A stretch of 64,000 nucleotides of DNA, taken from the IMG/VR virus record IMGVR_UViG_3300007520_000021, positions 30,461 to 94,460 of that record; one strand, written 5' to 3'. Both the position numbers and the translations under genes were made by a program. The first letter of the stretch is position 1, and each line of letters starts with the position of its first letter. Positions 1 to 64,000 of this stretch are shown piece after piece. The notes beneath the pieces are model-generated. The model did no database searches and was not told where the DNA came from. It was given only the letters and a program-made list of their open reading frames with translations. Source of the stretch: a virus.

Positions 1-535
1 TAGATTTTTTCATAACCATACCACCAAAATTAAAATTTTGATACTTTAATAAACAGTTAATATCTAGTTGACCCATTATATCTGAAAACTCAGCTGCCCA
101 TACAGCTTCATTAGTGAAACCAATAAACTCTTCTTTAGCATTTACATCAACAATAACAGGTAAGAATACCCCAACATCACCATAAACTTCTTTATACTTA
201 ACAACATTATCAAACCAAATATTAGAATACTCATCATCTAACTCTAGGATTGAAAACCATTCGGTTTTTGATTTACTAACACCTAAATTTATTTGTGATG
301 AGAAATCGGTTTTACCTTCATTCTTAACTATAGTAACATTTAAATCTTTAAAATCAAACCCTTCTAAGTATGTTAACGCCTCACTATTAATTGGTGTTAC
401 TACAATTAGACCCTCTGGTTTAGTTTTTTGGTCTAAAATAGATTGTACTGCTCTACCAAATAAAACTTTAGTTTCATCCGTTAACTCATGTATTGGTAAA
501 ATTACTGAAATACCATTTTTATTTTCTTTAATCAT
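1..535 (-). CDS. Glycosyltransferase family 2 protein, cut by the window edge
   Basis: Reading the minus strand from the ATG at 535 gives about 178 residues that run off the left edge, so the C-terminus is missing. The N-terminus has the layout of a GT-A glycosyltransferase: a first beta strand (ISVILPIH, residues 9-16), a helix with SILDQ (32-36), and an acidic LELDDEY (97-103) where the DxD nucleotide-sugar/metal motif is expected. It would transfer a sugar from a nucleotide-sugar donor to an unknown acceptor. The start overlaps the stop of the upstream gene by 8 nt (528-535), which points to translational coupling in the glycosyltransferase operon. The family call is fairly secure; substrate and acceptor cannot be told. 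Confidence 0.75.
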   Translation of the reverse strand, partial: MIKENKNGISVILPIHELTDETKVLFGRAVQSILDQKTKPEGLIVVTPINSEALTYLEGFDFKDLNVTIVKNEGKTDFSSQINLGVSKSKTEWFSILELDDEYSNIWFDNVVKYKEVYGDVGVFLPVIVDVNAKEEFIGFTNEAVWAAEFSDIMGQLDINCLLKYQNFNFGGMVMKKS

Positions 536-1637
536 TTTTCTCTAAGTTTAATTCTTCCGACTCTAACATACGTTCAAAGTCTTTAATTCTATTACTAACC
601 AAACCTTCAAAAACTTCTTTAACTTTTAAAGTTTGATTATCGGTTGTGTAAATATTTTTAGTTGTTTCCATACCCTCATACAAAGCATTTGGTATAGAAT
701 CTTCCATCCATAACTTAATATACGTTGCGATTAGTTCTGGGATATTTAAAACATTATTAGTCCAAATACCATTATCTTTAATATCTAAAACACCTTCAGT
801 CTCAATTTCCATCCACTCTGGAACTAAGTTAGGTATTTTACCAATAACTGGTGTGTTTGACTGGATAGCTTCTAATGGGAATGTTCCGAAACCAGATACA
901 TCATCAACCCAAACAGCTAAACAAGCTTCACTTAATTCTTTAGCGAATTCCGTTCTTGGTAAACCTCTCAATTCTTTGAATGTAACCCATTTATACGCTG
1001 GGTATTGTAAATAGAATGATTTAGCTATTTTAAGAGCATCTGATTGGTCTCTAGTGTGAATTGCTATAACTGGTATTTTAATTTTTTTAGTGTCTTTAAA
1101 ATACTCTGGAATCGAAACTGGTATAACGTGTGTTTTAATACCACTAAAGATACTCTTTAAGTATTCACCTTGTTTTTCACTAGTGGTGATAACATCATTA
1201 AACCCAAAATCAGTGTTCCATTTCTTACCTGGTTGTAGTAATTCAAAAATATAGTTATAACTTTGAGCCATGACAATTTTTTTACAAGGGAAAGCTTTAA
1301 CTTGGTCCATAACATTAGCAAAAACCTCAGGGATTATAATGAAATCACTTGATTTAATGTTTATGCTTTGCGATGTAATTGAAGTGTGAGGTAATTTCAT
1401 ATACTCTTCACCCAACCAACTAGAAACTCCAGTATATTCATCTTTTTCGTGTAATATAACAGCGTTATACCCTAAATTATTTAATATTTTAACATTCTCA
1501 TAAACATTAGCAATACCAGCCGTTGGGTTACCCATCGTGTCTAAAACAAAGAAATATAAAGAAAAGTCTTTATTTTCTAAATGTTGTATAACTTCATTAA
1601 TTTGCTTATTTTTTTCTCCTAATTCCATACTATTCAA
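528..1637 (-). CDS. GT-B fold glycosyltransferase (group 1/GT4-like)
   Basis: This 369-aa protein has two Rossmann-like halves. The N-terminal part contains GIANVYENVKILNNLGY, typical of the acceptor-side domain, where a helix follows a glycine-rich loop. The C-terminal part has FGTFPLEAIQSNTPVIG (about residues 250-267), which matches the E-x7-E donor-binding region of group 1 glycosyltransferases, with the second acid replaced by the context SNTPVIG. It probably transfers a sugar from an activated donor in the host cytoplasm. It overlaps both neighbours by 8 nt, so it sits inside one minus-strand transcript. Target (virion glycan, host surface polysaccharide or DNA) is unknown. Confidence 0.75.
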   Translation of the reverse strand: MNSMELGEKNKQINEVIQHLENKDFSLYFFVLDTMGNPTAGIANVYENVKILNNLGYNAVILHEKDEYTGVSSWLGEEYMKLPHTSITSQSINIKSSDFIIIPEVFANVMDQVKAFPCKKIVMAQSYNYIFELLQPGKKWNTDFGFNDVITTSEKQGEYLKSIFSGIKTHVIPVSIPEYFKDTKKIKIPVIAIHTRDQSDALKIAKSFYLQYPAYKWVTFKELRGLPRTEFAKELSEACLAVWVDDVSGFGTFPLEAIQSNTPVIGKIPNLVPEWMEIETEGVLDIKDNGIWTNNVLNIPELIATYIKLWMEDSIPNALYEGMETTKNIYTTDNQTLKVKEVFEGLVSNRIKDFERMLESEELNLEKND

Positions 1638-1986
1638 TTATATTTAAAACTTTATATTCAATTAACGTGTTAAAAGCGATTATCTCACCAACAGTAAAAT
1701 TATCAAAACCTACTTTCCCCAATGAATCTGCTTCCGATTCACTATCCATTAATTTTTGTATCATTTGCATTAATATCTCATACCTAAAACCATCGATAAC
1801 CCTAGGTTTAGTAAAATGGTTAGTAACCACTTTTTTACCAATTAATAAACCATCACTACCGAAAGTTTCCTTAACTTCACTTTCACTACCATCACCAGCT
1901 TTTAAAGATGGGTCACCACTTGTTAACATTGTGTTTAATTGCTCAAAATCAATAAACAATTTTTCACCTCCAATTTCTAAATACAT
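1630..1986 (-). CDS. Hypothetical protein, 118 aa
   Basis: Not recognised. A soluble-looking acidic protein with no signal peptide or membrane segment. It begins MYLEIGGEKLFIDFEQL, has a Gly/Ser/Asp-rich stretch around residues 24-45 and a helical C-terminal half (FRYEILMQMIQKLMDSE). It lies one base after the stop of the HAD-like gene and overlaps the next glycosyltransferase start by 8 nt, so it is translated as part of the same operon. The tight spacing on both sides is the best evidence that it is a real gene. No function can be proposed. Confidence 0.7.
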   Translation of the reverse strand: MYLEIGGEKLFIDFEQLNTMLTSGDPSLKAGDGSESEVKETFGSDGLLIGKKVVTNHFTKPRVIDGFRYEILMQMIQKLMDSESEADSLGKVGFDNFTVGEIIAFNTLIEYKVLNIIE

Positions 1987-1987
1987 A

Positions 1988-2563
1988 TTAATTTAAAATT
2001 TTATTTTGCATCTCCTCTGATTCAATAAAGTCAATTATACTATCAACTTGGTAATCGGATTCGATATTTTCGTTATAACTAGTGTTTACTTTAATTGAGA
2101 TTTTATTCTCAGGTTTCAATTTCAACGCTTCTGGGTTTGCTGTGATTAATAAATCAATACCATCCCATTTATCTTCCAATTTCGTGACGAATTTAATCGT
2201 TTTAAAACTAGCGCCTAATTTAGATAAGAAGAATAAAGTTGATGGGATACTTTTACCAAACTCTTTTGATACCAATATAATCTCATGCTCACCCTCATCT
2301 TCAATGTCTAATATAAATTTATTTAATTTTGTAAATAAATTATCATGTGATTGGTCGGCCATACCAAAAATCTCTAACGATGCCTCAACATAAAGGAAAT
2401 CATTAAGCCCATTATCCTTATCAAATTTAAAATACTTAGATAAATCAAAATCAGTCATTTCTAAATCCTTCAATTCCATTTCCTCAATGTATTTAGAATA
2501 TGTGTAGACTAATTGACCAGTAAAATCTCTTAAAACATCGTTTAGTGTAATTCCTATTTTCAT
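1988..2563 (-). CDS. HAD-like protein with degenerate catalytic motifs (5'-nucleotidase-like)
   Basis: The 191-aa protein follows the plan of small HAD phosphatases of the 5'(3')-deoxyribonucleotidase type. It starts MKIGITLNDVLRDF where active relatives have the DxDG/N nucleophile motif, has a motif II-like IILVSKEFG, and near the C-terminus DLLITANPEAL where relatives carry the acidic DD of motif IV. Both the nucleophile aspartate (now T/N) and the motif IV acids (now T/A) are absent, so it is probably not a phosphatase and may bind a ligand or partner. A TATATTTAG box lies almost directly before the ATG. The fold assignment is by motif order only and needs a structure prediction. Confidence 0.55.
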   Translation of the reverse strand: MKIGITLNDVLRDFTGQLVYTYSKYIEEMELKDLEMTDFDLSKYFKFDKDNGLNDFLYVEASLEIFGMADQSHDNLFTKLNKFILDIEDEGEHEIILVSKEFGKSIPSTLFFLSKLGASFKTIKFVTKLEDKWDGIDLLITANPEALKLKPENKISIKVNTSYNENIESDYQVDSIIDFIESEEMQNKILN

Positions 2564-2564
2564 A

Positions 2565-2573
2565 CTAAATATA
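2565..2573 (-). promoter_or_regulatory. Candidate promoter box TATATTTAG before the HAD-like gene
   Basis: On the minus strand TATATTTAG ends two bases before the ATG at 2563, and ACTTTAC lies about 19 nt upstream of it, a spacing like that between Bacteroidota -33 and -7 elements. If used, the transcript would be leaderless or nearly so. Confidence 0.35.
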
Positions 2574-2599
2574 TAATTAAATTATGGTGTAAGTAAAGT

Positions 2600-3535
2600 T
2601 TACCAAGTGAATTTTTTACGTATGTTGAAAATAAACGACTCGAATTTAGTAGGTATCACTACTTTAGTAGGTAACACCCCTTTAGGTGTGGCCCTTTCAT
2701 TTAAATTAAGTTTCACAACTTTAGTTGGTTTCAAATTCTCAACATCATCTAAATCATACCTATCTAAAATCTTAGCTATTATAGCGTGTCTAACGATATC
2801 ACCTTTTGTGAATTCAAAGAAATCAACTTCTGGTAAACCATTAAGAATTTTTATTACATGATACAAACCACTTTCATGGTAGTCCCTAAATTTATCAGAT
2901 TGTCTTAAATCACCAGTAATTATGAATTTTGAGTTATCACCAATTCTAGTTAAAAGTGTCTTCATTTGACTTTTAGTTAAATTTTGAGCTTCTTCTAAAA
3001 CTAAAATTGTGTTATCGATAGTTTTACCCCTTAAAAACCCAATTGGTTCAACTTTAAGAATCTTACTATATTCTAATTCAAGTCTATTATGGTAACCAAC
3101 TAACTTATCAATAATGTCCATAGATGAAGCCAAATGTGGTTCTAACTTTTCTTTTAGATTACCTGGGATGAAACCTAGATTTTCTTCCGCTTCAACCGCT
3201 GGTTTAACTATAACTAAGTTATGGTATTTAGTTGGGTTGGTTTGTAATAAATTAATAGCCTTACCGATAGCAGTGTAACTCTTACCAGTACCAGCTGGAC
3301 CGTAAGCGATTAAAATATCCTTAACACCAATTAAATTGATAAAATCTTTTTGTTTAGAGTTTCGACACTTTAAATTTACCTTAGTAGGTAATATTTCATT
3401 AATCGTGCGAATTGTAAAATCCTTTTCGGGTAAATCTAAACTAGTTTCCTTTTTGGGTTTACGCTTATTGGACTCCCTAGTTGTAGATTTCGTTGTTGTA
3501 GAACTAATAGTTCCACTTTCTTTTTTTCTATTCAT
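2600..3535 (-). CDS. phoH: PhoH-like P-loop ATPase
   Basis: A 311-aa PhoH family protein, common in large phages. After a basic, Ser/Thr-rich N-terminal tail (residues 1-35) comes a Q-like region (KCRNSKQKDFINLI), Walker A GPAGTGKS (79-86), VKPAVEAEENLGFIPG (110-125), characteristic of PhoH, and Walker B TILVLEEAQN (176-185) followed by TGDLRQSDKF. The family is a predicted ATPase/RNA helicase-like protein; its phage role is not settled. The first ATG gives the full family length. It follows the HAD-like gene's promoter region with a 36-nt gap and precedes an unknown gene upstream (transcription runs leftward). Confidence 0.9.
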   Translation of the reverse strand: MNRKKESGTISSTTTKSTTRESNKRKPKKETSLDLPEKDFTIRTINEILPTKVNLKCRNSKQKDFINLIGVKDILIAYGPAGTGKSYTAIGKAINLLQTNPTKYHNLVIVKPAVEAEENLGFIPGNLKEKLEPHLASSMDIIDKLVGYHNRLELEYSKILKVEPIGFLRGKTIDNTILVLEEAQNLTKSQMKTLLTRIGDNSKFIITGDLRQSDKFRDYHESGLYHVIKILNGLPEVDFFEFTKGDIVRHAIIAKILDRYDLDDVENLKPTKVVKLNLNERATPKGVLPTKVVIPTKFESFIFNIRKKFTW

Positions 3536-3594
3536 AATTAAATCATATAATTTTTATAAAACTAATATAATTACACTTTATCGAGTAGTCAAGT

Positions 3595-4539
3595 CTATTT
3601 AATAATTTTATTATCGTATTTAAACTCTAATGACTCATTTAGATACGCATTAGTCACATCCTCACCATTTATTAAGGCCCTAGCTTTAAATTTAACAACG
3701 TAAAAACCATTGTAGCTAATTGTTTTATCATATTCAACAATTTCATACTCGTAATATAGGTTGTCATCACTACCAATCGTATTAGAGGATAGGAAACTTA
3801 TTTTATTAATAAAGAAAAAACTTAACTTAATACCCGTTAAAGCCTCTTTTAGTGATTTAATTAGGAAAACAGTTTTCCTATTACCATAATCTGGGTATTT
3901 TGAGATGTACAACTCTAATAGGAAGTTACCGTCCTCCATGTCCCTAACAACCATTTTATCAGTGTAAGTTTCAAGATTAAAAATATCTACGGAATCCCTA
4001 TCAATTTTAATAGGTCTACAAGTTTTCACGTTAGAAACATAATTATCATTTGATAACACACCTAAATTATTTGGATTCAAAATATCGGTATCACTATCGT
4101 ATGGTTTATAAACCTTAGCATCAATTTCAGTGAAACCACCAAAATCTAAAGTCTCCTTAGTACTAAGAGTTATCTCACCATTATTAACCACTAAAATAAC
4201 TTTGTGGTTATCAAAATCATCAACCTTAACCTTATCTAATTTATGTCTATTAGTATTAGTGGTCTTAGTTATTGGTAGTCCATCTAAGTCATAACCAATG
4301 ATTTGAGTTTTTAGATTAACACTTTTTTTAATAACCTTGTACATTCTCCACCTCAATTCCTTAACCTCCTCAGTTACCTCACCATTTATTAAGGAATCTG
4401 ACAACCTACCTTGTGAAAACCTATTATGAGAAGCATCTATTGAATCCATTGAATCCCCAGTGTTATTAATAGCATTACCCTGAACTTTATTTAAAGCTAA
4501 TGCAATCATACCTAATTTCCTTTTAAACCATTTTCCCAT
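3595..4539 (-). CDS. Hypothetical protein, about 314 aa
   Basis: Not recognised. The ATG at 4539 (MGKWFKRKLGMIALAL) is preferred over a TTG one codon earlier. The N-terminal 20 residues are basic then hydrophobic, a possible weak membrane-targeting or packing segment. The rest is beta-rich with many Asp/Asn and short strands (HKVILVVNNGEITLS, YYEYEIVEYDKTISY), which would suit a virion or accessory structural protein. It overlaps the broken capsule-synthesis-like gene by about 17 nt, so it is co-transcribed with the sugar genes. No catalytic motif is visible. Confidence 0.65.
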   Translation of the reverse strand: MGKWFKRKLGMIALALNKVQGNAINNTGDSMDSIDASHNRFSQGRLSDSLINGEVTEEVKELRWRMYKVIKKSVNLKTQIIGYDLDGLPITKTTNTNRHKLDKVKVDDFDNHKVILVVNNGEITLSTKETLDFGGFTEIDAKVYKPYDSDTDILNPNNLGVLSNDNYVSNVKTCRPIKIDRDSVDIFNLETYTDKMVVRDMEDGNFLLELYISKYPDYGNRKTVFLIKSLKEALTGIKLSFFFINKISFLSSNTIGSDDNLYYEYEIVEYDKTISYNGFYVVKFKARALINGEDVTNAYLNESLEFKYDNKIIK

Positions 4540-4921
4540 CAATTAATTTATTTACCATTTTGTTATAAAAATAACTTTTTATTATAGTTTCCACATTATC
4601 CAATTCACCCCAATAAAATTGTTTCCCTTTTAAGTGGGTTATGAATTGTTTATTTTCACCCTCTTTAAAATCTCGACTAGTTATACCTCTACCTAATGTT
4701 ATAACATTATTAGTATAAATCAAGGATTCCAACAAAACGTTTGAGTTTATACCAATGATTTGCTCAGCGTATGGTAAATAGTGGTGAACATTCTCATATA
4801 CTTCAATAAAACCTTCCCTATGTTTTAAATCACATTTACCCATGGGATGTTTTTTAAATAACACTTTCACATCACTACCCAATTTTAAATTATCTTGAAC
4901 ATGTTGTAAAAACTCATCCAT
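4523..4921 (-). CDS. Capsule polysaccharide synthesis-like protein, C-terminal half of a frameshifted gene
   Basis: This 132-aa reading frame carries the C-terminal half of a Capsule_synth-type glycosyltransferase (KpsC/KpsS-like, Pfam PF05159): VKVLFKKHPMGK holds the KxHP motif, YLPYAEQIIGINSNVLLES the donor-site helix with Ser/Asn, and NNVITLGRG follows. The N-terminal half lies in the -1 related frame at 4885-5454. The break is at a TTTTAAAA run: one extra A would read PFKKMDEFL and restore a single protein of about 310 aa. It could be a sequencing error, a real inactivating mutation or a phase-variable run. On its own this ORF would lack half of the active-site cleft. Confidence 0.65.
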   Translation of the reverse strand: MDEFLQHVQDNLKLGSDVKVLFKKHPMGKCDLKHREGFIEVYENVHHYLPYAEQIIGINSNVLLESLIYTNNVITLGRGITSRDFKEGENKQFITHLKGKQFYWGELDNVETIIKSYFYNKMVNKLIDGKMV

Positions 4922-5454
4922 CTTTTAAAAGGTGAGTTTTGCGTTATATTAGTATCTTTTTCATCTTGTAAAGGAATGAATATAAACCTACCATTATATA
5001 GTGGTGGTTTTATATAAGTTTTTTTAATCTCATTGAAACACTCCTCATTAAAAGGTGATAAGTCACAAGTAAGGTTTTCAGAATTACCATTAACACCTTT
5101 AAAATCAAAAAATAATGTTTTGTAGTGGTCGAAAAAACCTAACTCAGCGAATACCATTTTTTCTTCTCCAAATTCTTTAATAATTTCCCTATCACCCTCA
5201 CTACCCCCATTCCAAGTGAATACCCATTCTGGGTTAAACTTTTTAGCTTCACTTAGTTGAACCCCATTAACTAATATGGAGTTGAAATTATTCTTATAAA
5301 TTAATGGGTTTTTAGCTTCCGAATGATTCCATAATAAACATTCATGACCTAATTTTTCTAAAGTCCTAGCTAAGTTAGAGAATAACATATTAATGAATTG
5401 CCATCTGTATGGTCTATCTAAATTGCCAACCCCTACATGGAATAATATTCTCAT
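4885..5454 (-). CDS. Capsule polysaccharide synthesis-like protein, N-terminal half of a frameshifted gene
   Basis: This 189-aa frame begins MRILFHVGVGN and includes WVFTWNGGSEGDREI and FIFIPLQDEKDTNI, the last being the conserved strand and loop that precede the KxHP motif in Capsule_synth-type glycosyltransferases. It ends in 12 residues out of register (after NSPFKRW), where the family expects the text found in the overlapping frame at 4523-4921. Together the two frames make one GT-B-like enzyme that would transfer a sugar in polysaccharide or glycan assembly. Its start overlaps the acyltransferase stop by 4 nt. See the paired entry for the suspected indel. Confidence 0.7.
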   Translation of the reverse strand: MRILFHVGVGNLDRPYRWQFINMLFSNLARTLEKLGHECLLWNHSEAKNPLIYKNNFNSILVNGVQLSEAKKFNPEWVFTWNGGSEGDREIIKEFGEEKMVFAELGFFDHYKTLFFDFKGVNGNSENLTCDLSPFNEECFNEIKKTYIKPPLYNGRFIFIPLQDEKDTNITQNSPFKRWMSFYNMFKII

Positions 5455-5918
5455 AACCTATCTTTGATTTTTTTCACTGGTACGCCACCCCAAATTTCAT
5501 TTTTAGGGATATCTTTATTCACGAATGAATTAGCACCAATGATTGAATTATCATTAATTGTTGTATTATAACCAATAGTTATGTTGGCACCTAACCATAC
5601 ATTATCACCAATTACGATATAACCTCTATCTAAAGGTTGTCCAACTAATGGTTTATCGTTAATTACATGTGATGATGTTATATATGATATTCTAGGTCCT
5701 AATAAGGACCCGTTACCTATTTTTAGACTACCACTACACTGTATGAAGGAAAAGTAACCAATAACGCTATCTTTACCAATTCCTAACACCCCATTTGACA
5801 TCTCAATAATTGAATAATCTCTAATCTCACTACCAGCGGAAAGTATGACCTCACCACTACCAATAAAAATTACCGTTGATGCGATTTTACCACCGTTATT
5901 TGTTATTTTTATAGCCAT
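5451..5918 (-). CDS. Left-handed beta-helix acyltransferase (hexapeptide repeat, WbbJ-like)
   Basis: The 155-aa protein is built of [LIV]-G-x4 hexapeptides from about residue 25 to 145, the mark of the left-handed beta-helix acyltransferases. The C-terminal section GDNVWLGANITIGYNTTI and SIIGANSFVNKDIPKNEIWGGVPVK matches O-acetyltransferases of the maltose/galactoside/WbbJ group, including the loop that binds the acyl-CoA and the GVPAK-like ending. The catalytic His is probably the one in SSHVINDKP. It would O-acetylate a sugar, fitting the surrounding glycosyltransferases, whose reading frames it abuts directly (the gene upstream on this strand stops at 5918). Confidence 0.85.
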   Translation of the reverse strand: MAIKITNNGGKIASTVIFIGSGEVILSAGSEIRDYSIIEMSNGVLGIGKDSVIGYFSFIQCSGSLKIGNGSLLGPRISYITSSHVINDKPLVGQPLDRGYIVIGDNVWLGANITIGYNTTINDNSIIGANSFVNKDIPKNEIWGGVPVKKIKDRL

Positions 5919-6637
5919 TATAACCTTTTTATCTCTTTAAACGTTGGTTTTATCAGACTAATATTTAAATTAGGTTTAAGGTGGTGCTTGAAACCCATAT
6001 CTACAAATTTATGAATATCCAACATACCATTTTCTTTTAAATATTCCTTACTTTTACCTTCGTAATGTATAATAGGCGAACTTAATATATAAGCCATTTT
6101 ATAACCACTGTCATACACATTTTGAAAAATGAAGTCATCACCACAATAAGTTCTTAGTGCGTGTGGTATAGGTTTGAATAAATCTCGCCTAATCGCATAG
6201 TCCCACCCTTGCATGTGTATATTATTTAACATCACTTCGTAACGTAATTCAGGTATCTCCTCACTAAAATTAGGGTGGTTAGTTGAGTGAACCGCAATAC
6301 CAACATTGTTTTCCTTTTGAAATAACTCTATTGTGTCCTTAACAAAGTTATTACTGATTCTAACATCATTATTTAAGAAACATAATATTTCATCATCATA
6401 TTTTTCATAGAACCAATTCCATACGTGGTTTAATGGGGTATTAACCTCATTTCTAACCACATCAATTTGTTTGAACTTAGAAACCAACATATCAAGATAT
6501 TCTTTAGTACCAAGTTCACTAGAATTTTGGTCAACTAGCGTTATTTTAAATGAGCTATAATTTTGATTTAATAAATCATTTATACAATCATTTGTATAAG
6601 CTATGTTATTCAAGTTTACTACTAATATGTTAAGCAT
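5918..6637 (-). CDS. Glycosyltransferase family 2 protein
   Basis: The 239-aa protein shows a complete GT-A core: NILVVNLNNIAYTNDCINDL (N-terminal strand and helix), NQNYSSFKITLVDQNSSE (the second strand carrying an aspartate), EILCFLNNDVRIS (residues about 83-95, the NND version of the DxD metal motif) and a distal YCGDDFIF with the catalytic-base ED/DD type motif. This is the usual layout of rhamnosyl/galactosyl-type GT2 enzymes. It overlaps the gene upstream by 8 nt and the acyltransferase by one base. Donor and acceptor are unknown. Confidence 0.85.
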   Translation of the reverse strand: MLNILVVNLNNIAYTNDCINDLLNQNYSSFKITLVDQNSSELGTKEYLDMLVSKFKQIDVVRNEVNTPLNHVWNWFYEKYDDEILCFLNNDVRISNNFVKDTIELFQKENNVGIAVHSTNHPNFSEEIPELRYEVMLNNIHMQGWDYAIRRDLFKPIPHALRTYCGDDFIFQNVYDSGYKMAYILSSPIIHYEGKSKEYLKENGMLDIHKFVDMGFKHHLKPNLNISLIKPTFKEIKRL

Positions 6638-7511
6638 TAAAAGTTTCTTTATAAATTTTTATTATATCATCCACAACTAAAGAGCATTTGAATTTATCAA
6701 CATCATACGGTATTGGTTCTAAACTGAAAGAGTTAATCTTACCATCCTTATTTATATCATACACCCAACCAGGCTTACCACATAACCAACCCTCAATAGT
6801 TGTTCTACCTAATAATATCCCAGCTGTCTCATCACAACCTTTAAAGTATTTATCAACATCCCATGTTTGTGGGAAATGTTTAACGTGTTCATAACCTTTA
6901 GCTAAGTTTTTAACAAGAACACCATGTTCTTTACCGACTATCCATAACATATTACCATCATCGTGAGTTTTTTTAATCAAACTCACTAACATAGGTTCCC
7001 TTAAAGTGTGAATAGACCCAACAAATAAAACTATTTTTTTTTCATTAATTTTATTTTCTTGATTATCAAGGTTAAACCTTTTATCATCTATCGGGTTATA
7101 AATAACTGTAATTAACTCGTCAGGTACCCCATATTGGTTAATCAAATGTTCTTTAATTTTAGGTCTAATCGCTATGTATTTTTTAATCATATCGTTAAAA
7201 ATTGGTGCTTCTAAAGATATTAATTCAGAATGTATACCACACACTATTGGGGTGTTTACATATTTAGTAACTACATGTTTACAAACTAACCCTTGATTAA
7301 TGTGTAGTAAGTCAAATTCAACATCTGGGAGGTTATTTAACTGGTAAAGTTTAACACCATTATTCATAGCTTTTAAAGCTATATCCCCACCAAAATTTGA
7401 GGCTACGCTAACATCAAAACCCCTCTCAATTAAACCTCTAGATAATTCATAAACGTATAATTCAGAACCAGTAAACGAATTAAAATTAACACACGTTATC
7501 AGTATTCTCAC
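6630..7511 (-). CDS. Glycosyltransferase family 4 protein
   Basis: A 293-aa GT-B enzyme. The N-terminal domain opens MRILITCVNFNSFTGSELYV with the glycine loop, followed by LSRGLIERGFDVSV and LLHINQG. The linker IYNPIDDKRFN is the classic VIxNGVD-type motif before the second domain, and KIVLFVGSIHTLREP opens the donor-binding half. The C-terminus is shorter than in free-living GT4 proteins: GRTTIEGWLCGKPGWVYD holds the EGxxxGxP donor motif. Start overlaps the two-domain GT2 gene by one base. It probably adds one sugar in the pathway encoded by this operon. Confidence 0.85.
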   Translation of the reverse strand: MRILITCVNFNSFTGSELYVYELSRGLIERGFDVSVASNFGGDIALKAMNNGVKLYQLNNLPDVEFDLLHINQGLVCKHVVTKYVNTPIVCGIHSELISLEAPIFNDMIKKYIAIRPKIKEHLINQYGVPDELITVIYNPIDDKRFNLDNQENKINEKKIVLFVGSIHTLREPMLVSLIKKTHDDGNMLWIVGKEHGVLVKNLAKGYEHVKHFPQTWDVDKYFKGCDETAGILLGRTTIEGWLCGKPGWVYDINKDGKINSFSLEPIPYDVDKFKCSLVVDDIIKIYKETFNA

Positions 7512-9034
7512 TAGCCAAGATTTTTAATATATTTATGTAATTTCGTATTTTTAATCATAAAAGGTAATAATCGCTCTTTATAATCAATTTGGATTTTAGC
7601 CATAGCTTCTTTGGATTTACCTCTTGTGAAACTTTCATAGTGATAACAAACAGCGTTACCCACAAAGTAATTTTTTTTATTCATTAAAAGACATCTAAGA
7701 TTTAGTTCAACATCCTCAAAACACTCGATATATCCCTCATTAAAACCACCTATAACGTTAAATAAATTTTTATTAATTAACACAAAGGCACCTGTATTAC
7801 CTATAACTTCAGATACATCCCCATAATTATAATTCGTGTCTAGACCTAAATGTGTGAACACTAACCCACCATTTTGGTCCACAAAACTTAAAATACCAGC
7901 ATGTTGTATTTTATTATTCTCAAAATGTAATCTAGCACCAACAGTGCCAACATGGTTTTTTTCTTTTTGATGAATCCTAACCATATTTGTAATCGCATCA
8001 TTAATCATCACAATATCATTATTACAAAATAATAACAATTCACAATCATCAGATAGGTGATTTTTAACAACATCATTATTTATTTTAGCGAAATTATAAT
8101 AATCATATTTGATTAGTTTAACATTTCTACCAGGATTTGAGTCAATAAACTTCTCAATTTCATCAATTTCCATTTCACTTGAACCAGTGTCAGCGACTAA
8201 TAATTCGAAATTTTTATATTTTGTTTTATCGTAAATAGAGTTTACGCAATTAAATAATAAATTAAGATTACCCTTTGTTGGGATAATAATATTTATTTTA
8301 GGCTCTTTTTTAATACTATAAACTTTATCATTATAAAATATTTCACCCTTTATCCCCAAAGGTATATTATCGGACCATTTTTCAATAAATTTAACTCTAT
8401 TATCTTCCCATTGTTGATTTACTTGACCTATCGATTTATGGGTAATTCTAATGTCAAACATAACACCAACTTTACAACCATTAATATGATTACCAAAGGT
8501 AAAATCTAAATCATAAAAATGGAATCCCTTAACATCAGAATTAAACTCATACTTTAACCTATCTTTTTTAACAGCGAAGAATAAACCATCAACCACCACA
8601 CTCTGTAGTACTTTACTTCCAAAACTATTAGAATATTTTGATTCCCATTTTTTACCTTTATGTTCGTGATTAACAATCCCCAATGTTAGATTTTTTTGGT
8701 CCCACCACTTACCACTTTTAGTGATTGAGGTTGTACCCACAACACCTAACACACCAAAATCAGTATCCTCAAAATGTTTAACTAATCTTTTTCCCCAATT
8801 TTTAGTTTCTAATATGATATCATCATGACAAAACACCACGATATCATGTTTAGCGTTTTTTAATTCGCCACCATAAACATCGGTTAGTGATTTACCACCA
8901 TTAAACCATTTTGATGTTGGGTCTGTGTTATTAATAACTTCAATAATTTCATAATCTTTAACACCAATAGTATTTTTAAGATGTTTAATAAATTCTGGTC
9001 TACTTTCTTTTGATGAGAATATTACACTTATCAT
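7511..9034 (-). CDS. Two-domain glycosyltransferase (tandem GT2 domains)
   Basis: The 507-aa protein contains two GT-A modules. Residues 1-210 resemble the StrF-type GT2 domain (MISVIFSSKESRP, HDIVVFCHDDIILE with a CHDDI acidic motif, DFTFG). Residues about 245-500 form a second, canonical GT2 domain: INIIIPTKGNLNLLFNCVNS, FELLVADTGSSE, CELLLFCNNDIVM (DxD equivalent NND) and GYIECFEDVELNLR with the ED base motif. Such tandem enzymes often extend a glycan by two linkages. It is the first gene of the leftward operon, with a TATATTTAAG box about 20 nt before the start. Substrate unknown. Confidence 0.85.
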   Translation of the reverse strand: MISVIFSSKESRPEFIKHLKNTIGVKDYEIIEVINNTDPTSKWFNGGKSLTDVYGGELKNAKHDIVVFCHDDIILETKNWGKRLVKHFEDTDFGVLGVVGTTSITKSGKWWDQKNLTLGIVNHEHKGKKWESKYSNSFGSKVLQSVVVDGLFFAVKKDRLKYEFNSDVKGFHFYDLDFTFGNHINGCKVGVMFDIRITHKSIGQVNQQWEDNRVKFIEKWSDNIPLGIKGEIFYNDKVYSIKKEPKINIIIPTKGNLNLLFNCVNSIYDKTKYKNFELLVADTGSSEMEIDEIEKFIDSNPGRNVKLIKYDYYNFAKINNDVVKNHLSDDCELLLFCNNDIVMINDAITNMVRIHQKEKNHVGTVGARLHFENNKIQHAGILSFVDQNGGLVFTHLGLDTNYNYGDVSEVIGNTGAFVLINKNLFNVIGGFNEGYIECFEDVELNLRCLLMNKKNYFVGNAVCYHYESFTRGKSKEAMAKIQIDYKERLLPFMIKNTKLHKYIKNLG

Positions 9035-9052
9035 ATTTTTTTATAAATTTGA

Positions 9053-9062
9053 CTTAAATATA
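9053..9062 (-). promoter_or_regulatory. Candidate promoter box for the glycosyltransferase operon
   Basis: The minus strand reads TATATTTAAG here, 18 nt before the ATG of the first gene of the leftward operon. It resembles the box found before many other genes in this window. The 252-nt divergent gap 9035-9286 holds no other gene; CCACAT at 9102 and ATGTGG near 9151 could pair as a weak hairpin. Confidence 0.35.
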
Positions 9063-9262
9063 ATTAATTTAAAATTTAAAGTAAATGTTAATTAAAAAAA
9101 GCCACATAAGGATATGTTGGTTTTAATTAGAATATGATAATAGTTTAATGTGGACCCAAACTAAATAACCCACCCAATAAATTAGATTTTATAAATGAAG
9201 TTTTTTTTAAAAAATAATCGTAAAACATTTTCTCATGTTTTTATGTTTTACATATTTTTTTT

Positions 9263-9273
9263 AATATTTATAA
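9263..9273 (+). promoter_or_regulatory. Candidate late promoter box AATATTTATAA
   Basis: AATATTTATAA ends 13 nt before the ATG at 9287. The same box and spacing precede the genes at 16969, 35307, 47973 and 52051, so I read it as a phage late -7/-10 element. Confidence 0.45.
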
Positions 9274-9286
9274 CAAAGTAAAGTCT

Positions 9287-9535
9287 ATGCCTAAAAATTT
9301 TTTAAAAAGTGCTCAAGTCAACACTTACGAAGTAGATAAATCAAATATTTATGGTAAATCTATCGGTATCAGTAAAACCGTAAGTGGTTCTGGTACAGGT
9401 GGTACTGATAACCCCAATGGTTCCAATGGTTCCAATGGTATCGATGATAATAACATAACAAATGTACCATTTATTTTGACCGAAAATAATTTTTATTTAC
9501 TTCAAGAAAATGGTTTTAAAATTAATTTAATTTAA
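9287..9535 (+). CDS. Small virion-associated protein candidate, 82 aa
   Basis: Not a recognised family. The 82-aa protein has a polar N-terminus, a Gly/Ser/Asn-rich linker (residues 32-53) and ends PFILTENNFYLLQENGFKINLI, a pattern of short repeated strands often found at the end of phage fibre or virion proteins. It sits two bases before the fibre gene and behind a late-type promoter box, so it is probably expressed with the fibre, perhaps as an attachment or tip protein. The role is inferred from position only. Confidence 0.6.
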   Translation: MPKNFLKSAQVNTYEVDKSNIYGKSIGISKTVSGSGTGGTDNPNGSNGSNGIDDNNITNVPFILTENNFYLLQENGFKINLI

Positions 9536-9537
9536 AA

Positions 9538-11745
9538 ATGCCAAACTTAAAAATTAGTCAACTACCTACGGGTCAAATTAACCCACAAACGTTAATACCA
9601 GTTGTCACCAATGGTGTAACTTCAAAAATTAATATTAATGAATTAATTAATTCGGTAATACAAGTCATAAATACCGATGGTTCTTCTGTTAATATAACAT
9701 GGGAAGGGTTATGGTCAGAAAATACTACTTATTCGGTTAATAGTGTGGTTCAATACGATAATTCTTCTTATATATGTGTTTCACCTATTACAAATACTAA
9801 TAATAATGAAAATCCGAGTCCAAGTATGGATACAGTCAATTGGGCTTTATTAGCGTCACAAGGTATACAAGGTGTTCAAGGGGTGGAAGGTATACAAGGT
9901 ATACAAGGTATCCAAGGCGTTGCAGAGGAGGTAACCGTAAAGACTCTTGGTTTTGTTTCGGGGGAATGGAGTGAGGCACCTTTTAAAAGGCCATTAATTT
10001 TTGATATAAACACAGTGATAACTGGTCAATTTGGTTCTCAATTTAAACTACCTTCAGAGAGTGTTGTAGGGAGAGAAATTATTGTTCAAAACCCAAACAA
10101 TATACCTGCTGAAATATTCCCATTTAATAATGGGGTTACAATAACAAGTACGCAAGTAAGCGGTCAGTCTGACCGATATTCAATTGGTTTTAATGAAAGA
10201 ATAAGATTTATTTATTTAGGTAACGATAATTGGCTTTCTGAATTTATAAATACGGTAGCTCCAATTGTTGTCACTCCTTTTGTGCCCGAAACAGAGGGTT
10301 CTCGTGATGCGGGTACTTTTGAACAAGCTGAAACTTCTGCTAAAATTATTAGAAACTTTACTAGGGTAAACTTAGAAAATGATATTTCCACTTACGTAGG
10401 CCTTTCCGCTTTAAACGTAGCGGTTGGCTCAGTTTTTACTATTTTAAATAAAAGTCAAACAAGGGTTTTAAATGTTAGACTTTTGGATGATGCTACGGTG
10501 TTAATGTCTAATGGGTCTTATTCAAACCCAATTTACGAAATACAACCAAATACCGCTTGTAAATTTACAATGTCAGAAACAACTAGTGGAAGTGAGAAAC
10601 TTTATTTGACTGAAATAATATATCCTCTTGGTATAAACCCAGAGATAATAGTTGCTCCCGTAAAGACACTTGGCTTGGTTAGAGGTTTTAGTAATGTAGA
10701 CCCTTTTAGAAGACCATTAATTTTTGATATAAACACAGTGTTAGCTGGTCAATTTGGTTCTGAATTTAAACTACCTGACCTAACTTTGGAGACTGATATA
10801 GGTAGGGAAATTATTGTTCAAAATAATGAAGTTGCACCTGCTGAAATATTCCCATTTAATGGTGGTGTTACAATAACGAGTACGCAAGTAAACGGTCAGT
10901 CTGACCGATATACAATTGATTTCAATCAAAGAATAAGGTTTATTTATCTAGGTAACGATACTTGGCTTTCTGAATTTATAAATACGGTAGCCCCAGTAGT
11001 CCCAGCAGTTATACCAAATAAAACAACAGGTGAAGTACAATTTTTAACATTTTCTGCTCAACCTTTACTTTTACCCTTTGATATAAATACAGTAAATTCA
11101 AATGATGATGGTAATCAGTTTAGACTACCTTTGTTGCCAAATTCAGACATAGGAAGAGAAATAATTGTTCAAAATAGGGAAATAGGTCAAGTGTTTATAT
11201 ATACCACCAATGATACTCCTACAATTACCTCCGCTTTTATAGGGGGGAATTCAAATCAATACATTATTAAATTTAACGAAAGAATTAGATTTATTTATTT
11301 AGGGAGTACAAATTGGCTTGCGGAAATTATAACTACAGTTGTCCCAGTTGCCCCTGTGACAAAAGTTCAAAAAACCACAATCACAGCTGCTCAAGTTTTA
11401 CAGCTTTTCACAACGCCTATTGCGATATTAAATAGTGGTGTAGAGGGTAAATGGATATACCCTACAAATATTTACATAAAAAGAAATGTAGGTGATAGTT
11501 ATATTTTAGCAACCAATACATTTAATATTATTAACGATTTTGGTGATAGTATAGGGGTTAATATTAATCCGAACCCACTAACGAGTAGTGCCGTTGGATA
11601 TACTCAGCACAGCATAAATATCGCTCAAAATGTAATAGGAGGTGCATCAAATACTTTATATAGATTAAGTGCAAATACGGGAAACCCAACTTTAGGTACG
11701 GGAACGTTAGATGTTTATGTGACTTATAATGAAATAACACTTTAA
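9538..11745 (+). CDS. Tail fibre / adhesin with collagen-like linker and triplicated domain
   Basis: A 735-aa fibre. Residues 1-45 (MPNLKISQLPTGQINPQTLI) match the N-terminal virion-attachment segment of many tail fibres. Residues about 55-95 (WSENTTYSVNSVVQYDNSSY) look like a carbohydrate-binding CBM5/12-type module. A short collagen-like stretch of GIQG triplets follows (about 111-132). Then one domain of about 110 residues occurs three times (about 134-242, 375-486, 495-602), sharing PLIFDINTV, IGREIIVQN and RIRFIYLGN, with a unique insert between the first two. A distinct C-terminal domain ends the protein. It probably binds host surface glycans. A strong terminator follows the stop. Confidence 0.75.
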   Translation: MPNLKISQLPTGQINPQTLIPVVTNGVTSKININELINSVIQVINTDGSSVNITWEGLWSENTTYSVNSVVQYDNSSYICVSPITNTNNNENPSPSMDTVNWALLASQGIQGVQGVEGIQGIQGIQGVAEEVTVKTLGFVSGEWSEAPFKRPLIFDINTVITGQFGSQFKLPSESVVGREIIVQNPNNIPAEIFPFNNGVTITSTQVSGQSDRYSIGFNERIRFIYLGNDNWLSEFINTVAPIVVTPFVPETEGSRDAGTFEQAETSAKIIRNFTRVNLENDISTYVGLSALNVAVGSVFTILNKSQTRVLNVRLLDDATVLMSNGSYSNPIYEIQPNTACKFTMSETTSGSEKLYLTEIIYPLGINPEIIVAPVKTLGLVRGFSNVDPFRRPLIFDINTVLAGQFGSEFKLPDLTLETDIGREIIVQNNEVAPAEIFPFNGGVTITSTQVNGQSDRYTIDFNQRIRFIYLGNDTWLSEFINTVAPVVPAVIPNKTTGEVQFLTFSAQPLLLPFDINTVNSNDDGNQFRLPLLPNSDIGREIIVQNREIGQVFIYTTNDTPTITSAFIGGNSNQYIIKFNERIRFIYLGSTNWLAEIITTVVPVAPVTKVQKTTITAAQVLQLFTTPIAILNSGVEGKWIYPTNIYIKRNVGDSYILATNTFNIINDFGDSIGVNINPNPLTSSAVGYTQHSINIAQNVIGGASNTLYRLSANTGNPTLGTGTLDVYVTYNEITL
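9937..11345 (+). repeat. Triplicated fibre domain (three copies of about 325 nt)
   Basis: Copies lie at about 9937-10265, 10660-10995 and 11020-11345. The first two keep long near-identical DNA (for example both contain TTTTTGATATAAACACAGTG), showing a recent duplication; the third is more diverged. Confidence 0.8.
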
Positions 11746-11762
11746 GATTTTAAGATTTTAAT

Positions 11763-11805
11763 AAAAAAAACTGCGAGAAACTTATGAATCCCGCAGTTTT
11801 TTTTT
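11763..11805. terminator. Bidirectional intrinsic terminator
   Basis: CTGCG at 11771 pairs with CGCAG ending at 11796, flanked by an A-run on the left and nine Ts on the right. It lies between the convergent fibre gene and the 49-aa gene and can serve both strands. Confidence 0.8.
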
Positions 11806-11814
11806 ATGTTAAAA

Positions 11815-11964
11815 TTAAATAATAGATTTTAAGACATCCCCTTTTCTGTAAGCCATTACATCAAACGTAACTCCAAATGAGGAGTTATCATTTCTAGTTT
11901 TGTGGATAAGTTTACCATTCATGTGAATGTAAGTCTCGTTATTTTTTTTTATAATCACTACCAT
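11815..11964 (-). CDS. Small hypothetical protein, 49 aa
   Basis: A short ORF found by reading the minus strand from the ATG at 11964 to TAA at 11815. The product begins MVVIIKKNNETYIHMNGK and ends AYRKGDVLKSII. It starts 5 nt after the dUTPase stop and ends just before the terminator, so it fits as the last gene of the dUTPase operon. The alternating hydrophobic/polar pattern suggests a small beta-sheet protein. No family is recognised; the support is its position and clean coding frame. Confidence 0.5.
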   Translation of the reverse strand: MVVIIKKNNETYIHMNGKLIHKTRNDNSSFGVTFDVMAYRKGDVLKSII

Positions 11965-11969
11965 AGCTT

Positions 11970-12542
11970 CTATTTTACGCCAGTACTACCAAAACCCTTA
12001 TCACTTCTATCAGTTTTAATGTTAATTGAATCTACTTTTACTAGCTCAACATAATTACTACCCATAGCTTTACTTATAACACCTTGCGCTATTCTATCAC
12101 CGTTTTGAATTGTGAAGTCTTCTTTACCTAAATTAATTAGTATAATACCTACTTCACCACGGTAATCGGAGTCGATGGTGCCTGGTGAGTTTAAAACTGA
12201 TATACCGTTTTTTAAAGCTAACCCACTTCTGGACCTAATTTGTATCTCATGATTTTCAGGTATCTCAAAAAATAAACCAGTTTTAATTAAACCCCTATCA
12301 CCAGAGCGTAATGTAATTGGTTCTGATGTATGTGCTCTTATATCAAAACCAGCAGCACCACTTGTCTCATAGTTTGGGTCCTCATTATTTGATTGGTTTA
12401 AGAACTTAAAAACGTTTTCGGTTTCACTTAAAACTGCAAATTCTTTTAAGAAATCCTTATGACTATAGTTACTACTCAAATCTAAAGATTCGAATAATTT
12501 TGCCTTAATACCTTTTAAACTTCTATTCACTTTTTGTTTCAT
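11970..12542 (-). CDS. dut: dUTP diphosphatase (trimeric dUTPase)
   Basis: Hydrolyses dUTP to dUMP and pyrophosphate, keeping uracil out of phage DNA and feeding dTMP synthesis. All five motifs of the trimeric family are present in order: GAAGFDIRAH (1), RSRSGLALKNGI (2), GTIDSDYRGEVGI (3), GDRIAQGVI (4) and RSDKGFGSTG (5, the flexible arm that closes on the substrate). At 190 aa it is about 45 residues longer than usual, owing to an N-terminal extension of unknown role before the core. It overlaps the HD-like gene by 20 nt, so the two are co-translated. Confidence 0.95.
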   Translation of the reverse strand: MKQKVNRSLKGIKAKLFESLDLSSNYSHKDFLKEFAVLSETENVFKFLNQSNNEDPNYETSGAAGFDIRAHTSEPITLRSGDRGLIKTGLFFEIPENHEIQIRSRSGLALKNGISVLNSPGTIDSDYRGEVGIILINLGKEDFTIQNGDRIAQGVISKAMGSNYVELVKVDSINIKTDRSDKGFGSTGVK

Positions 12543-13125
12543 TATTTAAACTAATCTTATGATTTATTTGTTCTTCGGCAATAGCTAATTGAATAGCTTG
12601 TTTTAATATTGTACCTAACATTGATGAATGGTAGTTAGCTTGTTTATCGGTATCATCTTTTGAGAAATTAAGTATAGCTTGATACTCATCATCAGTAAAA
12701 GTAACACCATTATCCATAGCGTATTTGACGGACCTTTCCCCAACACTCATGGAGGTTGAATCATTTACGAATTCATACATTTTGCCTTGGTTAGTTCTAT
12801 GGCATTCCGATAAACAAGGTTTATATAATTTAGCTTTACCTATTTGATGTAAGCAGCAAACTTTTATAAGTGATGCTACGTCAATAACCATACCCTTATC
12901 TTTTGGTAATACATCATTAATTAAAAACGCATATTTAGTGACCCTTAGAGTGTGGTCAACTAACCCACCTTCAAAAGCATTGTGTAAATCACTCATTGTC
13001 GAAGCTGGTGCTTCCATAAAATCAGCTCCCAAAAAATCCATTAACTCTTTAGTCATAAAACCATATTTTTCACCTGTTGCGAAATAATGTTTAATGTTTT
13101 TAACTACCCTATCCTTATCTAACAT
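12523..13125 (-). CDS. HD-domain-like protein with substituted metal ligands
   Basis: The 200-aa protein follows the order of HD phosphohydrolases: GGLVDHTLRVTKYAF (first His), CLHQIGKAKLY where the HD pair should be, MSVGERSVKYAM, DEYQAILNFSKDD where many relatives have a His-containing NHD, and ILKQAIQLAIAEEQ where the final metal Asp (LADxxA) is expected. The HD aspartate is Gln, and the other two positions are also changed, so metal-dependent hydrolysis is unlikely. It may be a regulatory or binding relative of phage dNTPase/HD proteins. It is upstream of and overlaps dUTPase, which suggests a nucleotide-linked role. Confidence 0.65.
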   Translation of the reverse strand: MLDKDRVVKNIKHYFATGEKYGFMTKELMDFLGADFMEAPASTMSDLHNAFEGGLVDHTLRVTKYAFLINDVLPKDKGMVIDVASLIKVCCLHQIGKAKLYKPCLSECHRTNQGKMYEFVNDSTSMSVGERSVKYAMDNGVTFTDDEYQAILNFSKDDTDKQANYHSSMLGTILKQAIQLAIAEEQINHKISLNNETKSE

Positions 13126-13164
13126 AATTTATTTATTTATTCACTCTGTTATTTATTAGACCAG

Positions 13165-13189
13165 AAAACCCTCTAATTAATTAGAGGGT
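13165..13189 (-). terminator. Intrinsic terminator after the glycosyltransferase at 13229
   Basis: CCCTCTAATTAATTAGAGGG is a perfect 20-nt palindrome; on the minus strand it is followed by TTTT. It ends the leftward transcript of the 431-aa glycosyltransferase before the HD/dUTPase unit. Confidence 0.75.
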
Positions 13190-13228
13190 GGGAGGTTACT
13201 ATTTATAATTCACCTAATTCTTATCTTT

Positions 13229-14524
13229 CTACAAACTTACTAATTTTTTTTGATAATTCACAACTAAATTAAGGTAATAATTTCGTCTATCTGTAGTTAC
13301 ACTATCTAATGAAAATTTATCTGATACCGTATCATGTAAATTATTACCAATTTTAGTTATTAATTCTGGGTTATCGACTAATAGTTTTATATATTTAAAC
13401 CAATCTTTATGGTTATTACTATGTTTAACTAAAAACCCATTACCCTTATCATTTACAACACCACCTTTTTCAAAATAATTTATAACATCTAATTTATAAG
13501 GTCCAAAATCCTGAGCTATGATAGGTTTTTTAAACATTCCAGACTCTATGACTTTTAATTGACTCTTCATTTTATTAAAAACGTTATCACCTAATGGAGC
13601 TAATGATATGTCAAATAAATTATAATTTGAAGCGTAGTTATTAACTGGTTTAGTCCAAACTCGTCTGTATGGTTCGTTAATAACATTTGGGTATTCCTCA
13701 TTTGAAAATTTCATTAAGAAACTTTTATACTCATCACTAATAGTAGTATAATTATCTGTAAATATTTTCTCATATTTATACCAAACTGATTCTATTGGTG
13801 AAATCGCTCTTTGTGTTGTAGTATTATTAACATTATCAATATTTGTTGCGTATCCATTTAAATCAAAACCACATAAAACAAATTGGATTTTATCCAATAA
13901 ATTAGCGGCACCCAATTTATTTACTAACCCACTTAATAAATCAATATCTTTCTCATGACTACTACCACCTAACCAACCAATTCGTATCTTTTTAGATTCT
14001 TCTGGTTTAATTAAGAATTGCTTTTCATTTTTATCAATAGCATTAGGTATTACCGACACGTTTTTATTAAACTTAGTAATCTCATCAGCGAAAATTTGTG
14101 TGGTTGTAAGTACGTTATCAGCGTTTTTTATATTTTTTAATATCTTTTTGTCTAATTTATAATGTTTAAATAAGTTAAAAGCTGGGTGGTGAGTACCTGG
14201 TGCCCAATAATCATCAATATCCATAATTGATATAATACCTAATGATTTAAATTTTAAAACTAATTCTTCCATTTTATCATAATCACCAATATTTCTATGG
14301 TAATGTATAATATCATACTGTTTTAAGAATTCATCACTATTGATATTTGGCTCGAAATCTATGTCGATGTGAAATTCATCTGGGTACATTTTCTCTAGGT
14401 TTAAATGTGGTTTTGTAGAACGGAAATAACCCACCCCAGTTCGGTCACTAGGTACTACAAGTAATCTAATTTTATGACTAATTGGAGAGTTTTCGTTTTC
14501 AATTTTTGTTATCATATTTCCCAT
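13229..14524 (-). CDS. Glycosyltransferase, GT-B fold (GT4-like), phage type
   Basis: A 431-aa GT-B protein. The N-terminal half carries PSDRTGVGYFRSTKPHLNL (acceptor-side glycine loop), DIIHYHRNIGDYDKM and SIMDIDDYW. The linker SVIPNAIDKNEKQF corresponds to the VIPNGID motif of group 1 enzymes, and IRIGWLGGSSHEKDI opens the donor domain. Near the end, KMKSQLKVIESGMFKKPIIA provides the E-x7-E-like region. Proteins of this plan are frequent in large myoviruses. It is transcribed alone between two terminators, separate from the other glycosyltransferases, so it may act on a different target. The first ATG (14524) is used; another lies three codons later. Confidence 0.8.
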   Translation of the reverse strand: MGNMITKIENENSPISHKIRLLVVPSDRTGVGYFRSTKPHLNLEKMYPDEFHIDIDFEPNINSDEFLKQYDIIHYHRNIGDYDKMEELVLKFKSLGIISIMDIDDYWAPGTHHPAFNLFKHYKLDKKILKNIKNADNVLTTTQIFADEITKFNKNVSVIPNAIDKNEKQFLIKPEESKKIRIGWLGGSSHEKDIDLLSGLVNKLGAANLLDKIQFVLCGFDLNGYATNIDNVNNTTTQRAISPIESVWYKYEKIFTDNYTTISDEYKSFLMKFSNEEYPNVINEPYRRVWTKPVNNYASNYNLFDISLAPLGDNVFNKMKSQLKVIESGMFKKPIIAQDFGPYKLDVINYFEKGGVVNDKGNGFLVKHSNNHKDWFKYIKLLVDNPELITKIGNNLHDTVSDKFSLDSVTTDRRNYYLNLVVNYQKKLVSL

Positions 14525-14621
14525 GACTTTTTTATCTTAAATTATTTATCATATTATCATTATTTTTTTTATAATCATAATCATGTTTTTCATCTAAGTA
14601 AAGTTTTTAAATATCATAAAT

Positions 14622-14648
14622 AAAAAAAGCTACATTATGTAGCTTTTT
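14622..14648. terminator. Terminator of the 14651-16905 operon
   Basis: AAAAAGCTACAT and ATGTAGCTTTTT form a 12-bp stem with almost no loop, with A and T tracts on both sides. It sits 3 nt after the last gene of the leftward five-gene operon. Confidence 0.8.
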
Positions 14649-14650
14649 AT

Positions 14651-15187
14651 TTATTTTTTATTAACGTTTATCTTACCTTCTTTAATTAGAGTCGTTATTG
14701 TTGTAGTTATAACGCTTTCACTTAAATTCTTTACGAAAGTTTTAGTCATAAACTCCATTAAAGTTTCATTAATCATATTTTTGAGTTGTGATTCAGTTAA
14801 ATTGTAAACCTTTTCACCTGAATTATTAGTACCCTCACTAATATTTTTTGGTCTGTAAACTCCCTTACTTGGTATTTGTTTCTCAATTAAATCCTCACTA
14901 ACATCAGACAGATTAAATGTTTTAGGTGCGTTATCCGTTTGGTTTTCCAACATCATTTTCTTTATCGCTGGGTCCATTTTACTAGTTTCCATATTTCTGA
15001 ATTTACTACCATCATTTTTAGGTTGGTACCCTTGTTCCATTAATTGACTCACTCCTGATTCAGTTAAAGCCATCTCATTAACATGTCCAGTTGAATAATC
15101 CCCATTATCAATCTTATTCATAATTTTTTTAGCATTCCCTAAAATAGCGGAAAGACTACTTAGGTCAACTGGTTTTGGTGATTCCAT
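14651..15187 (-). CDS. Hypothetical protein, 178 aa
   Basis: Not recognised. The protein is polar and probably helical, with a middle section rich in Lys/Asn and a C-terminal segment YNLTESQLKNMINETLMEFM, then a second helix VKNLSESVITTTITTLIKEG. The motif LTESQLKNMI is a short region seen in several virion-type proteins of large phages and could be an interaction helix. It is the last of five minus-strand genes that are packed within a few bases of each other, so it probably works with them. No enzymatic residues stand out. Confidence 0.65.
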   Translation of the reverse strand: MESPKPVDLSSLSAILGNAKKIMNKIDNGDYSTGHVNEMALTESGVSQLMEQGYQPKNDGSKFRNMETSKMDPAIKKMMLENQTDNAPKTFNLSDVSEDLIEKQIPSKGVYRPKNISEGTNNSGEKVYNLTESQLKNMINETLMEFMTKTFVKNLSESVITTTITTLIKEGKINVNKK

Positions 15188-15192
15188 AATTT

Positions 15193-15555
15193 TTAAAATT
15201 TAGCAACATTATATATTGTTGTCATCATATTATCCCCCATAGAGTTAAATTTAGGTCTAGGGGTGTCAAATGTGTTATCAGTAGCTTCCCACCTATTAAC
15301 TCTATCTAACCTAAATAACTTCCATTCTGGTTTAAAGGTTTTTGTATCACCAGAAACTTGATAAGCTCTGACAACTAAATTACCTGTTGTTGACATACCG
15401 AAAGAATAAACCTCAATCGTTCTCAACCCAGCATGGGTATTATCGTCACCAGCATAAGATATGTTAACAACTTGTCTATTATTAATAGCGTTATTAACTT
15501 CATCTCTAGCTGTGCTTTCAAATATAAGTTTAGATAAAATTTTGTAAAGCTTCAT
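15193..15555 (-). CDS. WYL-like domain protein
   Basis: About 120 aa. From INNRQVVNISYAGDD through GLRTIEVYSFGMS, GNLVVRAYQVSG and WKLFRLDRVNRWE it follows the WYL domain plan: beta-barrel strands, a central R/Y pair and the closing FRLDRI-like motif. WYL domains bind ligands or nucleic acid and often regulate; stand-alone versions occur in phages. There is no helix-turn-helix here, so DNA binding is not obvious. ATG at 15555 (MKLYKILSK) is preferred over a TTG two codons earlier. It lies within the five-gene operon, which otherwise holds unknown proteins. Confidence 0.6.
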   Translation of the reverse strand: MKLYKILSKLIFESTARDEVNNAINNRQVVNISYAGDDNTHAGLRTIEVYSFGMSTTGNLVVRAYQVSGDTKTFKPEWKLFRLDRVNRWEATDNTFDTPRPKFNSMGDNMMTTIYNVAKF

Positions 15556-15561
15556 GTGCAA

Positions 15562-15882
15562 CTATATTACAACCATACCAACATTACCTGAAGTATCTGG
15601 ATTTTGGTATCTCTCGTTTTTATTATATTGGTTAAAAACTACATTTCCAACTCTACCCGAACCCATAGCATTTGGGATTCCGTAAATGTCTAAACTACCA
15701 CCACCGTTCTCAGTATCTAAAAAAACACCAGTACCCTTACCGTTAACTGGAGTTTCATTATCACTCAAAGCTCTTGTGTGTGTGCTACTATAGTTATTAG
15801 CATCAGCTGTGCTATTGTAATTATTAAAAGGTATTAAAACACCTCTTTGAGCGATTGCTATTTGTTCTAATTTGCTTTGCAT
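15562..15882 (-). CDS. Hypothetical protein, 106 aa
   Basis: Not recognised. Asn/Gly-rich (GVLIPFNNYNST, NGGGSLDIYGIP, SGNVGMVVI) with few charged residues after the first helix, the look of a small structural or adhesin-like protein rather than an enzyme. The start follows a long T/A run (minus-strand A-rich leader), as at many starts here. It lies between an unknown gene and the WYL-like gene with gaps of under 20 nt, so it belongs to the same transcript. Confidence 0.65.
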   Translation of the reverse strand: MQSKLEQIAIAQRGVLIPFNNYNSTADANNYSSTHTRALSDNETPVNGKGTGVFLDTENGGGSLDIYGIPNAMGSGRVGNVVFNQYNKNERYQNPDTSGNVGMVVI

Positions 15883-15898
15883 TTTTTTTTATTTTTTT

Positions 15899-16399
15899 TT
15901 ATTTGTTATTTAAAAATTCTATTAACTTATTAATTGAATTAGTTTCTTCGTAAACCGTTCTGTTATTCATAATATTCTTAAGGTTAGTTCCCTTGTGAAT
16001 GTTAACTAACCCAACACCCGTAGGGTTTGCATTGTCGGGGTCCTTCTCATGGTTTCTAATGAATTGATTCTCAGCACCAGCATCCATCTTAGTTTCCTTA
16101 TAATCGTGAATATCACCCCTTTTAGATTCTAATGCGTTATTAACCCATTTTTGTGTTAATTTACCACCAATTAATTTAAATTCATCATCAAAACCATCAC
16201 CTTCATAATTATCAAAAAAATTTTTAATTCTTTTCATTTGAGAATATGAAACTTTTTTTTTACTTAAAATTTCCTTCCCACGCCTAAAACCTTTTATATC
16301 CTTTTTACTCAAATCAATTTTCGCCATAGCGGATTCTATTTTATGTAAAACATTATCTGGTGGTGTGAAAAACTTATTTTCTAAATCACTATTAGCCAT
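15899..16399 (-). CDS. Hypothetical protein, 166 aa
   Basis: Not recognised. A charged, mostly helical protein: LHKIESAMAKIDLSKKDIKG and SYSQMKRIKNFFDNYEGD suggest an amphipathic helical N-terminal half, followed by a polar section with KLTQKWVNNALES. A helical charged protein near virion genes could be an internal or scaffold-like component, but that is only a guess. It starts 2 nt after the stop of the first gene of the operon, and no SD sequence is seen in its leader. Confidence 0.65.
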   Translation of the reverse strand: MANSDLENKFFTPPDNVLHKIESAMAKIDLSKKDIKGFRRGKEILSKKKVSYSQMKRIKNFFDNYEGDGFDDEFKLIGGKLTQKWVNNALESKRGDIHDYKETKMDAGAENQFIRNHEKDPDNANPTGVGLVNIHKGTNLKNIMNNRTVYEETNSINKLIEFLNNK

Positions 16400-16401
16400 T
16401 T

Positions 16402-16905
16402 TTAATTAAATAAGTTTTTAATGTTATTTTTATAAATATCAGGTAATTGATTTACATTTAAATTTGATAAAATATAATACAAAGCTATGCCAGTTTGTTC
16501 GCCATTTAAACCATTTTTATTAACACTACTTATGAATTCATTACACTTATTAACAACTATGGGTTTTTGGTGTACACTACTCAAATCATTTATATCTGGT
16601 ATTGTATTCCCATCTAAATCAGAATTAACATTTTCAACAAGTTCGTCTTCAGCTTCATCCGACTCAACCCTAACGTTCATTGGGTAACCACCTACGCCAC
16701 CATATAAAGAATTAATTGTATTTTGTTGCACACCAGCAGCTCTTACGGCATCGGTGGTCTTAGCACTTTCTATTTCACTACCCATGTTAGTTTCATCGCC
16801 CTCTATAGGTGTACCATCAGAATCTACCAATTCCGTTATCTTAACATTACCGTTATTTTCAACTATAAATTTAATATTTTTTAATAGTTTCTTTTTAATA
16901 ATCAT
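16402..16905 (-). CDS. Hypothetical protein, 167 aa, first gene of a leftward operon
   Basis: Not recognised. It begins MIIKKKLLKNIKFIVENNG, then has an acidic, low-complexity centre (ESDEAEDELVENVNSD) and a helical C-terminal third with GIALYYILSNLNVNQLPDI. No catalytic or membrane motifs. A minus-strand TATATTTATTA box lies 15 nt before its ATG, so it is the promoter-proximal gene of the five-gene unit, transcribed away from the adhesin gene at 16969. The class of promoter suggests late, virion-related expression. Confidence 0.65.
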   Translation of the reverse strand: MIIKKKLLKNIKFIVENNGNVKITELVDSDGTPIEGDETNMGSEIESAKTTDAVRAAGVQQNTINSLYGGVGGYPMNVRVESDEAEDELVENVNSDLDGNTIPDINDLSSVHQKPIVVNKCNEFISSVNKNGLNGEQTGIALYYILSNLNVNQLPDIYKNNIKNLFN

Positions 16906-16920
16906 AATAAATAGCTTTTT

Positions 16921-16931
16921 TAATAAATATA
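16921..16931 (-). promoter_or_regulatory. Candidate late promoter box TATATTTATTA (leftward)
   Basis: On the minus strand TATATTTATTA followed by an A-run lies 15 nt before the ATG at 16905. The rightward box at 16944-16954 is nearly the same sequence, so the 63-nt gap carries two divergent, matching promoters. Confidence 0.5.
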
Positions 16932-16943
16932 ACGAATATTGTT

Positions 16944-16954
16944 AATATTTATTA
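16944..16954 (+). promoter_or_regulatory. Candidate late promoter box AATATTTATTA (rightward)
   Basis: AATATTTATTA plus an A-run ends 14 nt before the ATG at 16969. It mirrors the leftward box in the same gap. Confidence 0.5.
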
Positions 16955-16968
16955 AAAAATAAGTATTC

Positions 16969-19023
16969 ATGGGATTTAGAACAAAAATTGATTTTTCAAA
17001 TAATAGACAAGTAAATCAAAGGCAACAAACTTTAACCGAACTTTTTGGTAGAACAGACTTTGGTTTACCTATTAGTGGGCTAACTAGTGGCCCTAATTTA
17101 AGTTCAGCCTATATTAGTGGGGTTGATGAGAATATAGTTTCAACTTTCTCAGGTAATGTGACAACAACCGTATTTAATTTTGGGATTCCGATAATGAATG
17201 ATGGTGCTATGTATTTAAATACTATCACAAATCAAAATCAAAATGTTGACCAAGAAATATTAGAGCCTTTTTTTAATGGTGTTAACCTCTCAATAAACCC
17301 TTATTTTGGTAATAATGTTTATGAATTTTATAGTGGTTTAACATTTGATATCACGGTAACCAACTTTGAGGAAATATCAGTAGGTATTTTCACTGGTTCA
17401 TTATTAACTAATATTGTAACTTATTATACAGCTGATTCCAACGATTATAATGGGGATGGTACGTGGGTTAATGTTAATGGAATTTTAAAAACTAAAAATT
17501 TATACGTATCTAGTGGTGCCACAACTGGTTTAATATTAACAGCTTTAGATGATAATGGTAAAGTTGGCTGGGGGCCTAATTACGCTGGTAGTGGTAATAC
17601 TAGTTTATGGACTGGTAGTACTGGTTTAAACTCAGTAACAGCGGTAGGTCATGGGTCGGATTCCTCTGGTTTGCAAAGTGTTAGTTTTGGTAATAATGTA
17701 ATTGCTAGTGGTGAATATAGCCATGCTCAGGGGTGGTCGACCATTGCTAGTGGTGTATTTTCACACGCTGAGGGTCAAGGTACTATAGCAAGTGGTCAAC
17801 CATCACACGCTGAGGGTAGGGATACCGTAGCTAGTGGTAATAGTTCGCATGCTGAAGGTTATTTAAGTCAAGCTATTGGTGGTGCCTCACATGCTGAAGG
17901 TAAAGGTACTGTTGCTATTGGGTTATTTTCACACGCTGAGGGTGAGGAATCTACTGCTAGTGGTGATTATAGTCATTCTGAGGGGTATATTACCACGGCT
18001 ATTGGTGATGGTTCACATGCTGAAGGTAGGGATACAATAGCTAGTGGGCCCGCTTCACATGCTGAGGGGTTAATAACATTGGCTAGTGGATTTGAATCAC
18101 ATGCTGAAGGTTTTTTAACTCAAGCTACTGGTGGCGCATCACATGCTGAAGGTACTCAAACGATTGCTAGTGGTGACGGTTCACATGCTGAAGGTGATAA
18201 TACTGTGGCTAGCGGTCCAATATCGCATGGTGAAGGTTTATATACCATAGCAAGTGGTTTTGCATCGCATGCTGAAGGTAGTGATACTGTAGCTAGTGGA
18301 CCATTTTCTCATGCTGAGGGTAGGGAAAGTGTTGCTAGTGGTAATACTTCACATGCTGAGGGTAGGACGACTATTGCTGGTGGTGATAATTCACATGCTG
18401 AGGGTAGGGATACCTCTGCTAGTGGTGACGATTCACATGCTGAAGGTTATAATACTGTGGCTATTGGTGGTGCCTCACATGCTGAAGGTTTTCAAACATT
18501 AGCTGGTGGTTTTGTATCACATGCTGAAGGTTTAAATACTACTGCTATTGGGTCGGGTAGTCATTCTGGTGGTGGTGGGTTTAACAATTTAAATAGGGTC
18601 GTTGCTAGTGGTTCTACATCATTCGTACATTTCGCTCAAACAGTCGCTAGTGGTAATATCGGAGCTTTTGGTGATTTTAGTTCTATTTTAGGGGGTGTTG
18701 ACCACTTAATTGAACTTGGTTCCAATTCAAGTATTATATTGGGTGGGAATCAGAATCTGATTAAAGGAAATGCGATTGATTCCGCTATAATAGCAGGTAA
18801 AAATAATATTATAAATGTTGGTATTAGAGGTGCTGTAATCTTAGGTGGGGAAGGTATTATCGCTGAAAATATAAACACAACTTACATACCAAATTTAGAA
18901 GTTGTAAGTGGAGTTATAAAGTTACATAACTTACCAATATTTGATTCAGACGCATTGGCTAATAGTTTAGCTATTAATCAATTATATAAAACATCAACTG
19001 GTGAGTTGAGAATAAAACTATAA
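16969..19023 (+). CDS. Trimeric adhesin-like tail protein with SHAEG repeats
   Basis: A 684-aa surface protein. Residues 1-230 form a unique N-terminal region (GFRTKIDFSNNRQVNQRQQ), likely for virion attachment. From about residue 251 there are 20 consecutive 14-residue units of the form SHAEGxxTxASGxx with no insertion or deletion, then a degenerate SHSGG unit. The pattern is that of the YadA/Hep_Hag head repeats, which form a trimeric left-handed beta-roll, so this is probably a trimeric adhesin. After it come beta-roll-like sequences (SSIILGGNQNLIKGNAID) and a C-terminal tail ending TSTGELRIKL, typical of fibre tips. It lies behind a late promoter box and before two further large surface proteins. 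Confidence 0.8.
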   Translation: MGFRTKIDFSNNRQVNQRQQTLTELFGRTDFGLPISGLTSGPNLSSAYISGVDENIVSTFSGNVTTTVFNFGIPIMNDGAMYLNTITNQNQNVDQEILEPFFNGVNLSINPYFGNNVYEFYSGLTFDITVTNFEEISVGIFTGSLLTNIVTYYTADSNDYNGDGTWVNVNGILKTKNLYVSSGATTGLILTALDDNGKVGWGPNYAGSGNTSLWTGSTGLNSVTAVGHGSDSSGLQSVSFGNNVIASGEYSHAQGWSTIASGVFSHAEGQGTIASGQPSHAEGRDTVASGNSSHAEGYLSQAIGGASHAEGKGTVAIGLFSHAEGEESTASGDYSHSEGYITTAIGDGSHAEGRDTIASGPASHAEGLITLASGFESHAEGFLTQATGGASHAEGTQTIASGDGSHAEGDNTVASGPISHGEGLYTIASGFASHAEGSDTVASGPFSHAEGRESVASGNTSHAEGRTTIAGGDNSHAEGRDTSASGDDSHAEGYNTVAIGGASHAEGFQTLAGGFVSHAEGLNTTAIGSGSHSGGGGFNNLNRVVASGSTSFVHFAQTVASGNIGAFGDFSSILGGVDHLIELGSNSSIILGGNQNLIKGNAIDSAIIAGKNNIINVGIRGAVILGGEGIIAENINTTYIPNLEVVSGVIKLHNLPIFDSDALANSLAINQLYKTSTGELRIKL
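17719..18558 (+). repeat. Twenty tandem 42-nt units encoding SHAEG repeats
   Basis: Twenty units at exact 42-nt spacing; the 21st (SHSGG) is truncated. Codons for TCACATGCTGAAGGT-like segments are well kept, while the variable positions differ between units, so expansion or contraction by recombination is possible. Confidence 0.9.
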
Positions 19024-19026
19024 TAT

Positions 19027-20688
19027 ATGAGTAATATAAAAAATTTTAATTTTAACAATTTAGATTTGAGGCTTAGTAATAGTGAGTTTTATGATTTTTA
19101 TCTTGGTACCGATGAAGATTATAGAACTAACTATGATTGTTTAATAAGTAATGAATGCCTAATTTCTAATTTTGATTTTAACGATTCAGAAACAATATTA
19201 CCTAGTGATACTAAAACAATCTTTAGTTTAGATAATTGGATTGGAGCCACTAATAATGGTATCTTAATCACAACATATGGATTAACTGGTATTGATAATG
19301 GTGTAATACCTTATAATGATACAAATATTGACCCCACAAATCAAAACCTAGTAGATTTATTAACTGGTAGTTCGTTAACCATATCATCTGGTGAGACTAG
19401 ATTTTTCATGAGTCAAGTTAGTGGTTCAACAAATTCCATTGATTACCCAATTGAATACGTTACTGGTTCAACAATTGGCTCATATATGGATTTTAAGGGT
19501 GGTTTCTACCAAGGTTATTATAAATTGGAGGGATATGATTACGAGGTGTTACCTAATAGGGTAAATAAGGGTATTATGTTTGATTTTTGGTTGAATAAGA
19601 ATGATGATTTAATTTCCAATTCGAATGATACAATTTTAAATGATTTATACCCTAATAATAAAGGTTTTTTCTTCTATTGGGGAACTAGAGCTGAGAATAA
19701 GTTTTGGAGTCAATGGGAAGGGTTAAACACTGGTTTAACCTCTAATTGTACAAGTGGTGCTACTGATTATTGTACGATACCTAAGGAATTGAATTTTGAT
19801 ATCGTTAATGAAGAGGGCCTAATATTACCTTTAAACCCACCATTAACAACTTTTAACGTAATTAGTAATGAATTTCTAATATATGGTAGGGCTAGAGGTA
19901 CATCTTGTGGTTATGATTCTAATCCTAATAGGTTAGCAACTGTATTAGCTAAAGACGTTAGTGGTGCTACACCAACAATAACAGTTAGTGGGGTTAGTAG
20001 TAGTGTCGTAAACACTTTAAACCCATTTTTAATATATGGTAGAGCTAGAGGTGGTTATGGTACTGGTCGTAGACCTAGTGATGGGTATGGTAGGGAGACA
20101 ACTGAAAGTTTTAGTGGTACAACAACACCTATAACTGAGTTAGACAAAGATTTTGATATAATTGATAACGCATTAGGTTTTAGAATTAAAGACGATGGTA
20201 GTATAGGTTATAGAATGCTTACATTAACATCAACTTGTGTTGGTGATGTAACAATTAGTGGCGTTTCAGTTATGGAGGAATATTCTATGAGTGGTGTTGT
20301 TACCGATAATTCTTGGGAACACATATCTGTAAGGTGGGTAGCTGATGCATATTACGATGATTGTGAATTAGTTAACGGTAGTAGAAGAAATGGTCGTTTA
20401 CTTTTTTATGTGAATTGCAAACTTAAGTTTATTGTTGAGGATTTTAAAGAGTTCATAACAAAACCTTTAGGTGATTATAAAGAAAAGCAAGTTGGGGTAC
20501 CCTATAACATTAGTTTAGGTGGTGGGTCCCAAGGTTTACTTGAAAGCATGACATTTGATGGGCAAGACCCAAATGATTTAAATTTAATGATTCAAGAAAA
20601 TTTTGCTGGAACATTTATAGGGTCAATATCGAAATTTAAAATATTTGGTTGTGACGTTAATTGGTGTGCTATAAAAGCTTTGTGTTAA
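19027..20688 (+). CDS. Virion surface protein with lectin-like C-terminal domain
   Basis: The 553-aa protein is not assigned to a named family. The C-terminal part (about residues 415-545) reads WEHISVRWVADAYY, RNGRLLFYVNCKLKFIVED and GTFIGSISKFKIFGC, the alternating strands of a concanavalin A/LamG-like jelly roll as used in carbohydrate-binding adhesins. The segment FLIYGRARG occurs twice (about residues 288 and 336), an internal duplication. The protein contains several cysteines, unusual in this phage. It lies 3 nt after the SHAEG adhesin and 61 nt before the next fibre-like gene, so it is probably part of the same host-binding apparatus. Confidence 0.6.
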   Translation: MSNIKNFNFNNLDLRLSNSEFYDFYLGTDEDYRTNYDCLISNECLISNFDFNDSETILPSDTKTIFSLDNWIGATNNGILITTYGLTGIDNGVIPYNDTNIDPTNQNLVDLLTGSSLTISSGETRFFMSQVSGSTNSIDYPIEYVTGSTIGSYMDFKGGFYQGYYKLEGYDYEVLPNRVNKGIMFDFWLNKNDDLISNSNDTILNDLYPNNKGFFFYWGTRAENKFWSQWEGLNTGLTSNCTSGATDYCTIPKELNFDIVNEEGLILPLNPPLTTFNVISNEFLIYGRARGTSCGYDSNPNRLATVLAKDVSGATPTITVSGVSSSVVNTLNPFLIYGRARGGYGTGRRPSDGYGRETTESFSGTTTPITELDKDFDIIDNALGFRIKDDGSIGYRMLTLTSTCVGDVTISGVSVMEEYSMSGVVTDNSWEHISVRWVADAYYDDCELVNGSRRNGRLLFYVNCKLKFIVEDFKEFITKPLGDYKEKQVGVPYNISLGGGSQGLLESMTFDGQDPNDLNLMIQENFAGTFIGSISKFKIFGCDVNWCAIKALC

Positions 20689-20721
20689 ATTAGCGGTTAT
20701 AGTAACTTATAAAATAAAAAA

Positions 20722-20731
20722 ACTATTTATA
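20722..20731 (+). promoter_or_regulatory. Candidate late promoter box ACTATTTATA
   Basis: ACTATTTATA lies 18 nt before the ATG at 20750. It is a weaker match to the late box seen elsewhere (first two bases differ). Confidence 0.35.
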
Positions 20732-20749
20732 GATAACTTAAAATATATC

Positions 20750-23377
20750 ATGTCAAATAAATTAATATTAAGAGAAACTAACTCACCATATGGTGATTTG
20801 AATAAAAAATCAGTTCTATCTAGAAGAGAATTGGATAATAACTTTATTCACCTTAAAGGTGAATTAATTGTTAGTGGTTTAACTACGGATAATACTATTA
20901 TTTTAGAAAAAAATAACGGTGATAATATCGTAATACCATTACCAGAACTTATCGAACCTTTAGGTCAAGATAATAGATTTAGGTTTGTAGATTTAGGTAG
21001 CTTTATACAAGGAGGTAGAGGTGTACCTGATGTTGATATTGAAACAGCTTTCGTAAATCAATTAAACATAGGGATGTCTTCGCTTAACCTTATAGTTGCG
21101 GATGATGAGTTGATAATACTTAAGATTAGTATTACAATTTATGGGGCGTTTGAAGCTGAAGAAAGAAAGTATTATTTTAAGGGTGGTATGGGTAAGGGAG
21201 TGTATAACCCTTTAAGTGATTACATCACACCAAATGAATTAGAGTTAGCTTTTAGAGATTGGACACCACCAAATGTTGATATTCTAGAATCATCACCTAA
21301 TGTTAATATATTTAACTTAGGTATTATACCTGATTCTGATTACATTTCATACATAAATAATAACGGGTCGTATGATTTAAGAGATGCATCTAAGATACAT
21401 TATTTTAGGTTTAATTATCAGAGTGTGGATTATTTATACTTTTTTGATTCTAATGATTCATCATACGGTAATGCTATATACGGAGCCAACTTACCTCAAT
21501 TTATTACAGAAGATTTAGTTTTATTTTATGATAGCTCAACAGCGGTAATTATCAATTCAGACGCAGTTTTTAACGGTAGTTACGCTGATTTAAGTAGTTT
21601 GGTTAATACAAATCAATTAATCATAGGTAAAAATTACATATTAAATGATTATGTAACTAAGTACCAAATTTTTGGTAGTGATTCAGGCCCTAGAATTCAA
21701 ATACACGAAATGATTGGTTCTACTGGTAGTTACACCCAATTTAATAACGTACCAGTTGATATTATTCAAATTGGTAGTGTTGTAACTTGTGTTTACGCAC
21801 CACCTAACGCTTTAATATCATCTGGGGATACTTTCACAATTGTGGAATATTTTAATTTTGGATACACTAGGTTTTCACCAAACGTAACAAACCCATTAAA
21901 TATTGGGGCTAAATTTAGGTTTCAAAAACAAAGATATTCGAACATACCAAATGATTCCGTGATTTTAGATACTTATGGGAAACCAGTTATAAAACCAAAT
22001 GGTGTTATAAATACTGAGGTGCATGATGGTGAACCTTATATGGCGATGACTGGTCTTGAAAACCCAACACCACTCGTTGAGTCAATCATACTAAAAGCGA
22101 TTGATAGTAATAAATTTTCTAGGAATGCTGAATCATTAATTTTTGTTGGTGATGAGTTAACCTATGACTTTAACGATAACATTATTTATGATGATAATAA
22201 AACACAAATAGGTGAAAGAAAAGGTTTTATATTAAAAAGAACTAATATAAGTGGTTCGATTTCAATGGATAAAGATTGGAGGGTACAAAGGTATCGTAGA
22301 TATAAAATTGATAATTTTAATTGGGATTGGTTATTGAATAAGAAAGAGTTTAGTGGTAATGCGTTGACATCTGGTAGTACAATATATAAGATGGGTGATG
22401 AAAATTACTGCACAACTACTAACCCTAATTTAAGTGAGGACCATAAGTATATAATGTGTGAACCTTTCATAAGTGATTTTCACACTGATTTCGCAAAAAC
22501 AAGTGGGAACCCATTTATAAGTGGTACTACCTCAGCTAGTTTATTATCAAGTGGTCTTAGATTTAGGGAAGATAATGAAACCACACCTTATAGTGTGAAT
22601 GTTTCATTACCATTACTTGGGTTCAGTACTAATCAATCCGCTAAAGATTTTCACATCATACCAATATATGCGTTCAACTCAACAAACTTAACAACAAAAG
22701 CTGTTGTTAAGAGTTTAAGTAATACGGTATTTTTACCTTACTCCCAAAGATATGGTAGTACCTTTAATTTAGTAGTAGATTCCGATATTGGTGATATACA
22801 TAATTCAACTTTCACAACCTTAATAACAATTAAAAATAGAGGTTTAATCTCTACATTTACATCAATCGATGGTTTAACTGTTAATAATGACTCTAGGATA
22901 ACCAATACCATTAATTTAATCTATGGTGTTGTTAATAATTACGGTATTATTGCCAACTCAAAAATCGGTGGTGGTGCGAATGATAATATCAATGACTTCA
23001 ATAACTTTACAGTTAGTGATAATTCAAAAATCATAAATTCAGTAATAGGTGGTTCTAGGATTGATTCATTAATATTTAATGATTTTCAGTGTAATAACTC
23101 CATAATAATAAATAGGGTAACTGGTTATTCAACAATATCTGGTAAGTGGTATTTAACAATGTATAAAAATTTTGGTGAGGTTTACGGTTCTGAGCTTAGG
23201 TTAAACACTTTTTCTAATCAAAAACCTAGTAAAGGGTTTTGGGGTCATATTTATGATTTTAATAGAGATTATAATGATACGCAAGTAAATAATTTTAATT
23301 TAAATAAAACACTAGTTACCGAATTAATTGATGGGAATTTAGTTAGAACTATAGAAATATTAACAACAGCATCTTAA
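20750..23377 (+). CDS. Large virion surface protein, possible beta-helix
   Basis: An 875-aa protein with no clear family. The N-terminus has a short motif, SVLSRRELDNNFIHLKGELI (about residues 21-40), which reads like a conserved attachment segment of this phage's surface proteins. The C-terminal third (about 690-800) shows repeated short strands with Asn/Ile ladders (NLIYGVVNNYGIIANSKIGG, NSVIGGSRIDSLIFND), the appearance of a right-handed parallel beta-helix of the kind used in depolymerising or binding tailspikes. No acidic catalytic pair can be identified by eye. It sits between two other adhesin-like genes and the endolysin. Confidence 0.6.
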   Translation: MSNKLILRETNSPYGDLNKKSVLSRRELDNNFIHLKGELIVSGLTTDNTIILEKNNGDNIVIPLPELIEPLGQDNRFRFVDLGSFIQGGRGVPDVDIETAFVNQLNIGMSSLNLIVADDELIILKISITIYGAFEAEERKYYFKGGMGKGVYNPLSDYITPNELELAFRDWTPPNVDILESSPNVNIFNLGIIPDSDYISYINNNGSYDLRDASKIHYFRFNYQSVDYLYFFDSNDSSYGNAIYGANLPQFITEDLVLFYDSSTAVIINSDAVFNGSYADLSSLVNTNQLIIGKNYILNDYVTKYQIFGSDSGPRIQIHEMIGSTGSYTQFNNVPVDIIQIGSVVTCVYAPPNALISSGDTFTIVEYFNFGYTRFSPNVTNPLNIGAKFRFQKQRYSNIPNDSVILDTYGKPVIKPNGVINTEVHDGEPYMAMTGLENPTPLVESIILKAIDSNKFSRNAESLIFVGDELTYDFNDNIIYDDNKTQIGERKGFILKRTNISGSISMDKDWRVQRYRRYKIDNFNWDWLLNKKEFSGNALTSGSTIYKMGDENYCTTTNPNLSEDHKYIMCEPFISDFHTDFAKTSGNPFISGTTSASLLSSGLRFREDNETTPYSVNVSLPLLGFSTNQSAKDFHIIPIYAFNSTNLTTKAVVKSLSNTVFLPYSQRYGSTFNLVVDSDIGDIHNSTFTTLITIKNRGLISTFTSIDGLTVNNDSRITNTINLIYGVVNNYGIIANSKIGGGANDNINDFNNFTVSDNSKIINSVIGGSRIDSLIFNDFQCNNSIIINRVTGYSTISGKWYLTMYKNFGEVYGSELRLNTFSNQKPSKGFWGHIYDFNRDYNDTQVNNFNLNKTLVTELIDGNLVRTIEILTTAS

Positions 23378-23414
23378 ATAATAACAAATAAAAATAATTA
23401 AAATAATTAAAAAT

Positions 23415-24050
23415 ATGAGTAAAATAATTGAATTTCAGAAAAATAATGGTTTATCTGATGATGGTATTATAGGTAAAAAGACATTAAATATGATTAGATT
23501 GAAATTAAAAATACAATCAGATGAGGAGTTAGCTAATTTTATGGGACAGATTTCCCATGAGACTGGTAATTTTAGGGCTGATACTGAAAATTTAAATTAT
23601 TCAGCTAATGGTTTGATGAAAATATTTAAAAAATATTTCACGTTGAGTATAGTTGGTAAGTACACAAGGAACCCTGAAAAGATAGGTTCTAGAGTATACG
23701 CTAATAGAATGGGTAATGGTGATGAAGCTTCTAAGGAAGGGTTTATTTTCCGTGGGAGAGGTAGTTTACAACTTACTGGTAAAAATAATTATAAATTATT
23801 TTCAGATTTTATTGGTGAGGATTGTGTTAAGAACCCAGAATTAGTAGCAACTAAATATTATTTTGAGAGTGCTAAATTTTATTTTGATACTAATAAACTA
23901 TGGAGTATAGCTAAAAAAGTTGATGTCAAATCTATAACTAGTTTATCCAAAGCTATAAATTTAGGTAATAGGAATAGTAGGGCGACTCCAAATGGGTTAG
24001 AGGATAGGATAGATAAGACTAACGAATTTTATAAAATATTAAAAAAATAA
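23415..24050 (+). CDS. Endolysin: peptidoglycan-binding segment plus GH19 domain
   Basis: A 211-aa cell-wall hydrolase that would cut the glycan backbone of peptidoglycan for lysis. Residues 1-30 (IIEFQKNNGLSDDGIIGKKT) look like a truncated PG_binding_1 repeat. The catalytic part is GH19-like: GQISHETGNF with the candidate catalytic Glu at about residue 49, the loop NYSANGLMKIF, YANRMGNGDE and FRGRGSLQLTGKNNY, all characteristic of phage GH19 lysozymes. No signal peptide is seen, so release would need a holin, which I cannot identify. The gene overlaps the next one by one base. Confidence 0.85.
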   Translation: MSKIIEFQKNNGLSDDGIIGKKTLNMIRLKLKIQSDEELANFMGQISHETGNFRADTENLNYSANGLMKIFKKYFTLSIVGKYTRNPEKIGSRVYANRMGNGDEASKEGFIFRGRGSLQLTGKNNYKLFSDFIGEDCVKNPELVATKYYFESAKFYFDTNKLWSIAKKVDVKSITSLSKAINLGNRNSRATPNGLEDRIDKTNEFYKILKK

Positions 24051-24436
24051 TGGATTTTCATATTAATAAAAACGCCACCCTACCAATTCTTAAGCTGGAG
24101 TTAATAAAAGATGGTAGGAATGACTATAGTAAATTTCACGATATGATTCAAAATTCAGACATAACTTTCTGTATGACAGATTTAGATACTGGTATTAGAA
24201 AAATTGGTAATAAGAATGGTATTTGCATCTTAAAAGAAGTTGGTGAGGATTCTACAATTGAAGAATATTATATTGGTTATAAATTTACTAGTAAAGACAC
24301 TAAAAAAAGTGGCACTTTTATTGGTGAGTTCACAATTAACTTCGTAGATGACGCAATTGGACCATCTGGGTTATTAATTGTACCTATCAGAGATGAGTTG
24401 AGAATCCACATTTTAGAGGGTTCTATAAGAAAATAA
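24050..24436 (+). CDS. Hypothetical protein, 128 aa (BppU-like N-terminal domain?)
   Basis: The 128-aa protein reads MDFHINKNATLPILKLELI, ITFCMTDLDTGIRKIGNKN, YYIGYKFTSKDTKKSGTFIG and LLIVPIRDELRIHIL. This order (a strand after FxIxKNxTLP, a middle with FxMxxxxTG, a final IP-x5-IxI) resembles the N-terminal domain of BppU-type baseplate/fibre proteins, so a small structural role is likely. The stop is followed within 10 nt by a strong terminator, so it ends the rightward transcript. Start codon overlaps the endolysin stop. Family resemblance is by pattern only. Confidence 0.55.
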   Translation: MDFHINKNATLPILKLELIKDGRNDYSKFHDMIQNSDITFCMTDLDTGIRKIGNKNGICILKEVGEDSTIEEYYIGYKFTSKDTKKSGTFIGEFTINFVDDAIGPSGLLIVPIRDELRIHILEGSIRK

Positions 24437-24458
24437 ACGGGGTTAACCCCGTTTATTT
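24432..24458. terminator. Bidirectional terminator after the endolysin unit
   Basis: AAATAAACGGGG and CCCCGTTTATTT form a perfect stem around TTAA, followed by a T-run. Confidence 0.85.
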
Positions 24459-24489
24459 TTTTAAACCATTTTATTTTATTTAAAATTAG

Positions 24490-24497
24490 TATATTTG
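24490..24497 (+). promoter_or_regulatory. Bacteroidota-type -7 box TATATTTG before DNA polymerase
   Basis: TAGTATATTTG ends 27 nt before the ATG at 24525 and matches the Bacteroidota -7 consensus TAnnTTTG. The same extended sequence precedes the metallophosphatase and the gene at 62545. No clear TTG -33 element was found. Confidence 0.55.
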
Positions 24498-24524
24498 TAG
24501 AATTATTAATTAATTTTAAATTAA

Positions 24525-27500
24525 ATGAATAAAACACAAATTAGTAGTGAGGATATTGAAAATTACCTACAAGGTAATGACCCTCAAAAATACATAGTAT
24601 CCGTTGAAGCACCTTATTATCAAAATGTAGCTTCTTTGGTCATAAACGACCCAGAGTTAGGTAAATATATTGAACGAGTAACATATAAGCCATTTGTTTG
24701 GATGAGTCATGATATGTCTAAAATTATGTTCAATGGTAATCGTACTAAGATAGCTCAGGCTATGAAAGATTATTCCGTAACTATTTCAGATTTAACAATT
24801 AAAGATGGTAATGGTTTTATACCTAGTAGGATGGATAATGGTTATAAATACATTGTCAAAACTACATTATCTTATACTAACCTATTAAACTTCTTTAAAA
24901 GTGGTGGTGTTGATATTTACAGTGAGGAACATAGGAAATACTTCATGTACATATCACCAACCGAGCAATTTTTAATTCAGACTGGTAAGCGTTTATTTAA
25001 AGGTTTTGGTGATTACAATGATTTACATAGGTTACAATTTGACCTTGAAACCACTGGTTTAAAGCCTAGTACCAGTTCTATATTCCAAATAGGGATTAAA
25101 GATAATCGTGGTTATGAAAGGGTTTTAGAGGTTAAAGGTAATGACGAGTTCGAATTAAGAGAAAGCGAGAGGTTATTAATATTTGAATTTTTTAATATTG
25201 TAGATGAATTAAAACCAGATGTTATATCAGGTTATAACTCTGAAAATTTTGATTGGGATTTCTTTTTTGTTAGGTGTGAAAAATTGGGGATATCCATTAC
25301 TGAGGCTTCAACTACTTTAAATGATTCTAAGATTGTTAGAAAAGCAGCTAGAGTTAAATATGGTGGTGATACTGAGGATTACGAACAGACTTATATGTGG
25401 GGTTATAATATTATTGATATTATGCATTCCGTTAGAAGGGCAATGGCTATTAATTCAGATATAAAAGAGTATGGTTTAAAATATATTACTAAATTCTCTA
25501 AGATTGCTAAACCAAATAGGGTTTATGTCCCTGGTAATAAAATCCATAGTACTTGGGCTGACACCACAAATAATTATTACTTTAATGATGATAATGGTGA
25601 TTGGTTTATAGAGGATAGTGAAAACGCTAGAAATGTAGAAAAAATTAATGGTGAGTACCATAGTTATGTGAAAGTTTCTGGTTCATTTATTGTACATCGT
25701 TATTTATTAGATGACCTTTGGGAAACTGAGAAAATTGATGAGCGTTTTAATCAAGCTACATTTTTATTAGGTAAGATTATACCAACTTCGTACATGCGTA
25801 GTTCAACTATGGGTACCGCTGGTATTTGGAAATTAATTATGATGGGTTGGTCCTATGAGAATGGTTTAGGTATACCACAGTTACAATCGCAAGAAACTTT
25901 TGTCGGTGGTTTATCTCGATTATTAGAGGTTGGATACGCTGTGAATGTTGGTAAGTTAGATTATGCGGCTCTATACCCTAATATTGAGTTAACGTGGGAT
26001 ATATTCCCAGATATTGACATTAGTGGGGTTATGAAAGGTATGTTACTATATATAGCTGAAACTCGTGATGTTTATAAAGCTATTAAAGGTGAGCATAATG
26101 TTAAAGCTAGTAAGTTAAAAGATAAGTTTAGTTTATTGGATGAATTAAGCGAGGAATACATCAAACTTAAAAAAGAATATGACATCGAGAAAGGTCTAGA
26201 AGATAAATTTGATAAAAAACAGTTACCACTTAAGATTTTAGCTAACTCATTCTTTGGTTCATTTGGGGCACCTCACTTATTTCCATGGGGTGATATTGAT
26301 TGTGCTGAAGAGACGACATGTAGAGGTCGTCAATATTTAAGATTAATGGTTAGTCATTTCCATGAAGGTTATAATTTTAGACCTTTGGTTGGTGATTCAG
26401 TTACATTTGACACCCCAATATATGTTAAGTGGAAAAACGATAATAAGTTAGATATATTACCAATATCAGATGTTTTTAATGTAAACTCAGACGTATTTGA
26501 TGAGACTGGTTTAAGAGATTTAGAAGTAAAACCTTATGAGGTTCTAACTGTCAATGGTTGGCGGGAAATAAATTATGTTTATAGACATAAAACTAATAAA
26601 AAAATTCATAGAGTATCTACTAAAGATAGGTTAGTTTGTGTAACGGAAGACCATTCGTTATTCCAGAATGGTATACAAGTGAAGCCATCTGATTTAAAAA
26701 GAGGTGATTTATTAGATGTTCATAAGATACCAAATTTGGGGGATTTTCATAACGCTGAAATTATTGATGACGACTTGTATTTTTTATACGGTTACTTCCT
26801 AGGTGGTGGGTCGTATGAGAATGATACTTTTAACATTTCTGGTGGTAGTTTAAGTGATTTAGAGCGATTGCAAAAGATAATTTCCATAAAATTTTTAATA
26901 GATTATAAATTAATAGACCTTAGGGGAACTAATGGTGTTTATAGTTTAACTTATAATAGTGTTGAATTAGTAAAGATATTCGGTAGTGAGTTTTATACAT
27001 CATATGGTGATAAAAAAATACCATGTTTTATCTTAAATACCAATGATAGTAATAAATTATCATTCTTAAACGGTTTTTCATCATATGATAATTATGTTGA
27101 TGAATTAGAAACCTCATCATTTTTAGGTCTTAAATCTCAAGTTGCTATGTCTGGAATAGCTTATTTAATGGATAATTTAAATCTAAATAAGGAAATAATT
27201 TCCAAAAAAGGTGATAATGAGTTAATGACATTTAGGGTTGAAAGTATAAATGATGTTAACCCTGAATTAATTAATAAGATGAAAAGTAATGAGGTTTGGT
27301 TAAATGAGGTTATCATGAATGGGTGTCCAAATGGGTATGTTTACGACATATCAACACAAGATGGGACCTTTATAGGTGGTATAGGTGGTATTGACCTTAA
27401 AAATACAGATGGTTTTAACTTCGCAATACCAGATAGTGTTGAAGATATACAATATTACGTTAAAGGTAATCATAGATTAACGGAATATAATAAAGGTAAA

Positions 27501-28985
27501 ACTTTAACTGGTTTAAATGCTGTTGTTGCTGAGTTTAATGAGGTTTACATGATTGGTAGGATGGGATTAGATATTGATGATATCTGTAATTCAACTATAA
27601 ACTTTTCTAGGAAGAATTACGCTAATGATATTGGTGGTAAGATTAAATTAGTTGGTAACACAATTAAATCTAAAAAAATGCCAACTTATATTGAAGAGTT
27701 TTTAGGTAAGGGTTGTAAGTTATTATTAGAGGGGAATGGTAAAGATTTCATTACCTTATATCAAGATACGGTGGATAACATTGTTAATTATGATATTCCT
27801 TTAGTTAAAATAGCTTCAAAAGCTAAAGTTAAGATTAGTAAAGAAACTTATGCTAAGAAAATGAAAACTAAAAATAAGGCTGGTAATATGGCAGCTAAAC
27901 AAGCTCACATGGAGTTAATGGTTGCACATGACTTAGAATTGAATTTAGGTGATGTTATTTATTACGTTAATACTGGAACTTTAAAATCGCATGGTGATAT
28001 TAAAACCATCAAAGAAGCGAATGGTAGTACTAGAGTTGAGATGATGTGTAAGTTGATTTCAGCTGAGGAAATTGAGCGTAATCCAGATTTAACGACTGAT
28101 GGTTATAACGCCCCAAAATATTTAGCTGCTTTTAATAAGAGGATTAACCCGTTGTTAGTTTGTTTTGAACCAGAGGTTAGGAAATTGTTAATTATGGATT
28201 TAGTTAAAAATACTAAAACTAAAGAGATGGAATTAACTGAGAAGAATTACTTTACCGATGAGCAATGTGTTTTAATATCTGGTAAACCATTTTTAGATAG
28301 TGACCAAGATACTTACACTGATTTGATGATTATGGAAGATAAAGAGATAGTTTTTTGGTTAAGGGTGGATAAGATACCTAATAACATGTTGGAAACTGAG
28401 TGGGTGGAAACTGTAGCTGATTACCATGAAAGAATGCGATTGGCTAGGTTAGATGGTATTGAAAGAGACGTTAAATTATTCCCTAAAGTAGTTAGAAGAC
28501 TTGAATACCATGAATTAGAAGAAATTAGAGGTAAAGGTGTTTTACCTAAAGATTTAGACTTCATCACACTTGAACCAGTTATATTAGATGGTGAGGTAAG
28601 TGAGATTAACGTACACTCTAAAAAATGGGGGGTGATTATAGGTAAATTTGACGATATATTCTCTTATGAAACACTAGCTAAAGAAAGAAGTGAGTTTTAC
28701 GAAGATAGAGCTGAAGCCAAAGGTTTAGAACTTAATATTAGTAAAATAAAGATAATGGATTATTATGAGTGGTTATTCGATAAATTAGCTATAGTCACCA
28801 CTTACGCTAAATTAAAAAGGAATAGGACTTTAAATTTAGTTGAGTACCTAAATAATGTTGAGAATCAATTTTTTAATAACATTAAAAAAGAGCAGCCTAA
28901 ATTATTTGTTGGTGATACTTTAGAAATTTTAGAAATTAAAGATGATGTTTTACCTAGTGATGATTATGAGTTTAGTATTTTTTAA
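24525..28985 (+). CDS. Family B DNA polymerase with an intein
   Basis: The phage replicative polymerase, 1486 aa before splicing and about 1150 aa after loss of the 336-aa intein. The 3'-5' exonuclease is present: Exo I FDLETTGLKP (about residue 173), Exo II GYNSENFDWDFFF (about 235) and a later Exo III-like region. Palm motif A is LDYAALYPNI (D at 479), motif B KILANSFFGSFG (about 570-580) and motif C GDTDGFNF, whose GD (623-624) and TD (961-962) are separated by the intein. The protein is larger than T4 gp43 owing to extra sequence in the N-terminal and C-terminal parts. It has its own host-type promoter and a terminator downstream, so it is expressed as a single gene. Confidence 0.95.
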   Translation: MNKTQISSEDIENYLQGNDPQKYIVSVEAPYYQNVASLVINDPELGKYIERVTYKPFVWMSHDMSKIMFNGNRTKIAQAMKDYSVTISDLTIKDGNGFIPSRMDNGYKYIVKTTLSYTNLLNFFKSGGVDIYSEEHRKYFMYISPTEQFLIQTGKRLFKGFGDYNDLHRLQFDLETTGLKPSTSSIFQIGIKDNRGYERVLEVKGNDEFELRESERLLIFEFFNIVDELKPDVISGYNSENFDWDFFFVRCEKLGISITEASTTLNDSKIVRKAARVKYGGDTEDYEQTYMWGYNIIDIMHSVRRAMAINSDIKEYGLKYITKFSKIAKPNRVYVPGNKIHSTWADTTNNYYFNDDNGDWFIEDSENARNVEKINGEYHSYVKVSGSFIVHRYLLDDLWETEKIDERFNQATFLLGKIIPTSYMRSSTMGTAGIWKLIMMGWSYENGLGIPQLQSQETFVGGLSRLLEVGYAVNVGKLDYAALYPNIELTWDIFPDIDISGVMKGMLLYIAETRDVYKAIKGEHNVKASKLKDKFSLLDELSEEYIKLKKEYDIEKGLEDKFDKKQLPLKILANSFFGSFGAPHLFPWGDIDCAEETTCRGRQYLRLMVSHFHEGYNFRPLVGDSVTFDTPIYVKWKNDNKLDILPISDVFNVNSDVFDETGLRDLEVKPYEVLTVNGWREINYVYRHKTNKKIHRVSTKDRLVCVTEDHSLFQNGIQVKPSDLKRGDLLDVHKIPNLGDFHNAEIIDDDLYFLYGYFLGGGSYENDTFNISGGSLSDLERLQKIISIKFLIDYKLIDLRGTNGVYSLTYNSVELVKIFGSEFYTSYGDKKIPCFILNTNDSNKLSFLNGFSSYDNYVDELETSSFLGLKSQVAMSGIAYLMDNLNLNKEIISKKGDNELMTFRVESINDVNPELINKMKSNEVWLNEVIMNGCPNGYVYDISTQDGTFIGGIGGIDLKNTDGFNFAIPDSVEDIQYYVKGNHRLTEYNKGKTLTGLNAVVAEFNEVYMIGRMGLDIDDICNSTINFSRKNYANDIGGKIKLVGNTIKSKKMPTYIEEFLGKGCKLLLEGNGKDFITLYQDTVDNIVNYDIPLVKIASKAKVKISKETYAKKMKTKNKAGNMAAKQAHMELMVAHDLELNLGDVIYYVNTGTLKSHGDIKTIKEANGSTRVEMMCKLISAEEIERNPDLTTDGYNAPKYLAAFNKRINPLLVCFEPEVRKLLIMDLVKNTKTKEMELTEKNYFTDEQCVLISGKPFLDSDQDTYTDLMIMEDKEIVFWLRVDKIPNNMLETEWVETVADYHERMRLARLDGIERDVKLFPKVVRRLEYHELEEIRGKGVLPKDLDFITLEPVILDGEVSEINVHSKKWGVIIGKFDDIFSYETLAKERSEFYEDRAEAKGLELNISKIKIMDYYEWLFDKLAIVTTYAKLKRNRTLNLVEYLNNVENQFFNNIKKEQPKLFVGDTLEILEIKDDVLPSDDYEFSIF
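26397..27404 (+). other. Intein in DNA polymerase motif C (pol-c site)
   Basis: A 336-residue in-frame insertion between D and T of GDTD. Block A SVTFDTPIYVKW begins with Ser1, block B is TEDHSLF, block F VYDISTQDGTFIGG and it ends DLKN before Thr+1. The penultimate residue is Lys instead of the usual His. LAGLIDADG-like segments are present: YGYFLGGGS (catalytic acid replaced by Gly) and FLNGFSSYD (last acid kept), so the endonuclease looks partly degenerate while splicing residues remain. The insertion position matches known pol-c inteins. Confidence 0.9.
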
Positions 28986-29001
28986 ATAATAATAATAATA
29001 A

Positions 29002-29027
29002 AAAAGAGGCTAACGCCTCTTTTTTTA
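29002..29027. terminator. Bidirectional terminator between polymerase and neck-like gene
   Basis: AAAGAGGC and GCCTCTTT pair around TAAC, with A-run and T-run flanks. It separates two convergent genes and can stop transcription in both directions. Confidence 0.85.
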
Positions 29028-30158
29028 TTTTACGCTAAACCCTAAAGGGCGAAAACGTAAGTGTCTATTTAAATTTTCAGCTTCATTAGCAGCTCTCTCT
29101 ATTTGTTTTTCAGTACTTAGGCGACCTAATCTTTCGTCAAGACGTTCCATTATACTTTTTTTCTCTTCATTACCTTCACTTAAAAGACTTTCCCAATCCA
29201 TGGTTCTTTCAGCTTCTTTTAATCCAACTACACCACCAAATTTACCTCTAGTTCTACCTAAAGTTATCTTTGCTTCGGCTATGAATAATTGTCTAATTAA
29301 TATTTTAGTAGGTGAATTAAATTTAGCGTAATCTAATTCTTCTAAAGGAACTTCATTTGGTAATGTAATAATATCAGAATTAGCTCTTCTACACTCGTCT
29401 AAATTTTCAGGTGTTGTTTCATAATAATGATACCACACTTTACAACCAACCATACCAATGGATGTACCACCAACAGACCTAGCGCCACCAGCGAAACTTA
29501 GTCTTGAGCCTGGTGTACTTATAAGATGTAATAATCTAGTACCATCTGGACCAGCTGTTAATTTGTAAACCAATTCACTTCTTAGAATCCTATTTTTTAA
29601 ATTAAAATCAGCAGCGGTTAATAGAATATCGAAAGCTGGTGCGATGTGAAATCCACCCATACCAGCACCACCAGCACCAGCTCCCATTTGAGCGTTACCA
29701 CCACCAAAGCCAGTGTCTAGACCACCATGGTTAGCGAATAAAGCTCTATCAATAGTTGATGGTGTCATCCATAGAACCTCATTAACTTCCCTTCCAGCTG
29801 GTATTTGGTATACTTGTCTACCAGCTTCAATGTCAATAAAATCTTTTTTCAGTTCCCAAGGACCTCTAGCTTGTAGACCTACTTGTTTAGAATAAGCATA
29901 ACTAAATTGAGTCATGTAATCAAAATTTCTAGTACTTAATGCGAATGATAAATCTAAAGAGCTAATACTTTGACCTAATAGTGATTGCCATTGGTGTTCT
30001 ATTAACCATTCTTGTACGTATTGACTATAATTTTCTATCGATATTTCCAATAAAGTTTCTAACATCTCTTCAGTTAATTCAATCTTTCTAATTGGGGCCC
30101 CTAGTGAGTGTTTAAGTTGTCTAAAAATTTTCTCTTTTTCTTTTCTTTCTACTGACAT
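29025..30158 (-). CDS. Virion structural protein, possible neck protein (T4 gp13-like)
   Basis: The 377-aa protein begins with a charged helix and then LKHSLGAPIRKIELTEEMLE followed by a helix ISIENYSQYVQEWLIEH. The pattern (LGAPxxxIExTxExxxxxIxxAxxxY) recurs in neck or connector proteins of T4-like and large phages. A glycine-rich stretch (GFGGGNAQMGAGAGGAGMGG, about 151-170) lies in the middle, and the C-terminal third is helical. A late-type TATATTTATAT box precedes it by 11 nt. Assignment to a specific T4 gene is weak; a head-tail structural role is the best reading. It stands alone on the minus strand. Confidence 0.55.
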   Translation of the reverse strand: MSVERKEKEKIFRQLKHSLGAPIRKIELTEEMLETLLEISIENYSQYVQEWLIEHQWQSLLGQSISSLDLSFALSTRNFDYMTQFSYAYSKQVGLQARGPWELKKDFIDIEAGRQVYQIPAGREVNEVLWMTPSTIDRALFANHGGLDTGFGGGNAQMGAGAGGAGMGGFHIAPAFDILLTAADFNLKNRILRSELVYKLTAGPDGTRLLHLISTPGSRLSFAGGARSVGGTSIGMVGCKVWYHYYETTPENLDECRRANSDIITLPNEVPLEELDYAKFNSPTKILIRQLFIAEAKITLGRTRGKFGGVVGLKEAERTMDWESLLSEGNEEKKSIMERLDERLGRLSTEKQIERAANEAENLNRHLRFRPLGFSVK

Positions 30159-30169
30159 AATATCTTTTA

Positions 30170-30180
30170 ATATAAATATA
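30170..30180 (-). promoter_or_regulatory. Candidate late promoter box TATATTTATAT (leftward)
   Basis: The minus strand reads TATATTTATAT 11 nt before the ATG of the neck-like gene. This supports a late class for that gene, unlike the adjacent helicase and glutaredoxin, which have no such box directly upstream. Confidence 0.5.
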
Positions 30181-30195
30181 AAATTATTATGTAAA

Positions 30196-30465
30196 CTAAT
30201 TATTACTCAATAATTTATTTATAATTGAAAAAGCTTGGTCTATTGTTTTAAAGCTAGTTTCAGGTACCAATATTAATTTATCAACCATTAATATTGGTAC
30301 ATAATCTAGTTTAACACTTTTACCTAAAAATTCCACTTCATCTTTATTTTTAACATCATCTATATCATAATCTATAAACTCAATACCATCGTTTATTAAT
30401 AAATTTTTTATCTTGTCACAATAAGAGCAAGATTTAACACTAAACACTTTAACTCTCATCATCAA
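30196..30465 (-). CDS. Glutaredoxin-like protein
   Basis: An 89-aa thioredoxin-fold redox protein. VKVFSVKSCSYCDKIKNLL holds the CxxC active site (Cys13 and Cys16, CSYC), and YVPILMVDKLI gives the cis-proline VP motif. Phage glutaredoxins supply electrons to ribonucleotide reductase or other reductases; no reductase is in this window. It has three possible ATG codons at the start (MMMRV). It overlaps the helicase stop by 17 nt, so it is translated from the helicase transcript. Confidence 0.85.
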   Translation of the reverse strand: MMMRVKVFSVKSCSYCDKIKNLLINDGIEFIDYDIDDVKNKDEVEFLGKSVKLDYVPILMVDKLILVPETSFKTIDQAFSIINKLLSNN

Positions 30466-33235
30466 CCCCTTCTATTAACACTTCCATGAACTCATTTATA
30501 ATATCATCATCATTAAACGCAACATTACCCATAATTGTATTTATTATTTTAGTTTTATTTTTAATTGTATACCACATTCTAGTTGATACGGTATCAGCGA
30601 ATAATTGATAGTATACCGATACATTATTTGTTTGTCCAATTCTATACGCTCTATCTTCGGCTTGTTCGTTGTTTCCTGGTACCCAATCGAATGAGTTAAA
30701 GATAACAACACTACCAGCGGTTAGAGTTATCCCAACACCAGCTGATTTTATATTACCAATAAACACATTTATTTTAGGGTTATCTTGGAAACTATCGATT
30801 GAGTTTTGTTTACCCTTAGCATTCATAGGGCCATTATGTACAACACATTCTTTTCCGAACTTATCAGCTAATTCCATCAACTCATCTGTGAATGTTGTGA
30901 ATATGATAACCTTTTGACCTTGGTCTATCGCATTTTTAGCTAATTCAATTGTTTGGGGAATTGCTTCCATTGCTATGAATTTCCTAAGTAGGATTAATTC
31001 AACCATGTCTTTCTCCACCTTACCTCGTTTTTTAGCTATTTTCCTCTCTTCTAAGTACTCTTCCCACAAATTATTGTATTCAGCCAGCCCATTCTTATCT
31101 AGTTGGTGAAATAGGGTTGTAATCGTTTTATCGGGCATATCTAAAACATCATTTTTTTTCCTCATTAAAATAAGGTTTCTAGTTCTAACTGATAATTCCT
31201 CTAAATTAGAAGCTCCATTAGTAATCCAAATTTTCTTATTTTTACCACCGTATTTATTCCCTTGGAAAATTTGTTTACCTTCACAATATCTCTTAACAAA
31301 AAACATCCAATTATCAGCGATTGGTGCTTTAATTAGTTTTAATAAATTAAAATAATCCATTGGTCTATTAGCTATTGGGGTTCCAGATAATAACCACACT
31401 TTCTTAACATTATGGTTAACACATAAATCAACCATAATCTCACCTCTAATTGATTTATGGTTCTTTAAATTGTGGGCCTCATCGATTATGACTAAATCAA
31501 AATGTGAATTTACCAAATGTCTATGGAAAACAGCTGTGGGGTCCTCCTCTTTACTAATTTTTTTCTCACCCAATGTATGGAAATTCTTTAAAATATCGTA
31601 GTTTATAATTGTGAATTTACTAGAATCCCATTTCCTACCACTAACAATGGCGGTTTCATCACAAAAACAATTAATTTCCCTCTCCCAATTAATTTTAACT
31701 GACGATGGACAAACTATTAATATTTTTTTAGCTCCACTCTCTAAAGCTGAAACTACTGACATATATGTGTTATGCGTTACAATAGCATGGTTTAATGTGA
31801 ATAATGAATCCTCAGCATCAACTTTAATACAAGTACTATCACCACCACCAATAGATTCAATATTCTTAATGTACCTACCCACCTTATGTTTTTTAGATGT
31901 ATTATACTCATCCGATTTCATTTTAAATCTAAATGGGTTCATATCTTCTGGTAATTTAATATTCAACCTATAAGCTAGTTTACATAATACTTTAGTCCCA
32001 TCTTCTTTTTTATATGACCCAATTTTACTACTTTTCTTAACAATACCACCCAAACTATGAACAATTTCAGCAATGTCATCAACTAATTGTTCTGACACAC
32101 TGCAATATTTAACACCACTAAAATTACCATTCTTAGATTTCACACAATGACCATCAATATCCATAAGACCTTGTAGGGTTGATAACCTATCTTCTATATT
32201 AGAGTATTTAAACACATCTGGGATGAATTTAGTGTGTGATAACGTAACATCACCATAACCTAGAGATACCCCTAATAAATAAGGTTCGATTGGTAATGAA
32301 TATTCATTTTCAAATTCGATTGGTTTAACAATCGGAATTTGCCATTTAGAATCACCATTTTTTACCTTATAATAGGTTTTAAATTTATATGGTCGTTTTT
32401 CATTCAACCCAAAACCCTTCTGTTCTAATTCTAAATTCTCATCTAACATTTGTTCAATGGTTAGATTAGCATATCTAACACTACCATTACGAGATGTTAC
32501 CGTCCACATATGTTCTTTACAACAAGTAGTAGAATAACCATCATTAAATGTTACTTTAAAAATTTCTTTTTTAGGTTGTGGGTGAACTTCAAGAACTTTA
32601 GTTTTCTTACCGTCAGAACCTATTACATAATCACCAACTTTTAACTCACCCATTTTAACTTTCCCTGTAGGTGTATACACTAATTCTGAGGTACTTACAC
32701 ATTTCCCTAACCCCATATCATCAGCTAAAACACAACCATCTCTAGATAATAAAAACTTAATACCTTCTTTTTGATGTTCGTAAGGTGTTCTACTTTTAGT
32801 ATCTAATTCTACGTATTTATCGAAATCCACATCAATATCAACTGATTCAAAATATGGGTCATCAATAACCATAGTTTTAGGTAACCAATACATCTTAGAA
32901 TTTTCTTGATTCCTAGTTAATTTACCATAAACATGATAAGCTTTTTCGGTGTCGGCTAACATAAATTCAACCAATATTTTAGTTGGAAGGAAGCTTAATT
33001 CCAAATCTTTTTGTAGTTGTTGACCTAGGAAAGTTGAGAATTCAATAATCCTATTAATTAACAATGGTTCTTTATCATGAAAGTTAGTTATGTAATCAAC
33101 TTGCTTTTCAGTTAAACTTATTTTATTATTTTTAACTAGTTGACCCTTTAGTTTCCTTAGATAAGGGTTTTTACCAGAATACTCCTCTAGTATCACTAAA
33201 GCTGAACGACTTTTAAGGAAATTTATATCAATCAA
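30449..33235 (-). CDS. SNF2-family helicase with an intein in the Walker A motif
   Basis: A 928-aa protein, 617 aa after removal of a 311-aa intein. SNF2/superfamily 2 motifs are complete: YEHQKEGIKFLL (Q-like), VLADDMGLGK (I) joined to T490 after splicing, LVIIDEAHNLKN (II), VWLLSGTPIANRP (III), KVIIFTTFTDELM (IV), SAGVGITLTAGSVVIF (V) and QAEDRAYRIGQTN (VI). SMARCAL1/HepA-like phage helicases remodel DNA-protein or branched DNA structures. The start codon is TTG (33235); the first internal ATG is about 90 residues later and would remove conserved sequence. Glutaredoxin follows on the same transcript. Confidence 0.9.
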   Translation of the reverse strand: MIDINFLKSRSALVILEEYSGKNPYLRKLKGQLVKNNKISLTEKQVDYITNFHDKEPLLINRIIEFSTFLGQQLQKDLELSFLPTKILVEFMLADTEKAYHVYGKLTRNQENSKMYWLPKTMVIDDPYFESVDIDVDFDKYVELDTKSRTPYEHQKEGIKFLLSRDGCVLADDMGLGKCVSTSELVYTPTGKVKMGELKVGDYVIGSDGKKTKVLEVHPQPKKEIFKVTFNDGYSTTCCKEHMWTVTSRNGSVRYANLTIEQMLDENLELEQKGFGLNEKRPYKFKTYYKVKNGDSKWQIPIVKPIEFENEYSLPIEPYLLGVSLGYGDVTLSHTKFIPDVFKYSNIEDRLSTLQGLMDIDGHCVKSKNGNFSGVKYCSVSEQLVDDIAEIVHSLGGIVKKSSKIGSYKKEDGTKVLCKLAYRLNIKLPEDMNPFRFKMKSDEYNTSKKHKVGRYIKNIESIGGGDSTCIKVDAEDSLFTLNHAIVTHNTYMSVVSALESGAKKILIVCPSSVKINWEREINCFCDETAIVSGRKWDSSKFTIINYDILKNFHTLGEKKISKEEDPTAVFHRHLVNSHFDLVIIDEAHNLKNHKSIRGEIMVDLCVNHNVKKVWLLSGTPIANRPMDYFNLLKLIKAPIADNWMFFVKRYCEGKQIFQGNKYGGKNKKIWITNGASNLEELSVRTRNLILMRKKNDVLDMPDKTITTLFHQLDKNGLAEYNNLWEEYLEERKIAKKRGKVEKDMVELILLRKFIAMEAIPQTIELAKNAIDQGQKVIIFTTFTDELMELADKFGKECVVHNGPMNAKGKQNSIDSFQDNPKINVFIGNIKSAGVGITLTAGSVVIFNSFDWVPGNNEQAEDRAYRIGQTNNVSVYYQLFADTVSTRMWYTIKNKTKIINTIMGNVAFNDDDIINEFMEVLIEGVDDES
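31769..32701 (-). other. Intein in the Walker A motif of the SNF2 helicase
   Basis: A 311-residue in-frame insertion between K and T of GLGKT. It begins with Cys179 (block A CVSTSELVYTPTGK), has a block B-like CCKEHMWTV, two LAGLIDADG segments (LLGVSLGYGD and LQGLMDIDG) and block F/G ending AIVTHN before Thr490. All splicing residues are canonical (Cys1, His-Asn at the end, Thr+1). The second endonuclease motif keeps its acids. The ATP-binding site is formed only after splicing. Confidence 0.92.
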
Positions 33236-33305
33236 TTGTAAAATTTTAATTTTATATTATAATTATTAAAATATAAGCATTTTTTTTGAATAAGTAAATT
33301 TTTAT

Positions 33306-33316
33306 ACTATTTATAT
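33306..33316 (+). promoter_or_regulatory. Candidate late promoter box ACTATTTATAT
   Basis: ACTATTTATAT ends 10 nt before the ATG at 33327, the first gene of the connector and fibre cluster. Confidence 0.4.
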
Positions 33317-33326
33317 TAAAAAGAAT

Positions 33327-33845
33327 ATGGATAAGAAGAAAATACCTATTAATAGAAATAATAAATTTTTTTCACAAGAAGATTTTAATTTAGAAATCTC
33401 TATGGGTCGTGAGTCTATTGAGGGTGATGGTAATTTTACTGTAATACTTTATAGAGTTGATATTGAGAATACGCAAAGTGATGATATTTATAATGAAGCG
33501 TCTAAGAATAATATTAATTTTTACCCACCACAAGAATTATACGTACAACCAATATTAGGGGAATCCGAAAATAAAACTTACACTAATCAAGGTAGTGGTA
33601 GGTATTTACAAGATGGTGTTCTATCTTTTGGTATATATGTCGCACAACTAGAAGAATTAGATATTGATATAAGTTATGGTGATTACATTGGTTATGCTGT
33701 TAGCGAGACAAATATAAGGTATTATTCAGTATCTAATGATGGGCGTAAAAATTATGATAATGGTCACACTATCATGGGTTATAAGGGTTACTATAGAACA
33801 ATAACCGCATCACCTATTGATGAGGATGAATTTAACGGATTTTAA
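33327..33845 (+). CDS. Probable head-tail connector/structural protein, 172 aa
   Basis: The family is not certain. The protein has FFSQEDFNLEISMGRESIEG near the start, a central INFYPPQELYVQPILGE and YGDYIGYAVSETNIRYYSV near the end. Proteins of similar size and strand pattern lie next to tail-completion genes in T4-like phages, where they make the neck or connector. Here it is 2 nt before the tail-completion-like gene and behind a late-type box, so a structural role is likely. The exact T4 counterpart cannot be fixed by eye. Confidence 0.5.
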   Translation: MDKKKIPINRNNKFFSQEDFNLEISMGRESIEGDGNFTVILYRVDIENTQSDDIYNEASKNNINFYPPQELYVQPILGESENKTYTNQGSGRYLQDGVLSFGIYVAQLEELDIDISYGDYIGYAVSETNIRYYSVSNDGRKNYDNGHTIMGYKGYYRTITASPIDEDEFNGF

Positions 33846-33847
33846 TT

Positions 33848-34876
33848 ATGGGATTACCTAATGGTTTTAAAAAAAATATTAAAATATCACCACAGAAAGT
33901 TGGACCTGAAAGGAGACAAGAGATTTTAAGTGATATAGCTAATAAAGGTACTTATTTACCAGAAGGTATTAACTATGAGGATATGGATGAGGCTTTCGTT
34001 AAGTACATTAAGGATGAATTTAATGTAACCGTTAATGGTGAGGAAGTTCCAGTTTTATTCTTAACAATACAAAGATGGGCTGAGTTTAGTAAGACTTGGA
34101 AATTTACCGATTCTAATAAAGACATTAAGTTACCATTTATTAGTATAGTTAGAAAACCAAATATTCAAGTGGGTACCAATCAAGTTGGTTTCTACAACAT
34201 ACCAGGTCGAAGAACCTACACATATGTTAAAGTACCAACTTTTAAAGGTGGGAGAAATGGTATGGATGTGTATAAGATACCACAACCAACCTCAGTAGAT
34301 GTTGGTTATGAGGTTAGGTTATTCTGTAATAGAATGTCAGATTTAAATATATTAAACTCTAAGATGCACTTAAAATATCAATCTATACAACATTATATAA
34401 ATATAAAAGGCCACCCAATACCAACCGTTTTGGAAGAAGTGGGTGATGAAAGTCCAATTGAAGATTTTGAGAATAGGCGTTTTTACGTTCAGTTATTTGA
34501 AATACTAATGATGGGTTATATTTTAAATGAGGATGATTATGAGGTTGTACCAGCATTTAATAGAGCCGTATTACTAAATGAATTAGTTGAAGGTAGAGTG
34601 TTACCTAGATTTAAAACTAGTAAGGATGGAGCGTCTACTGTTTACGAGTTTATATTTAAATGTGAGACAATAAATGATTTTAATTTTACTGCAACGCAAA
34701 ATATTGATTTTTATGCTGTAACTGACGCTAAGAATATTGATTGTATCGATTATTACGTTAATAACGTTAAACTTGATTTACCATTTTCAATTGTTAGTGG
34801 TGATTCTGTGTATATAGTTATAGAAAGAGATTCAAATAATGAAAGTAAATTTAAATTAATTGGTACTAATGAATAA
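33848..34876 (+). CDS. Probable tail completion / sheath stabiliser protein (gp15/gp3-like)
   Basis: A 342-aa protein. The segment VPVLFLTIQRWAEFSKTWKF with KLPFISIVRKPNIQVG and VDVGYEVRLFCNRMSDLNIL follows the pattern of T4 gp15/gp3 tail-terminator proteins, where a conserved mixed sheet packs on the sheath end (IxRxxxxxG, then a helix after YEVxL). The C-terminal part (ESPIEDFENRRFYVQLFEIL) continues the fold. It would cap and stabilise the tail sheath/tube after assembly. The call rests on pattern and position; a profile search would decide between gp15, gp3 or another connector. It overlaps the next gene by 8 nt. Confidence 0.5.
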   Translation: MGLPNGFKKNIKISPQKVGPERRQEILSDIANKGTYLPEGINYEDMDEAFVKYIKDEFNVTVNGEEVPVLFLTIQRWAEFSKTWKFTDSNKDIKLPFISIVRKPNIQVGTNQVGFYNIPGRRTYTYVKVPTFKGGRNGMDVYKIPQPTSVDVGYEVRLFCNRMSDLNILNSKMHLKYQSIQHYINIKGHPIPTVLEEVGDESPIEDFENRRFYVQLFEILMMGYILNEDDYEVVPAFNRAVLLNELVEGRVLPRFKTSKDGASTVYEFIFKCETINDFNFTATQNIDFYAVTDAKNIDCIDYYVNNVKLDLPFSIVSGDSVYIVIERDSNNESKFKLIGTNE

Positions 34877-35273
34877 AATTTTTATTATTGATAATTGTAA
34901 CTTACCAGCACCAACGGATATTTGCCCAATAAAAGCGAATAGTATAACCGCATGTGATAGTGATAATAGTATATTATTAACTAGCGGTGCTACTATATTC
35001 AATAAAACAATTATAATTGAAGACATAACAATAAACGGTAGTTTAAATACCGATATAATACCTAAAATTAATGACACGTTAGAGTTAGGTAGCCCAATAA
35101 AAAGATTTAGAGGTATAAACACATATAGTGGTACTACCACAATATGGAATGTAAATGAGGTTGTTAACACACCAGAAGTAAATTTAGGTGTGGACTCGTT
35201 AGGTATTTCTAGGGTTTTGAACGCTAATAACTCAATATTAGAAAACGATTATTTAATTGGTGGTACTTATTAA
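34869..35273 (+). CDS. Fibre-related protein, about 134 aa
   Basis: The ATG at 34869 (MNKIFIIDNCNLPAPTDICP) is preferred over a TTG three codons earlier. The overlap with the upstream stop is then only 8 nt. The C-terminal half has NDTLELGSPIKRFRGINTYS and GTTTIWNVNEV, which resembles the strand pairs of phage fibre/adhesin modules where GSPxxRFR-type motifs recur. No enzymatic motifs. It lies in a run of fibre-like genes and is probably a small fibre part or adaptor. The function is inferred from that context. Confidence 0.55.
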   Translation: MNKIFIIDNCNLPAPTDICPIKANSITACDSDNSILLTSGATIFNKTIIIEDITINGSLNTDIIPKINDTLELGSPIKRFRGINTYSGTTTIWNVNEVVNTPEVNLGVDSLGISRVLNANNSILENDYLIGGTY

Positions 35274-35282
35274 TAATGATAA

Positions 35283-35293
35283 TATATTTATAT
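35283..35293 (+). promoter_or_regulatory. Candidate late promoter box TATATTTATAT
   Basis: TATATTTATAT ends 13 nt before the ATG at 35307, followed by AAAAATAGAATAA. One of the best matches to the late-box consensus. Confidence 0.5.
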
Positions 35294-35306
35294 AAAAATA
35301 GAATAA

Positions 35307-36533
35307 ATGGGAATTAGAAACGCTAAATTAATTATTAAAAATAGTGATATCGTAAATAGACCTTTACCATCAACATTATTAGCTGGTGAGGCTATTGTAA
35401 ACACTGCCGAAGGTATAATGTACTTATCAGGTGTGACGACATCTACGAATAATTGGACACCAGCTGGTGTTGGTCCTAACGCCAATTTCTTTGAGGTAGG
35501 TTCCAACCTTTATGACTTACAACTTAGAAATAAGATAACTAAATATGAAGGTGTTAGTGGTAGTGGTTTAGTAGATAAAATCTTAATTGGTACTGCTAAT
35601 GGTTTTGTTCTAAATGATATATCAAACATTGGTGATTTAATTGATTCATATATAAGTGGTGGTACTTTTAGTAATACAACAAAGATATTAACCTTAACAT
35701 CTAATTTAGGGAAACCAGATGTTAATATTGGTGGGTTTGTAGATACTTTCACAACTGGTAGTACCCTAGTTGGTAATCAATTATCATTTGATACCAATAC
35801 CACTTTAAGTGCTTACACAGTTGATTTATCCAACTTAGCAACAGTTGATACATATGTAACTAGTTTAACTTACAATAACAGTTTACTAACCTTAAATCAA
35901 AATCAAGGGCAAACACCTTTAAATATAGTAATTGACTCTGTGTCGGGTTTAACCGTTGGGAATTTAGTTAATGGTAGAGTTGTTTATGTTGGTGCGTCAG
36001 GTAATTTAGTTGATGAAGCTGGTTTTGAATATAACCCAAATACCAATACATTTTTAGCTGGTAATATTATCACTTCAACAACTGGATTTGCAAATGTAGG
36101 TGATGGTGGTTTAGTAGTTGGTTCTGGTGGTAGTCCTACCAACCCAGGGGTTGGTAATGTTGTTATTCATGGTAATTTAACTATTTTTGGTGATGCGATT
36201 ACTGCATCAACTAGTGAGTTATACATTGAGGATAATAGAATTACTTTAAATTACAACCCAACAACTAACACTAATATTAGTTCATTAGGTTCTGGGTTTG
36301 AGATTCAAGATGGTGATGGTAATAGTAGTATGCTTACATTTAAAGTAGCGGAACTTAACACTTTTAATAATATTGAATACCCATCAAACATTGGTGCTAG
36401 TAATAGAAGTTATTACACTAATTTGAATGATATTATAATTAGACAAGTAACGGACACATCATCCCCAACAGTTGGTAATATAGGTAAAAGAGTGTTGGCT
36501 GAGGATGACGTTTTAGATGGTGGTGGTTATTAG
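35307..36533 (+). CDS. Tail fibre protein, 408 aa
   Basis: A fibre-type protein. The N-terminus AKLIIKNSDIVNRPLPSTLL followed by AGEAIVNTAEGIMYLSG matches a virion-attachment module and is related to the start of the next fibre gene (36692), so the two are paralogues at their N-termini. The rest is Asn/Gly/Thr-rich with repeated short strands and TASTSELYIEDNRITLNYNP, the elements of a fibre shaft seen in other large-phage fibres. It ends in VLAEDDVLDGGGY, a typical C-terminal tail. A late-type box is 13 nt upstream of the start, and a terminator follows. Confidence 0.7.
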   Translation: MGIRNAKLIIKNSDIVNRPLPSTLLAGEAIVNTAEGIMYLSGVTTSTNNWTPAGVGPNANFFEVGSNLYDLQLRNKITKYEGVSGSGLVDKILIGTANGFVLNDISNIGDLIDSYISGGTFSNTTKILTLTSNLGKPDVNIGGFVDTFTTGSTLVGNQLSFDTNTTLSAYTVDLSNLATVDTYVTSLTYNNSLLTLNQNQGQTPLNIVIDSVSGLTVGNLVNGRVVYVGASGNLVDEAGFEYNPNTNTFLAGNIITSTTGFANVGDGGLVVGSGGSPTNPGVGNVVIHGNLTIFGDAITASTSELYIEDNRITLNYNPTTNTNISSLGSGFEIQDGDGNSSMLTFKVAELNTFNNIEYPSNIGASNRSYYTNLNDIIIRQVTDTSSPTVGNIGKRVLAEDDVLDGGGY

Positions 36534-36600
36534 TGAATTAAATATAGGATAACCTTTATTTTATACATATAATTAATAATATAAATGAATAACGTAATAT

Positions 36601-36621
36601 ACCCTAATATTAGGGTTTTTT
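36601..36621 (+). terminator. Terminator after the 408-aa fibre gene
   Basis: CCCTAATATTAGGG forms a perfect stem with no free loop beyond the central bases, followed by six Ts. It lies about 70 nt after the stop of the upstream fibre gene. Confidence 0.65.
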
Positions 36622-36658
36622 AAATCAATACCATATATATGGTTATAATTAACACGAT

Positions 36659-36692
36659 TAATTATTTAGAAGAACATAACTCTAAATAATTA
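36659..36692 (+). repeat. Inverted repeat across the start of the 288-aa fibre gene
   Basis: TAATTATTTAGA (36659-36670) pairs with TCTAAATAATTA (36681-36692) around a 10-nt loop. The right arm runs into the ATG at 36692-36694, so the hairpin would hide the translation start. Confidence 0.55.
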
Positions 36693-37558
36693 TGGGAAAG
36701 AGAAATAATATATTTTTATTAAAAAGGTCTAACACACCTAATAAGGTACCCATCGTTGGTGATTTATTATTGGGTGAGTTGGCTTTAAATACCGCTGATG
36801 CTATACTTTATACATCGGGCTCAACATCAAACACCATCCGACCAATAGGGTGGGATAGAATAAGTAGAAACGGTGATACGATGAATGGTAATTTAACCGT
36901 AAATGGGTCAATTAGTGGGACAACTTATTATGGTGATGGTTCAAATTTAACTGGTGTAAACGCAACAGTATCCTTGATAAGAAAACAATTTGACTACTTG
37001 GGGGTACAATCTTTTACGTTAGACACAAACTATTCACAAGTATACTCGATTGAGGTAAATGGTGGTGGTTCATTAAAAACAGACCAATACACTCTTAATG
37101 GTACAAATGGGTTTACTATCTTAGATACTTTAGATGTTAATGATTACATTGTGGTGATATATTCCGCAAATGTTTTAGGTGTAGTTCCTTATTATAGTCA
37201 AGCTCAAGTAGATGTGTTACTAGCAAACACACTTTTACCAATACCATACAGAAGTATAGTTAACCTTGGTAATGTTACGGGGGCGGTTAGTATTAACTGG
37301 AATTTAGGAGTAAAACACAAACTTAATTTAACTGGTAATATTACAATAACTCAATTAAATTTTGCAGGTTACGAGGGTCAAAAAGTACAAGAATTAGAAA
37401 TTACAAGTTCAAGTCCTACACACACAATTACGTGGACTTCTGTAACACCTTCAGATTTTACGGACGCAATTAGTTTTGCAACTGCCTCAACATTTAATAA
37501 TGTATCAGTAAGACTGTTACGAGGTACTACATTTCAATCAAATAATATAGTAAGATAA
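36692..37558 (+). CDS. Tail fibre protein, 288 aa
   Basis: A short fibre protein. Its N-terminus (NIFLLKRSNTPNKVPIVGDL then LLGELALNTADAILYTSG) is related to that of the 408-aa fibre, and NGSISGTTYYGDGSNLTGVN is a typical fibre-shaft/chaperone-like module. The remaining two thirds are beta-rich (WNLGVKHKLNLTGNITIT). It ends one base before the next protein's start, suggesting coupled translation of a fibre and its tip. An inverted repeat covers the start codon, which could make its translation sensitive to structure. Confidence 0.65.
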   Translation: MGKRNNIFLLKRSNTPNKVPIVGDLLLGELALNTADAILYTSGSTSNTIRPIGWDRISRNGDTMNGNLTVNGSISGTTYYGDGSNLTGVNATVSLIRKQFDYLGVQSFTLDTNYSQVYSIEVNGGGSLKTDQYTLNGTNGFTILDTLDVNDYIVVIYSANVLGVVPYYSQAQVDVLLANTLLPIPYRSIVNLGNVTGAVSINWNLGVKHKLNLTGNITITQLNFAGYEGQKVQELEITSSSPTHTITWTSVTPSDFTDAISFATASTFNNVSVRLLRGTTFQSNNIVR

Positions 37559-38385
37559 TGGGAAGCTTCGGAAATAAAATGGTGGCGTTTAGTGGTAAAA
37601 AATTACTACTTGATACTTATGGGGGTGCAAGACTTGCCTACTCATTACGTAGTTTAAAAGGGACAACGGGGTCAGTTGTGCGAGTCCGTAGAAGTAGCGA
37701 TAATGTAGAACAAGATTTTAATGAAAAAGAAATCACCAATGGCACTTTACTATCTTTTGTTGGAGGTGGTAATGGTTTTGTTACAATATGGTACGACCAA
37801 AGTGGAAATGGTAAAAATGGTACACAAACACTAATAGATAGACAACCAAGAATTGTTAATAATGGTGTTTTGGTTCAAGATAATGGTCAACCTGCATTAT
37901 CATTTGATGGTGTTAACGACCATTTTGTAACTGACGAATCTTTTACACCCAACGGATATAGTTTTGTTGTTTATAATTGTGCTGTAGACACTTTTTTAAT
38001 AGTATTAGGTTGTAGTGCTGCACCCTTTAGATATTTAATTAGAAGCCCTAATGGTGGTGGTGGACATATTTACCAATATTATGCAAATACATTAACATTG
38101 AGAAACAGTAATGGTACTTCTTTAATTAATACTCAATACATTACTTATATTGAAAAAGACCACACATCAAATACAAATTTAATTAGAAGTAATAATGATA
38201 ATTCAATTGTCACTAATGTAACAGCACCAAATGGTGGCGTTGGTAATATTAGAATTGGTATTGAAGGTCCATCCTCAGTTAGTTTTAATGGTACGATGCA
38301 GGAAATTGTTATTTTTGGAGCGAGACAGAATTTAACATTAGACGCTATAATGAATAATCTTAATAATAAATACAACGCATTTTAA
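37558..38385 (+). CDS. Lectin/arabinofuranosidase-B-like fibre protein
   Basis: The 275-aa protein resembles the AbfB/LamG-type surface domains of phage fibres: AYSLRSLKGTTGSVVRVRRS, then VTIWYDQSGNGKNGTQ (WYDQSGNG is the hallmark), QPRIVNNGV and LSFDGVNDHF. The jelly-roll core ends with MQEIVIFGARQ. It should bind a host carbohydrate. Catalysis is not evident. Codon use is less uniform than in the structural genes (fewer GGT/TTA, more GGA/GGG), hinting at acquisition. It is between a fibre protein and a tail-fibre-assembly-like gene. Confidence 0.65.
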   Translation: MGSFGNKMVAFSGKKLLLDTYGGARLAYSLRSLKGTTGSVVRVRRSSDNVEQDFNEKEITNGTLLSFVGGGNGFVTIWYDQSGNGKNGTQTLIDRQPRIVNNGVLVQDNGQPALSFDGVNDHFVTDESFTPNGYSFVVYNCAVDTFLIVLGCSAAPFRYLIRSPNGGGGHIYQYYANTLTLRNSNGTSLINTQYITYIEKDHTSNTNLIRSNNDNSIVTNVTAPNGGVGNIRIGIEGPSSVSFNGTMQEIVIFGARQNLTLDAIMNNLNNKYNAF

Positions 38386-38865
38386 ATGAAGGCAATACAA
38401 ATTAATAACGAGTGGCAAATATTTCAAACTTTACCAACTTCTTGGAATAATAAGATGCCTTATAACGCAATAGAGGAGGGTTTTAAGGACGTTGTAAATC
38501 CAAGTGTAACCAACTTACAAAAATTAGGCTCGATGGTTTTTGACACTGAAAATGACGTTCTAACCTATACCATAATTGATAAAACAGAAGAAGAAATTTA
38601 TAGTGAAACTTTGGCAAATGCTTCAACAGTTACAGCCATTCAATTCTTAACACAATTAGAATTAATCGGAATAACGCAAGACGCTATTTTGCAAATAATT
38701 GAAACATTAGAAGCTCCGAATAATACAATTGCTAAAATTAGCTTTTTAAGGGCCACATCATTTGATAGAGATAATCCACTTATGTATTTAGTTGGGTTAG
38801 CTTTTGGTAAGTCTGAGTTAGAATTGGATGGTATATTTATAAATGCAAAAAACTTAATGATATAA
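38386..38865 (+). CDS. Putative tail fibre assembly-type protein, 159 aa
   Basis: The protein is 159 aa and has no certain family. It begins MKAIQINNEWQIFQTLPTSW, then VFDTENDVLTYTIIDKTEEEI, and ends in helices (AIQFLTQLELIGITQDAILQII). Small proteins of this plan lie after fibre genes in many phages and help the fibres fold. It starts immediately at the stop of the lectin-like protein (adjacent codons), so it is translationally linked to it. Fibre-assembly is the most likely role, but I cannot name a family. Confidence 0.45.
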   Translation: MKAIQINNEWQIFQTLPTSWNNKMPYNAIEEGFKDVVNPSVTNLQKLGSMVFDTENDVLTYTIIDKTEEEIYSETLANASTVTAIQFLTQLELIGITQDAILQIIETLEAPNNTIAKISFLRATSFDRDNPLMYLVGLAFGKSELELDGIFINAKNLMI

Positions 38866-38955
38866 TATAAAGTACATAATAGAATTTACAAATATAGTAA
38901 CACCAGTTAATCCGAAACACAGTTTTTACGGATATTAATAAAAACATAAATAAAA

Positions 38956-39471
38956 ATGGAAAGTAGACATAAAATACAAAAAGGTCAATTAGAATTAAGT
39001 TCTAAACAAAATACATTAATAGCAGGTAATGGTATATCTATTATTAATAATACAATTAGTACAAGTGGTGGTGGTAACGCAACAGTTGATAATTTCTATT
39101 ACCAAATTTCAAATTCAGTTGATACTAGACCAGTGTTTTCAGATGCAAACGTAACTATTAATTGGGATGAAACAGGTAACGATATTGAATTCGTAATGAA
39201 AGTGGACCCTGTTGGGTCTGGTGATATGCGAAGTATAGCTTATGTAGTTGGTGGGTCATCACGGTCATCACGGTCATCACAATCTACCTCAATTACTACA
39301 CTTAACTTCATATACAAAATATTTGATTTTGGTGTGGCTGCTGGTGATAGAATGGAAGCATTTGTTTCCGCTGAGAATGACGTAAATTACCCTGCTTATC
39401 ATATTACTGTTTATAATACGGGGGAATCGTATTTAAACACTATTTGGATTCAAAGAATCAAAATAAATTAA
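38956..39471 (+). CDS. Fibre-tip-like hypothetical protein, 171 aa
   Basis: Not recognised. It begins MESRHKIQKGQLELSSKQNT and includes LIAGNGISIINNTISTSGGG, a segment found near the ends of phage fibres (NGISIxxNTI). GGTCATCAC is repeated three times in the DNA (39254-39280), encoding a short Ser-Arg stretch (SSRSSRSS). The C-terminal half is beta-rich and ends TIWIQRIKIN. A weak inverted repeat lies upstream (near 38905-38940). Probably part of the fibre cluster; the exact role is unknown. Confidence 0.5.
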   Translation: MESRHKIQKGQLELSSKQNTLIAGNGISIINNTISTSGGGNATVDNFYYQISNSVDTRPVFSDANVTINWDETGNDIEFVMKVDPVGSGDMRSIAYVVGGSSRSSRSSQSTSITTLNFIYKIFDFGVAAGDRMEAFVSAENDVNYPAYHITVYNTGESYLNTIWIQRIKIN

Positions 39472-39530
39472 AATATTAAAACGGTGGTGAGTTATAATAC
39501 ATTACATATATTTAAAACAAAAAAAAAAAG

Positions 39531-39998
39531 ATGTTAGGTAGTAAAAGTGATTTTTTTCATTCAGATGAGGATATTTTAATTAAGACAAGGAATTTCATGA
39601 TTTATTTTTTAAAAATGCATAAGACAAAAAAGGGTGTGATTAATTTATATCTTGAGGCTTACGAATATTTTATTTTAAATCCAAATGAGTTTGATGGTGC
39701 TACGTTATCGAAAGATATTAAGGTAATACCTAATTTAGACATATGGGCCATGTTACATGACTATTTATATATTAAATATAATATAGCGGTTAATTGGAAA
39801 TTAAAGTATTATGGTGACGTTATATACGCTTTAGAGATGGAGAGACTTGGAATTTCATATGGTACTACTTGGGGTAGGTTCATTTTATTAGTGTTAAGTC
39901 AAATAATTTTCACACCATATCAATTATTAAAAGGTAAGAGAATGGATAGTGAGCAAAAAAGTGGGTTTATGAATATAATTAAAAAATTTAAAAATTAG
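39531..39998 (+). CDS. Hypothetical protein, 155 aa (DUF1353-like?)
   Basis: Not firmly recognised. The central region VIPNLDIWAMLHDYLYIKYN contains an HDYLY pentapeptide like that in DUF1353 proteins, which are small phage proteins sometimes near tail or lysis genes. A hydrophobic segment (FILLVLSQIIFTPYQLL) near residue 125 could be a membrane segment, so a holin-like or membrane-associated role is possible but unproven. It is followed by a 137-aa unknown gene after 5 nt, so the two form a pair. Confidence 0.5.
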   Translation: MLGSKSDFFHSDEDILIKTRNFMIYFLKMHKTKKGVINLYLEAYEYFILNPNEFDGATLSKDIKVIPNLDIWAMLHDYLYIKYNIAVNWKLKYYGDVIYALEMERLGISYGTTWGRFILLVLSQIIFTPYQLLKGKRMDSEQKSGFMNIIKKFKN

Positions 39999-40003
39999 AA
40001 AGA

Positions 40004-40417
40004 ATGATAGTAATTAGAACAACTGAAAAAATTAATTGGGGAGGTCGTAATCCATTTATAAATAACGTTATTGAAATAGAGATGAGTGAAATCCTTAGGG
40101 ATTCATCTTCAATAACATTTAACATCACTGATAGGGTGATTATCGACACACCTGTGGATAGTTTGATACCAAGTAGGGGTAGTTTAGTCATTAATAATAA
40201 AAGAGTCATTATAACTGTTAGTGAGTACAACAACTTATTTCAATTAGCGGATGATTATATTAAAATTAATAACCCAGATTTAAGCATTTTTAATAGAGAA
40301 GCTTTAAGACCATCAATCGCACTTTTATTGTATTTCCAAAACGATAAAATTATGGATGAATCAAATAATGAGTTTTGTTTATATGGTACCACACCTAATC
40401 AGTGGGAAGTTAAATAA
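40004..40417 (+). CDS. Hypothetical protein, 137 aa
   Basis: Not recognised. The protein is beta-rich at the start (MIVIRTTEKINWGGRNPFIN, then FNITDRVIIDTP, SLVINNKRVIITVSEYN) and helical later. It has no signal peptide or membrane segment. It lies 5 nt after the 155-aa protein and 150 nt before the tail sheath gene. The position suggests a structural or tail-associated role, but nothing in the sequence proves it. Confidence 0.5.
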   Translation: MIVIRTTEKINWGGRNPFINNVIEIEMSEILRDSSSITFNITDRVIIDTPVDSLIPSRGSLVINNKRVIITVSEYNNLFQLADDYIKINNPDLSIFNREALRPSIALLLYFQNDKIMDESNNEFCLYGTTPNQWEVK

Positions 40418-40511
40418 TAAGGTTTGTTATAATTATCATAATTTAAAAATCTTATATTATCTCACATTTTAAAGATTAACGGACATTATAAGATACTTTA
40501 CTAAATAAATC

Positions 40512-40522
40512 TATATTTATAA
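40512..40522 (+). promoter_or_regulatory. Candidate late promoter box TATATTTATAA before the tail sheath gene
   Basis: TATATTTATAA lies 45 nt before the ATG at 40568. TACTTTACTAAATAA lies about 3 nt upstream of it (40494-40508). A very similar sequence is duplicated after the tail tube gene, at 45398-45437. Confidence 0.5.
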
Positions 40523-40567
40523 TTAAATAACTAAATATAATACAAGTAAAAAAAATTAAGTAAATAG

Positions 40568-43357
40568 ATGGCACAAAATAGAGTATTCGTAAGTCCAGGT
40601 GTATACACATCCGAAAAAGATTTAACATTTGTAACTCGTCAAGTTGGGGTAACAACACTTGGTTTAGTTGGTGAAACCACTAAAGGTCCAGCTTTCCAAC
40701 CAATATTTTTATCAGATTATGGTGAATTCACGTCATTTTTTGGTGCTTTGGACGCTAGGAAAGTAAAGGAAACTGGTAATGCACAATATGAATTACCTTA
40801 TGTTGCTAAATCTTTTTTATCTAAATCAAACCAATTATATGTTACCAGAGTGTTAGGTTTTTCTGGTTATAACGCTGGTAAATCATGGGGTATAACATTG
40901 GACGCTTCATTAGACCCAAGTACTATTGTTTTGGGTGCAAGTGATGTTCCATTTACATTGGGTTTCACTGGTTCATTTAGTGCTAACACAATATCATTAA
41001 TTTCTAGTGATTCTAACGTTCAAAACATTATTGATTCTGGTTTAATTAATACATCATTAGTTACCTTATTAGGTTCTAATGTTGGTGATGAATTAGAAAT
41101 ATCACAAACTTTCTTAAAGGGGGTTGGTAATATTTTTAATGGTTCAGAATTCTCATTAGGAGTAACAGCAGTTGGTATTGTTGGTGATGATGTAAGTGGT
41201 ACAACATCTGGTTTAACAACAAATTACTCAGCAACTGGTTATGCTGATGTGGAGAATAAGGTTGTTGCTTTATTGAGAAGTAGAGCTAGATATAATGGTG
41301 ATGAAGAATTAAAATTTGAAATTACAAATCAAAGTGATTTATTGATAAATACTTCGATTACCCAAGCTGAAAATAACCCTTTGGGTAATTTAGTGTTAAG
41401 TGGTACATCCATTTTAAATGGTTTTACATCTAAGGGAGATTTCAATTATGAAATTTCATTTGATAAGACAAAAAGAAATTACATTACAAGGGTATTAAGT
41501 AAGGAAGTTAAAGATGGTAATACACCTATTTTTGTTGAGGAGATATTTGAAAACATGTTTAGTGATTTAGTTAACGCTGATAAAGTTAAAGGTATTAAAT
41601 TAGCTTTAGTTGATTATGAAACTGATTTTGTTAATTATAAAACGGAGTTCTCACCAGCTATAACACCTTATATTTTATCTGAAGTTAGAGGTAATAAGAT
41701 ATTTAAATTATTTAGATTTATAACAATTTCAGATGGTAATACAGCTAATCAAGAGATTAAAATATCTATTAGTAATATTAAGCCAGACGATAAAGAATTT
41801 GATGTATTAATTAGAAGCTTTTTCGACACTGACGCAAATCCAATTATATTAGAGAGATTCTCAAAATGTACTATGGACCCTAATAGACCTAATTTTATAG
41901 CTAGGAAAATTGGTACGACTGATGGTTATTACCAATCAAGGTCTAAATTCTTATTGGTTGAAATGAATGAGGATGATGATATTAGAGATACATTCCCAGC
42001 TGGTTTTGATGGTGTTTTAACTAGAGATTATGGTACTGCATTAGCTCCAAATATAGAGTATAAAAAAGCTTATACAAACGTTGAGAATAAACGTAAGGCC
42101 TTTTTAGGATTATCTAACATTGTTGGGATTGACCAAGATTTTTTAAACTATAAAGGTGTTGATTCTAATGGCGTTGCTTTTCCTAATAAAACTAGCGCAT
42201 TCCATTTAGACTCAAACGCTGTAAACGTTTTAGCTATTGATAATGAAGCGACAACATTTGAGGTTGGTGAGGCACCTTTTCAAAATGAGGCTGGTCTTGG
42301 TGGTACTGTTTATGAAAAACTATATACTCGTAAATTTACATTTGCACCATATGGTGGTTTTGATGGATGGGATATTTATAGAACAAGAAGAACTAACTTA
42401 GATTTATTCTCTAAAAACGCATCTGGTAAAGCTTTAAAAGGTATAAACCAAGGTAATTTTATTTTGAAAAGTTTAAGTAGTGGTGAGATTGGAAATACTT
42501 CTGATTATTACGCATACTTAGAAGCTATTAGAACATTTGCTAACCCTGAATCTACGAATATTAATATATTTGCAACACCAGGTATTGACATATCCGACAA
42601 TCGTAATTTAATTGAAGAAACAATTGAAATGATTGAAAGAGAAAGAGCTGATTCATTGTACATTGTAACAACACCTGATTTTGAAGGTATGACAGCTGAT
42701 GAAGCGGTTGACTTAATAGAAGATAGTGGTATTGATAGTAATTACTCTGCAACATATTGGCCATGGGTACAAGTAAATGACTCTGAGAATAACGTTCTTA
42801 TTTATTTACCACCAACTATTGATGTTGTTAAAAATATAGCTATAACTGATAATATTTCATTCCCTTGGTTTGCAGTTGCTGGAATTCAGAGAGGTGATAT
42901 GGATGTTGTTAAGGCTAGAAAAAAATTAACTTTAGGTGAAAGAGACGTTCTTTATGAAGGTAGAATTAACCCAATCGCAACATTCTCTTCTGAAGGTGTT
43001 AAAATATGGGGTAATAAAACACTTCAAGTTAAAGATACAGCGTTAAACAGAATTAATGTTAGAAGACTTTTATTACAAGCTAGAAAATTAATATCAGCTG
43101 TTTCTATTAGATTATTGTTTGAACAAAATGATGATATTATTAGGAACCAATTCTTAAGCCTTGTTAACCCAATATTGGATAATATACGTTCTGAGAGAGG
43201 TTTAACCGACTTTAGAGTTGAAGTGGATAGAAGTCCTGAATCGATTGATAGAAACGAGTTAAACGGTAAAATATTCATAAAACCAACTAGAAGTTTAGAA
43301 TTTATCTCAGTTGAGTTTAACATTATGAATACTGGTGCTAGTTTTGATGATGTTTAA
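40568..43357 (+). CDS. Contractile tail sheath protein (gp18-like)
   Basis: The 929-aa sheath protein of a contractile tail. The start FVSPGVYTSEKDLTFV matches the N-terminal sheath signature (SPGVYxxExD), and VGLVGETTKGPA-like sequence follows. The C-terminal domain has the conserved core: GRINPIATFSSEGVKIWGNK, TLQVKDTALNRINVRRL, LFEQNDDIIRNQFL and the final FIKPTRSLEFISVEFNI strand that swaps between subunits. It is longer than T4 gp18 (659 aa), with extra middle domains. A homing endonuclease gene separates it from the tail tube gene. Confidence 0.95.
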   Translation: MAQNRVFVSPGVYTSEKDLTFVTRQVGVTTLGLVGETTKGPAFQPIFLSDYGEFTSFFGALDARKVKETGNAQYELPYVAKSFLSKSNQLYVTRVLGFSGYNAGKSWGITLDASLDPSTIVLGASDVPFTLGFTGSFSANTISLISSDSNVQNIIDSGLINTSLVTLLGSNVGDELEISQTFLKGVGNIFNGSEFSLGVTAVGIVGDDVSGTTSGLTTNYSATGYADVENKVVALLRSRARYNGDEELKFEITNQSDLLINTSITQAENNPLGNLVLSGTSILNGFTSKGDFNYEISFDKTKRNYITRVLSKEVKDGNTPIFVEEIFENMFSDLVNADKVKGIKLALVDYETDFVNYKTEFSPAITPYILSEVRGNKIFKLFRFITISDGNTANQEIKISISNIKPDDKEFDVLIRSFFDTDANPIILERFSKCTMDPNRPNFIARKIGTTDGYYQSRSKFLLVEMNEDDDIRDTFPAGFDGVLTRDYGTALAPNIEYKKAYTNVENKRKAFLGLSNIVGIDQDFLNYKGVDSNGVAFPNKTSAFHLDSNAVNVLAIDNEATTFEVGEAPFQNEAGLGGTVYEKLYTRKFTFAPYGGFDGWDIYRTRRTNLDLFSKNASGKALKGINQGNFILKSLSSGEIGNTSDYYAYLEAIRTFANPESTNINIFATPGIDISDNRNLIEETIEMIERERADSLYIVTTPDFEGMTADEAVDLIEDSGIDSNYSATYWPWVQVNDSENNVLIYLPPTIDVVKNIAITDNISFPWFAVAGIQRGDMDVVKARKKLTLGERDVLYEGRINPIATFSSEGVKIWGNKTLQVKDTALNRINVRRLLLQARKLISAVSIRLLFEQNDDIIRNQFLSLVNPILDNIRSERGLTDFRVEVDRSPESIDRNELNGKIFIKPTRSLEFISVEFNIMNTGASFDDV

Positions 43358-43375
43358 TCTAAAATACATTATATT

Positions 43376-43407
43376 AAAAAACCCTCTATTAATAGAGGGT
43401 TTTTTTA
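43376..43407. terminator. Bidirectional terminator between tail sheath and homing endonuclease
   Basis: AAAAAACCCTCTATT and AATAGAGGGTTTTTT form a 15-bp perfect stem with no loop bases, followed by T and A runs on both sides. It separates two convergent genes; the minus-strand gene ends within it. Confidence 0.85.
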
Positions 43408-44822
43408 TATAACATAGTACCACAATCATAAATTCGATATAATTTTCGTTCTAACATAATTTCATGTTCAGTTTTATTAACATCAAAACCCTCTTTTAAT
43501 AACTCACTTTTTCTAAATTTAAATCTATTCACTCTATTACCCTTAAAAACATAAAAATAATTTGGTTTACTATTATGAATGAAATTAAAACCTAAAGTAT
43601 CATATAAACTACCTTGACTCCAACGTCTATCAGCATAACTAATAATATCAATAGGTCGGTTGTTTAATGTAAAATTTTTAAATAACTTTGAAGCACCACC
43701 AATAACACTCGTATTTATTTTATTACAAAACCTAATTAACTCATAATTACCATTTTTAGGTTTTGAACCTAAACTACGTCTTAAATCACCAAAAGTCATT
43801 AAAGACACTAACTCATTATTATAATATAACCCTAAATTAATCTTAGAACCCACAGCACCTTGGATGTGATTATCGTTTAAGAATTTAGTTTTTTCCTTAA
43901 CTAAAACATTTTTAACCTCACATTTCCTAGCATATATCCTATTTTCATTTAAACCTAACATATTACTAATTCTACTTTTAACAATATCTTTTTTATTAAC
44001 CCACTCATCCTCAAAAATATGTATCAATTTAATACCATTTTCCAAACATTTATTAGTTTTATTTAAATGATATTTATTATCCTTAAACAATTCAGAATGC
44101 CAATATAAACCATTATACTCAATGGTAATATTATGTGATGGAATATAAATATCTAATTCAAATGGTTTTATAATACTTTTATCATTACTAATAAAATTAA
44201 CACCTAAAGATTTAATGAAGTCCTTAACTTCCGTTTCACTTTTATCATATTTTAAACCACATTTAGGACAACCTTTACCATTTAAATGGTCGTTTGGGGT
44301 TTGTGAATAAGTACCATGTTCCTCACAAATTATATCAACTTTTATTTTAGATGATGTGTAATTAGTTAATGAGTAATCATATTTATTAGAATGAGTTAAT
44401 TCTGATTTCTCATAAAATTGTAAATTAGTTAAATTTCTTTTATCATTATAACATTTAGGGCAATTTTGTTTATAGTGATTATTAGGTAAAGTATGGTAAG
44501 GACCATGTGTTTTACAAATAACAATTAGTTTTGTTTTAGCATCAACATATTTTGTTAAAGAATAATCATATTTATCCCCATGAATACCAATTGATTTGTT
44601 AATAAAAAATTCAGTATCAACTTTAGGATTTTTAGAACAATGTATACAAGCCTTTTTACCCCTTAAATGCTCAGAAGGTGATTGTGAAAACTCAAAATTA
44701 TGTTTAATACATTTAATATTTATCTTATCAACACTGTTACTATACACAGTATTATCATAATTAAAATCTTTATCTAAACCCTTATTTTCACATTTACTCA
44801 AAAATTTTATTAATTTACTCAT
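43389..44822 (-). CDS. Free-standing homing endonuclease: zinc-ribbon repeats plus Vsr/EDxHD-like nuclease
   Basis: The 477-aa protein starts with three or more zinc-ribbon-like repeats of the form CxxHGxYxxxPxxHxxGxxCPxC (CKTHGPYHTLPNNHYKQNC, CEEHGTYSQTPNDHLNGKGC), the DUF723 type used for DNA binding. Next comes a Vsr/EDxHD-like nuclease: SLGVNFISND, FELDIYIPSHNITIEYNGLY with E/D acids, WHSE, and KLIHIFEDEW. Such stand-alone endonucleases cut intron-less or intein-less alleles and spread by homing. It is in reverse orientation between tail sheath and tail tube genes that would otherwise be adjacent, which is the usual site for such mobile genes. The insertion site sequence cannot be defined here. 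Confidence 0.8.
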   Translation of the reverse strand: MSKLIKFLSKCENKGLDKDFNYDNTVYSNSVDKINIKCIKHNFEFSQSPSEHLRGKKACIHCSKNPKVDTEFFINKSIGIHGDKYDYSLTKYVDAKTKLIVICKTHGPYHTLPNNHYKQNCPKCYNDKRNLTNLQFYEKSELTHSNKYDYSLTNYTSSKIKVDIICEEHGTYSQTPNDHLNGKGCPKCGLKYDKSETEVKDFIKSLGVNFISNDKSIIKPFELDIYIPSHNITIEYNGLYWHSELFKDNKYHLNKTNKCLENGIKLIHIFEDEWVNKKDIVKSRISNMLGLNENRIYARKCEVKNVLVKEKTKFLNDNHIQGAVGSKINLGLYYNNELVSLMTFGDLRRSLGSKPKNGNYELIRFCNKINTSVIGGASKLFKNFTLNNRPIDIISYADRRWSQGSLYDTLGFNFIHNSKPNYFYVFKGNRVNRFKFRKSELLKEGFDVNKTEHEIMLERKLYRIYDCGTMLYKKTLY

Positions 44823-44838
44823 TTTTTTTGATTATTGA

Positions 44839-44849
44839 TGTATTTATAT
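44839..44849 (+). promoter_or_regulatory. Candidate late promoter box TGTATTTATAT before the tail tube gene
   Basis: TGTATTTATAT lies about 60 nt before the ATG at 44909. It matches the late-box consensus except for its second base and would restore transcription of the tube gene downstream of the endonuclease insertion. Confidence 0.4.
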
Positions 44850-44908
44850 GTAAGTACGACACAAAGATACTAAAAATAAATATAATAAAAAGAAAAACAA
44901 TAAAAATT

Positions 44909-45397
44909 ATGGCTGATTTATTAATGAAAATGCCCGTACCTTACGAACCTAAAAGGAAGAATAGATGGCTTTTTAGATTTCCGTCCGATTTGGGTATTCA
45001 AGAGTGGTGGTTACAAAGTGCTGCTAGACCTACAATTACGCAAAACGAGGTTGAGATACCATTTTTAAACACTTCAACTTGGGTTATTGGTAGATTCACA
45101 TGGGAAGCGATTGACGTTACCTTTAGGGATGCAATTGGACCCTCAACGGCTCAAGCTATTATGGAGTGGGTGCGTTTACATTCTGAATCAGTTACAGGTC
45201 GTCAAGGTTATGCCGCTGGTTATAAGAAAGACATTGAGATAGAGATGTTGGACCCGACTGGTGTTGTTGTTGAAAAGTGGGTTTTACAAGGTACTATGAT
45301 TGTAAGTGCTAATTTTGGTGATTTATCAATGGATGATGATGGGATTGCTGATGTTACAACCAATTTAAGATTTGATAGAGCTATTTTAGTATTCTAA
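44909..45397 (+). CDS. Tail tube protein (gp19-like)
   Basis: About 162 aa, the same size as T4 gp19. The reading frame is open upstream to 44828 but the A-rich leader and the gp19-like length favour the ATG at 44909 (MADLLMKMPVPYEPKRKNRW). The protein has WLFRFPSDLGIQEWWLQSAA, the RxPxxI-like segment, FTWEAIDVTFRDAIGPSTAQ (the characteristic strand and helix) and DLSMDDDGIADVTTNLRFDR near the end, all in the order of phage T4 gp19/PF06841 tube proteins. Subunits stack to form the inner tube of the contractile tail. It is separated from the sheath gene by a homing endonuclease. Confidence 0.9.
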   Translation: MADLLMKMPVPYEPKRKNRWLFRFPSDLGIQEWWLQSAARPTITQNEVEIPFLNTSTWVIGRFTWEAIDVTFRDAIGPSTAQAIMEWVRLHSESVTGRQGYAAGYKKDIEIEMLDPTGVVVEKWVLQGTMIVSANFGDLSMDDDGIADVTTNLRFDRAILVF

Positions 45398-45437
45398 TAT
45401 ACTTTACTAAATAATAGTATACTTTACTAAATAATAA
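45398..45437 (+). repeat. Tandem 20-bp repeat TATACTTTACTAAATAATAR after the tail tube
   Basis: Two copies at 45398-45417 and 45418-45437. A related TACTTTACTAAATAA occurs before the tail sheath gene (40494-40508). The role is unknown: it could be a regulatory element or a relic of recombination near the endonuclease. Confidence 0.6.
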
Positions 45438-45441
45438 TATT

Positions 45442-45471
45442 AAAAAAGAGGTCATTTGACCTCTTTTTTTT
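45442..45471. terminator. Bidirectional terminator between tail tube and metallophosphatase
   Basis: AAAAGAGGTCA and TGACCTCTTTT pair around TT, with A- and T-runs. It separates the convergent tail tube and phosphatase genes. Confidence 0.85.
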
Positions 45472-45472
45472 G

Positions 45473-46228
45473 CTACATTAAGTAGTCTTCATAACTATCA
45501 TAACTATCATAATCCCTAACCTCATAAAACTCACCTATATCAAGACATACGTGTTCACATTCATCTATCTTCATATAGTTGCTAGTATGGTAGTGTCCAT
45601 AGAAGTGTTTTTTAATTTTATTATTAAGTTTTAACAATTCAAATAATCTAGTAACCTCAAAACGTTCATCTACTAAATCTTTTGGTAGTGTAGGGTCGTA
45701 AGGGATAAACATTTTAACGTTTGATGCCCAACAATCTATTTCATTAATCATATGTTTATCAACATATGGTGTTGTGAAATTTGTTGTTGTATGTGTTACT
45801 AATATATCAACATCCTTTATTTGGTTAATCTTATCTAAATCAACTTTAAAACCTTCATCTTCCCAAAATTTAAAATTATCACCTCTATTAATTTCTCTAT
45901 CAATACTTACAGCACCACCAACACCTAATATTTTTTTATTTTCAATATCTAACACTGTATAATCTTCTTCTAACTTAAGGTTGTTATAAATATGGTTACC
46001 CTTGAAGTAATGAGGGTTATCATGGTTACCTCTAAAAACGTGTAGTGTGTTATTACCTAACTTTAAAGAATCGTTTAAATTATTAAATCTTTTTATTTCA
46101 TTCTCATCTCTAGTAGCACCAGCACCAAAATCACCAACATGTATTAATGTTTGGTTTACCAATTTTTTCACTTTAATAACATATTCAATATAAGAATGGT
46201 TACCATGGGTATCACCAATAAAAATCAT
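45473..46228 (-). CDS. Calcineurin-like metallophosphoesterase
   Basis: A 251-aa phosphoesterase. Motifs in order: GDTHGN (D6, H8), HVGDFG (D33), FRGNHDN (67-71, with N and H), VTHTTTN and FYGHYHTSNY, making the two-metal site of the calcineurin/Mre11-like superfamily. Phage relatives include the SbcD-like and lambda Ser/Thr phosphatase groups; this one is small and lacks SbcD extensions, so a general phosphatase is likely. A host-type TATATTTG promoter lies 17 nt upstream of its start, unlike the structural genes around it, so it is probably expressed early. It is one of two leftward genes inside the late rightward region. Confidence 0.85.
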   Translation of the reverse strand: MIFIGDTHGNHSYIEYVIKVKKLVNQTLIHVGDFGAGATRDENEIKRFNNLNDSLKLGNNTLHVFRGNHDNPHYFKGNHIYNNLKLEEDYTVLDIENKKILGVGGAVSIDREINRGDNFKFWEDEGFKVDLDKINQIKDVDILVTHTTTNFTTPYVDKHMINEIDCWASNVKMFIPYDPTLPKDLVDERFEVTRLFELLKLNNKIKKHFYGHYHTSNYMKIDECEHVCLDIGEFYEVRDYDSYDSYEDYLM

Positions 46229-46245
46229 AATTTTATATTTAGAAA

Positions 46246-46253
46246 CAAATATA
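46246..46253 (-). promoter_or_regulatory. Bacteroidota-type -7 box TATATTTG before the metallophosphatase
   Basis: The minus strand reads TAGTATATTTG, ending 17 nt before the ATG at 46228. It is the same extended box as before the DNA polymerase and the gene at 62545. Confidence 0.55.
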
Positions 46254-46280
46254 CTATTTTTTTTTATAAAAACATAATAT

Positions 46281-46360
46281 TAATTAAAAAACTTTACATA
46301 TATTATTTAATAAATAATATTAATTAAAAAACTTTACATATATTATTTATTAAATATATT
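46281..46360 (+). repeat. Two near-identical 40-bp tandem repeats upstream of the gp26-like gene
   Basis: Copies at 46281-46320 and 46321-46360 each contain ACTTTACATATATTATTTA, with a TATTTATTAA late-box-like end in the second. They fill most of the 155-nt gap and probably carry the promoter for the gp26-like gene. Confidence 0.7.
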
Positions 46361-46383
46361 ATAATAAAATTTAACAAATAATT

Positions 46384-47643
46384 ATGTCAGAAGAGATTAA
46401 TAAAAAACCAAATGTTTTTCCAACATCGGAAGAAATTGCTAAAGCTAATAGTACTGGGTCACAAATAGCTAATCAATTAAATGATGAATTGATTAAAGAA
46501 AGTGTTGGTAGTTATGAATATAAACACTCATCAATTGAGGAAGGTTATGCTGAGCAGATGCGATTAAAAACGGAGTCGCAAATTAGATTAAGAGATGAAA
46601 TGATGCGTAAAGCTCATGATTTAGCGGATAAAACGGACAGAGAACGTGCTATTAGAGATGTTAGAGGTTCAGTAATGGAGGTTAGACCAGAGTTGGCTGT
46701 TGATTATGGTACTAAATATGAAGTTGGTTATGGTAAAGGTAATAATTTAGAGACACCTAAAGTTGAAAATTTAGAACCACCTAAGGTTGCTACTTTAGAA
46801 CCACCTAAGATGGATAACTTTAAAGTTGATGAGAAAGTTGATGAAAACAAATTAGGTAATGGTATGACCAATGAGCAGCTTTATGAGTTATTAAGTAGAC
46901 CGCAAGATGATTCACCATACGATGTAATACCATTACCTTCTAAAGGTAAGTTATATAAAAACGGGAAACCAACCATGAAAGTGGGGTATTTAAACGCTTC
47001 TGATGAAAACATATTAACTAATCCAAATTTAGTACAAAATGGTAAGTTTTTGGAAATTTTATTTAATAGAAAAATGTTAGATACTGATTTAAGGTATAAG
47101 GATTTACACACTGGTGATAGAAACGCTATTATGATTTGGTTAAGGTCAACTGCTTATGGCCCTACTTATCCAATTAGTCTTTACGACCCTAGTGATTCTA
47201 AATCATTTGAGACAACAATAGATTTATCACAATTAAAAATGATTGAATTAAATGTTGAAACTGACAATAATGGTCATATATCTTATGTGTTACCTTTATC
47301 TAAGGATGTGATAACATTTAAGTTATTAACTGTAGGTGAAGTGGATGATATTGAGACTCATAATGATGAGATGGAGTTAAATTTTGGTAAGATGTATAAT
47401 GATATGTCCACATTTACCATGAAAAAACAAATAACGTCAGTTAATGGTTCTTATGGTGAAGCTGTAATATCTAAGTTTGTTGACACTATGTTGATTAGGG
47501 ATGTACAAACTTTTAGAAAATATGTTAACTCAATTGAATGTGGTATGGATATGAATTTGGAAGTTAGGACTCCTGGGGGTGAGTCCTTAAAAACATTTCT
47601 TCCCCTTAACACATCATTTTTTTGGCCTGACCTCGACTTATAA
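46384..47643 (+). CDS. Baseplate/tail assembly protein, T4 gp26-like
   Basis: A 419-aa protein. Its N-terminal 170 residues are charged, helical and repeat PPK (LEPPKVATLEPPK). From about residue 181 it has the gp26 (PF12322) pattern: VIPLPSKGKLYKNGKPTMKV, ASDENILTNPNLVQNG, GDRNAIMIWLRSTAYGPTY and finally LNTSFFWPDLDL. T4 gp26 helps build the baseplate hub. The ORF is followed at once by a +1-frame ORF with no ATG at its start (47591-47875), so a second, longer product is possible. It sits between the tail tube region and the tape measure, where tail assembly chaperones usually lie. Confidence 0.75.
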   Translation: MSEEINKKPNVFPTSEEIAKANSTGSQIANQLNDELIKESVGSYEYKHSSIEEGYAEQMRLKTESQIRLRDEMMRKAHDLADKTDRERAIRDVRGSVMEVRPELAVDYGTKYEVGYGKGNNLETPKVENLEPPKVATLEPPKMDNFKVDEKVDENKLGNGMTNEQLYELLSRPQDDSPYDVIPLPSKGKLYKNGKPTMKVGYLNASDENILTNPNLVQNGKFLEILFNRKMLDTDLRYKDLHTGDRNAIMIWLRSTAYGPTYPISLYDPSDSKSFETTIDLSQLKMIELNVETDNNGHISYVLPLSKDVITFKLLTVGEVDDIETHNDEMELNFGKMYNDMSTFTMKKQITSVNGSYGEAVISKFVDTMLIRDVQTFRKYVNSIECGMDMNLEVRTPGGESLKTFLPLNTSFFWPDLDL

Positions 47644-47875
47644 ATCCTCGTTTTTACAGGAAATTTATTTATGTTTTAGGTATTTAGGTCTATCTTATTT
47701 AGATTTAAACAAGATGCCAACTTATGAGAGAAGGTTTTTCTTAAACCTATACGTTGAGGAAATGAATAGTAAAAATGAAGCTCAAGAGTCTAGAACGAAT
47801 AACTCTAAAGGTAAGAAAACGATTAGTGGTGAAGCACTAAAAAATGATATTAGAGATAATAAGATAACTTTATAA
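47591..47875 (+). CDS. Out-of-frame extension of the gp26-like gene (gp51-like), possible +1 frameshift product
   Basis: This +1-frame ORF is open from 47591, overlaps the end of the gp26-like gene, and has no ATG until 47714. After that gene's stop it encodes KSSFLQEIYLCFRYLG, YLDLNKMPTYERRFFLN and LYVEEM, the pattern of the small hub-assembly proteins (gp51-type) that follow gp26 in T4-like phages. Since the conserved part begins before the first ATG, the protein is probably made by +1 slippage. Candidate sites are CCCC at 47602-47605, T7 at 47617-47623 and UUA-UAA at the stop (47638-47643). A non-ATG start or a sequencing error in the T-run are alternatives. Confidence 0.6.
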   Translation, partial: KHFFPLTHHFFGLTSTYKSSFLQEIYLCFRYLGLSYLDLNKMPTYERRFFLNLYVEEMNSKNEAQESRTNNSKGKKTISGEALKNDIRDNKITL

Positions 47876-47880
47876 TAAGC

Positions 47881-47910
47881 AATAAAAGACTGTAATTACA
47901 GTCTTTTATT
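47881..47910. terminator. Terminator after the gp26-like unit
   Basis: AATAAAAGACTGTAA and TTACAGTCTTTTATT form a perfect 15-bp palindrome that ends in a T-rich tract. Confidence 0.8.
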
Positions 47911-47942
47911 ATTTATTTACGTATTTAGTTGGGATTTATCTT

Positions 47943-47959
47943 TATATTTATATTTATAT
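47943..47959 (+). promoter_or_regulatory. Candidate late promoter, overlapping TATATTTAT boxes
   Basis: TATATTTATATTTATAT contains two overlapping late-type boxes; the second (47949-47959) ends 13 nt before the ATG at 47973, the preferred spacing in this window. TTGGG (47929) lies about 16 nt upstream of it. Confidence 0.5.
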
Positions 47960-47972
47960 AAAAAATAATACT

Positions 47973-49238
47973 ATGGTTAAATTAATTATAAGTGAGGATA
48001 CATACTCCGTAGGTTTTAGTAAGATAAGAAAAGGTGATATTATGAACATCACCACACAAAATAAAAATATACAAGCGGAAGTTGTTGATGTGTATTCAAC
48101 ACAAATAATTATTTCAGCCCAATCAAAAAATTATTTAATATCATTAGCCTCAATGTCTGACGATAATTTGAGTTTTTTAGAAGACCCAACTGGTAGTAAA
48201 ACTAGAGGTACTATTAAAGGGATTAAATCCATCATAATAACTAGAAACGGTAAAAATATTAGTAAGATATACCCTAACAACACTAACAACGCTAAAAACA
48301 CTAATAAAACTAATAAAACTAATAAAACTAATAAAACTAATAAAACTAATAAAACTAAAACTAATAATATTATAAAACCATTTTTTAAGGAAGCTTACGA
48401 TTCCATATTAAGCGATTTAAACGATTTAACGGAGGGAGACACAGTAACATTTAGTTTTGGTGAGTTAATAACTAAAAACGACATTAAAACGGAAAATAAA
48501 AGCACCATGGAGGTTTACATTGAAAAGGTTGTTAAGGATAATCTAATTAAATGTTTGGTTAATGTAGTTGAAGGGAGTTTATTAAGTAATTTTTCAAATT
48601 TAAAGGGTGAAGTTATAATAATAAATAAAGCCAACTCATTTAGTTTATCGGAAAAAGGTGTTACACTTAACGCTAAGTTATTTAAACAAAATAAGACTAG
48701 TGATTTAGTTAGTATCCCAAATTTATATAAAATAGATAACGATGGTAAGGGGCCTGTTGGTGAAGTAAATTTTGATGATTTAATGCAGAATCAGAATTTT
48801 AAGGATTTGATGTTAAGTAAACCCACTTTCTGGGGTAAATTTTTAAATAAGAACCCTAAAGGTGTTATTCCATTATTAAAAGCTTTAGAAGGTGGTACCA
48901 CTAATAACTCACTATACGCAACAGCTAAAAAATATTTAGGTAATAATGAATATTTCTCCAAAGGTAAAAAAGTTAAATTAACTTACTTATCACCTAAAGA
49001 AATTGACCTTGGTGGTATAATGTTAAAAAATGGTACTTCCTATTTTGGTGTTTTCTTAGACTCAAAAAGAGTTAAGTTGACTACGTCAAGACAAAACTCT
49101 AAGATTGTGATGGAATTACTAGAGAAAATTGGTGATGATAAATATAGGGTTAAAATAACTAAAGAAAATACTAGAGATATCGCTATTGGGGCAGTTGATT
49201 ACGGTCAAGGTATAGTGGAACTTAAAAACAACGATTAA
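47973..49238 (+). CDS. Hypothetical tail-region protein with NKT repeat linker, 421 aa
   Basis: Not recognised. The N-terminal domain (about 1-95) is beta-rich (IQAEVVDVYSTQIIISAQ), then comes a low-complexity linker of NKT repeats (about residues 106-131) from a 9-nt DNA repeat, then a second, larger domain (FFKEAYDSILSDLNDLTEGD to the end). A phage location between the gp26-like gene and the tape measure and a late promoter suggest a tail or baseplate part. The linker could vary in length through slippage. The final residues are two bases from the tape measure start. Confidence 0.6.
   Translation: MVKLIISEDTYSVGFSKIRKGDIMNITTQNKNIQAEVVDVYSTQIIISAQSKNYLISLASMSDDNLSFLEDPTGSKTRGTIKGIKSIIITRNGKNISKIYPNNTNNAKNTNKTNKTNKTNKTNKTNKTKTNNIIKPFFKEAYDSILSDLNDLTEGDTVTFSFGELITKNDIKTENKSTMEVYIEKVVKDNLIKCLVNVVEGSLLSNFSNLKGEVIIINKANSFSLSEKGVTLNAKLFKQNKTSDLVSIPNLYKIDNDGKGPVGEVNFDDLMQNQNFKDLMLSKPTFWGKFLNKNPKGVIPLLKALEGGTTNNSLYATAKKYLGNNEYFSKGKKVKLTYLSPKEIDLGGIMLKNGTSYFGVFLDSKRVKLTTSRQNSKIVMELLEKIGDDKYRVKITKENTRDIAIGAVDYGQGIVELKNND
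48295..48366 (+). repeat. 9-bp microsatellite AATAAAACT, about seven copies
   Basis: In-frame repeats encoding NKT in the hypothetical tail-region protein. Each unit change adds or removes three residues without altering the frame. Confidence 0.8.
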
Positions 49239-49240
49239 AT

Positions 49241-51793
49241 ATGGCTGATACTAATGGTTTATCCAATGAGGATTTAAAAAGGATGGAGAAATACCTCGAA
49301 CTACAACAAAAAACAGCATCAAGTTTTAAGGGGTACGTAGAGGATGTTAAACAAATTAAGGTTATTTCAGAAAATATAGAATATATTGAGGCGAGAAAGG
49401 CTAAGATATTACAAACAATTAATGATTTAACTAAACAAGCTAAAAAAAGTAGTAAGGCTGAAAAAAAAGCGTTATACGATAAAATAGCGCAAGAGCGAGT
49501 ATCGTTAAAAATAGCTATCGAAAAAATTGACGCTGCTAAGACTGAATTAGGTTATTTAGAGGAATCAGTTAAACAAACTAAATCACTAGTATTAACTAAA
49601 GAATCCCTTAAAAAACAATTAAAAAATGTTGGTGGGTTATTATTCCAACAATTGGGTTGGTTATTAGAGCAACAGAAAGCTGTTAAAATGACCACTTTAA
49701 GTATGGGTGTTTTAGGCAACCAAGCGGGTGTTTTAAAAGCAAACCTTTACCAAGCGTCTGTCGCCACTAATAGGTTAGGTGTTGATACTAAAGATTTAGG
49801 TAAAATGCAATCTATATATTCAGAAAGTATTGGTAGAGCTGTTGTTTTCACAACCAAATCAAACAAAGCTATGGCAGAACTTTCAGCTGGTACAATATTA
49901 GGTGCTGAAGGTGCTGGTGAATTAGTGGCAAACATGGATGGGTTTAACGTATCAGCGGAGCAGAGTAGAGATTTAGTTGCGGATATGTTAAATAATGGAA
50001 CTAAAATGGGTATTAATGGAAGTAAATTAACTAAAAATTTAGCTAGTAATATTAAAATGGCTAATAAATATCACTTTAAAGGTGGTGTTGAAGGTTTAGC
50101 TAGGATGGCAGCTATATCTACTAAGTTTAAAGTTGAGATGAAAACCATTGGTTCATTCGCTGATAATTTGTTTGACCCAGAAGGTGCTGTTGAGATGGCT
50201 TCTAAATTATCAGTTTTAGGTGGTAATTGGAGTAAATTGGGTGACCCTTTTGAATTGATGTTTAAGGCTAGGAATGATTTGACAGGTTTAACCAAAGATA
50301 TTATAGCAGCTACTGAAGTAAGTGGTGTGTTTAATAAAACCACTGGTGAACTTCAATTTAGTGGTATGGAGATGCATCGACTAAGGGAGGCTGCTAAAGC
50401 TACTAATATGGAGTATGATGAATTAGCGCAGATGGCCCAAGAAGTTGGTAAGAATAACGCAAAAATGGGTCAAATGGTAACTGGTGGTAAGTTAAATAAA
50501 GAAGAAAAAGAATATTTAGCAGCTATTTCTAATTGGGATAAAGATAAAGGTAAATTCTTTGTTGAGGTATTGAATGATGAGGGTGTAACTGATAGATATA
50601 ATTTTGATGAACTACATAAGTTAGACTCCGCTATGATTAAAAACATAATGGACCAAGAAAAAAATTTAGCAGAAAGAGCTGAAGAATCTTTAACATTTGA
50701 TGAATCTTGGAAAAACTTGGTGAATACTTTCAAATCAACTCTTTTACCAGCATTTGACGGGTTTAGTAAATCAATGGAACTTGTATTAACTAGTATTGCG
50801 AAGAGTGGTGTGTTTGAGACAATTGCGCAATGGTCTATTACATTAGGTAAAACTTTAGCTGAGTGGCCTAAAACAGTTGCTGCCGTTTTAGCTGGTGCTT
50901 TCATAGTTAAAGAAGCTTGGTGGTTAGCTAGGGGTGTTTTTTTAGGACTCGGATTCAATACCACCGCTAGAGTTGGTGGTGGTGGTGGTGCTGCTGCTAG
51001 TAAAGCTACGAAGGGTAGTGGTGGTGGTGCTGCTGCTAGTAAAGCTACGAAGGGTAGTGGTGGTGGTGCTGCTGCTAGTAAAGCTACGAAGGGTAGTGGT
51101 GGTGGTGGTGCTGTTGCTAGTAAACTTGGTAAATTTACTAAATTTGCTAAAGTTGGTGGTGCTGCTGCTGCTAGTGGTGGTTTATTAACTGCTGCTTTTT
51201 CAGGTTATGATGAATATACTAGTAATGAAGAGAGTGGTATGAGTGGTGGCGAAAACGCTGGTAGGACTGCTGTTAGAAGTGGGTTGGCTGGTGGTGGTGC
51301 TTGGGGTGGTGCTACCGCTGGTGCTTCATTAGGGCTGCTTGGTGGTCCATTAGCACCAGTAACGGTACCTTTAGGTATGCTTATAGGTGGTATAGCTGGC
51401 GCTATAGGTGGTGATATGCTTGGTGATTCGGCTGGTGATGCTATTTTTGGGGGTGGTGGGGGGAGTCAAGTTCATGATGACTTTATTTCCAGACCAGGAG
51501 CTGACCCAATATCATTTAACTCAGCTGATACTTTAGTTGGTTTGAAGAAAGATGGTGGTATTGGTCGAGCTTTGGTGGAAAATAGCACTGGTAAGGGTTC
51601 AGGTTCTTCAGGTGTTAGTGTTAGTTTTGGTCAACCTTTAAGAATTGAAGGGAGTATTAATGTAACCTCTGGAAATAAATCAGCTTCAATTGATTTAGAT
51701 AACCCATTCTTTATTAGAGAGTTATCTAAAATGATTCAAGAAGAAATAAGTAGGGGTATTGGTGGTGGAAGAACGAGTTCTAACCCAATTTAA
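49241..51793 (+). CDS. Tail tape measure protein
   Basis: An 850-aa protein in the position of a tape measure, between tail tube/chaperone genes and baseplate genes. Residues 1-130 are charged coiled coil (LKRMEKYLELQQKT, KKSSKAEKKALYDKIAQERV). The middle is long and helical (VEMASKLSVLGGNWSKLGD). A hydrophobic segment at about 545-572 (TVAAVLAGAFIVKEAWW) and a Gly/Ala-rich hydrophobic stretch near 705-730 (GMLIGGIAGAIGG) fit the membrane-crossing parts of tape measures. A Gly-Ser linker with three 13-residue repeats separates these. It sets tail length and is ejected with the DNA. Relatively short for a phage of this type. Confidence 0.8.
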   Translation: MADTNGLSNEDLKRMEKYLELQQKTASSFKGYVEDVKQIKVISENIEYIEARKAKILQTINDLTKQAKKSSKAEKKALYDKIAQERVSLKIAIEKIDAAKTELGYLEESVKQTKSLVLTKESLKKQLKNVGGLLFQQLGWLLEQQKAVKMTTLSMGVLGNQAGVLKANLYQASVATNRLGVDTKDLGKMQSIYSESIGRAVVFTTKSNKAMAELSAGTILGAEGAGELVANMDGFNVSAEQSRDLVADMLNNGTKMGINGSKLTKNLASNIKMANKYHFKGGVEGLARMAAISTKFKVEMKTIGSFADNLFDPEGAVEMASKLSVLGGNWSKLGDPFELMFKARNDLTGLTKDIIAATEVSGVFNKTTGELQFSGMEMHRLREAAKATNMEYDELAQMAQEVGKNNAKMGQMVTGGKLNKEEKEYLAAISNWDKDKGKFFVEVLNDEGVTDRYNFDELHKLDSAMIKNIMDQEKNLAERAEESLTFDESWKNLVNTFKSTLLPAFDGFSKSMELVLTSIAKSGVFETIAQWSITLGKTLAEWPKTVAAVLAGAFIVKEAWWLARGVFLGLGFNTTARVGGGGGAAASKATKGSGGGAAASKATKGSGGGAAASKATKGSGGGGAVASKLGKFTKFAKVGGAAAASGGLLTAAFSGYDEYTSNEESGMSGGENAGRTAVRSGLAGGGAWGGATAGASLGLLGGPLAPVTVPLGMLIGGIAGAIGGDMLGDSAGDAIFGGGGGSQVHDDFISRPGADPISFNSADTLVGLKKDGGIGRALVENSTGKGSGSSGVSVSFGQPLRIEGSINVTSGNKSASIDLDNPFFIRELSKMIQEEISRGIGGGRTSSNPI
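50976..51125 (+). repeat. 39-bp tandem repeat in the tape measure gene (GGGAAASKATKGS, about three and a half copies)
   Basis: Units containing GCTGCTGCTAGTAAAGCTAC are repeated with almost no change; the last copy has GTTGCT and leads into a diverged end. An in-frame copy-number change would add or remove 13 residues. Confidence 0.85.
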
Positions 51794-51849
51794 AATAAAT
51801 TTAAAAATATGTTAAAATATATTTGGTTATATGAAAATAATTTCGTATT

Positions 51850-52015
51850 TTTTAAATAATATATTTTAATATATTAATACTATATATAATATATAGTAAT
51901 ATAATATATAATAATAATATATAATAATAATATATAATAATAATATATAATAATAATATATAATAATATATAATAATAATAATATTATATAATATATAAT
52001 AATATATAGATTTTT
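51850..52015. repeat. AT-only low-complexity tract of TATAATAATA units
   Basis: About 165 bp of almost pure A and T in TATAATAATA-like repeats between the tape measure and the baseplate gene. It contains no convincing coding frame; the open frame on the minus strand is only Ile/Tyr. A recombination or replication role cannot be excluded. Confidence 0.85.
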
Positions 52016-52025
52016 TTTTAGTCTT

Positions 52026-52036
52026 TATATTTATTA
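52026..52036 (+). promoter_or_regulatory. Candidate late promoter box TATATTTATTA
   Basis: TATATTTATTA ends 14 nt before the ATG at 52051. It lies at the right edge of the AT-only tract but differs from the repeat unit. Confidence 0.5.
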
Positions 52037-52050
52037 ATAAACAGTTTAAC

Positions 52051-55000
52051 ATGCCAAATGGAATAAATAATATATCACCCTCAATTAGAGATTTTTTATT
52101 AAACAGAAATTTAATATTAAGTGATACTGTAAGTAATAATGGTTTAAGTGGTTATGGTGTTGGTTTAGGGTTACCTGTAACTATCTCTACTTATCCAGAA
52201 ACAGTTATTGCGTCTAGTGATATTGAAATTGAAGGGCAATCTTATAGAGATTTAAATTTATTAAACAACCCTTACGCATCAACTGTTGGGGACATTGTTG
52301 TTGATATAAATAGTAATAACATCCAAAATATTGGTAATTTACCAATAGGTACTCCCCAATCTGAATACACTAATTATATTGGTTCAAGAATAATTGACTC
52401 ATCTTTCACAAATTATGGTAATGATGGTAGGGTAAATTTACTAAGAAACTTATACCAACCGAGTGAATCTGAAAGGTATTTAGTTAGTTTGGATAATTCA
52501 AATAATAATGTTGAAAATTCTAATGGTGGTTATTTAGATAGAAATGGTAATTTAAACATTGGGGGACCTTCAACCAAAGCAATTAATATAATTGGTGGTA
52601 TTTTAAATGGTGGTGGTATTGGTATTGGTGGTGATAGTAATTTTGATATAAGAAGTTCTTTAGCTGGTAGAGTATTAAACGGTATAGGTGTTTTAAATGA
52701 TACCAAGTTAGGGGTTATTGGTGGTAGGGAATTATTAAAATCTTTAGCTAATAAAGTATCTTTTAACGCACAAAGGGAAATATTAGGTAATTTTAATTTA
52801 AATCCATTAAGTTTACTTAGTGGTAATGATTTTTTAGTACCAAATTATTCGATTACGGTAGGTAAAGATAAAGTAAGTAAAATTTTAGATATTGGTCTAA
52901 ACATATTAGGTTTTGAAGCACCAAAAGGTTATTTATTTGAGGATTCGTCTTCTATTTTCTATGTGGAAAATAAAGTTGATACTAAAGATAGGTTATTATC
53001 ACAAGTATCTAATACTGGTAAAGGTCAAATTATTTCATTATTTAAAAATTTAAATGAGAATACCTATAAAATGCAAATAACCGATTCTAGATTTAAAGGG
53101 GAATCCGTTATAAGTAATTTATATTTATTTAATAGTGGTAACGGTGCTATGTTAAACATGTTAAACGCACCATTATTATTAGATGATAAAGGTAAAGTAT
53201 TAGGTTCTTTAAAAAACGGCCCTAACACACCCATATCACCTAGTAATTATAAATTGGAGTCAATGGTTAGGGATGGTGAATTTAGCTCTTTAAAAGGCCT
53301 TAAAATAGGTGAGGAGGGGTTTACTTGGGCTCAAGGTGTGAAAGAAGAGTTATTTCATTATGTACTTGGTGATGGTGTTAACCTTACACCAGTTAATTCA
53401 TCAAGTTCATTTGAAGCTTATGGTGATGTTAATATTAATAAGATTAAAAGGGGTTTACTAAACACAACTAAAAATTTATTTAAATCTGGACATATAAACG
53501 TCATGGTTAGTAGTAGAGGTTTACGTTTAGATACAGAAGGTGAGATTGACAATGGGGTTAAGGTTTTTAGGGGTTTTAAAGGTGATAAAATGGATGGTCC
53601 AAGTTTCATTTCTAGAGGTTCTGGTGTTAAAAGTTTATCAGCTTTAGAGGGTGTTGCTGATGATGCGAACATGGTTTTTTGTAGGTCTTGGACATCATTA
53701 GTTAAATATGATAAAGTTAGAAACTTACAAAAAAGTGATGGTTTAAAAAGTAATTACGGGTTAAGAAATAGAAATACAGTATCTAAATCGGTATTAGATG
53801 ATAATGGTTTCGTTAGGGTAGCACCAACTAGAACTAAAGGTGAGATTGAAAACAATACTGAACTTGATGCTAAAAGATTCATGTTTTCAATTGAGAATTT
53901 AGCTTGGGCTGGGCAGACTGGTAATTTACCTAAGAATGAAATCGGACCAGGTGACCCATTAACTAAAACCAAAGGTAGGATAATGTGGTTTCCACCATAT
54001 GATATTAAGTTTACGGAAAGTACTTCATTAAAATGGGATAGTTACGATTTCATTGGTAGAGGGGAACCTATGTATACTTATAACAATTCTGAAAGAAGTG
54101 GTAGTTTAAGTTTTAAGGTTATTATTGACCACGCATCTTACATGAACGATATTACTCTAATAGCTAAAGAATCTGGGTATGATACTGATGATTTTTTTAA
54201 TAGTATTGTGGCTGGTTGTACTGATTTTGGTGATTATGATTTAAAAAATATAAGTGAGAATGACCAAAATGCTTTAGATGTTGATAACGCTAGTAAGGTT
54301 GCTGAAAAACAAGATACGCCTAGTATAGTACCTTTAGGTTTTTCGTATTACTTTCCAAATGATGTGGTTTCAGATGCTTATTTTGATTATGAAAGGTTTG
54401 GTTCTGAGAATGGTGAGGTGACGGCTAGTTCGTATGGTAAGATACCTGAGGACCCTGGTTATACTAAGGGTCAAACAATATTTTATGAGGATAGGAGTGA
54501 TTTTGGTTTAAATAAAGCTTACTATGATACTAATTTTTTCACTAAATTAAGTGAGGATTTTAAAAAATGTGAACATTGTAAGATTGTGATTAAAGGTTAC
54601 GCTAGTAAGGATGGTGTTACCAGTGTGAATAAAAGGTTATCTGATGATAGAGCTAAAACTATGAAAGGTATATTAATCAAGGAGTTGTTAGGTGGTAATG
54701 AGACTTCGGACCCGTTAAGTGGTAATAGGTTTAAACTAGTTGTTGGTAAAGGTGAATCAACTGACTCACCAAGTAAAGGTGTTAAGGCGGTTGATTCAAT
54801 ATTAAATAAAAAAGCTAGAAGAGTTGACGTTACTTTTGTTGACGACCCTAGTAATAAGAAAATGTTAAATGAATTTAAGACTAATTTAAAATCTAATAAC
54901 CTTAAAAAAATACTTAATGATAGGGTTAAGGGTAAATTTTTTAACGAATCATTATATTTTGAGAAGTTAAGACAAGATGATAAATTTACCTATGATTCCA

Positions 55001-55965
55001 TAAGTGAAAAGATTAAATTCTTTCACCCAGCTTTTCATTCAGTAACGCCAGAAGGTTTTAATAGTAGATTAACATTTCTTAATCAATGTACTAGACAAGG
55101 GCCAACTAAGAACGCTAACTCACCTAGTAATTTAGTTTTTGGAGCCGCACCTGTTTCTATCCTAAGGATAGGTGATTTTTATCATACAAAGATTATAATT
55201 GATAGTTTAAATATTGACTATGATGGTGGGTTCGGTACGCAATGGGATTTAAACCCAGAAGGTGTTGGTGTTCAACCAATGATTGCTAATGTTTCAATAT
55301 CATTTAAATTTATTGGTGGTCAATCATTAGATGGGCCTATTAATAAACTACAGAATGCGGTTTCATTTAACTATTTCGCTAATACTGAGATTTATGATTC
55401 AAGAGCTGAATATTTTAGTAATGGTAGATATACTAGTGATGTGGTAAAGTTTAAACCTGAAGCGGGTTCACCTAAACCTAGTGAAACTAAAGTGGGTATT
55501 GAGTTAAATGAAGTAGAGGTTTTCGGTACTTTCAGTGCACCAAGTACTGAAACAGCTGTTGATGATGGTAAAATTAAAATAACTGGTTTTAAGTATATTG
55601 AAGTAAGAGAAACGTTAACTCCAAATAAACGTTCGTTTATGTTTTCGCTTAAATTTTTAAACTTACCAATTAATTTAGGTGAAAGTTCGGTTAGTGAATT
55701 CGTTTCAAAGGGTCTAAAAATTAGATTAAGTAATAATAACTCTTTTACGCATGAGGAAATTGTTAGTGAAATTAGTGGTGCTAGTGGTTCTTCTGGTTGT
55801 AAATCCTTTTCTTGTTTAAATGATAATTATATTTTGGGGGATAGAGATTCGGGTACTATTAGTTTAGTTAATGGTAATTATAATTTAGCTATAATTCATG
55901 ACGGTAAAACTATCCAAACAATACCTGTTAAAATAAGTAGTGAACTTTATAAAGAATGGTTTTAA
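52051..55965 (+). CDS. Baseplate/virion protein with tube-initiator-like and OmpA-like domains
   Basis: A 1304-aa structural protein. The N-terminal half is Asn/Gly-rich with many short strands. At about residues 640-700 KTKGRIMWFPPYDIKFTES, SYDFIGRGEPMYTYNN and ERSGSLSFKVIIDH follow the pattern of contractile-tail initiator (CIS tube/gp54-like) domains. An OmpA-like peptidoglycan-binding domain follows at about 800-930 (KIVIKGYASKDG, NKRLSDDRAKTMKG, KKARRVDVTF). The C-terminal part continues with beta-rich virion sequence. It probably sits at the tip or hub of the baseplate, where the OmpA module could hold peptidoglycan during entry. It has its own late promoter box, and the gp53-like gene follows. 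Confidence 0.7.
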   Translation: MPNGINNISPSIRDFLLNRNLILSDTVSNNGLSGYGVGLGLPVTISTYPETVIASSDIEIEGQSYRDLNLLNNPYASTVGDIVVDINSNNIQNIGNLPIGTPQSEYTNYIGSRIIDSSFTNYGNDGRVNLLRNLYQPSESERYLVSLDNSNNNVENSNGGYLDRNGNLNIGGPSTKAINIIGGILNGGGIGIGGDSNFDIRSSLAGRVLNGIGVLNDTKLGVIGGRELLKSLANKVSFNAQREILGNFNLNPLSLLSGNDFLVPNYSITVGKDKVSKILDIGLNILGFEAPKGYLFEDSSSIFYVENKVDTKDRLLSQVSNTGKGQIISLFKNLNENTYKMQITDSRFKGESVISNLYLFNSGNGAMLNMLNAPLLLDDKGKVLGSLKNGPNTPISPSNYKLESMVRDGEFSSLKGLKIGEEGFTWAQGVKEELFHYVLGDGVNLTPVNSSSSFEAYGDVNINKIKRGLLNTTKNLFKSGHINVMVSSRGLRLDTEGEIDNGVKVFRGFKGDKMDGPSFISRGSGVKSLSALEGVADDANMVFCRSWTSLVKYDKVRNLQKSDGLKSNYGLRNRNTVSKSVLDDNGFVRVAPTRTKGEIENNTELDAKRFMFSIENLAWAGQTGNLPKNEIGPGDPLTKTKGRIMWFPPYDIKFTESTSLKWDSYDFIGRGEPMYTYNNSERSGSLSFKVIIDHASYMNDITLIAKESGYDTDDFFNSIVAGCTDFGDYDLKNISENDQNALDVDNASKVAEKQDTPSIVPLGFSYYFPNDVVSDAYFDYERFGSENGEVTASSYGKIPEDPGYTKGQTIFYEDRSDFGLNKAYYDTNFFTKLSEDFKKCEHCKIVIKGYASKDGVTSVNKRLSDDRAKTMKGILIKELLGGNETSDPLSGNRFKLVVGKGESTDSPSKGVKAVDSILNKKARRVDVTFVDDPSNKKMLNEFKTNLKSNNLKKILNDRVKGKFFNESLYFEKLRQDDKFTYDSISEKIKFFHPAFHSVTPEGFNSRLTFLNQCTRQGPTKNANSPSNLVFGAAPVSILRIGDFYHTKIIIDSLNIDYDGGFGTQWDLNPEGVGVQPMIANVSISFKFIGGQSLDGPINKLQNAVSFNYFANTEIYDSRAEYFSNGRYTSDVVKFKPEAGSPKPSETKVGIELNEVEVFGTFSAPSTETAVDDGKIKITGFKYIEVRETLTPNKRSFMFSLKFLNLPINLGESSVSEFVSKGLKIRLSNNNSFTHEEIVSEISGASGSSGCKSFSCLNDNYILGDRDSGTISLVNGNYNLAIIHDGKTIQTIPVKISSELYKEWF

Positions 55966-56019
55966 CTTTATTTACTTTTTAAAAAAATTTAATAAATTAT
56001 AGATAAAATATAATAAAAT

Positions 56020-56340
56020 ATGGCTGAATATTTTGATAGGTATGATAAATTTAGAACCAACAATGGTACTAAACCAATCCCAGGTTTAAATATATCAATT
56101 CAACCTAGTGATAAGCAAGTTGTTTATAAGGTTGGTAAAACAAGGCTTGATAAGTTAAGTGATAAATATTATGGTAACCCATATCACGGTTGGTTAATTT
56201 TATTAGCCAACCCAAAAAAAGGTGGGTTAGAATTTAATATTGATAATAATGAGGTGATTAGAATCCCATTCCCATTTAGGAGTGCTTTGGAGCGTTATGA
56301 TGCTGAGGTTGATAAATATTTGAGGTTATATGGTGGATAA
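56020..56340 (+). CDS. Baseplate wedge protein (gp53-like, LysM-type)
   Basis: A 106-aa protein. The core YKVGKTRLDKLSDKYYGNPY followed by HGWLILLANP is the LysM-like wedge domain of gp53/tail protein X, whose W-x-x-I/L-L and N motifs are present, and IRIPFPFRSALERYDAE closes it. In T4, gp53 links baseplate wedge units. It begins 54 nt after the OmpA-domain gene and overlaps the giant baseplate protein by 11 nt, so it is co-translated with it. Size and motif make this call rather sure. Confidence 0.8.
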   Translation: MAEYFDRYDKFRTNNGTKPIPGLNISIQPSDKQVVYKVGKTRLDKLSDKYYGNPYHGWLILLANPKKGGLEFNIDNNEVIRIPFPFRSALERYDAEVDKYLRLYGG

Positions 56341-59300
56341 TACAAATAACAACGCAACTAACGCTGGTAAAGTAATATATGTTGACCCAAACCCAAAGGG
56401 TAATATAATTAAAACACCAGAAGATTTCGCTATTAGCGTTGAACTAGTAACGACTAAAAAAAAACGTACAGCTATTGAGATTGTTAAAGGTGGTGATACG
56501 TATGTTGATACTGGTAGTTCTAAAACTAAAATAAGTTTTATTGATGGGTCAAAAGTTAATGGTGAAGGTGTTCAGAAATCTTTAACAACTCTATATACTG
56601 AGGTTGGTAACAATTTTAATAAAACTAATACTGATTTAGAAACGCTTGGTATTTCTAACATATCAATTGAATTTAATTCATCTTACGCACCTATGGTTTC
56701 AATTGATTTTGTTGATACTAGAGGTAAGTTATTCGAGATGGGTAATAATTCACCGTATAGCGTTTTTTTTGAATTACCATTTCCAGTTTTTGAGTTAACT
56801 GTTAAAGGTTTTTATGGTTCGGCTGTAAAATATAAACTACATTTATATAAATTTAATGGTAAATTTAACTCATCAAAAGGTAGTTTTGAGGTTAAGTGTA
56901 ATTTCATTGGTTATACGTATGCGTTTTTATCGGACATATTAATTGGTTATTTAAAAGCTTTACCTTATACAAATATAGGTGGTAAGATAATAGATGAGTT
57001 AAACGCATTAAATGTGGGTACTAAAAATAATTTCTTAACTTTTGATGAGTTAAACGTTGGGATTAAGAAATTAAGTAACGATATAAAGGTTTTGAAAAGT
57101 GATAATGTTGATGTGCAAGTATTAAGTTTAAGTGGTAAGTTAACAAGCTCTTTAAGTGAATTTAAAAGTACTTTCGAAGCTGAATTTATAAATATTTTAA
57201 ATACTACTAATGATATTACTGGTGGTGGTGGTGGTGGTAAATGGGGAGCAAATATTTTAACTGATACTACAGCACCTACAATTAGTAGTGTTATTGAAAC
57301 ATATAATACTAATATAACTAATAAAATTAAAGAATTAAATAAAAATGAGGGTGGTTTAGGTTCTAAATACCCATTGGATTTAAATTTATTTTTAGCTACA
57401 GAGGGTGTTACCTACCTTAAAGATTTAACTGTGAAAGGTCCTGATGTTTTTAAAGGTAAAACTAAATTAGTTAGTGATGTTTATGATAGGGTTAATTTCA
57501 TATTATTAACTAATATGAAATTAGCTGAGGAAAAAACTGTTAATTTATTTATATTTGATAAGGCAATCGACTCTATAAATCAAATAATAGCTAGTTTATC
57601 ATCAGATAGTAAACAAATTGTTAATACGTTAGGTGATGATTACACAAACATGGTTGGAGATGCTTTCCCAGATGGGAATTTCACATCATCTTTAGGTGAT
57701 TTTTTTAGAATATTGTGTAATCACGTTGATATTTTTTTAGATGTTATTCGTCAAGTTGCAGTTGCGGCTGAAAAAGATAAAATTGATAGAAAGAAACAAT
57801 TAGAGGGTATTGATTTTGGTGAAGGTTTAACGAAATTTAATGGTGGTACTAATGATGATATAGGTAGTATAAAAGCTTTTCCTGATTATAGAGAGAAGAA
57901 TACTGATAACACGTTAGAAGATAAGTGGATTGGGGTTAAGGCACCTAATATGCCAGAAGTTATGTTAGTTGAGGAGATATTAAACGGTTTAATTAAATCC
58001 AAAATTAAAGATGATGAGGTTTTGGAGGAGATTACTAATAACGAATCCTCAACCACTACTCAAGATTGGATTCCTGTTAACCCTTTTGATACCGTTATTT
58101 ACTATAAATCTAACCCATACGAATCTTTAAAAGAGGAAGGTAGAGATTATGATTATTTAAGGTTATCACTTTTTAGGTTTATAACACTTAATGGTTTTAC
58201 TAATTCAGGTCTTACTCCTGATGAGATAAAAGCTTTTGCTATAGCCGAGGCTAACACTATTTTTAATTCAATTAAAAATAATGAGGTTAAACTTAATTTT
58301 AAGAGTTTAACTTATGCTAGTATAACAGATGGTTTTTCTAGTGCTAATCCTAATGCTAATGCTAATTATAAGAATTACTCAACCAAAACCCCATCCGCAA
58401 CCGCAACCCCAACCGCAACTACAACCGCATTTACCACAGGCGCACTTCCCACAGGCCAACTTGACTTAAGTGTTACAACACCACCTAATGTAGTCAGCAA
58501 TGTCAAAACTAGAGTTATTAGTCTTGCCACAAGTGGAGAAAGGTATTTTTATACATATACACCAACAAAAAATAATGATGGTTCGTTATCAAATAAAATA
58601 CAATTCATACCATTTAGGGTTGATAGTAGAAAAGATTTAAGTGGTGACTCTAATAATGATTTATCAAATTCTGATAGGGTTACACAAAGAGATGGTGGTA
58701 AAAAGACTTTTTACAATCCTTTATATTACGTTAAACAAGCGCAAGAAGATGGAAAACGTAATAAATTAGATAATGGAACAACATTTATTGATTTCTTAAC
58801 TATATCTGATTACAATAGAGAATCACCATCTTTTGTTGATTATGTTGCTGCTGGGCTTGAAAAATCAGTTGAACCATTAACCATGTCAGCTGAAAATAAA
58901 ATTACTGGTGGTTTATTTCTAGGTAAATTTGGTGTACTTGATTATGCTAGTATTAAAAATTCTAATGGTATTGATATGTTGTCAAAAACATTATTTTATA
59001 ATAACCCTAAAAAAACAACTTTTTTTTATACCGCTATTAAAGAAAAAGCCGATAACTCATCTTACTTCACTGTAGATAGTAATCTTAAAGTTGTCCCTAT
59101 GAATAAAACAGCGGTCACTAGTTTTGAGTCAAATATTAATCCTGTAGTCGTTGCTAATGAGCGTTATGTAGCTATCACTGATGAGGTTTTGTATGGTAAA
59201 ATTAATAAAGGTGATTTAAATGATGTTAATATATCTAATTTAGATTTAACCCCTGGCTACTCACTATTTGGTAGTGATATGTATTATTTCCAAGATAACT

Positions 59301-61903
59301 TTGGTAAGGCTTTTCTATTTTTAGGGTCACTACCAATTAAAACTGGTGTTTCTACTGCTTTAAATGAGACTATTTTAGGTCTATTTAATTATAGGGGTGG
59401 TTTTGTTGATGTACCATATTCTTGGATTTTACGATTAGGTTCAATTATTTACAGAATGGAAAAAGGGCTTAAGGGTGATGGGGATATAATAAAATATAAA
59501 ACTTCTACATACGATTTAGCCCCTAGGGGTTCTATAGAGGTAAACCTAGGAAGTAATAAACTTTTATTTCTATCAAGTAGTGATGGGACTAATGTTATTT
59601 TAGATGGTAAAATTAGTTATGATATTGATGCCATCATAACGGGTTTCCCTCAACAAGTTAGGGATAAATTCTCTAAAGAATTTGAGAGTTGGGTTAACGG
59701 TGATTTTGAAAAAATAATGAGTGAATTTGAAATTTTCAAACCTAACACTAAAAATGTTGAAAGATATAAATTCTGGGGTAGACTAAACAAAGGTTTAAAA
59801 AGTAATTTGAATGTGACTTTAAAAGATAGTATTTTAAGTGATAATTTTTTAAAAAATTACAACTTGATATTAGCTAATTATAATGATACTAAATACAAGG
59901 CCGGTGTTAGTAGTGTTCTTACTGAAAATGAAGTTCTTCTTGAAATGAGGAAATTTGATAGTCATAGTTATTTTAATTTCGTACTAGGTTTCAAACCTGA
60001 TAGTGAGGGTGTTAAATTACTTAAAGATTTTATTTTTGACAGTAGGGTAATCACAAATGCGGCCCCTAATATTTGGGAAAAACACGATGTAAATGACACA
60101 TCGTCTCATCTTGGTGTTAGTGTAACTAATTACAAACTTTATTACACGACTTTAGTGAATACGTATGCTACTTTAAGTGAAGATACCACTATCACAGTTA
60201 ATACTGAAAATGAGGTTAAAGCTCAAATATTCAACTCTATTGATAATGATGATATAAAACTAAACATATATAAGAAATTAAAACTCATATATGATAAGTG
60301 GGTTTGCGGTAGTAGCACTAGATATGAGGATATTAAAGGTGATTTATTTGATAGTTTTAAATTTTTAGATAGAGGTTATAATGATATAACTAGCACTTTT
60401 TTAATTAACCCAGTTGTTATGAATGAGCACCTTATAGGTAGTTATAATCAAAGTTTTTACTCCTATATTGGTAAAGTTTTACCAGATAACAACATTGATT
60501 TCTTCTCATTACCATCATATATAGATTATAATAGTAGTGCTGAATTAAGTAATGTTTTTAAACCATATATGTATAATAACGTACCTAAAAATTCTGGTCC
60601 ATCATTTATATGTATGTATATTGGGGAAAGGTCTAGTCAATTAAATTTAACTGAAGATGGTTCTTATGTGGACGATTCTTTCAACCTTAACATTAATGAT
60701 GATAAAACTCTTGATTTAACTGATTTCCCACCAGACATGGTACAAGGTGATAGAAAACTACCTGTTTTTATGGTTAATTATGGTGATGATAATCAGAGTG
60801 TCTTTAATGATATTCAGTTGGACCAATCAGAATTCACTGCAACTGATGAGTACCTAACAACCGTTGATGAGATAACCAATAGTCGTGGTATCGGTCAAAA
60901 TTTATTTGATATTTATAACACTAGAGCCTACACAGCTAATGTTGAGATGTTAGGTAACGCCATGATACAACCATTAATGTATTTTCAGTTAAATGGTATA
61001 CCTATTTTTAGAGGTTTGTATAATATTATTAAGGTAAAACATGATATAACACCTAATTCTATGAAAACCAATTTTACTGGTGTTAGGTCTCGTAAAACTA
61101 AAAGTAAGTTAGTAGATAAATCTACAATATTTTTGAACGTGTTAGGTTCATTATCCGACATAGTAACCGATGGTTCGACTTTAGATGGTAGTGGTAGAAC
61201 CTCTAGTGGTGCTAGTAATAGTGAACTATCTAAACATATTATTTACCAATTAAGTACAGGTAAAGGTATTGCATCTAAAACCGTAACTAATAATTACGGT
61301 CTTAAAGATGTGGTTGATTTCTTAACGTTATTAGGTGTAAGATGGAATGATTTTGTAGTGGGAGGTGGAAAAAATTACTCACCTGTGATTAGAGTTAATG
61401 ACCTGTCTAAAAGAGAAGGTGAATTAATCACGACTGTTAAGGATAATAAAACAGTACCAACTCATAAGTCGCATAACAATGGTGTTGATGTTGATATTAG
61501 ACCATTCATTAAAGACCCTAAGGCGAATGAAGGTGTTAATATCAAGGGTGAAAACAGTAAATACTCTAGAGAGGCTACTGACGCTTTTTTCGACATTTTA
61601 TTAACATTAAATGGTGAGTATAAAGGGTGGGGTAAAAACTCACCTATTAATGTGATTTATTTTAACGATGAAGTAATAATAAGTAAGTACAATAAGAAGG
61701 TTTATAACGGTAAATCAGCTAGAGTTCAAGAAGAGAAAGGTCATGATACCCATTTACACATACAATTTAACACACCAGAAGCATTATCATCTGGTACGTT
61801 AGATTCTGGGATACCAACGGAAGCTGGTTTACTTGTGAAAGTATCAGCTAAACTTGTTAATTCTAACTTTGATTCTTCAAAAAAATATTTAGGTGAATTA
61901 TGA
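56330..61903 (+). CDS. Giant baseplate protein with C-terminal M15/M74-like peptidase
   Basis: An 1857-aa virion protein. The N-terminal region has ISNISIEFNSSYAPMVSIDF, VDTRGKLFEMGNNSPY and FFELPFPVFELTVKG, which repeat in large-phage baseplate proteins. The middle carries long helical and beta sections plus a proline/threonine-rich linker near residues 680-700. The C-terminal 190 residues form a peptidase of the M15/M74 (LAS) type: HNNGVDVDIRPF gives H1715 and D1722, and HDTHLHIQF gives H1808/H1810, the three-ligand zinc site plus base. It would cut peptide cross-links in peptidoglycan during infection. It overlaps the lysozyme gene by 4 nt. Confidence 0.8.
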   Translation: MVDNTNNNATNAGKVIYVDPNPKGNIIKTPEDFAISVELVTTKKKRTAIEIVKGGDTYVDTGSSKTKISFIDGSKVNGEGVQKSLTTLYTEVGNNFNKTNTDLETLGISNISIEFNSSYAPMVSIDFVDTRGKLFEMGNNSPYSVFFELPFPVFELTVKGFYGSAVKYKLHLYKFNGKFNSSKGSFEVKCNFIGYTYAFLSDILIGYLKALPYTNIGGKIIDELNALNVGTKNNFLTFDELNVGIKKLSNDIKVLKSDNVDVQVLSLSGKLTSSLSEFKSTFEAEFINILNTTNDITGGGGGGKWGANILTDTTAPTISSVIETYNTNITNKIKELNKNEGGLGSKYPLDLNLFLATEGVTYLKDLTVKGPDVFKGKTKLVSDVYDRVNFILLTNMKLAEEKTVNLFIFDKAIDSINQIIASLSSDSKQIVNTLGDDYTNMVGDAFPDGNFTSSLGDFFRILCNHVDIFLDVIRQVAVAAEKDKIDRKKQLEGIDFGEGLTKFNGGTNDDIGSIKAFPDYREKNTDNTLEDKWIGVKAPNMPEVMLVEEILNGLIKSKIKDDEVLEEITNNESSTTTQDWIPVNPFDTVIYYKSNPYESLKEEGRDYDYLRLSLFRFITLNGFTNSGLTPDEIKAFAIAEANTIFNSIKNNEVKLNFKSLTYASITDGFSSANPNANANYKNYSTKTPSATATPTATTTAFTTGALPTGQLDLSVTTPPNVVSNVKTRVISLATSGERYFYTYTPTKNNDGSLSNKIQFIPFRVDSRKDLSGDSNNDLSNSDRVTQRDGGKKTFYNPLYYVKQAQEDGKRNKLDNGTTFIDFLTISDYNRESPSFVDYVAAGLEKSVEPLTMSAENKITGGLFLGKFGVLDYASIKNSNGIDMLSKTLFYNNPKKTTFFYTAIKEKADNSSYFTVDSNLKVVPMNKTAVTSFESNINPVVVANERYVAITDEVLYGKINKGDLNDVNISNLDLTPGYSLFGSDMYYFQDNFGKAFLFLGSLPIKTGVSTALNETILGLFNYRGGFVDVPYSWILRLGSIIYRMEKGLKGDGDIIKYKTSTYDLAPRGSIEVNLGSNKLLFLSSSDGTNVILDGKISYDIDAIITGFPQQVRDKFSKEFESWVNGDFEKIMSEFEIFKPNTKNVERYKFWGRLNKGLKSNLNVTLKDSILSDNFLKNYNLILANYNDTKYKAGVSSVLTENEVLLEMRKFDSHSYFNFVLGFKPDSEGVKLLKDFIFDSRVITNAAPNIWEKHDVNDTSSHLGVSVTNYKLYYTTLVNTYATLSEDTTITVNTENEVKAQIFNSIDNDDIKLNIYKKLKLIYDKWVCGSSTRYEDIKGDLFDSFKFLDRGYNDITSTFLINPVVMNEHLIGSYNQSFYSYIGKVLPDNNIDFFSLPSYIDYNSSAELSNVFKPYMYNNVPKNSGPSFICMYIGERSSQLNLTEDGSYVDDSFNLNINDDKTLDLTDFPPDMVQGDRKLPVFMVNYGDDNQSVFNDIQLDQSEFTATDEYLTTVDEITNSRGIGQNLFDIYNTRAYTANVEMLGNAMIQPLMYFQLNGIPIFRGLYNIIKVKHDITPNSMKTNFTGVRSRKTKSKLVDKSTIFLNVLGSLSDIVTDGSTLDGSGRTSSGASNSELSKHIIYQLSTGKGIASKTVTNNYGLKDVVDFLTLLGVRWNDFVVGGGKNYSPVIRVNDLSKREGELITTVKDNKTVPTHKSHNNGVDVDIRPFIKDPKANEGVNIKGENSKYSREATDAFFDILLTLNGEYKGWGKNSPINVIYFNDEVIISKYNKKVYNGKSARVQEEKGHDTHLHIQFNTPEALSSGTLDSGIPTEAGLLVKVSAKLVNSNFDSSKKYLGEL

Positions 61904-62532
61904 TGAGTAATAAAGAAAAAGCAGTATTAGATTTAATAGCGTTCGCTGAGGGTACTTTAGGTGTTTCGCAGAATGGTTATGATGTATCATATAATCATTA
62001 CACAATTAAGGGTTGGACACCTGATACAACTATGAAACATGGTGGTGACAAATGGTTAAAACAACAAGGTTTCGTATTTAAAATAAAAGGTGTGAATATT
62101 ACCGACATAGCCGCTGGTAGATATCAATTCCTATTTAGCACTTGGAATGACCCCAGTGGAGGTCAAGGTCTGGCGTTCAGTAAAAATAATCAAGATTTAA
62201 CCGCTTTAAAATTAGTTAAACGAAGATTAGGTTTTAAAGATTTTGAGGATAGAAGTGTTTCTATTGATGACTTATCTGCGAATAAAGCTGATAGAGAAAA
62301 ATTTGACATTTTTTTAAATAAAATTTCCCCTGAATGGGCTTCAATACCAGTAAGTAAAGATATGATTAGGTATTATAGGGGTAAAGATAAAAAGGTTCAT
62401 AATCAAAAAGCGATTAAAAAGGGAGATTCATTTTACGGTCAACTTGATGAAACTAAGAAACAAACTATAAATCCTGATAGTTTATACAGAATTTTTTTAG
62501 AAGCTTTAAGGTTATATGATGCTAAAAAATAG
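61900..62532 (+). CDS. GH104-like virion lysozyme
   Basis: A 210-aa muramidase. AVLDLIAFAEGTLGVSQNGY gives the catalytic Glu in the EGT motif (about residue 17), and TDIAAGRYQFLFSTWNDPSG matches the AAGRYQ segment of GH104 lysozymes (compared with AGRYQFLxxTW in relatives). The C-terminal half (KDFEDRSVSIDDLSANKADR) holds the rest of the lysozyme fold. It starts on the stop of the giant baseplate protein (TTATGATG), so it is co-translated with it and probably assembles with the baseplate to cut glycan strands, complementing the peptidase. No signal peptide. Confidence 0.75.
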   Translation: MMSNKEKAVLDLIAFAEGTLGVSQNGYDVSYNHYTIKGWTPDTTMKHGGDKWLKQQGFVFKIKGVNITDIAAGRYQFLFSTWNDPSGGQGLAFSKNNQDLTALKLVKRRLGFKDFEDRSVSIDDLSANKADREKFDIFLNKISPEWASIPVSKDMIRYYRGKDKKVHNQKAIKKGDSFYGQLDETKKQTINPDSLYRIFLEALRLYDAKK

Positions 62533-62539
62533 TATATTT
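62532..62539 (+). promoter_or_regulatory. Bacteroidota-type -7 box TATATTTG with almost no leader
   Basis: TAGTATATTTG ends 5 nt before the ATG at 62545, so a transcript from this box would be leaderless or nearly so. It is the third copy of the same extended box. Confidence 0.5.
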
Positions 62540-62544
62540 GCCAA

Positions 62545-63144
62545 ATGATAGGTAATATAGTAAGTGATATTGATGTAAATGTAGGTTGTGAGTTTAACTA
62601 TTCTAAAAGTTTAGATGGTATAGACTCACAACTACCTACATTAATTATTGGTTTCGACTTATCTAAAGAATTGTTAAATAGTGTTGACGTTTTAAATAGA
62701 AAAGTTAATGATAGTTTATTTTGGACATTCACGAAAAGGGAGTATAGAAAATTGTTTAATAATGATATAGAAGATTTTACGCAATTTTGTTACACAACGT
62801 CAGTTAATCAAATAAGTTATATTTATATTGATTTATTACAAATGAAACCAACTACTTTATTTAAAATATATCGTAAGATAAACTCACTAAATAACTTATA
62901 TTCATACGAATATGATAATAAAATGTTATATATATATTCAGATAACTTAATATTTGGCTTTGACTTAGAATTATATACTTTTGTTGGTGGGGATGTTGAA
63001 AAGGTTAAAACTAAAATAAAAGATAAAAGTTTGGTCTTTTTGAGTGGTAATGGGGTATATATAGAGTATACAAATTATATGGAAAGGTTAAATTACGAAC
63101 CTAAGTACATACCATATTTGGAATACTTAAATAAAAATGAATAA
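62545..63144 (+). CDS. Hypothetical protein, 199 aa
   Basis: Not recognised. Aromatic-rich, with SLFWTFTKREYRKLFNNDIE, QFCYTTSVNQISYIYIDLL and FGFDLELYTFVGGD; mostly strands and short helices, no signal peptide. The promoter box lies only 5 nt upstream of the ATG. It overlaps the next gene by 8 nt, so the two are co-transcribed. The host-type promoter instead of a late box suggests expression earlier than the structural genes, but no function can be inferred. Confidence 0.7.
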   Translation: MIGNIVSDIDVNVGCEFNYSKSLDGIDSQLPTLIIGFDLSKELLNSVDVLNRKVNDSLFWTFTKREYRKLFNNDIEDFTQFCYTTSVNQISYIYIDLLQMKPTTLFKIYRKINSLNNLYSYEYDNKMLYIYSDNLIFGFDLELYTFVGGDVEKVKTKIKDKSLVFLSGNGVYIEYTNYMERLNYEPKYIPYLEYLNKNE

Positions 63145-63544
63145 AACACTACTATTAGCCTCTTTTGTTTATCTTGATAAGATAGATGAAAGGAAAAAAC
63201 ATTTGAAAGAAAACTTCAACATAGATGAAAATAATGTATTCATCTATGAAATTGAGGGTGAACAAGAAAAATTTCTCATCACTTTCAAAATTATAGTAGA
63301 GAATGGTGAAAGATTGGACATTAAAAAACATTTTAAGAATACGATTCTAATTCATAAGAAATCATCAACACTATACACTATAAATGCGTTAAATGAGTTA
63401 ATCATATCACAACATAAACTAAACCCATTATTAAAACATAATTTTAAAGAATATAAAATTGATTGGGTTAATTATGAGAGTAAATTATTAATGATTAATA
63501 ATAATAATTTAACTTCGTTAAGTTTAAATAGAATTTTCCCTTAA
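63137..63544 (+). CDS. Hypothetical protein, 135 aa
   Basis: Not recognised. It starts MNKTLLLASFVYLDKIDERK, continues with LITFKIIVENGERLDIKKHF and ends YESKLLMINNNNLTSLSLNR. A strand-rich core with NTILIHKKSSTLYTINALNE suggests a small alpha/beta protein. It overlaps the upstream gene by 8 nt. A late-type TATATTTATTA box follows its stop, so it is the last gene of its unit. Confidence 0.7.
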   Translation: MNKTLLLASFVYLDKIDERKKHLKENFNIDENNVFIYEIEGEQEKFLITFKIIVENGERLDIKKHFKNTILIHKKSSTLYTINALNELIISQHKLNPLLKHNFKEYKIDWVNYESKLLMINNNNLTSLSLNRIFP

Positions 63545-63549
63545 TTGCG

Positions 63550-63560
63550 TATATTTATTA
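63550..63560 (+). promoter_or_regulatory. Candidate late promoter box TATATTTATTA
   Basis: TATATTTATTA begins 6 nt after the stop of the 135-aa gene and ends 27 nt before the ATG at 63588. It is a full match to the late-box consensus. Confidence 0.45.
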
Positions 63561-63587
63561 TTAAATAATAAACTTAAAAAAAATGTT

Positions 63588-63749
63588 ATGTTAGATAAAA
63601 AGATTGAAAAAAAATTAGATAAATTTCTAAACCCTTTAGATACTGAAGAATGTTTAAGTGATGAATGTGTTATTAAATCTGATAAAAGTATTGTTGAAAG
63701 AATAAATAAAAAAGTTATTACTGAAGACGGTAGACAATTATTAACTTAA
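63588..63749 (+). CDS. Small charged protein, 53 aa
   Basis: A short ORF read from ATG 63588 to TAA 63749. It begins MLDKKIEKKLDKFLNPLDTE and ends KKVITEDGRQLLT; highly charged and probably helical. An earlier ATG (63583) reads only three codons, so 63588 is the likely start. It stops one base before the next gene. No family is known; the clean frame, the upstream late-type box and the tight spacing support it as a gene. Confidence 0.55.
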   Translation: MLDKKIEKKLDKFLNPLDTEECLSDECVIKSDKSIVERINKKVITEDGRQLLT

Positions 63750-63750
63750 T

Positions 63751-64000
63751 ATGAAAAAACCAATGAAATCGTTAAATGAGGAATTGAAAAAATTCCAAAA
63801 AATAATTGAATATAATCATTACACTCCTGAGAATTACCATGAGGATGATTTATCTATTGTGATGGAGGACGAACCAGAAATGGGAGATGAAGATGGTATG
63901 GGTACCGAACCAGAAATGGGGGGTGAAGATGACATGGGTAACGAACCAGAAATGGGCGGTGAAGATGAAATGGTTAGTGAACCAGAAACGGGAGATGAAG
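63751..64000 (+). CDS. Acidic repeat protein, cut by the window edge
   Basis: At least 83 aa, continuing past the right edge. After MKKPMKSLNEELKKFQKIIE and a linker it becomes a tandem repeat of about 12 residues containing EPEMGGED, very acidic (Glu/Asp). The DNA repeat unit is about 36 nt. Acidic repeat proteins occur in phage heads as internal or scaffold-core proteins, but the part seen here is too short for a function. It follows a 53-aa gene with one base between. Confidence 0.6.
   Translation, partial: MKKPMKSLNEELKKFQKIIEYNHYTPENYHEDDLSIVMEDEPEMGDEDGMGTEPEMGGEDDMGNEPEMGGEDEMVSEPETGDE
63871..64000 (+). repeat. 36-bp tandem repeats encoding an acidic EPEMGGED motif
   Basis: GAACCAGAAATGGGNG-like units start at about 63871, 63907, 63943 and 63979; the array continues beyond the window. 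Confidence 0.75.

Follow-up and report, generated by a model that had tools for sequence, protein, structure and literature searches.

Introduction

The tail assembly chaperone pairs G/GT of phage lambda and E/E' of phage P2 arise by -1 frameshifting. The chaperone role of such proteins rests on the work on lambda G/GT, reviewed in PMC5009743. T4 has a short and a long form as well, gp26 and gp51, whose N and C domains are homologous to those described here and which are encoded by two separate genes facing away from each other. The chaperone assignment for T4-like phages was made by Vladimirov, Gautam and Davidson 2022 (Virology 566:9), as relayed in PMC10885494 and PMC12846349. According to the passages of these two papers that take up this work, some T4-like groups use a chaperone frameshift, and in one of them the poly-T sites in T4-like TAC-N genes are described as -1.

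Bacterial +1 frameshifting is understood mainly through prfB (RF2), in which, with a slow codon in the A site, the tRNA in the P site moves its pairing forward by one base; a Shine-Dalgarno helix, located 3 nt upstream, is needed. Structures 5' of the shift site may act as well. A hairpin that adjoins a shift site on its upstream side promotes +1 shifts and counteracts backward ones, both on 70S ribosomes (PMC6321510) and in yeast (PMC3639245). In yeast ABP140, a natural, conserved stem-loop situated 6 nt upstream increases +1 shifting from 40 to 60% through a pull on the mRNA; this effect needs a re-pairing P-site tRNA and is abolished by one added codon, and the authors expected the same 5' stem-loop mode in other organisms (PMC12661321, 2025). 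The 5' stem-loop of T4 gene 60 acts at the mRNA exit (PMC5009743). For the influenza A PA-X +1 site, UCC_UUU_CGU, the part of the same review that treats it reports no evident stimulatory signal (PMC5009743).

The locus described here lies in a window of 64,000 bases, the whole stretch of DNA that was analysed, which is part of a 94,460-base virus record. As judged from sequence comparison, it very probably encodes both chaperones of a T4-like contractile phage, the long form being made by a ribosomal +1 shift at a U7 run. It shares with lambda G/GT and P2 E/E' the position between the tube and tape measure genes, the overlapping out-of-frame extension and an expected low level of recoding, but these two shift by -1, whereas the family of the window would shift by +1 on UUU_U. 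The domains and the short and long forms are as in T4, with one gene and a putative +1 shift in place of two genes. As in prfB, the P-site tRNA would re-pair one base forward, in the window at an A-site codon that may be slow, and one relative (L083) shares the CUU_U step; instead of the Shine-Dalgarno helix, however, the window has a conserved mRNA hairpin. Refolding of RNA at the exit would pull the message as in gene 60, which performs a 50-nt bypass and not a one-base shift. PA-X shows the UUU to UUC re-pairing before CGU seen in the Arg-codon relatives, but belongs to a eukaryotic virus. Frameshifting of T4-like chaperones has already been described; what we claim as new is confined to the RNA structures located upstream and to the family's breadth.

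Organization of the tail module and the overlapping frames

The order of genes is sheath (40568-43357), tube, gp26-like gene, an ORF of no known function (47973-49238) and the probable tape measure gene. Thus, the chaperone gene lies between the tube and tape measure genes, an order which is repeated in annotated relatives. The relevant features are:

44828-45397, + strand: tail tube gene (upstream context), matching phrog_4542 tail tube at 5e-27
46384-47643, + strand: predicted short tail assembly chaperone (TAC-N, resembling T4 gp26) of 419 aa, with a conserved domain that starts at about residue 170
47624-47875, + strand: predicted shifted-frame C-terminal domain TAC-C; +1 entry at GGC 47624, TAA at 47873-47875
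47641-47643, + strand: 0-frame stop TAA, closing the short product 6 codons past UGG
about 47885-47908, + strand: terminator-like hairpin AAAAGACTGTAATTACAGTCTTTT, 3' of the shifted ORF; fold -16.7 kcal/mol, z -7.2
49241-51793, + strand: probable tape measure gene (downstream context), 850 aa; assigned by position, length and Gly/Ala-rich repeats

Pfam/PHROG-type profile searches gave no family match for the probable tape measure protein (49241-51793). The gp26-like ORF terminates with TTT TTT TGG CCT GAC CTC GAC TTA TAA, which confirms the FFWPDLDL-stop end given by the sequence-only reading of this DNA. An overlapping +1 ORF lacking a start codon before its conserved segment had also been described; it is open from 47591 to 47875, no ATG precedes that of Met 47714, and the terminator said to follow directly is the hairpin listed above. 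The 0-frame stop was found 4 or 6 codons past UGG in 72 of 73 relatives.

Two reverse-strand ORFs break up the tail module. By eye, the ORF in the gap between sheath and tube (43389-44822, - strand) encodes a 477-aa zinc-ribbon, homing-endonuclease-like protein, and that between tube and chaperone (45473-46228, - strand) a phosphoesterase-like one. A tandem repeat coding for NKT NKT (48297-48360) resides within the ORF that separates the chaperone and tape measure genes. Elsewhere in the window, intein-like inserts were seen by eye in a DNA polymerase ORF (24525-28985; GDSVTFDTPIYVKW...KNTDG) and, at Walker A, in a SNF2-type helicase ORF (30449-33235, - strand; GLGK/CVSTSELVYTP...VTHN/TYMS). 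The region 16969-19023 contains SHAEGxxTxASG repeats resembling YadA-type heads and probably codes for a fibre protein.

Relationship of the two products to T4 gp26 and gp51

TAC-N matched PF12322 (T4_baseplate) at 1.1e-5, with 25.7 bits against a cut-off of 24.5, and phrog_150 (baseplate hub) at 2.3e-6. The latter family includes both T4 proteins, gp26 covering profile positions 14-235 and gp51 positions 13-280, so that gp51 is the long form and gp26 the short one. A fusion of the two frames (P0001) aligned to positions 61-276 of the 282 in phrog_150 and gave 32.7 bits, compared to 28.2 bits for TAC-N alone; its translation had used a stand-in code with the shift placed five codons early, and three residues near the junction therefore differ from the predicted product. 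By this comparison, homology extends across the junction. The second protein, which had been called gp51-like, indeed corresponds to the C-terminal domain of gp51, but T4 gp51 itself is the full-length long form.

Alignment A5 of the T-domain comprises window 47624-47872 and relatives. Eight of its 32 members matched phrog_634 (baseplate hub assembly catalyst; gp51 family; 3.4e-7), and 21 matched weakly PF20546 (DUF6760, function unknown). DUF6760 proteins may, to go by these matches, be chaperone C domains. When the A5 profile was compared to T4 gp51 by hhalign, the final 26 residues only were aligned (E 0.004, probability 8%), and the N domain profile gave weak matches to single-sequence T4 gp26 or gp51; the relation was settled by the PHROG profiles. 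The N and C domains were modelled apart in AlphaFold2. The N-domain model (pLDDT 91) is near T4-like baseplate hub and hub-assembly proteins in BFVD; a fold search of the PDB yielded no significant match for it, the HK97 chaperone 2OB9_B appearing at E 6.1 with a TM of 0.46 by target. The C-domain model is helical (pLDDT 83) and had no PDB match. By analogy, the products are likely the short and long tail assembly chaperones acting on the tape measure protein.

Conservation of the +1 arrangement

A scan of viral contigs with the gp26-like protein gave 80 loci, and every sufficiently long one of them exhibited the +1 arrangement. The set of relatives was enlarged by a profile scan, isolate genomes and a DNA-pattern scan; loci from the DNA-pattern scan, which is biased to U7GGCC, were excluded from the frequencies of frames and slip sites. 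Among the 136 distinct loci obtained by protein similarity, the second domain, identified by its profile, occupied the +1 frame in 133 cases and the -1 frame in two, while one contig ends too early. The same arrangement is present in the isolate genomes Mel-JY01, immuto, SP-15, LIS04 and GXN1, and in the first four of these the second domain was overlooked or split off by annotators. The site of the Flavobacterium phage immuto reads UUU_CUU_UGG. 3' of the 0-frame stop, the entropies of the three +1-frame codon positions were 0.78, 0.67 and 1.33, variation residing mostly at third positions.

The arrangement shared within the 136-locus set goes well past what chance would give and excludes a sequencing error as well as a separate conventional ATG-started gene. 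Homopolymers are error-prone, and a sequencing or assembly error in T7 could split a single gene; the recurrence in over 130 distinct loci and five isolate genomes refutes this. Synthesis of a separate small protein by internal initiation or reinitiation, e.g., at Met 47714, is in our opinion most improbable, even though this Met (MPTYERR) is found in many relatives and T4 gene 26 has an internal-start product, gene 26'. Other relatives have APT, LPT or IPT at the same position, a conserved segment (YK..LLEEIY) lies upstream of it, and 106 of the 133 loci contain no ATG from the start of the +1 ORF to the end of the overlap (27 do). Moreover, internal initiation leaves the conserved shift site unexplained. 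The frameshift proposed at the tail-chaperone position from the single sequence is thus supported, both by the +1 frame in 133 of 136 loci and by the order of tube, chaperone and tape measure genes: overlap and slip site are kept in the relatives, the relatives share the shift, which speaks against a one-base error in T7, and none of them has a conserved separate gene starting with ATG.

The two -1-frame members are L115, with an eight-U run (GAT TTT TTT TTC), and L088, with a shorter U/C-rich stretch. Judging by the reading frames, the chaperone family has switched the direction of shifting in these two. L155 has its second domain in the +1 frame, yet a UUU slip codon is not readily recognised at the usual position.

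The putative shift site

47617-47625, + strand: predicted shift site TTT TTT TGG with the T7 run 47617-47623, identified by conservation among relatives

Positions are numbered with the first base of UGG (window 47623) as 0, the P-site codon at the moment of slippage being -3 to -1. UUU 47620-47622 in the P site would re-pair with UUU 47621-47623, and the A-site codon UGG would give way to GGC 47624-47626. Three candidate slip sites had been named earlier, the T7 run, CCCC and UUA-UAA. The first was corroborated, TTTTTTTGGCCT (U7GGCCU; TTT TTT TGG CCT) being invariant in 56 distinct close relatives; shifts at UUA-UAA or CCCC were rejected because re-pairing is poor and neither sequence is constrained like U7. 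UUU UUU followed by UGG or CGN occurs in 126 of the 133 +1 loci found by protein similarity (UUU_UUU_UGG in 73, UUU_UUU_CGN in 53). The remaining sites are UUC_UUU_CG in L085 and L116, UUU_CUU_UGG in L083, UUU_UUU_CAC, UUU_UUU_AGU and UUU_CUA in one locus each, and one locus without a clear site. In nearly all relatives, the P-site codon can re-pair one base forward (UUU to UUU or UUC, CUU to UUU); on the evidence of these comparisons it is the potential for re-pairing rather than the U run that the relatives retain.

The codons CGC and CGG, which elsewhere in the Arg (CGN) clade amount to 0.2-0.3 per 1000 codons, occupy the A-site position at 10-11 sites each, i.e., about 40% of the shift sites of this clade, as expected for a slow A-site codon. 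UGG, the A-site codon of the window and the sole Trp codon, has a frequency of 8.6 per 1000. UUU makes up 83% of the Phe codons, and this commonness counts against the proposed shift. The strongest run of synonymous constraint of the region is formed by the last codons of the gp26-like gene, where CTT was found at its site in 60 of 61 sequences against 17% of all Leu codons, and CCT in 61 of 61 against 33% of all Pro codons.

Slippage of the RNA polymerase on T7 would generate transcripts that lack one U or have two extra, and the long form would then need no ribosomal shift. This explanation agrees with the 7-base homopolymer and with the hairpin near the U run of sister clades, which resembles a slippage or terminator motif; stem-loop-mediated transcriptional slippage, stimulated by upstream hairpins, does exist (PMC5009743). 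The same frames, however, are associated with a mere U6 in 53 loci, with U3 in L085 and L116 and with the interrupted UUUCUUU in L083. Furthermore, the TTT TTT register and the rare Arg codons in the A site can be understood only in terms of translation, and the hairpin of the window clade is too distant from the U run. We therefore regard slippage of the polymerase as unlikely. A ribosomal -2 shift on U7 would lead to the same frame with one extra Phe and the junction peptide TFLPLNTSFFFGLTSTYK. U7 allows re-pairing of the P-site tRNA two bases back, and -2 shifting is known for the phage Mu chaperones (PMC5009743), but a 5' structure works against backward and promotes forward movement (PMC6321510), which makes this reading still less likely. 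The sequence UUC_UUU_CG of L085 and L116 rules out both explanations at these two sites, since a -2 shift would bring tRNA-Phe to face UCU, where +1 gives UUC, and there is no homopolymer. The initial proposal of a "+1 (or -2)" shift is hence narrowed to a preferred ribosomal +1 shift.

RNA structures upstream of the shift site in the window clade

47567-47572, + strand: 5' strand of hairpin S1, GGACUC; covariation
47575-47579, + strand: S1 loop GGGGG, proposed 5' strand of S2; codon with the paired wobble base always GGR, never GGU
47581-47586, + strand: 3' strand of hairpin S1, GAGUCC; covariation
47599-47603, + strand: CUUCC, proposed 3' strand of S2; 16 nt to the P-site codon, CTT constraint

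Upstream RNA structure was not part of the sequence-only reading. Synonymous constraint is highest over the last 13 codons and in the Gly-rich stretch just upstream. There, comparison of 70 distinct sequences revealed a 6-bp hairpin, S1, in one of two registers, which is complete in 55 and one pair short in the other 15. Its pairing was never matched in 5000 trials exchanging the 3' arms among sequences; 95.3% of the cells are paired, a value reached by no shuffle and far higher than those of slid versions, but kinship inflates such simple shuffles, an objection partly met by a tree-based count and codon-preserving controls. The closing pair of S1 has the top MI-APC of 705 column pairs and, on the protein tree, underwent nine two-sided changes from paired to paired, the most of 494 column pairs. 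Another S1 pair went through 23 changes on the tree and was never broken. In L029, an A-U pair has become U-A, a swap that entails Thr-Ser and Ser-Thr exchanges. Compared to synonymous-codon randomisations, the folding energy just upstream of the site was on average lower by 1.7-1.9 s.d., a difference near zero at control sites of the same gene. Folded singly, the sequence of the window itself showed no unusual stability (z -1.5; z 0.5), and the case for the RNA therefore rests on comparison.

The sequence GGRGG in the loop of S1 can base-pair with the invariant CUUCC. This second helix, S2, could form with five of five pairs in 65 of the 70 sequences, and it was the sole consensus helix reported by RNAalifold. 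GGU/UUA, composed of the commonest codons, could also form the S2 pairing yet was never seen. As no compensatory changes of S2 were detected on the tree, it is listed as a proposed helix. Perhaps S1 and S2 constitute an H-type pseudoknot with 6 bp in S1, a loop of 2 nt, 5 bp in S2, a loop of 1 nt and a loop of 12 nt. The first base of the P-site codon lies 34 nt downstream of the end of S1 and 17 nt downstream of that of the proposed S2. An excess of stem bases about 6 nt before the P-site codon was not observed in the window clade (6% compared to 3-4% expected), nor is there a Shine-Dalgarno-like sequence 3 nt before the P-site codon of the window, which is preceded by ACATCATTT.

Two further pairings were discarded. 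UUUCUUCC can pair with downstream GARGAR codons, but changes from Glu to Asp or Gln break this pairing in several relatives, leaving chance complementarity. The pairing GUUAGG/CUUAAC is broken in ACA (Thr) variants. With its rejection, neither the protein nor the proposed RNA pairs account for the TTA at 47606-47608 (-17 to -15), which is invariant in the window clade. RNAalifold gave no downstream consensus that would point to a 3' stimulatory structure, and Rfam covariance models, including those of frameshift elements, gave nothing above the gathering score.

RNA structures in the sister clades

Different structures were found in the sister clades. In the UUU_UUU_CGN clade, a helix RCCCCR/YGGGGU over a 32-nt loop is complete in 42 of 55 sequences, against 21% expected. 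The pair (-52,-13) of this clade is C-G in 45, A-U in five and U-A in one, and GGG is used in 46 of the 55 sequences though it accounts for 9% of the Gly codons. The other UGG relatives have many short hairpins right next to the site, e.g., GAUCCC-AAUU-GGGAUC in L246. In two sister clades, 85% and 46% of the sequences contain strong stems that end at -14 to -7; the corresponding values are 26% and 8% for synonymously randomised sequences and 2% and 6% for control sites, respectively. This comparison across clades includes loci found by the DNA pattern. The 3' ends of these stems are mostly at -11 to -8 (mode -10/-11), about 6 nt before the P-site codon. Regarding this distance and the re-pairing P-site codon, the sister clades fit the geometry of ABP140 closely; ABP140, however, is a yeast nuclear gene, and the window clade has a farther hairpin and a possible pseudoknot. 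Across the family, three different RNA solutions surround one conserved slip site.

Discussion

From these comparisons we infer that a ribosomal +1 shift takes place and that it is a minority event. Most ribosomes would read 46384-47643 and stop, giving the short TAC-N that resembles T4 gp26. The long TAC-NC, which resembles T4 gp51, would come from a minority of ribosomes that carry peptidyl-tRNA-Phe on the second UUU (47620-47622) and have UGG, a presumably slow codon, in the A site; after slipping forward by one base onto UUU 47621-47623, they would decode GGC and go on as far as 47872. The expected tryptic peptide of the +1 trans-frame product is TFLPLNTSFFGLTSTYK. The tape measure protein would be coated by both forms, which would also recruit subunits of the tail tube. 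A conserved upstream RNA fold, and not the usual ribosome-binding signal, may push the ribosome forward: 5' RNA refolding on leaving the ribosome would pull the mRNA and favour the forward slip. In the window clade, a helix would be located immediately beyond the mRNA exit, the arrangement proposed for gene 60, only if S2 forms.

Shine-Dalgarno motifs were found ahead of 1.9% of the starts in the window, 1.8% in the window clade and 2.1% in the Arg clade, against 25% in the other group. This suggests, but does not prove, Bacteroidota-like hosts for the window and Arg clades. Ribosomes of Bacteroidota rarely use the Shine-Dalgarno motif (PMC8710568). Frameshifting in prfB with a Shine-Dalgarno-like site is common in Bacteroidia (PMC8710568), and such hosts are therefore not barred from the prfB mechanism.

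For annotation, a rule follows, as the second domain was missed or called a tiny hypothetical gene in SP-15, LIS04 and immuto. The family provides over a hundred natural examples from bacterial viruses with covariation and synonymous constraint, and thus makes the mRNA-pulling model directly testable on 70S ribosomes. We see an even chance that it represents a widespread class of +1 shifting in bacterial viruses, in which 5' helices of the mRNA itself would drive the shift in place of the Shine-Dalgarno helix of prfB, an H-type pseudoknot in the window clade and a hairpin about 6 nt from the P-site codon in the sisters. If this is true, the drive by 5' helices would suit hosts whose ribosomes hardly use Shine-Dalgarno pairing.
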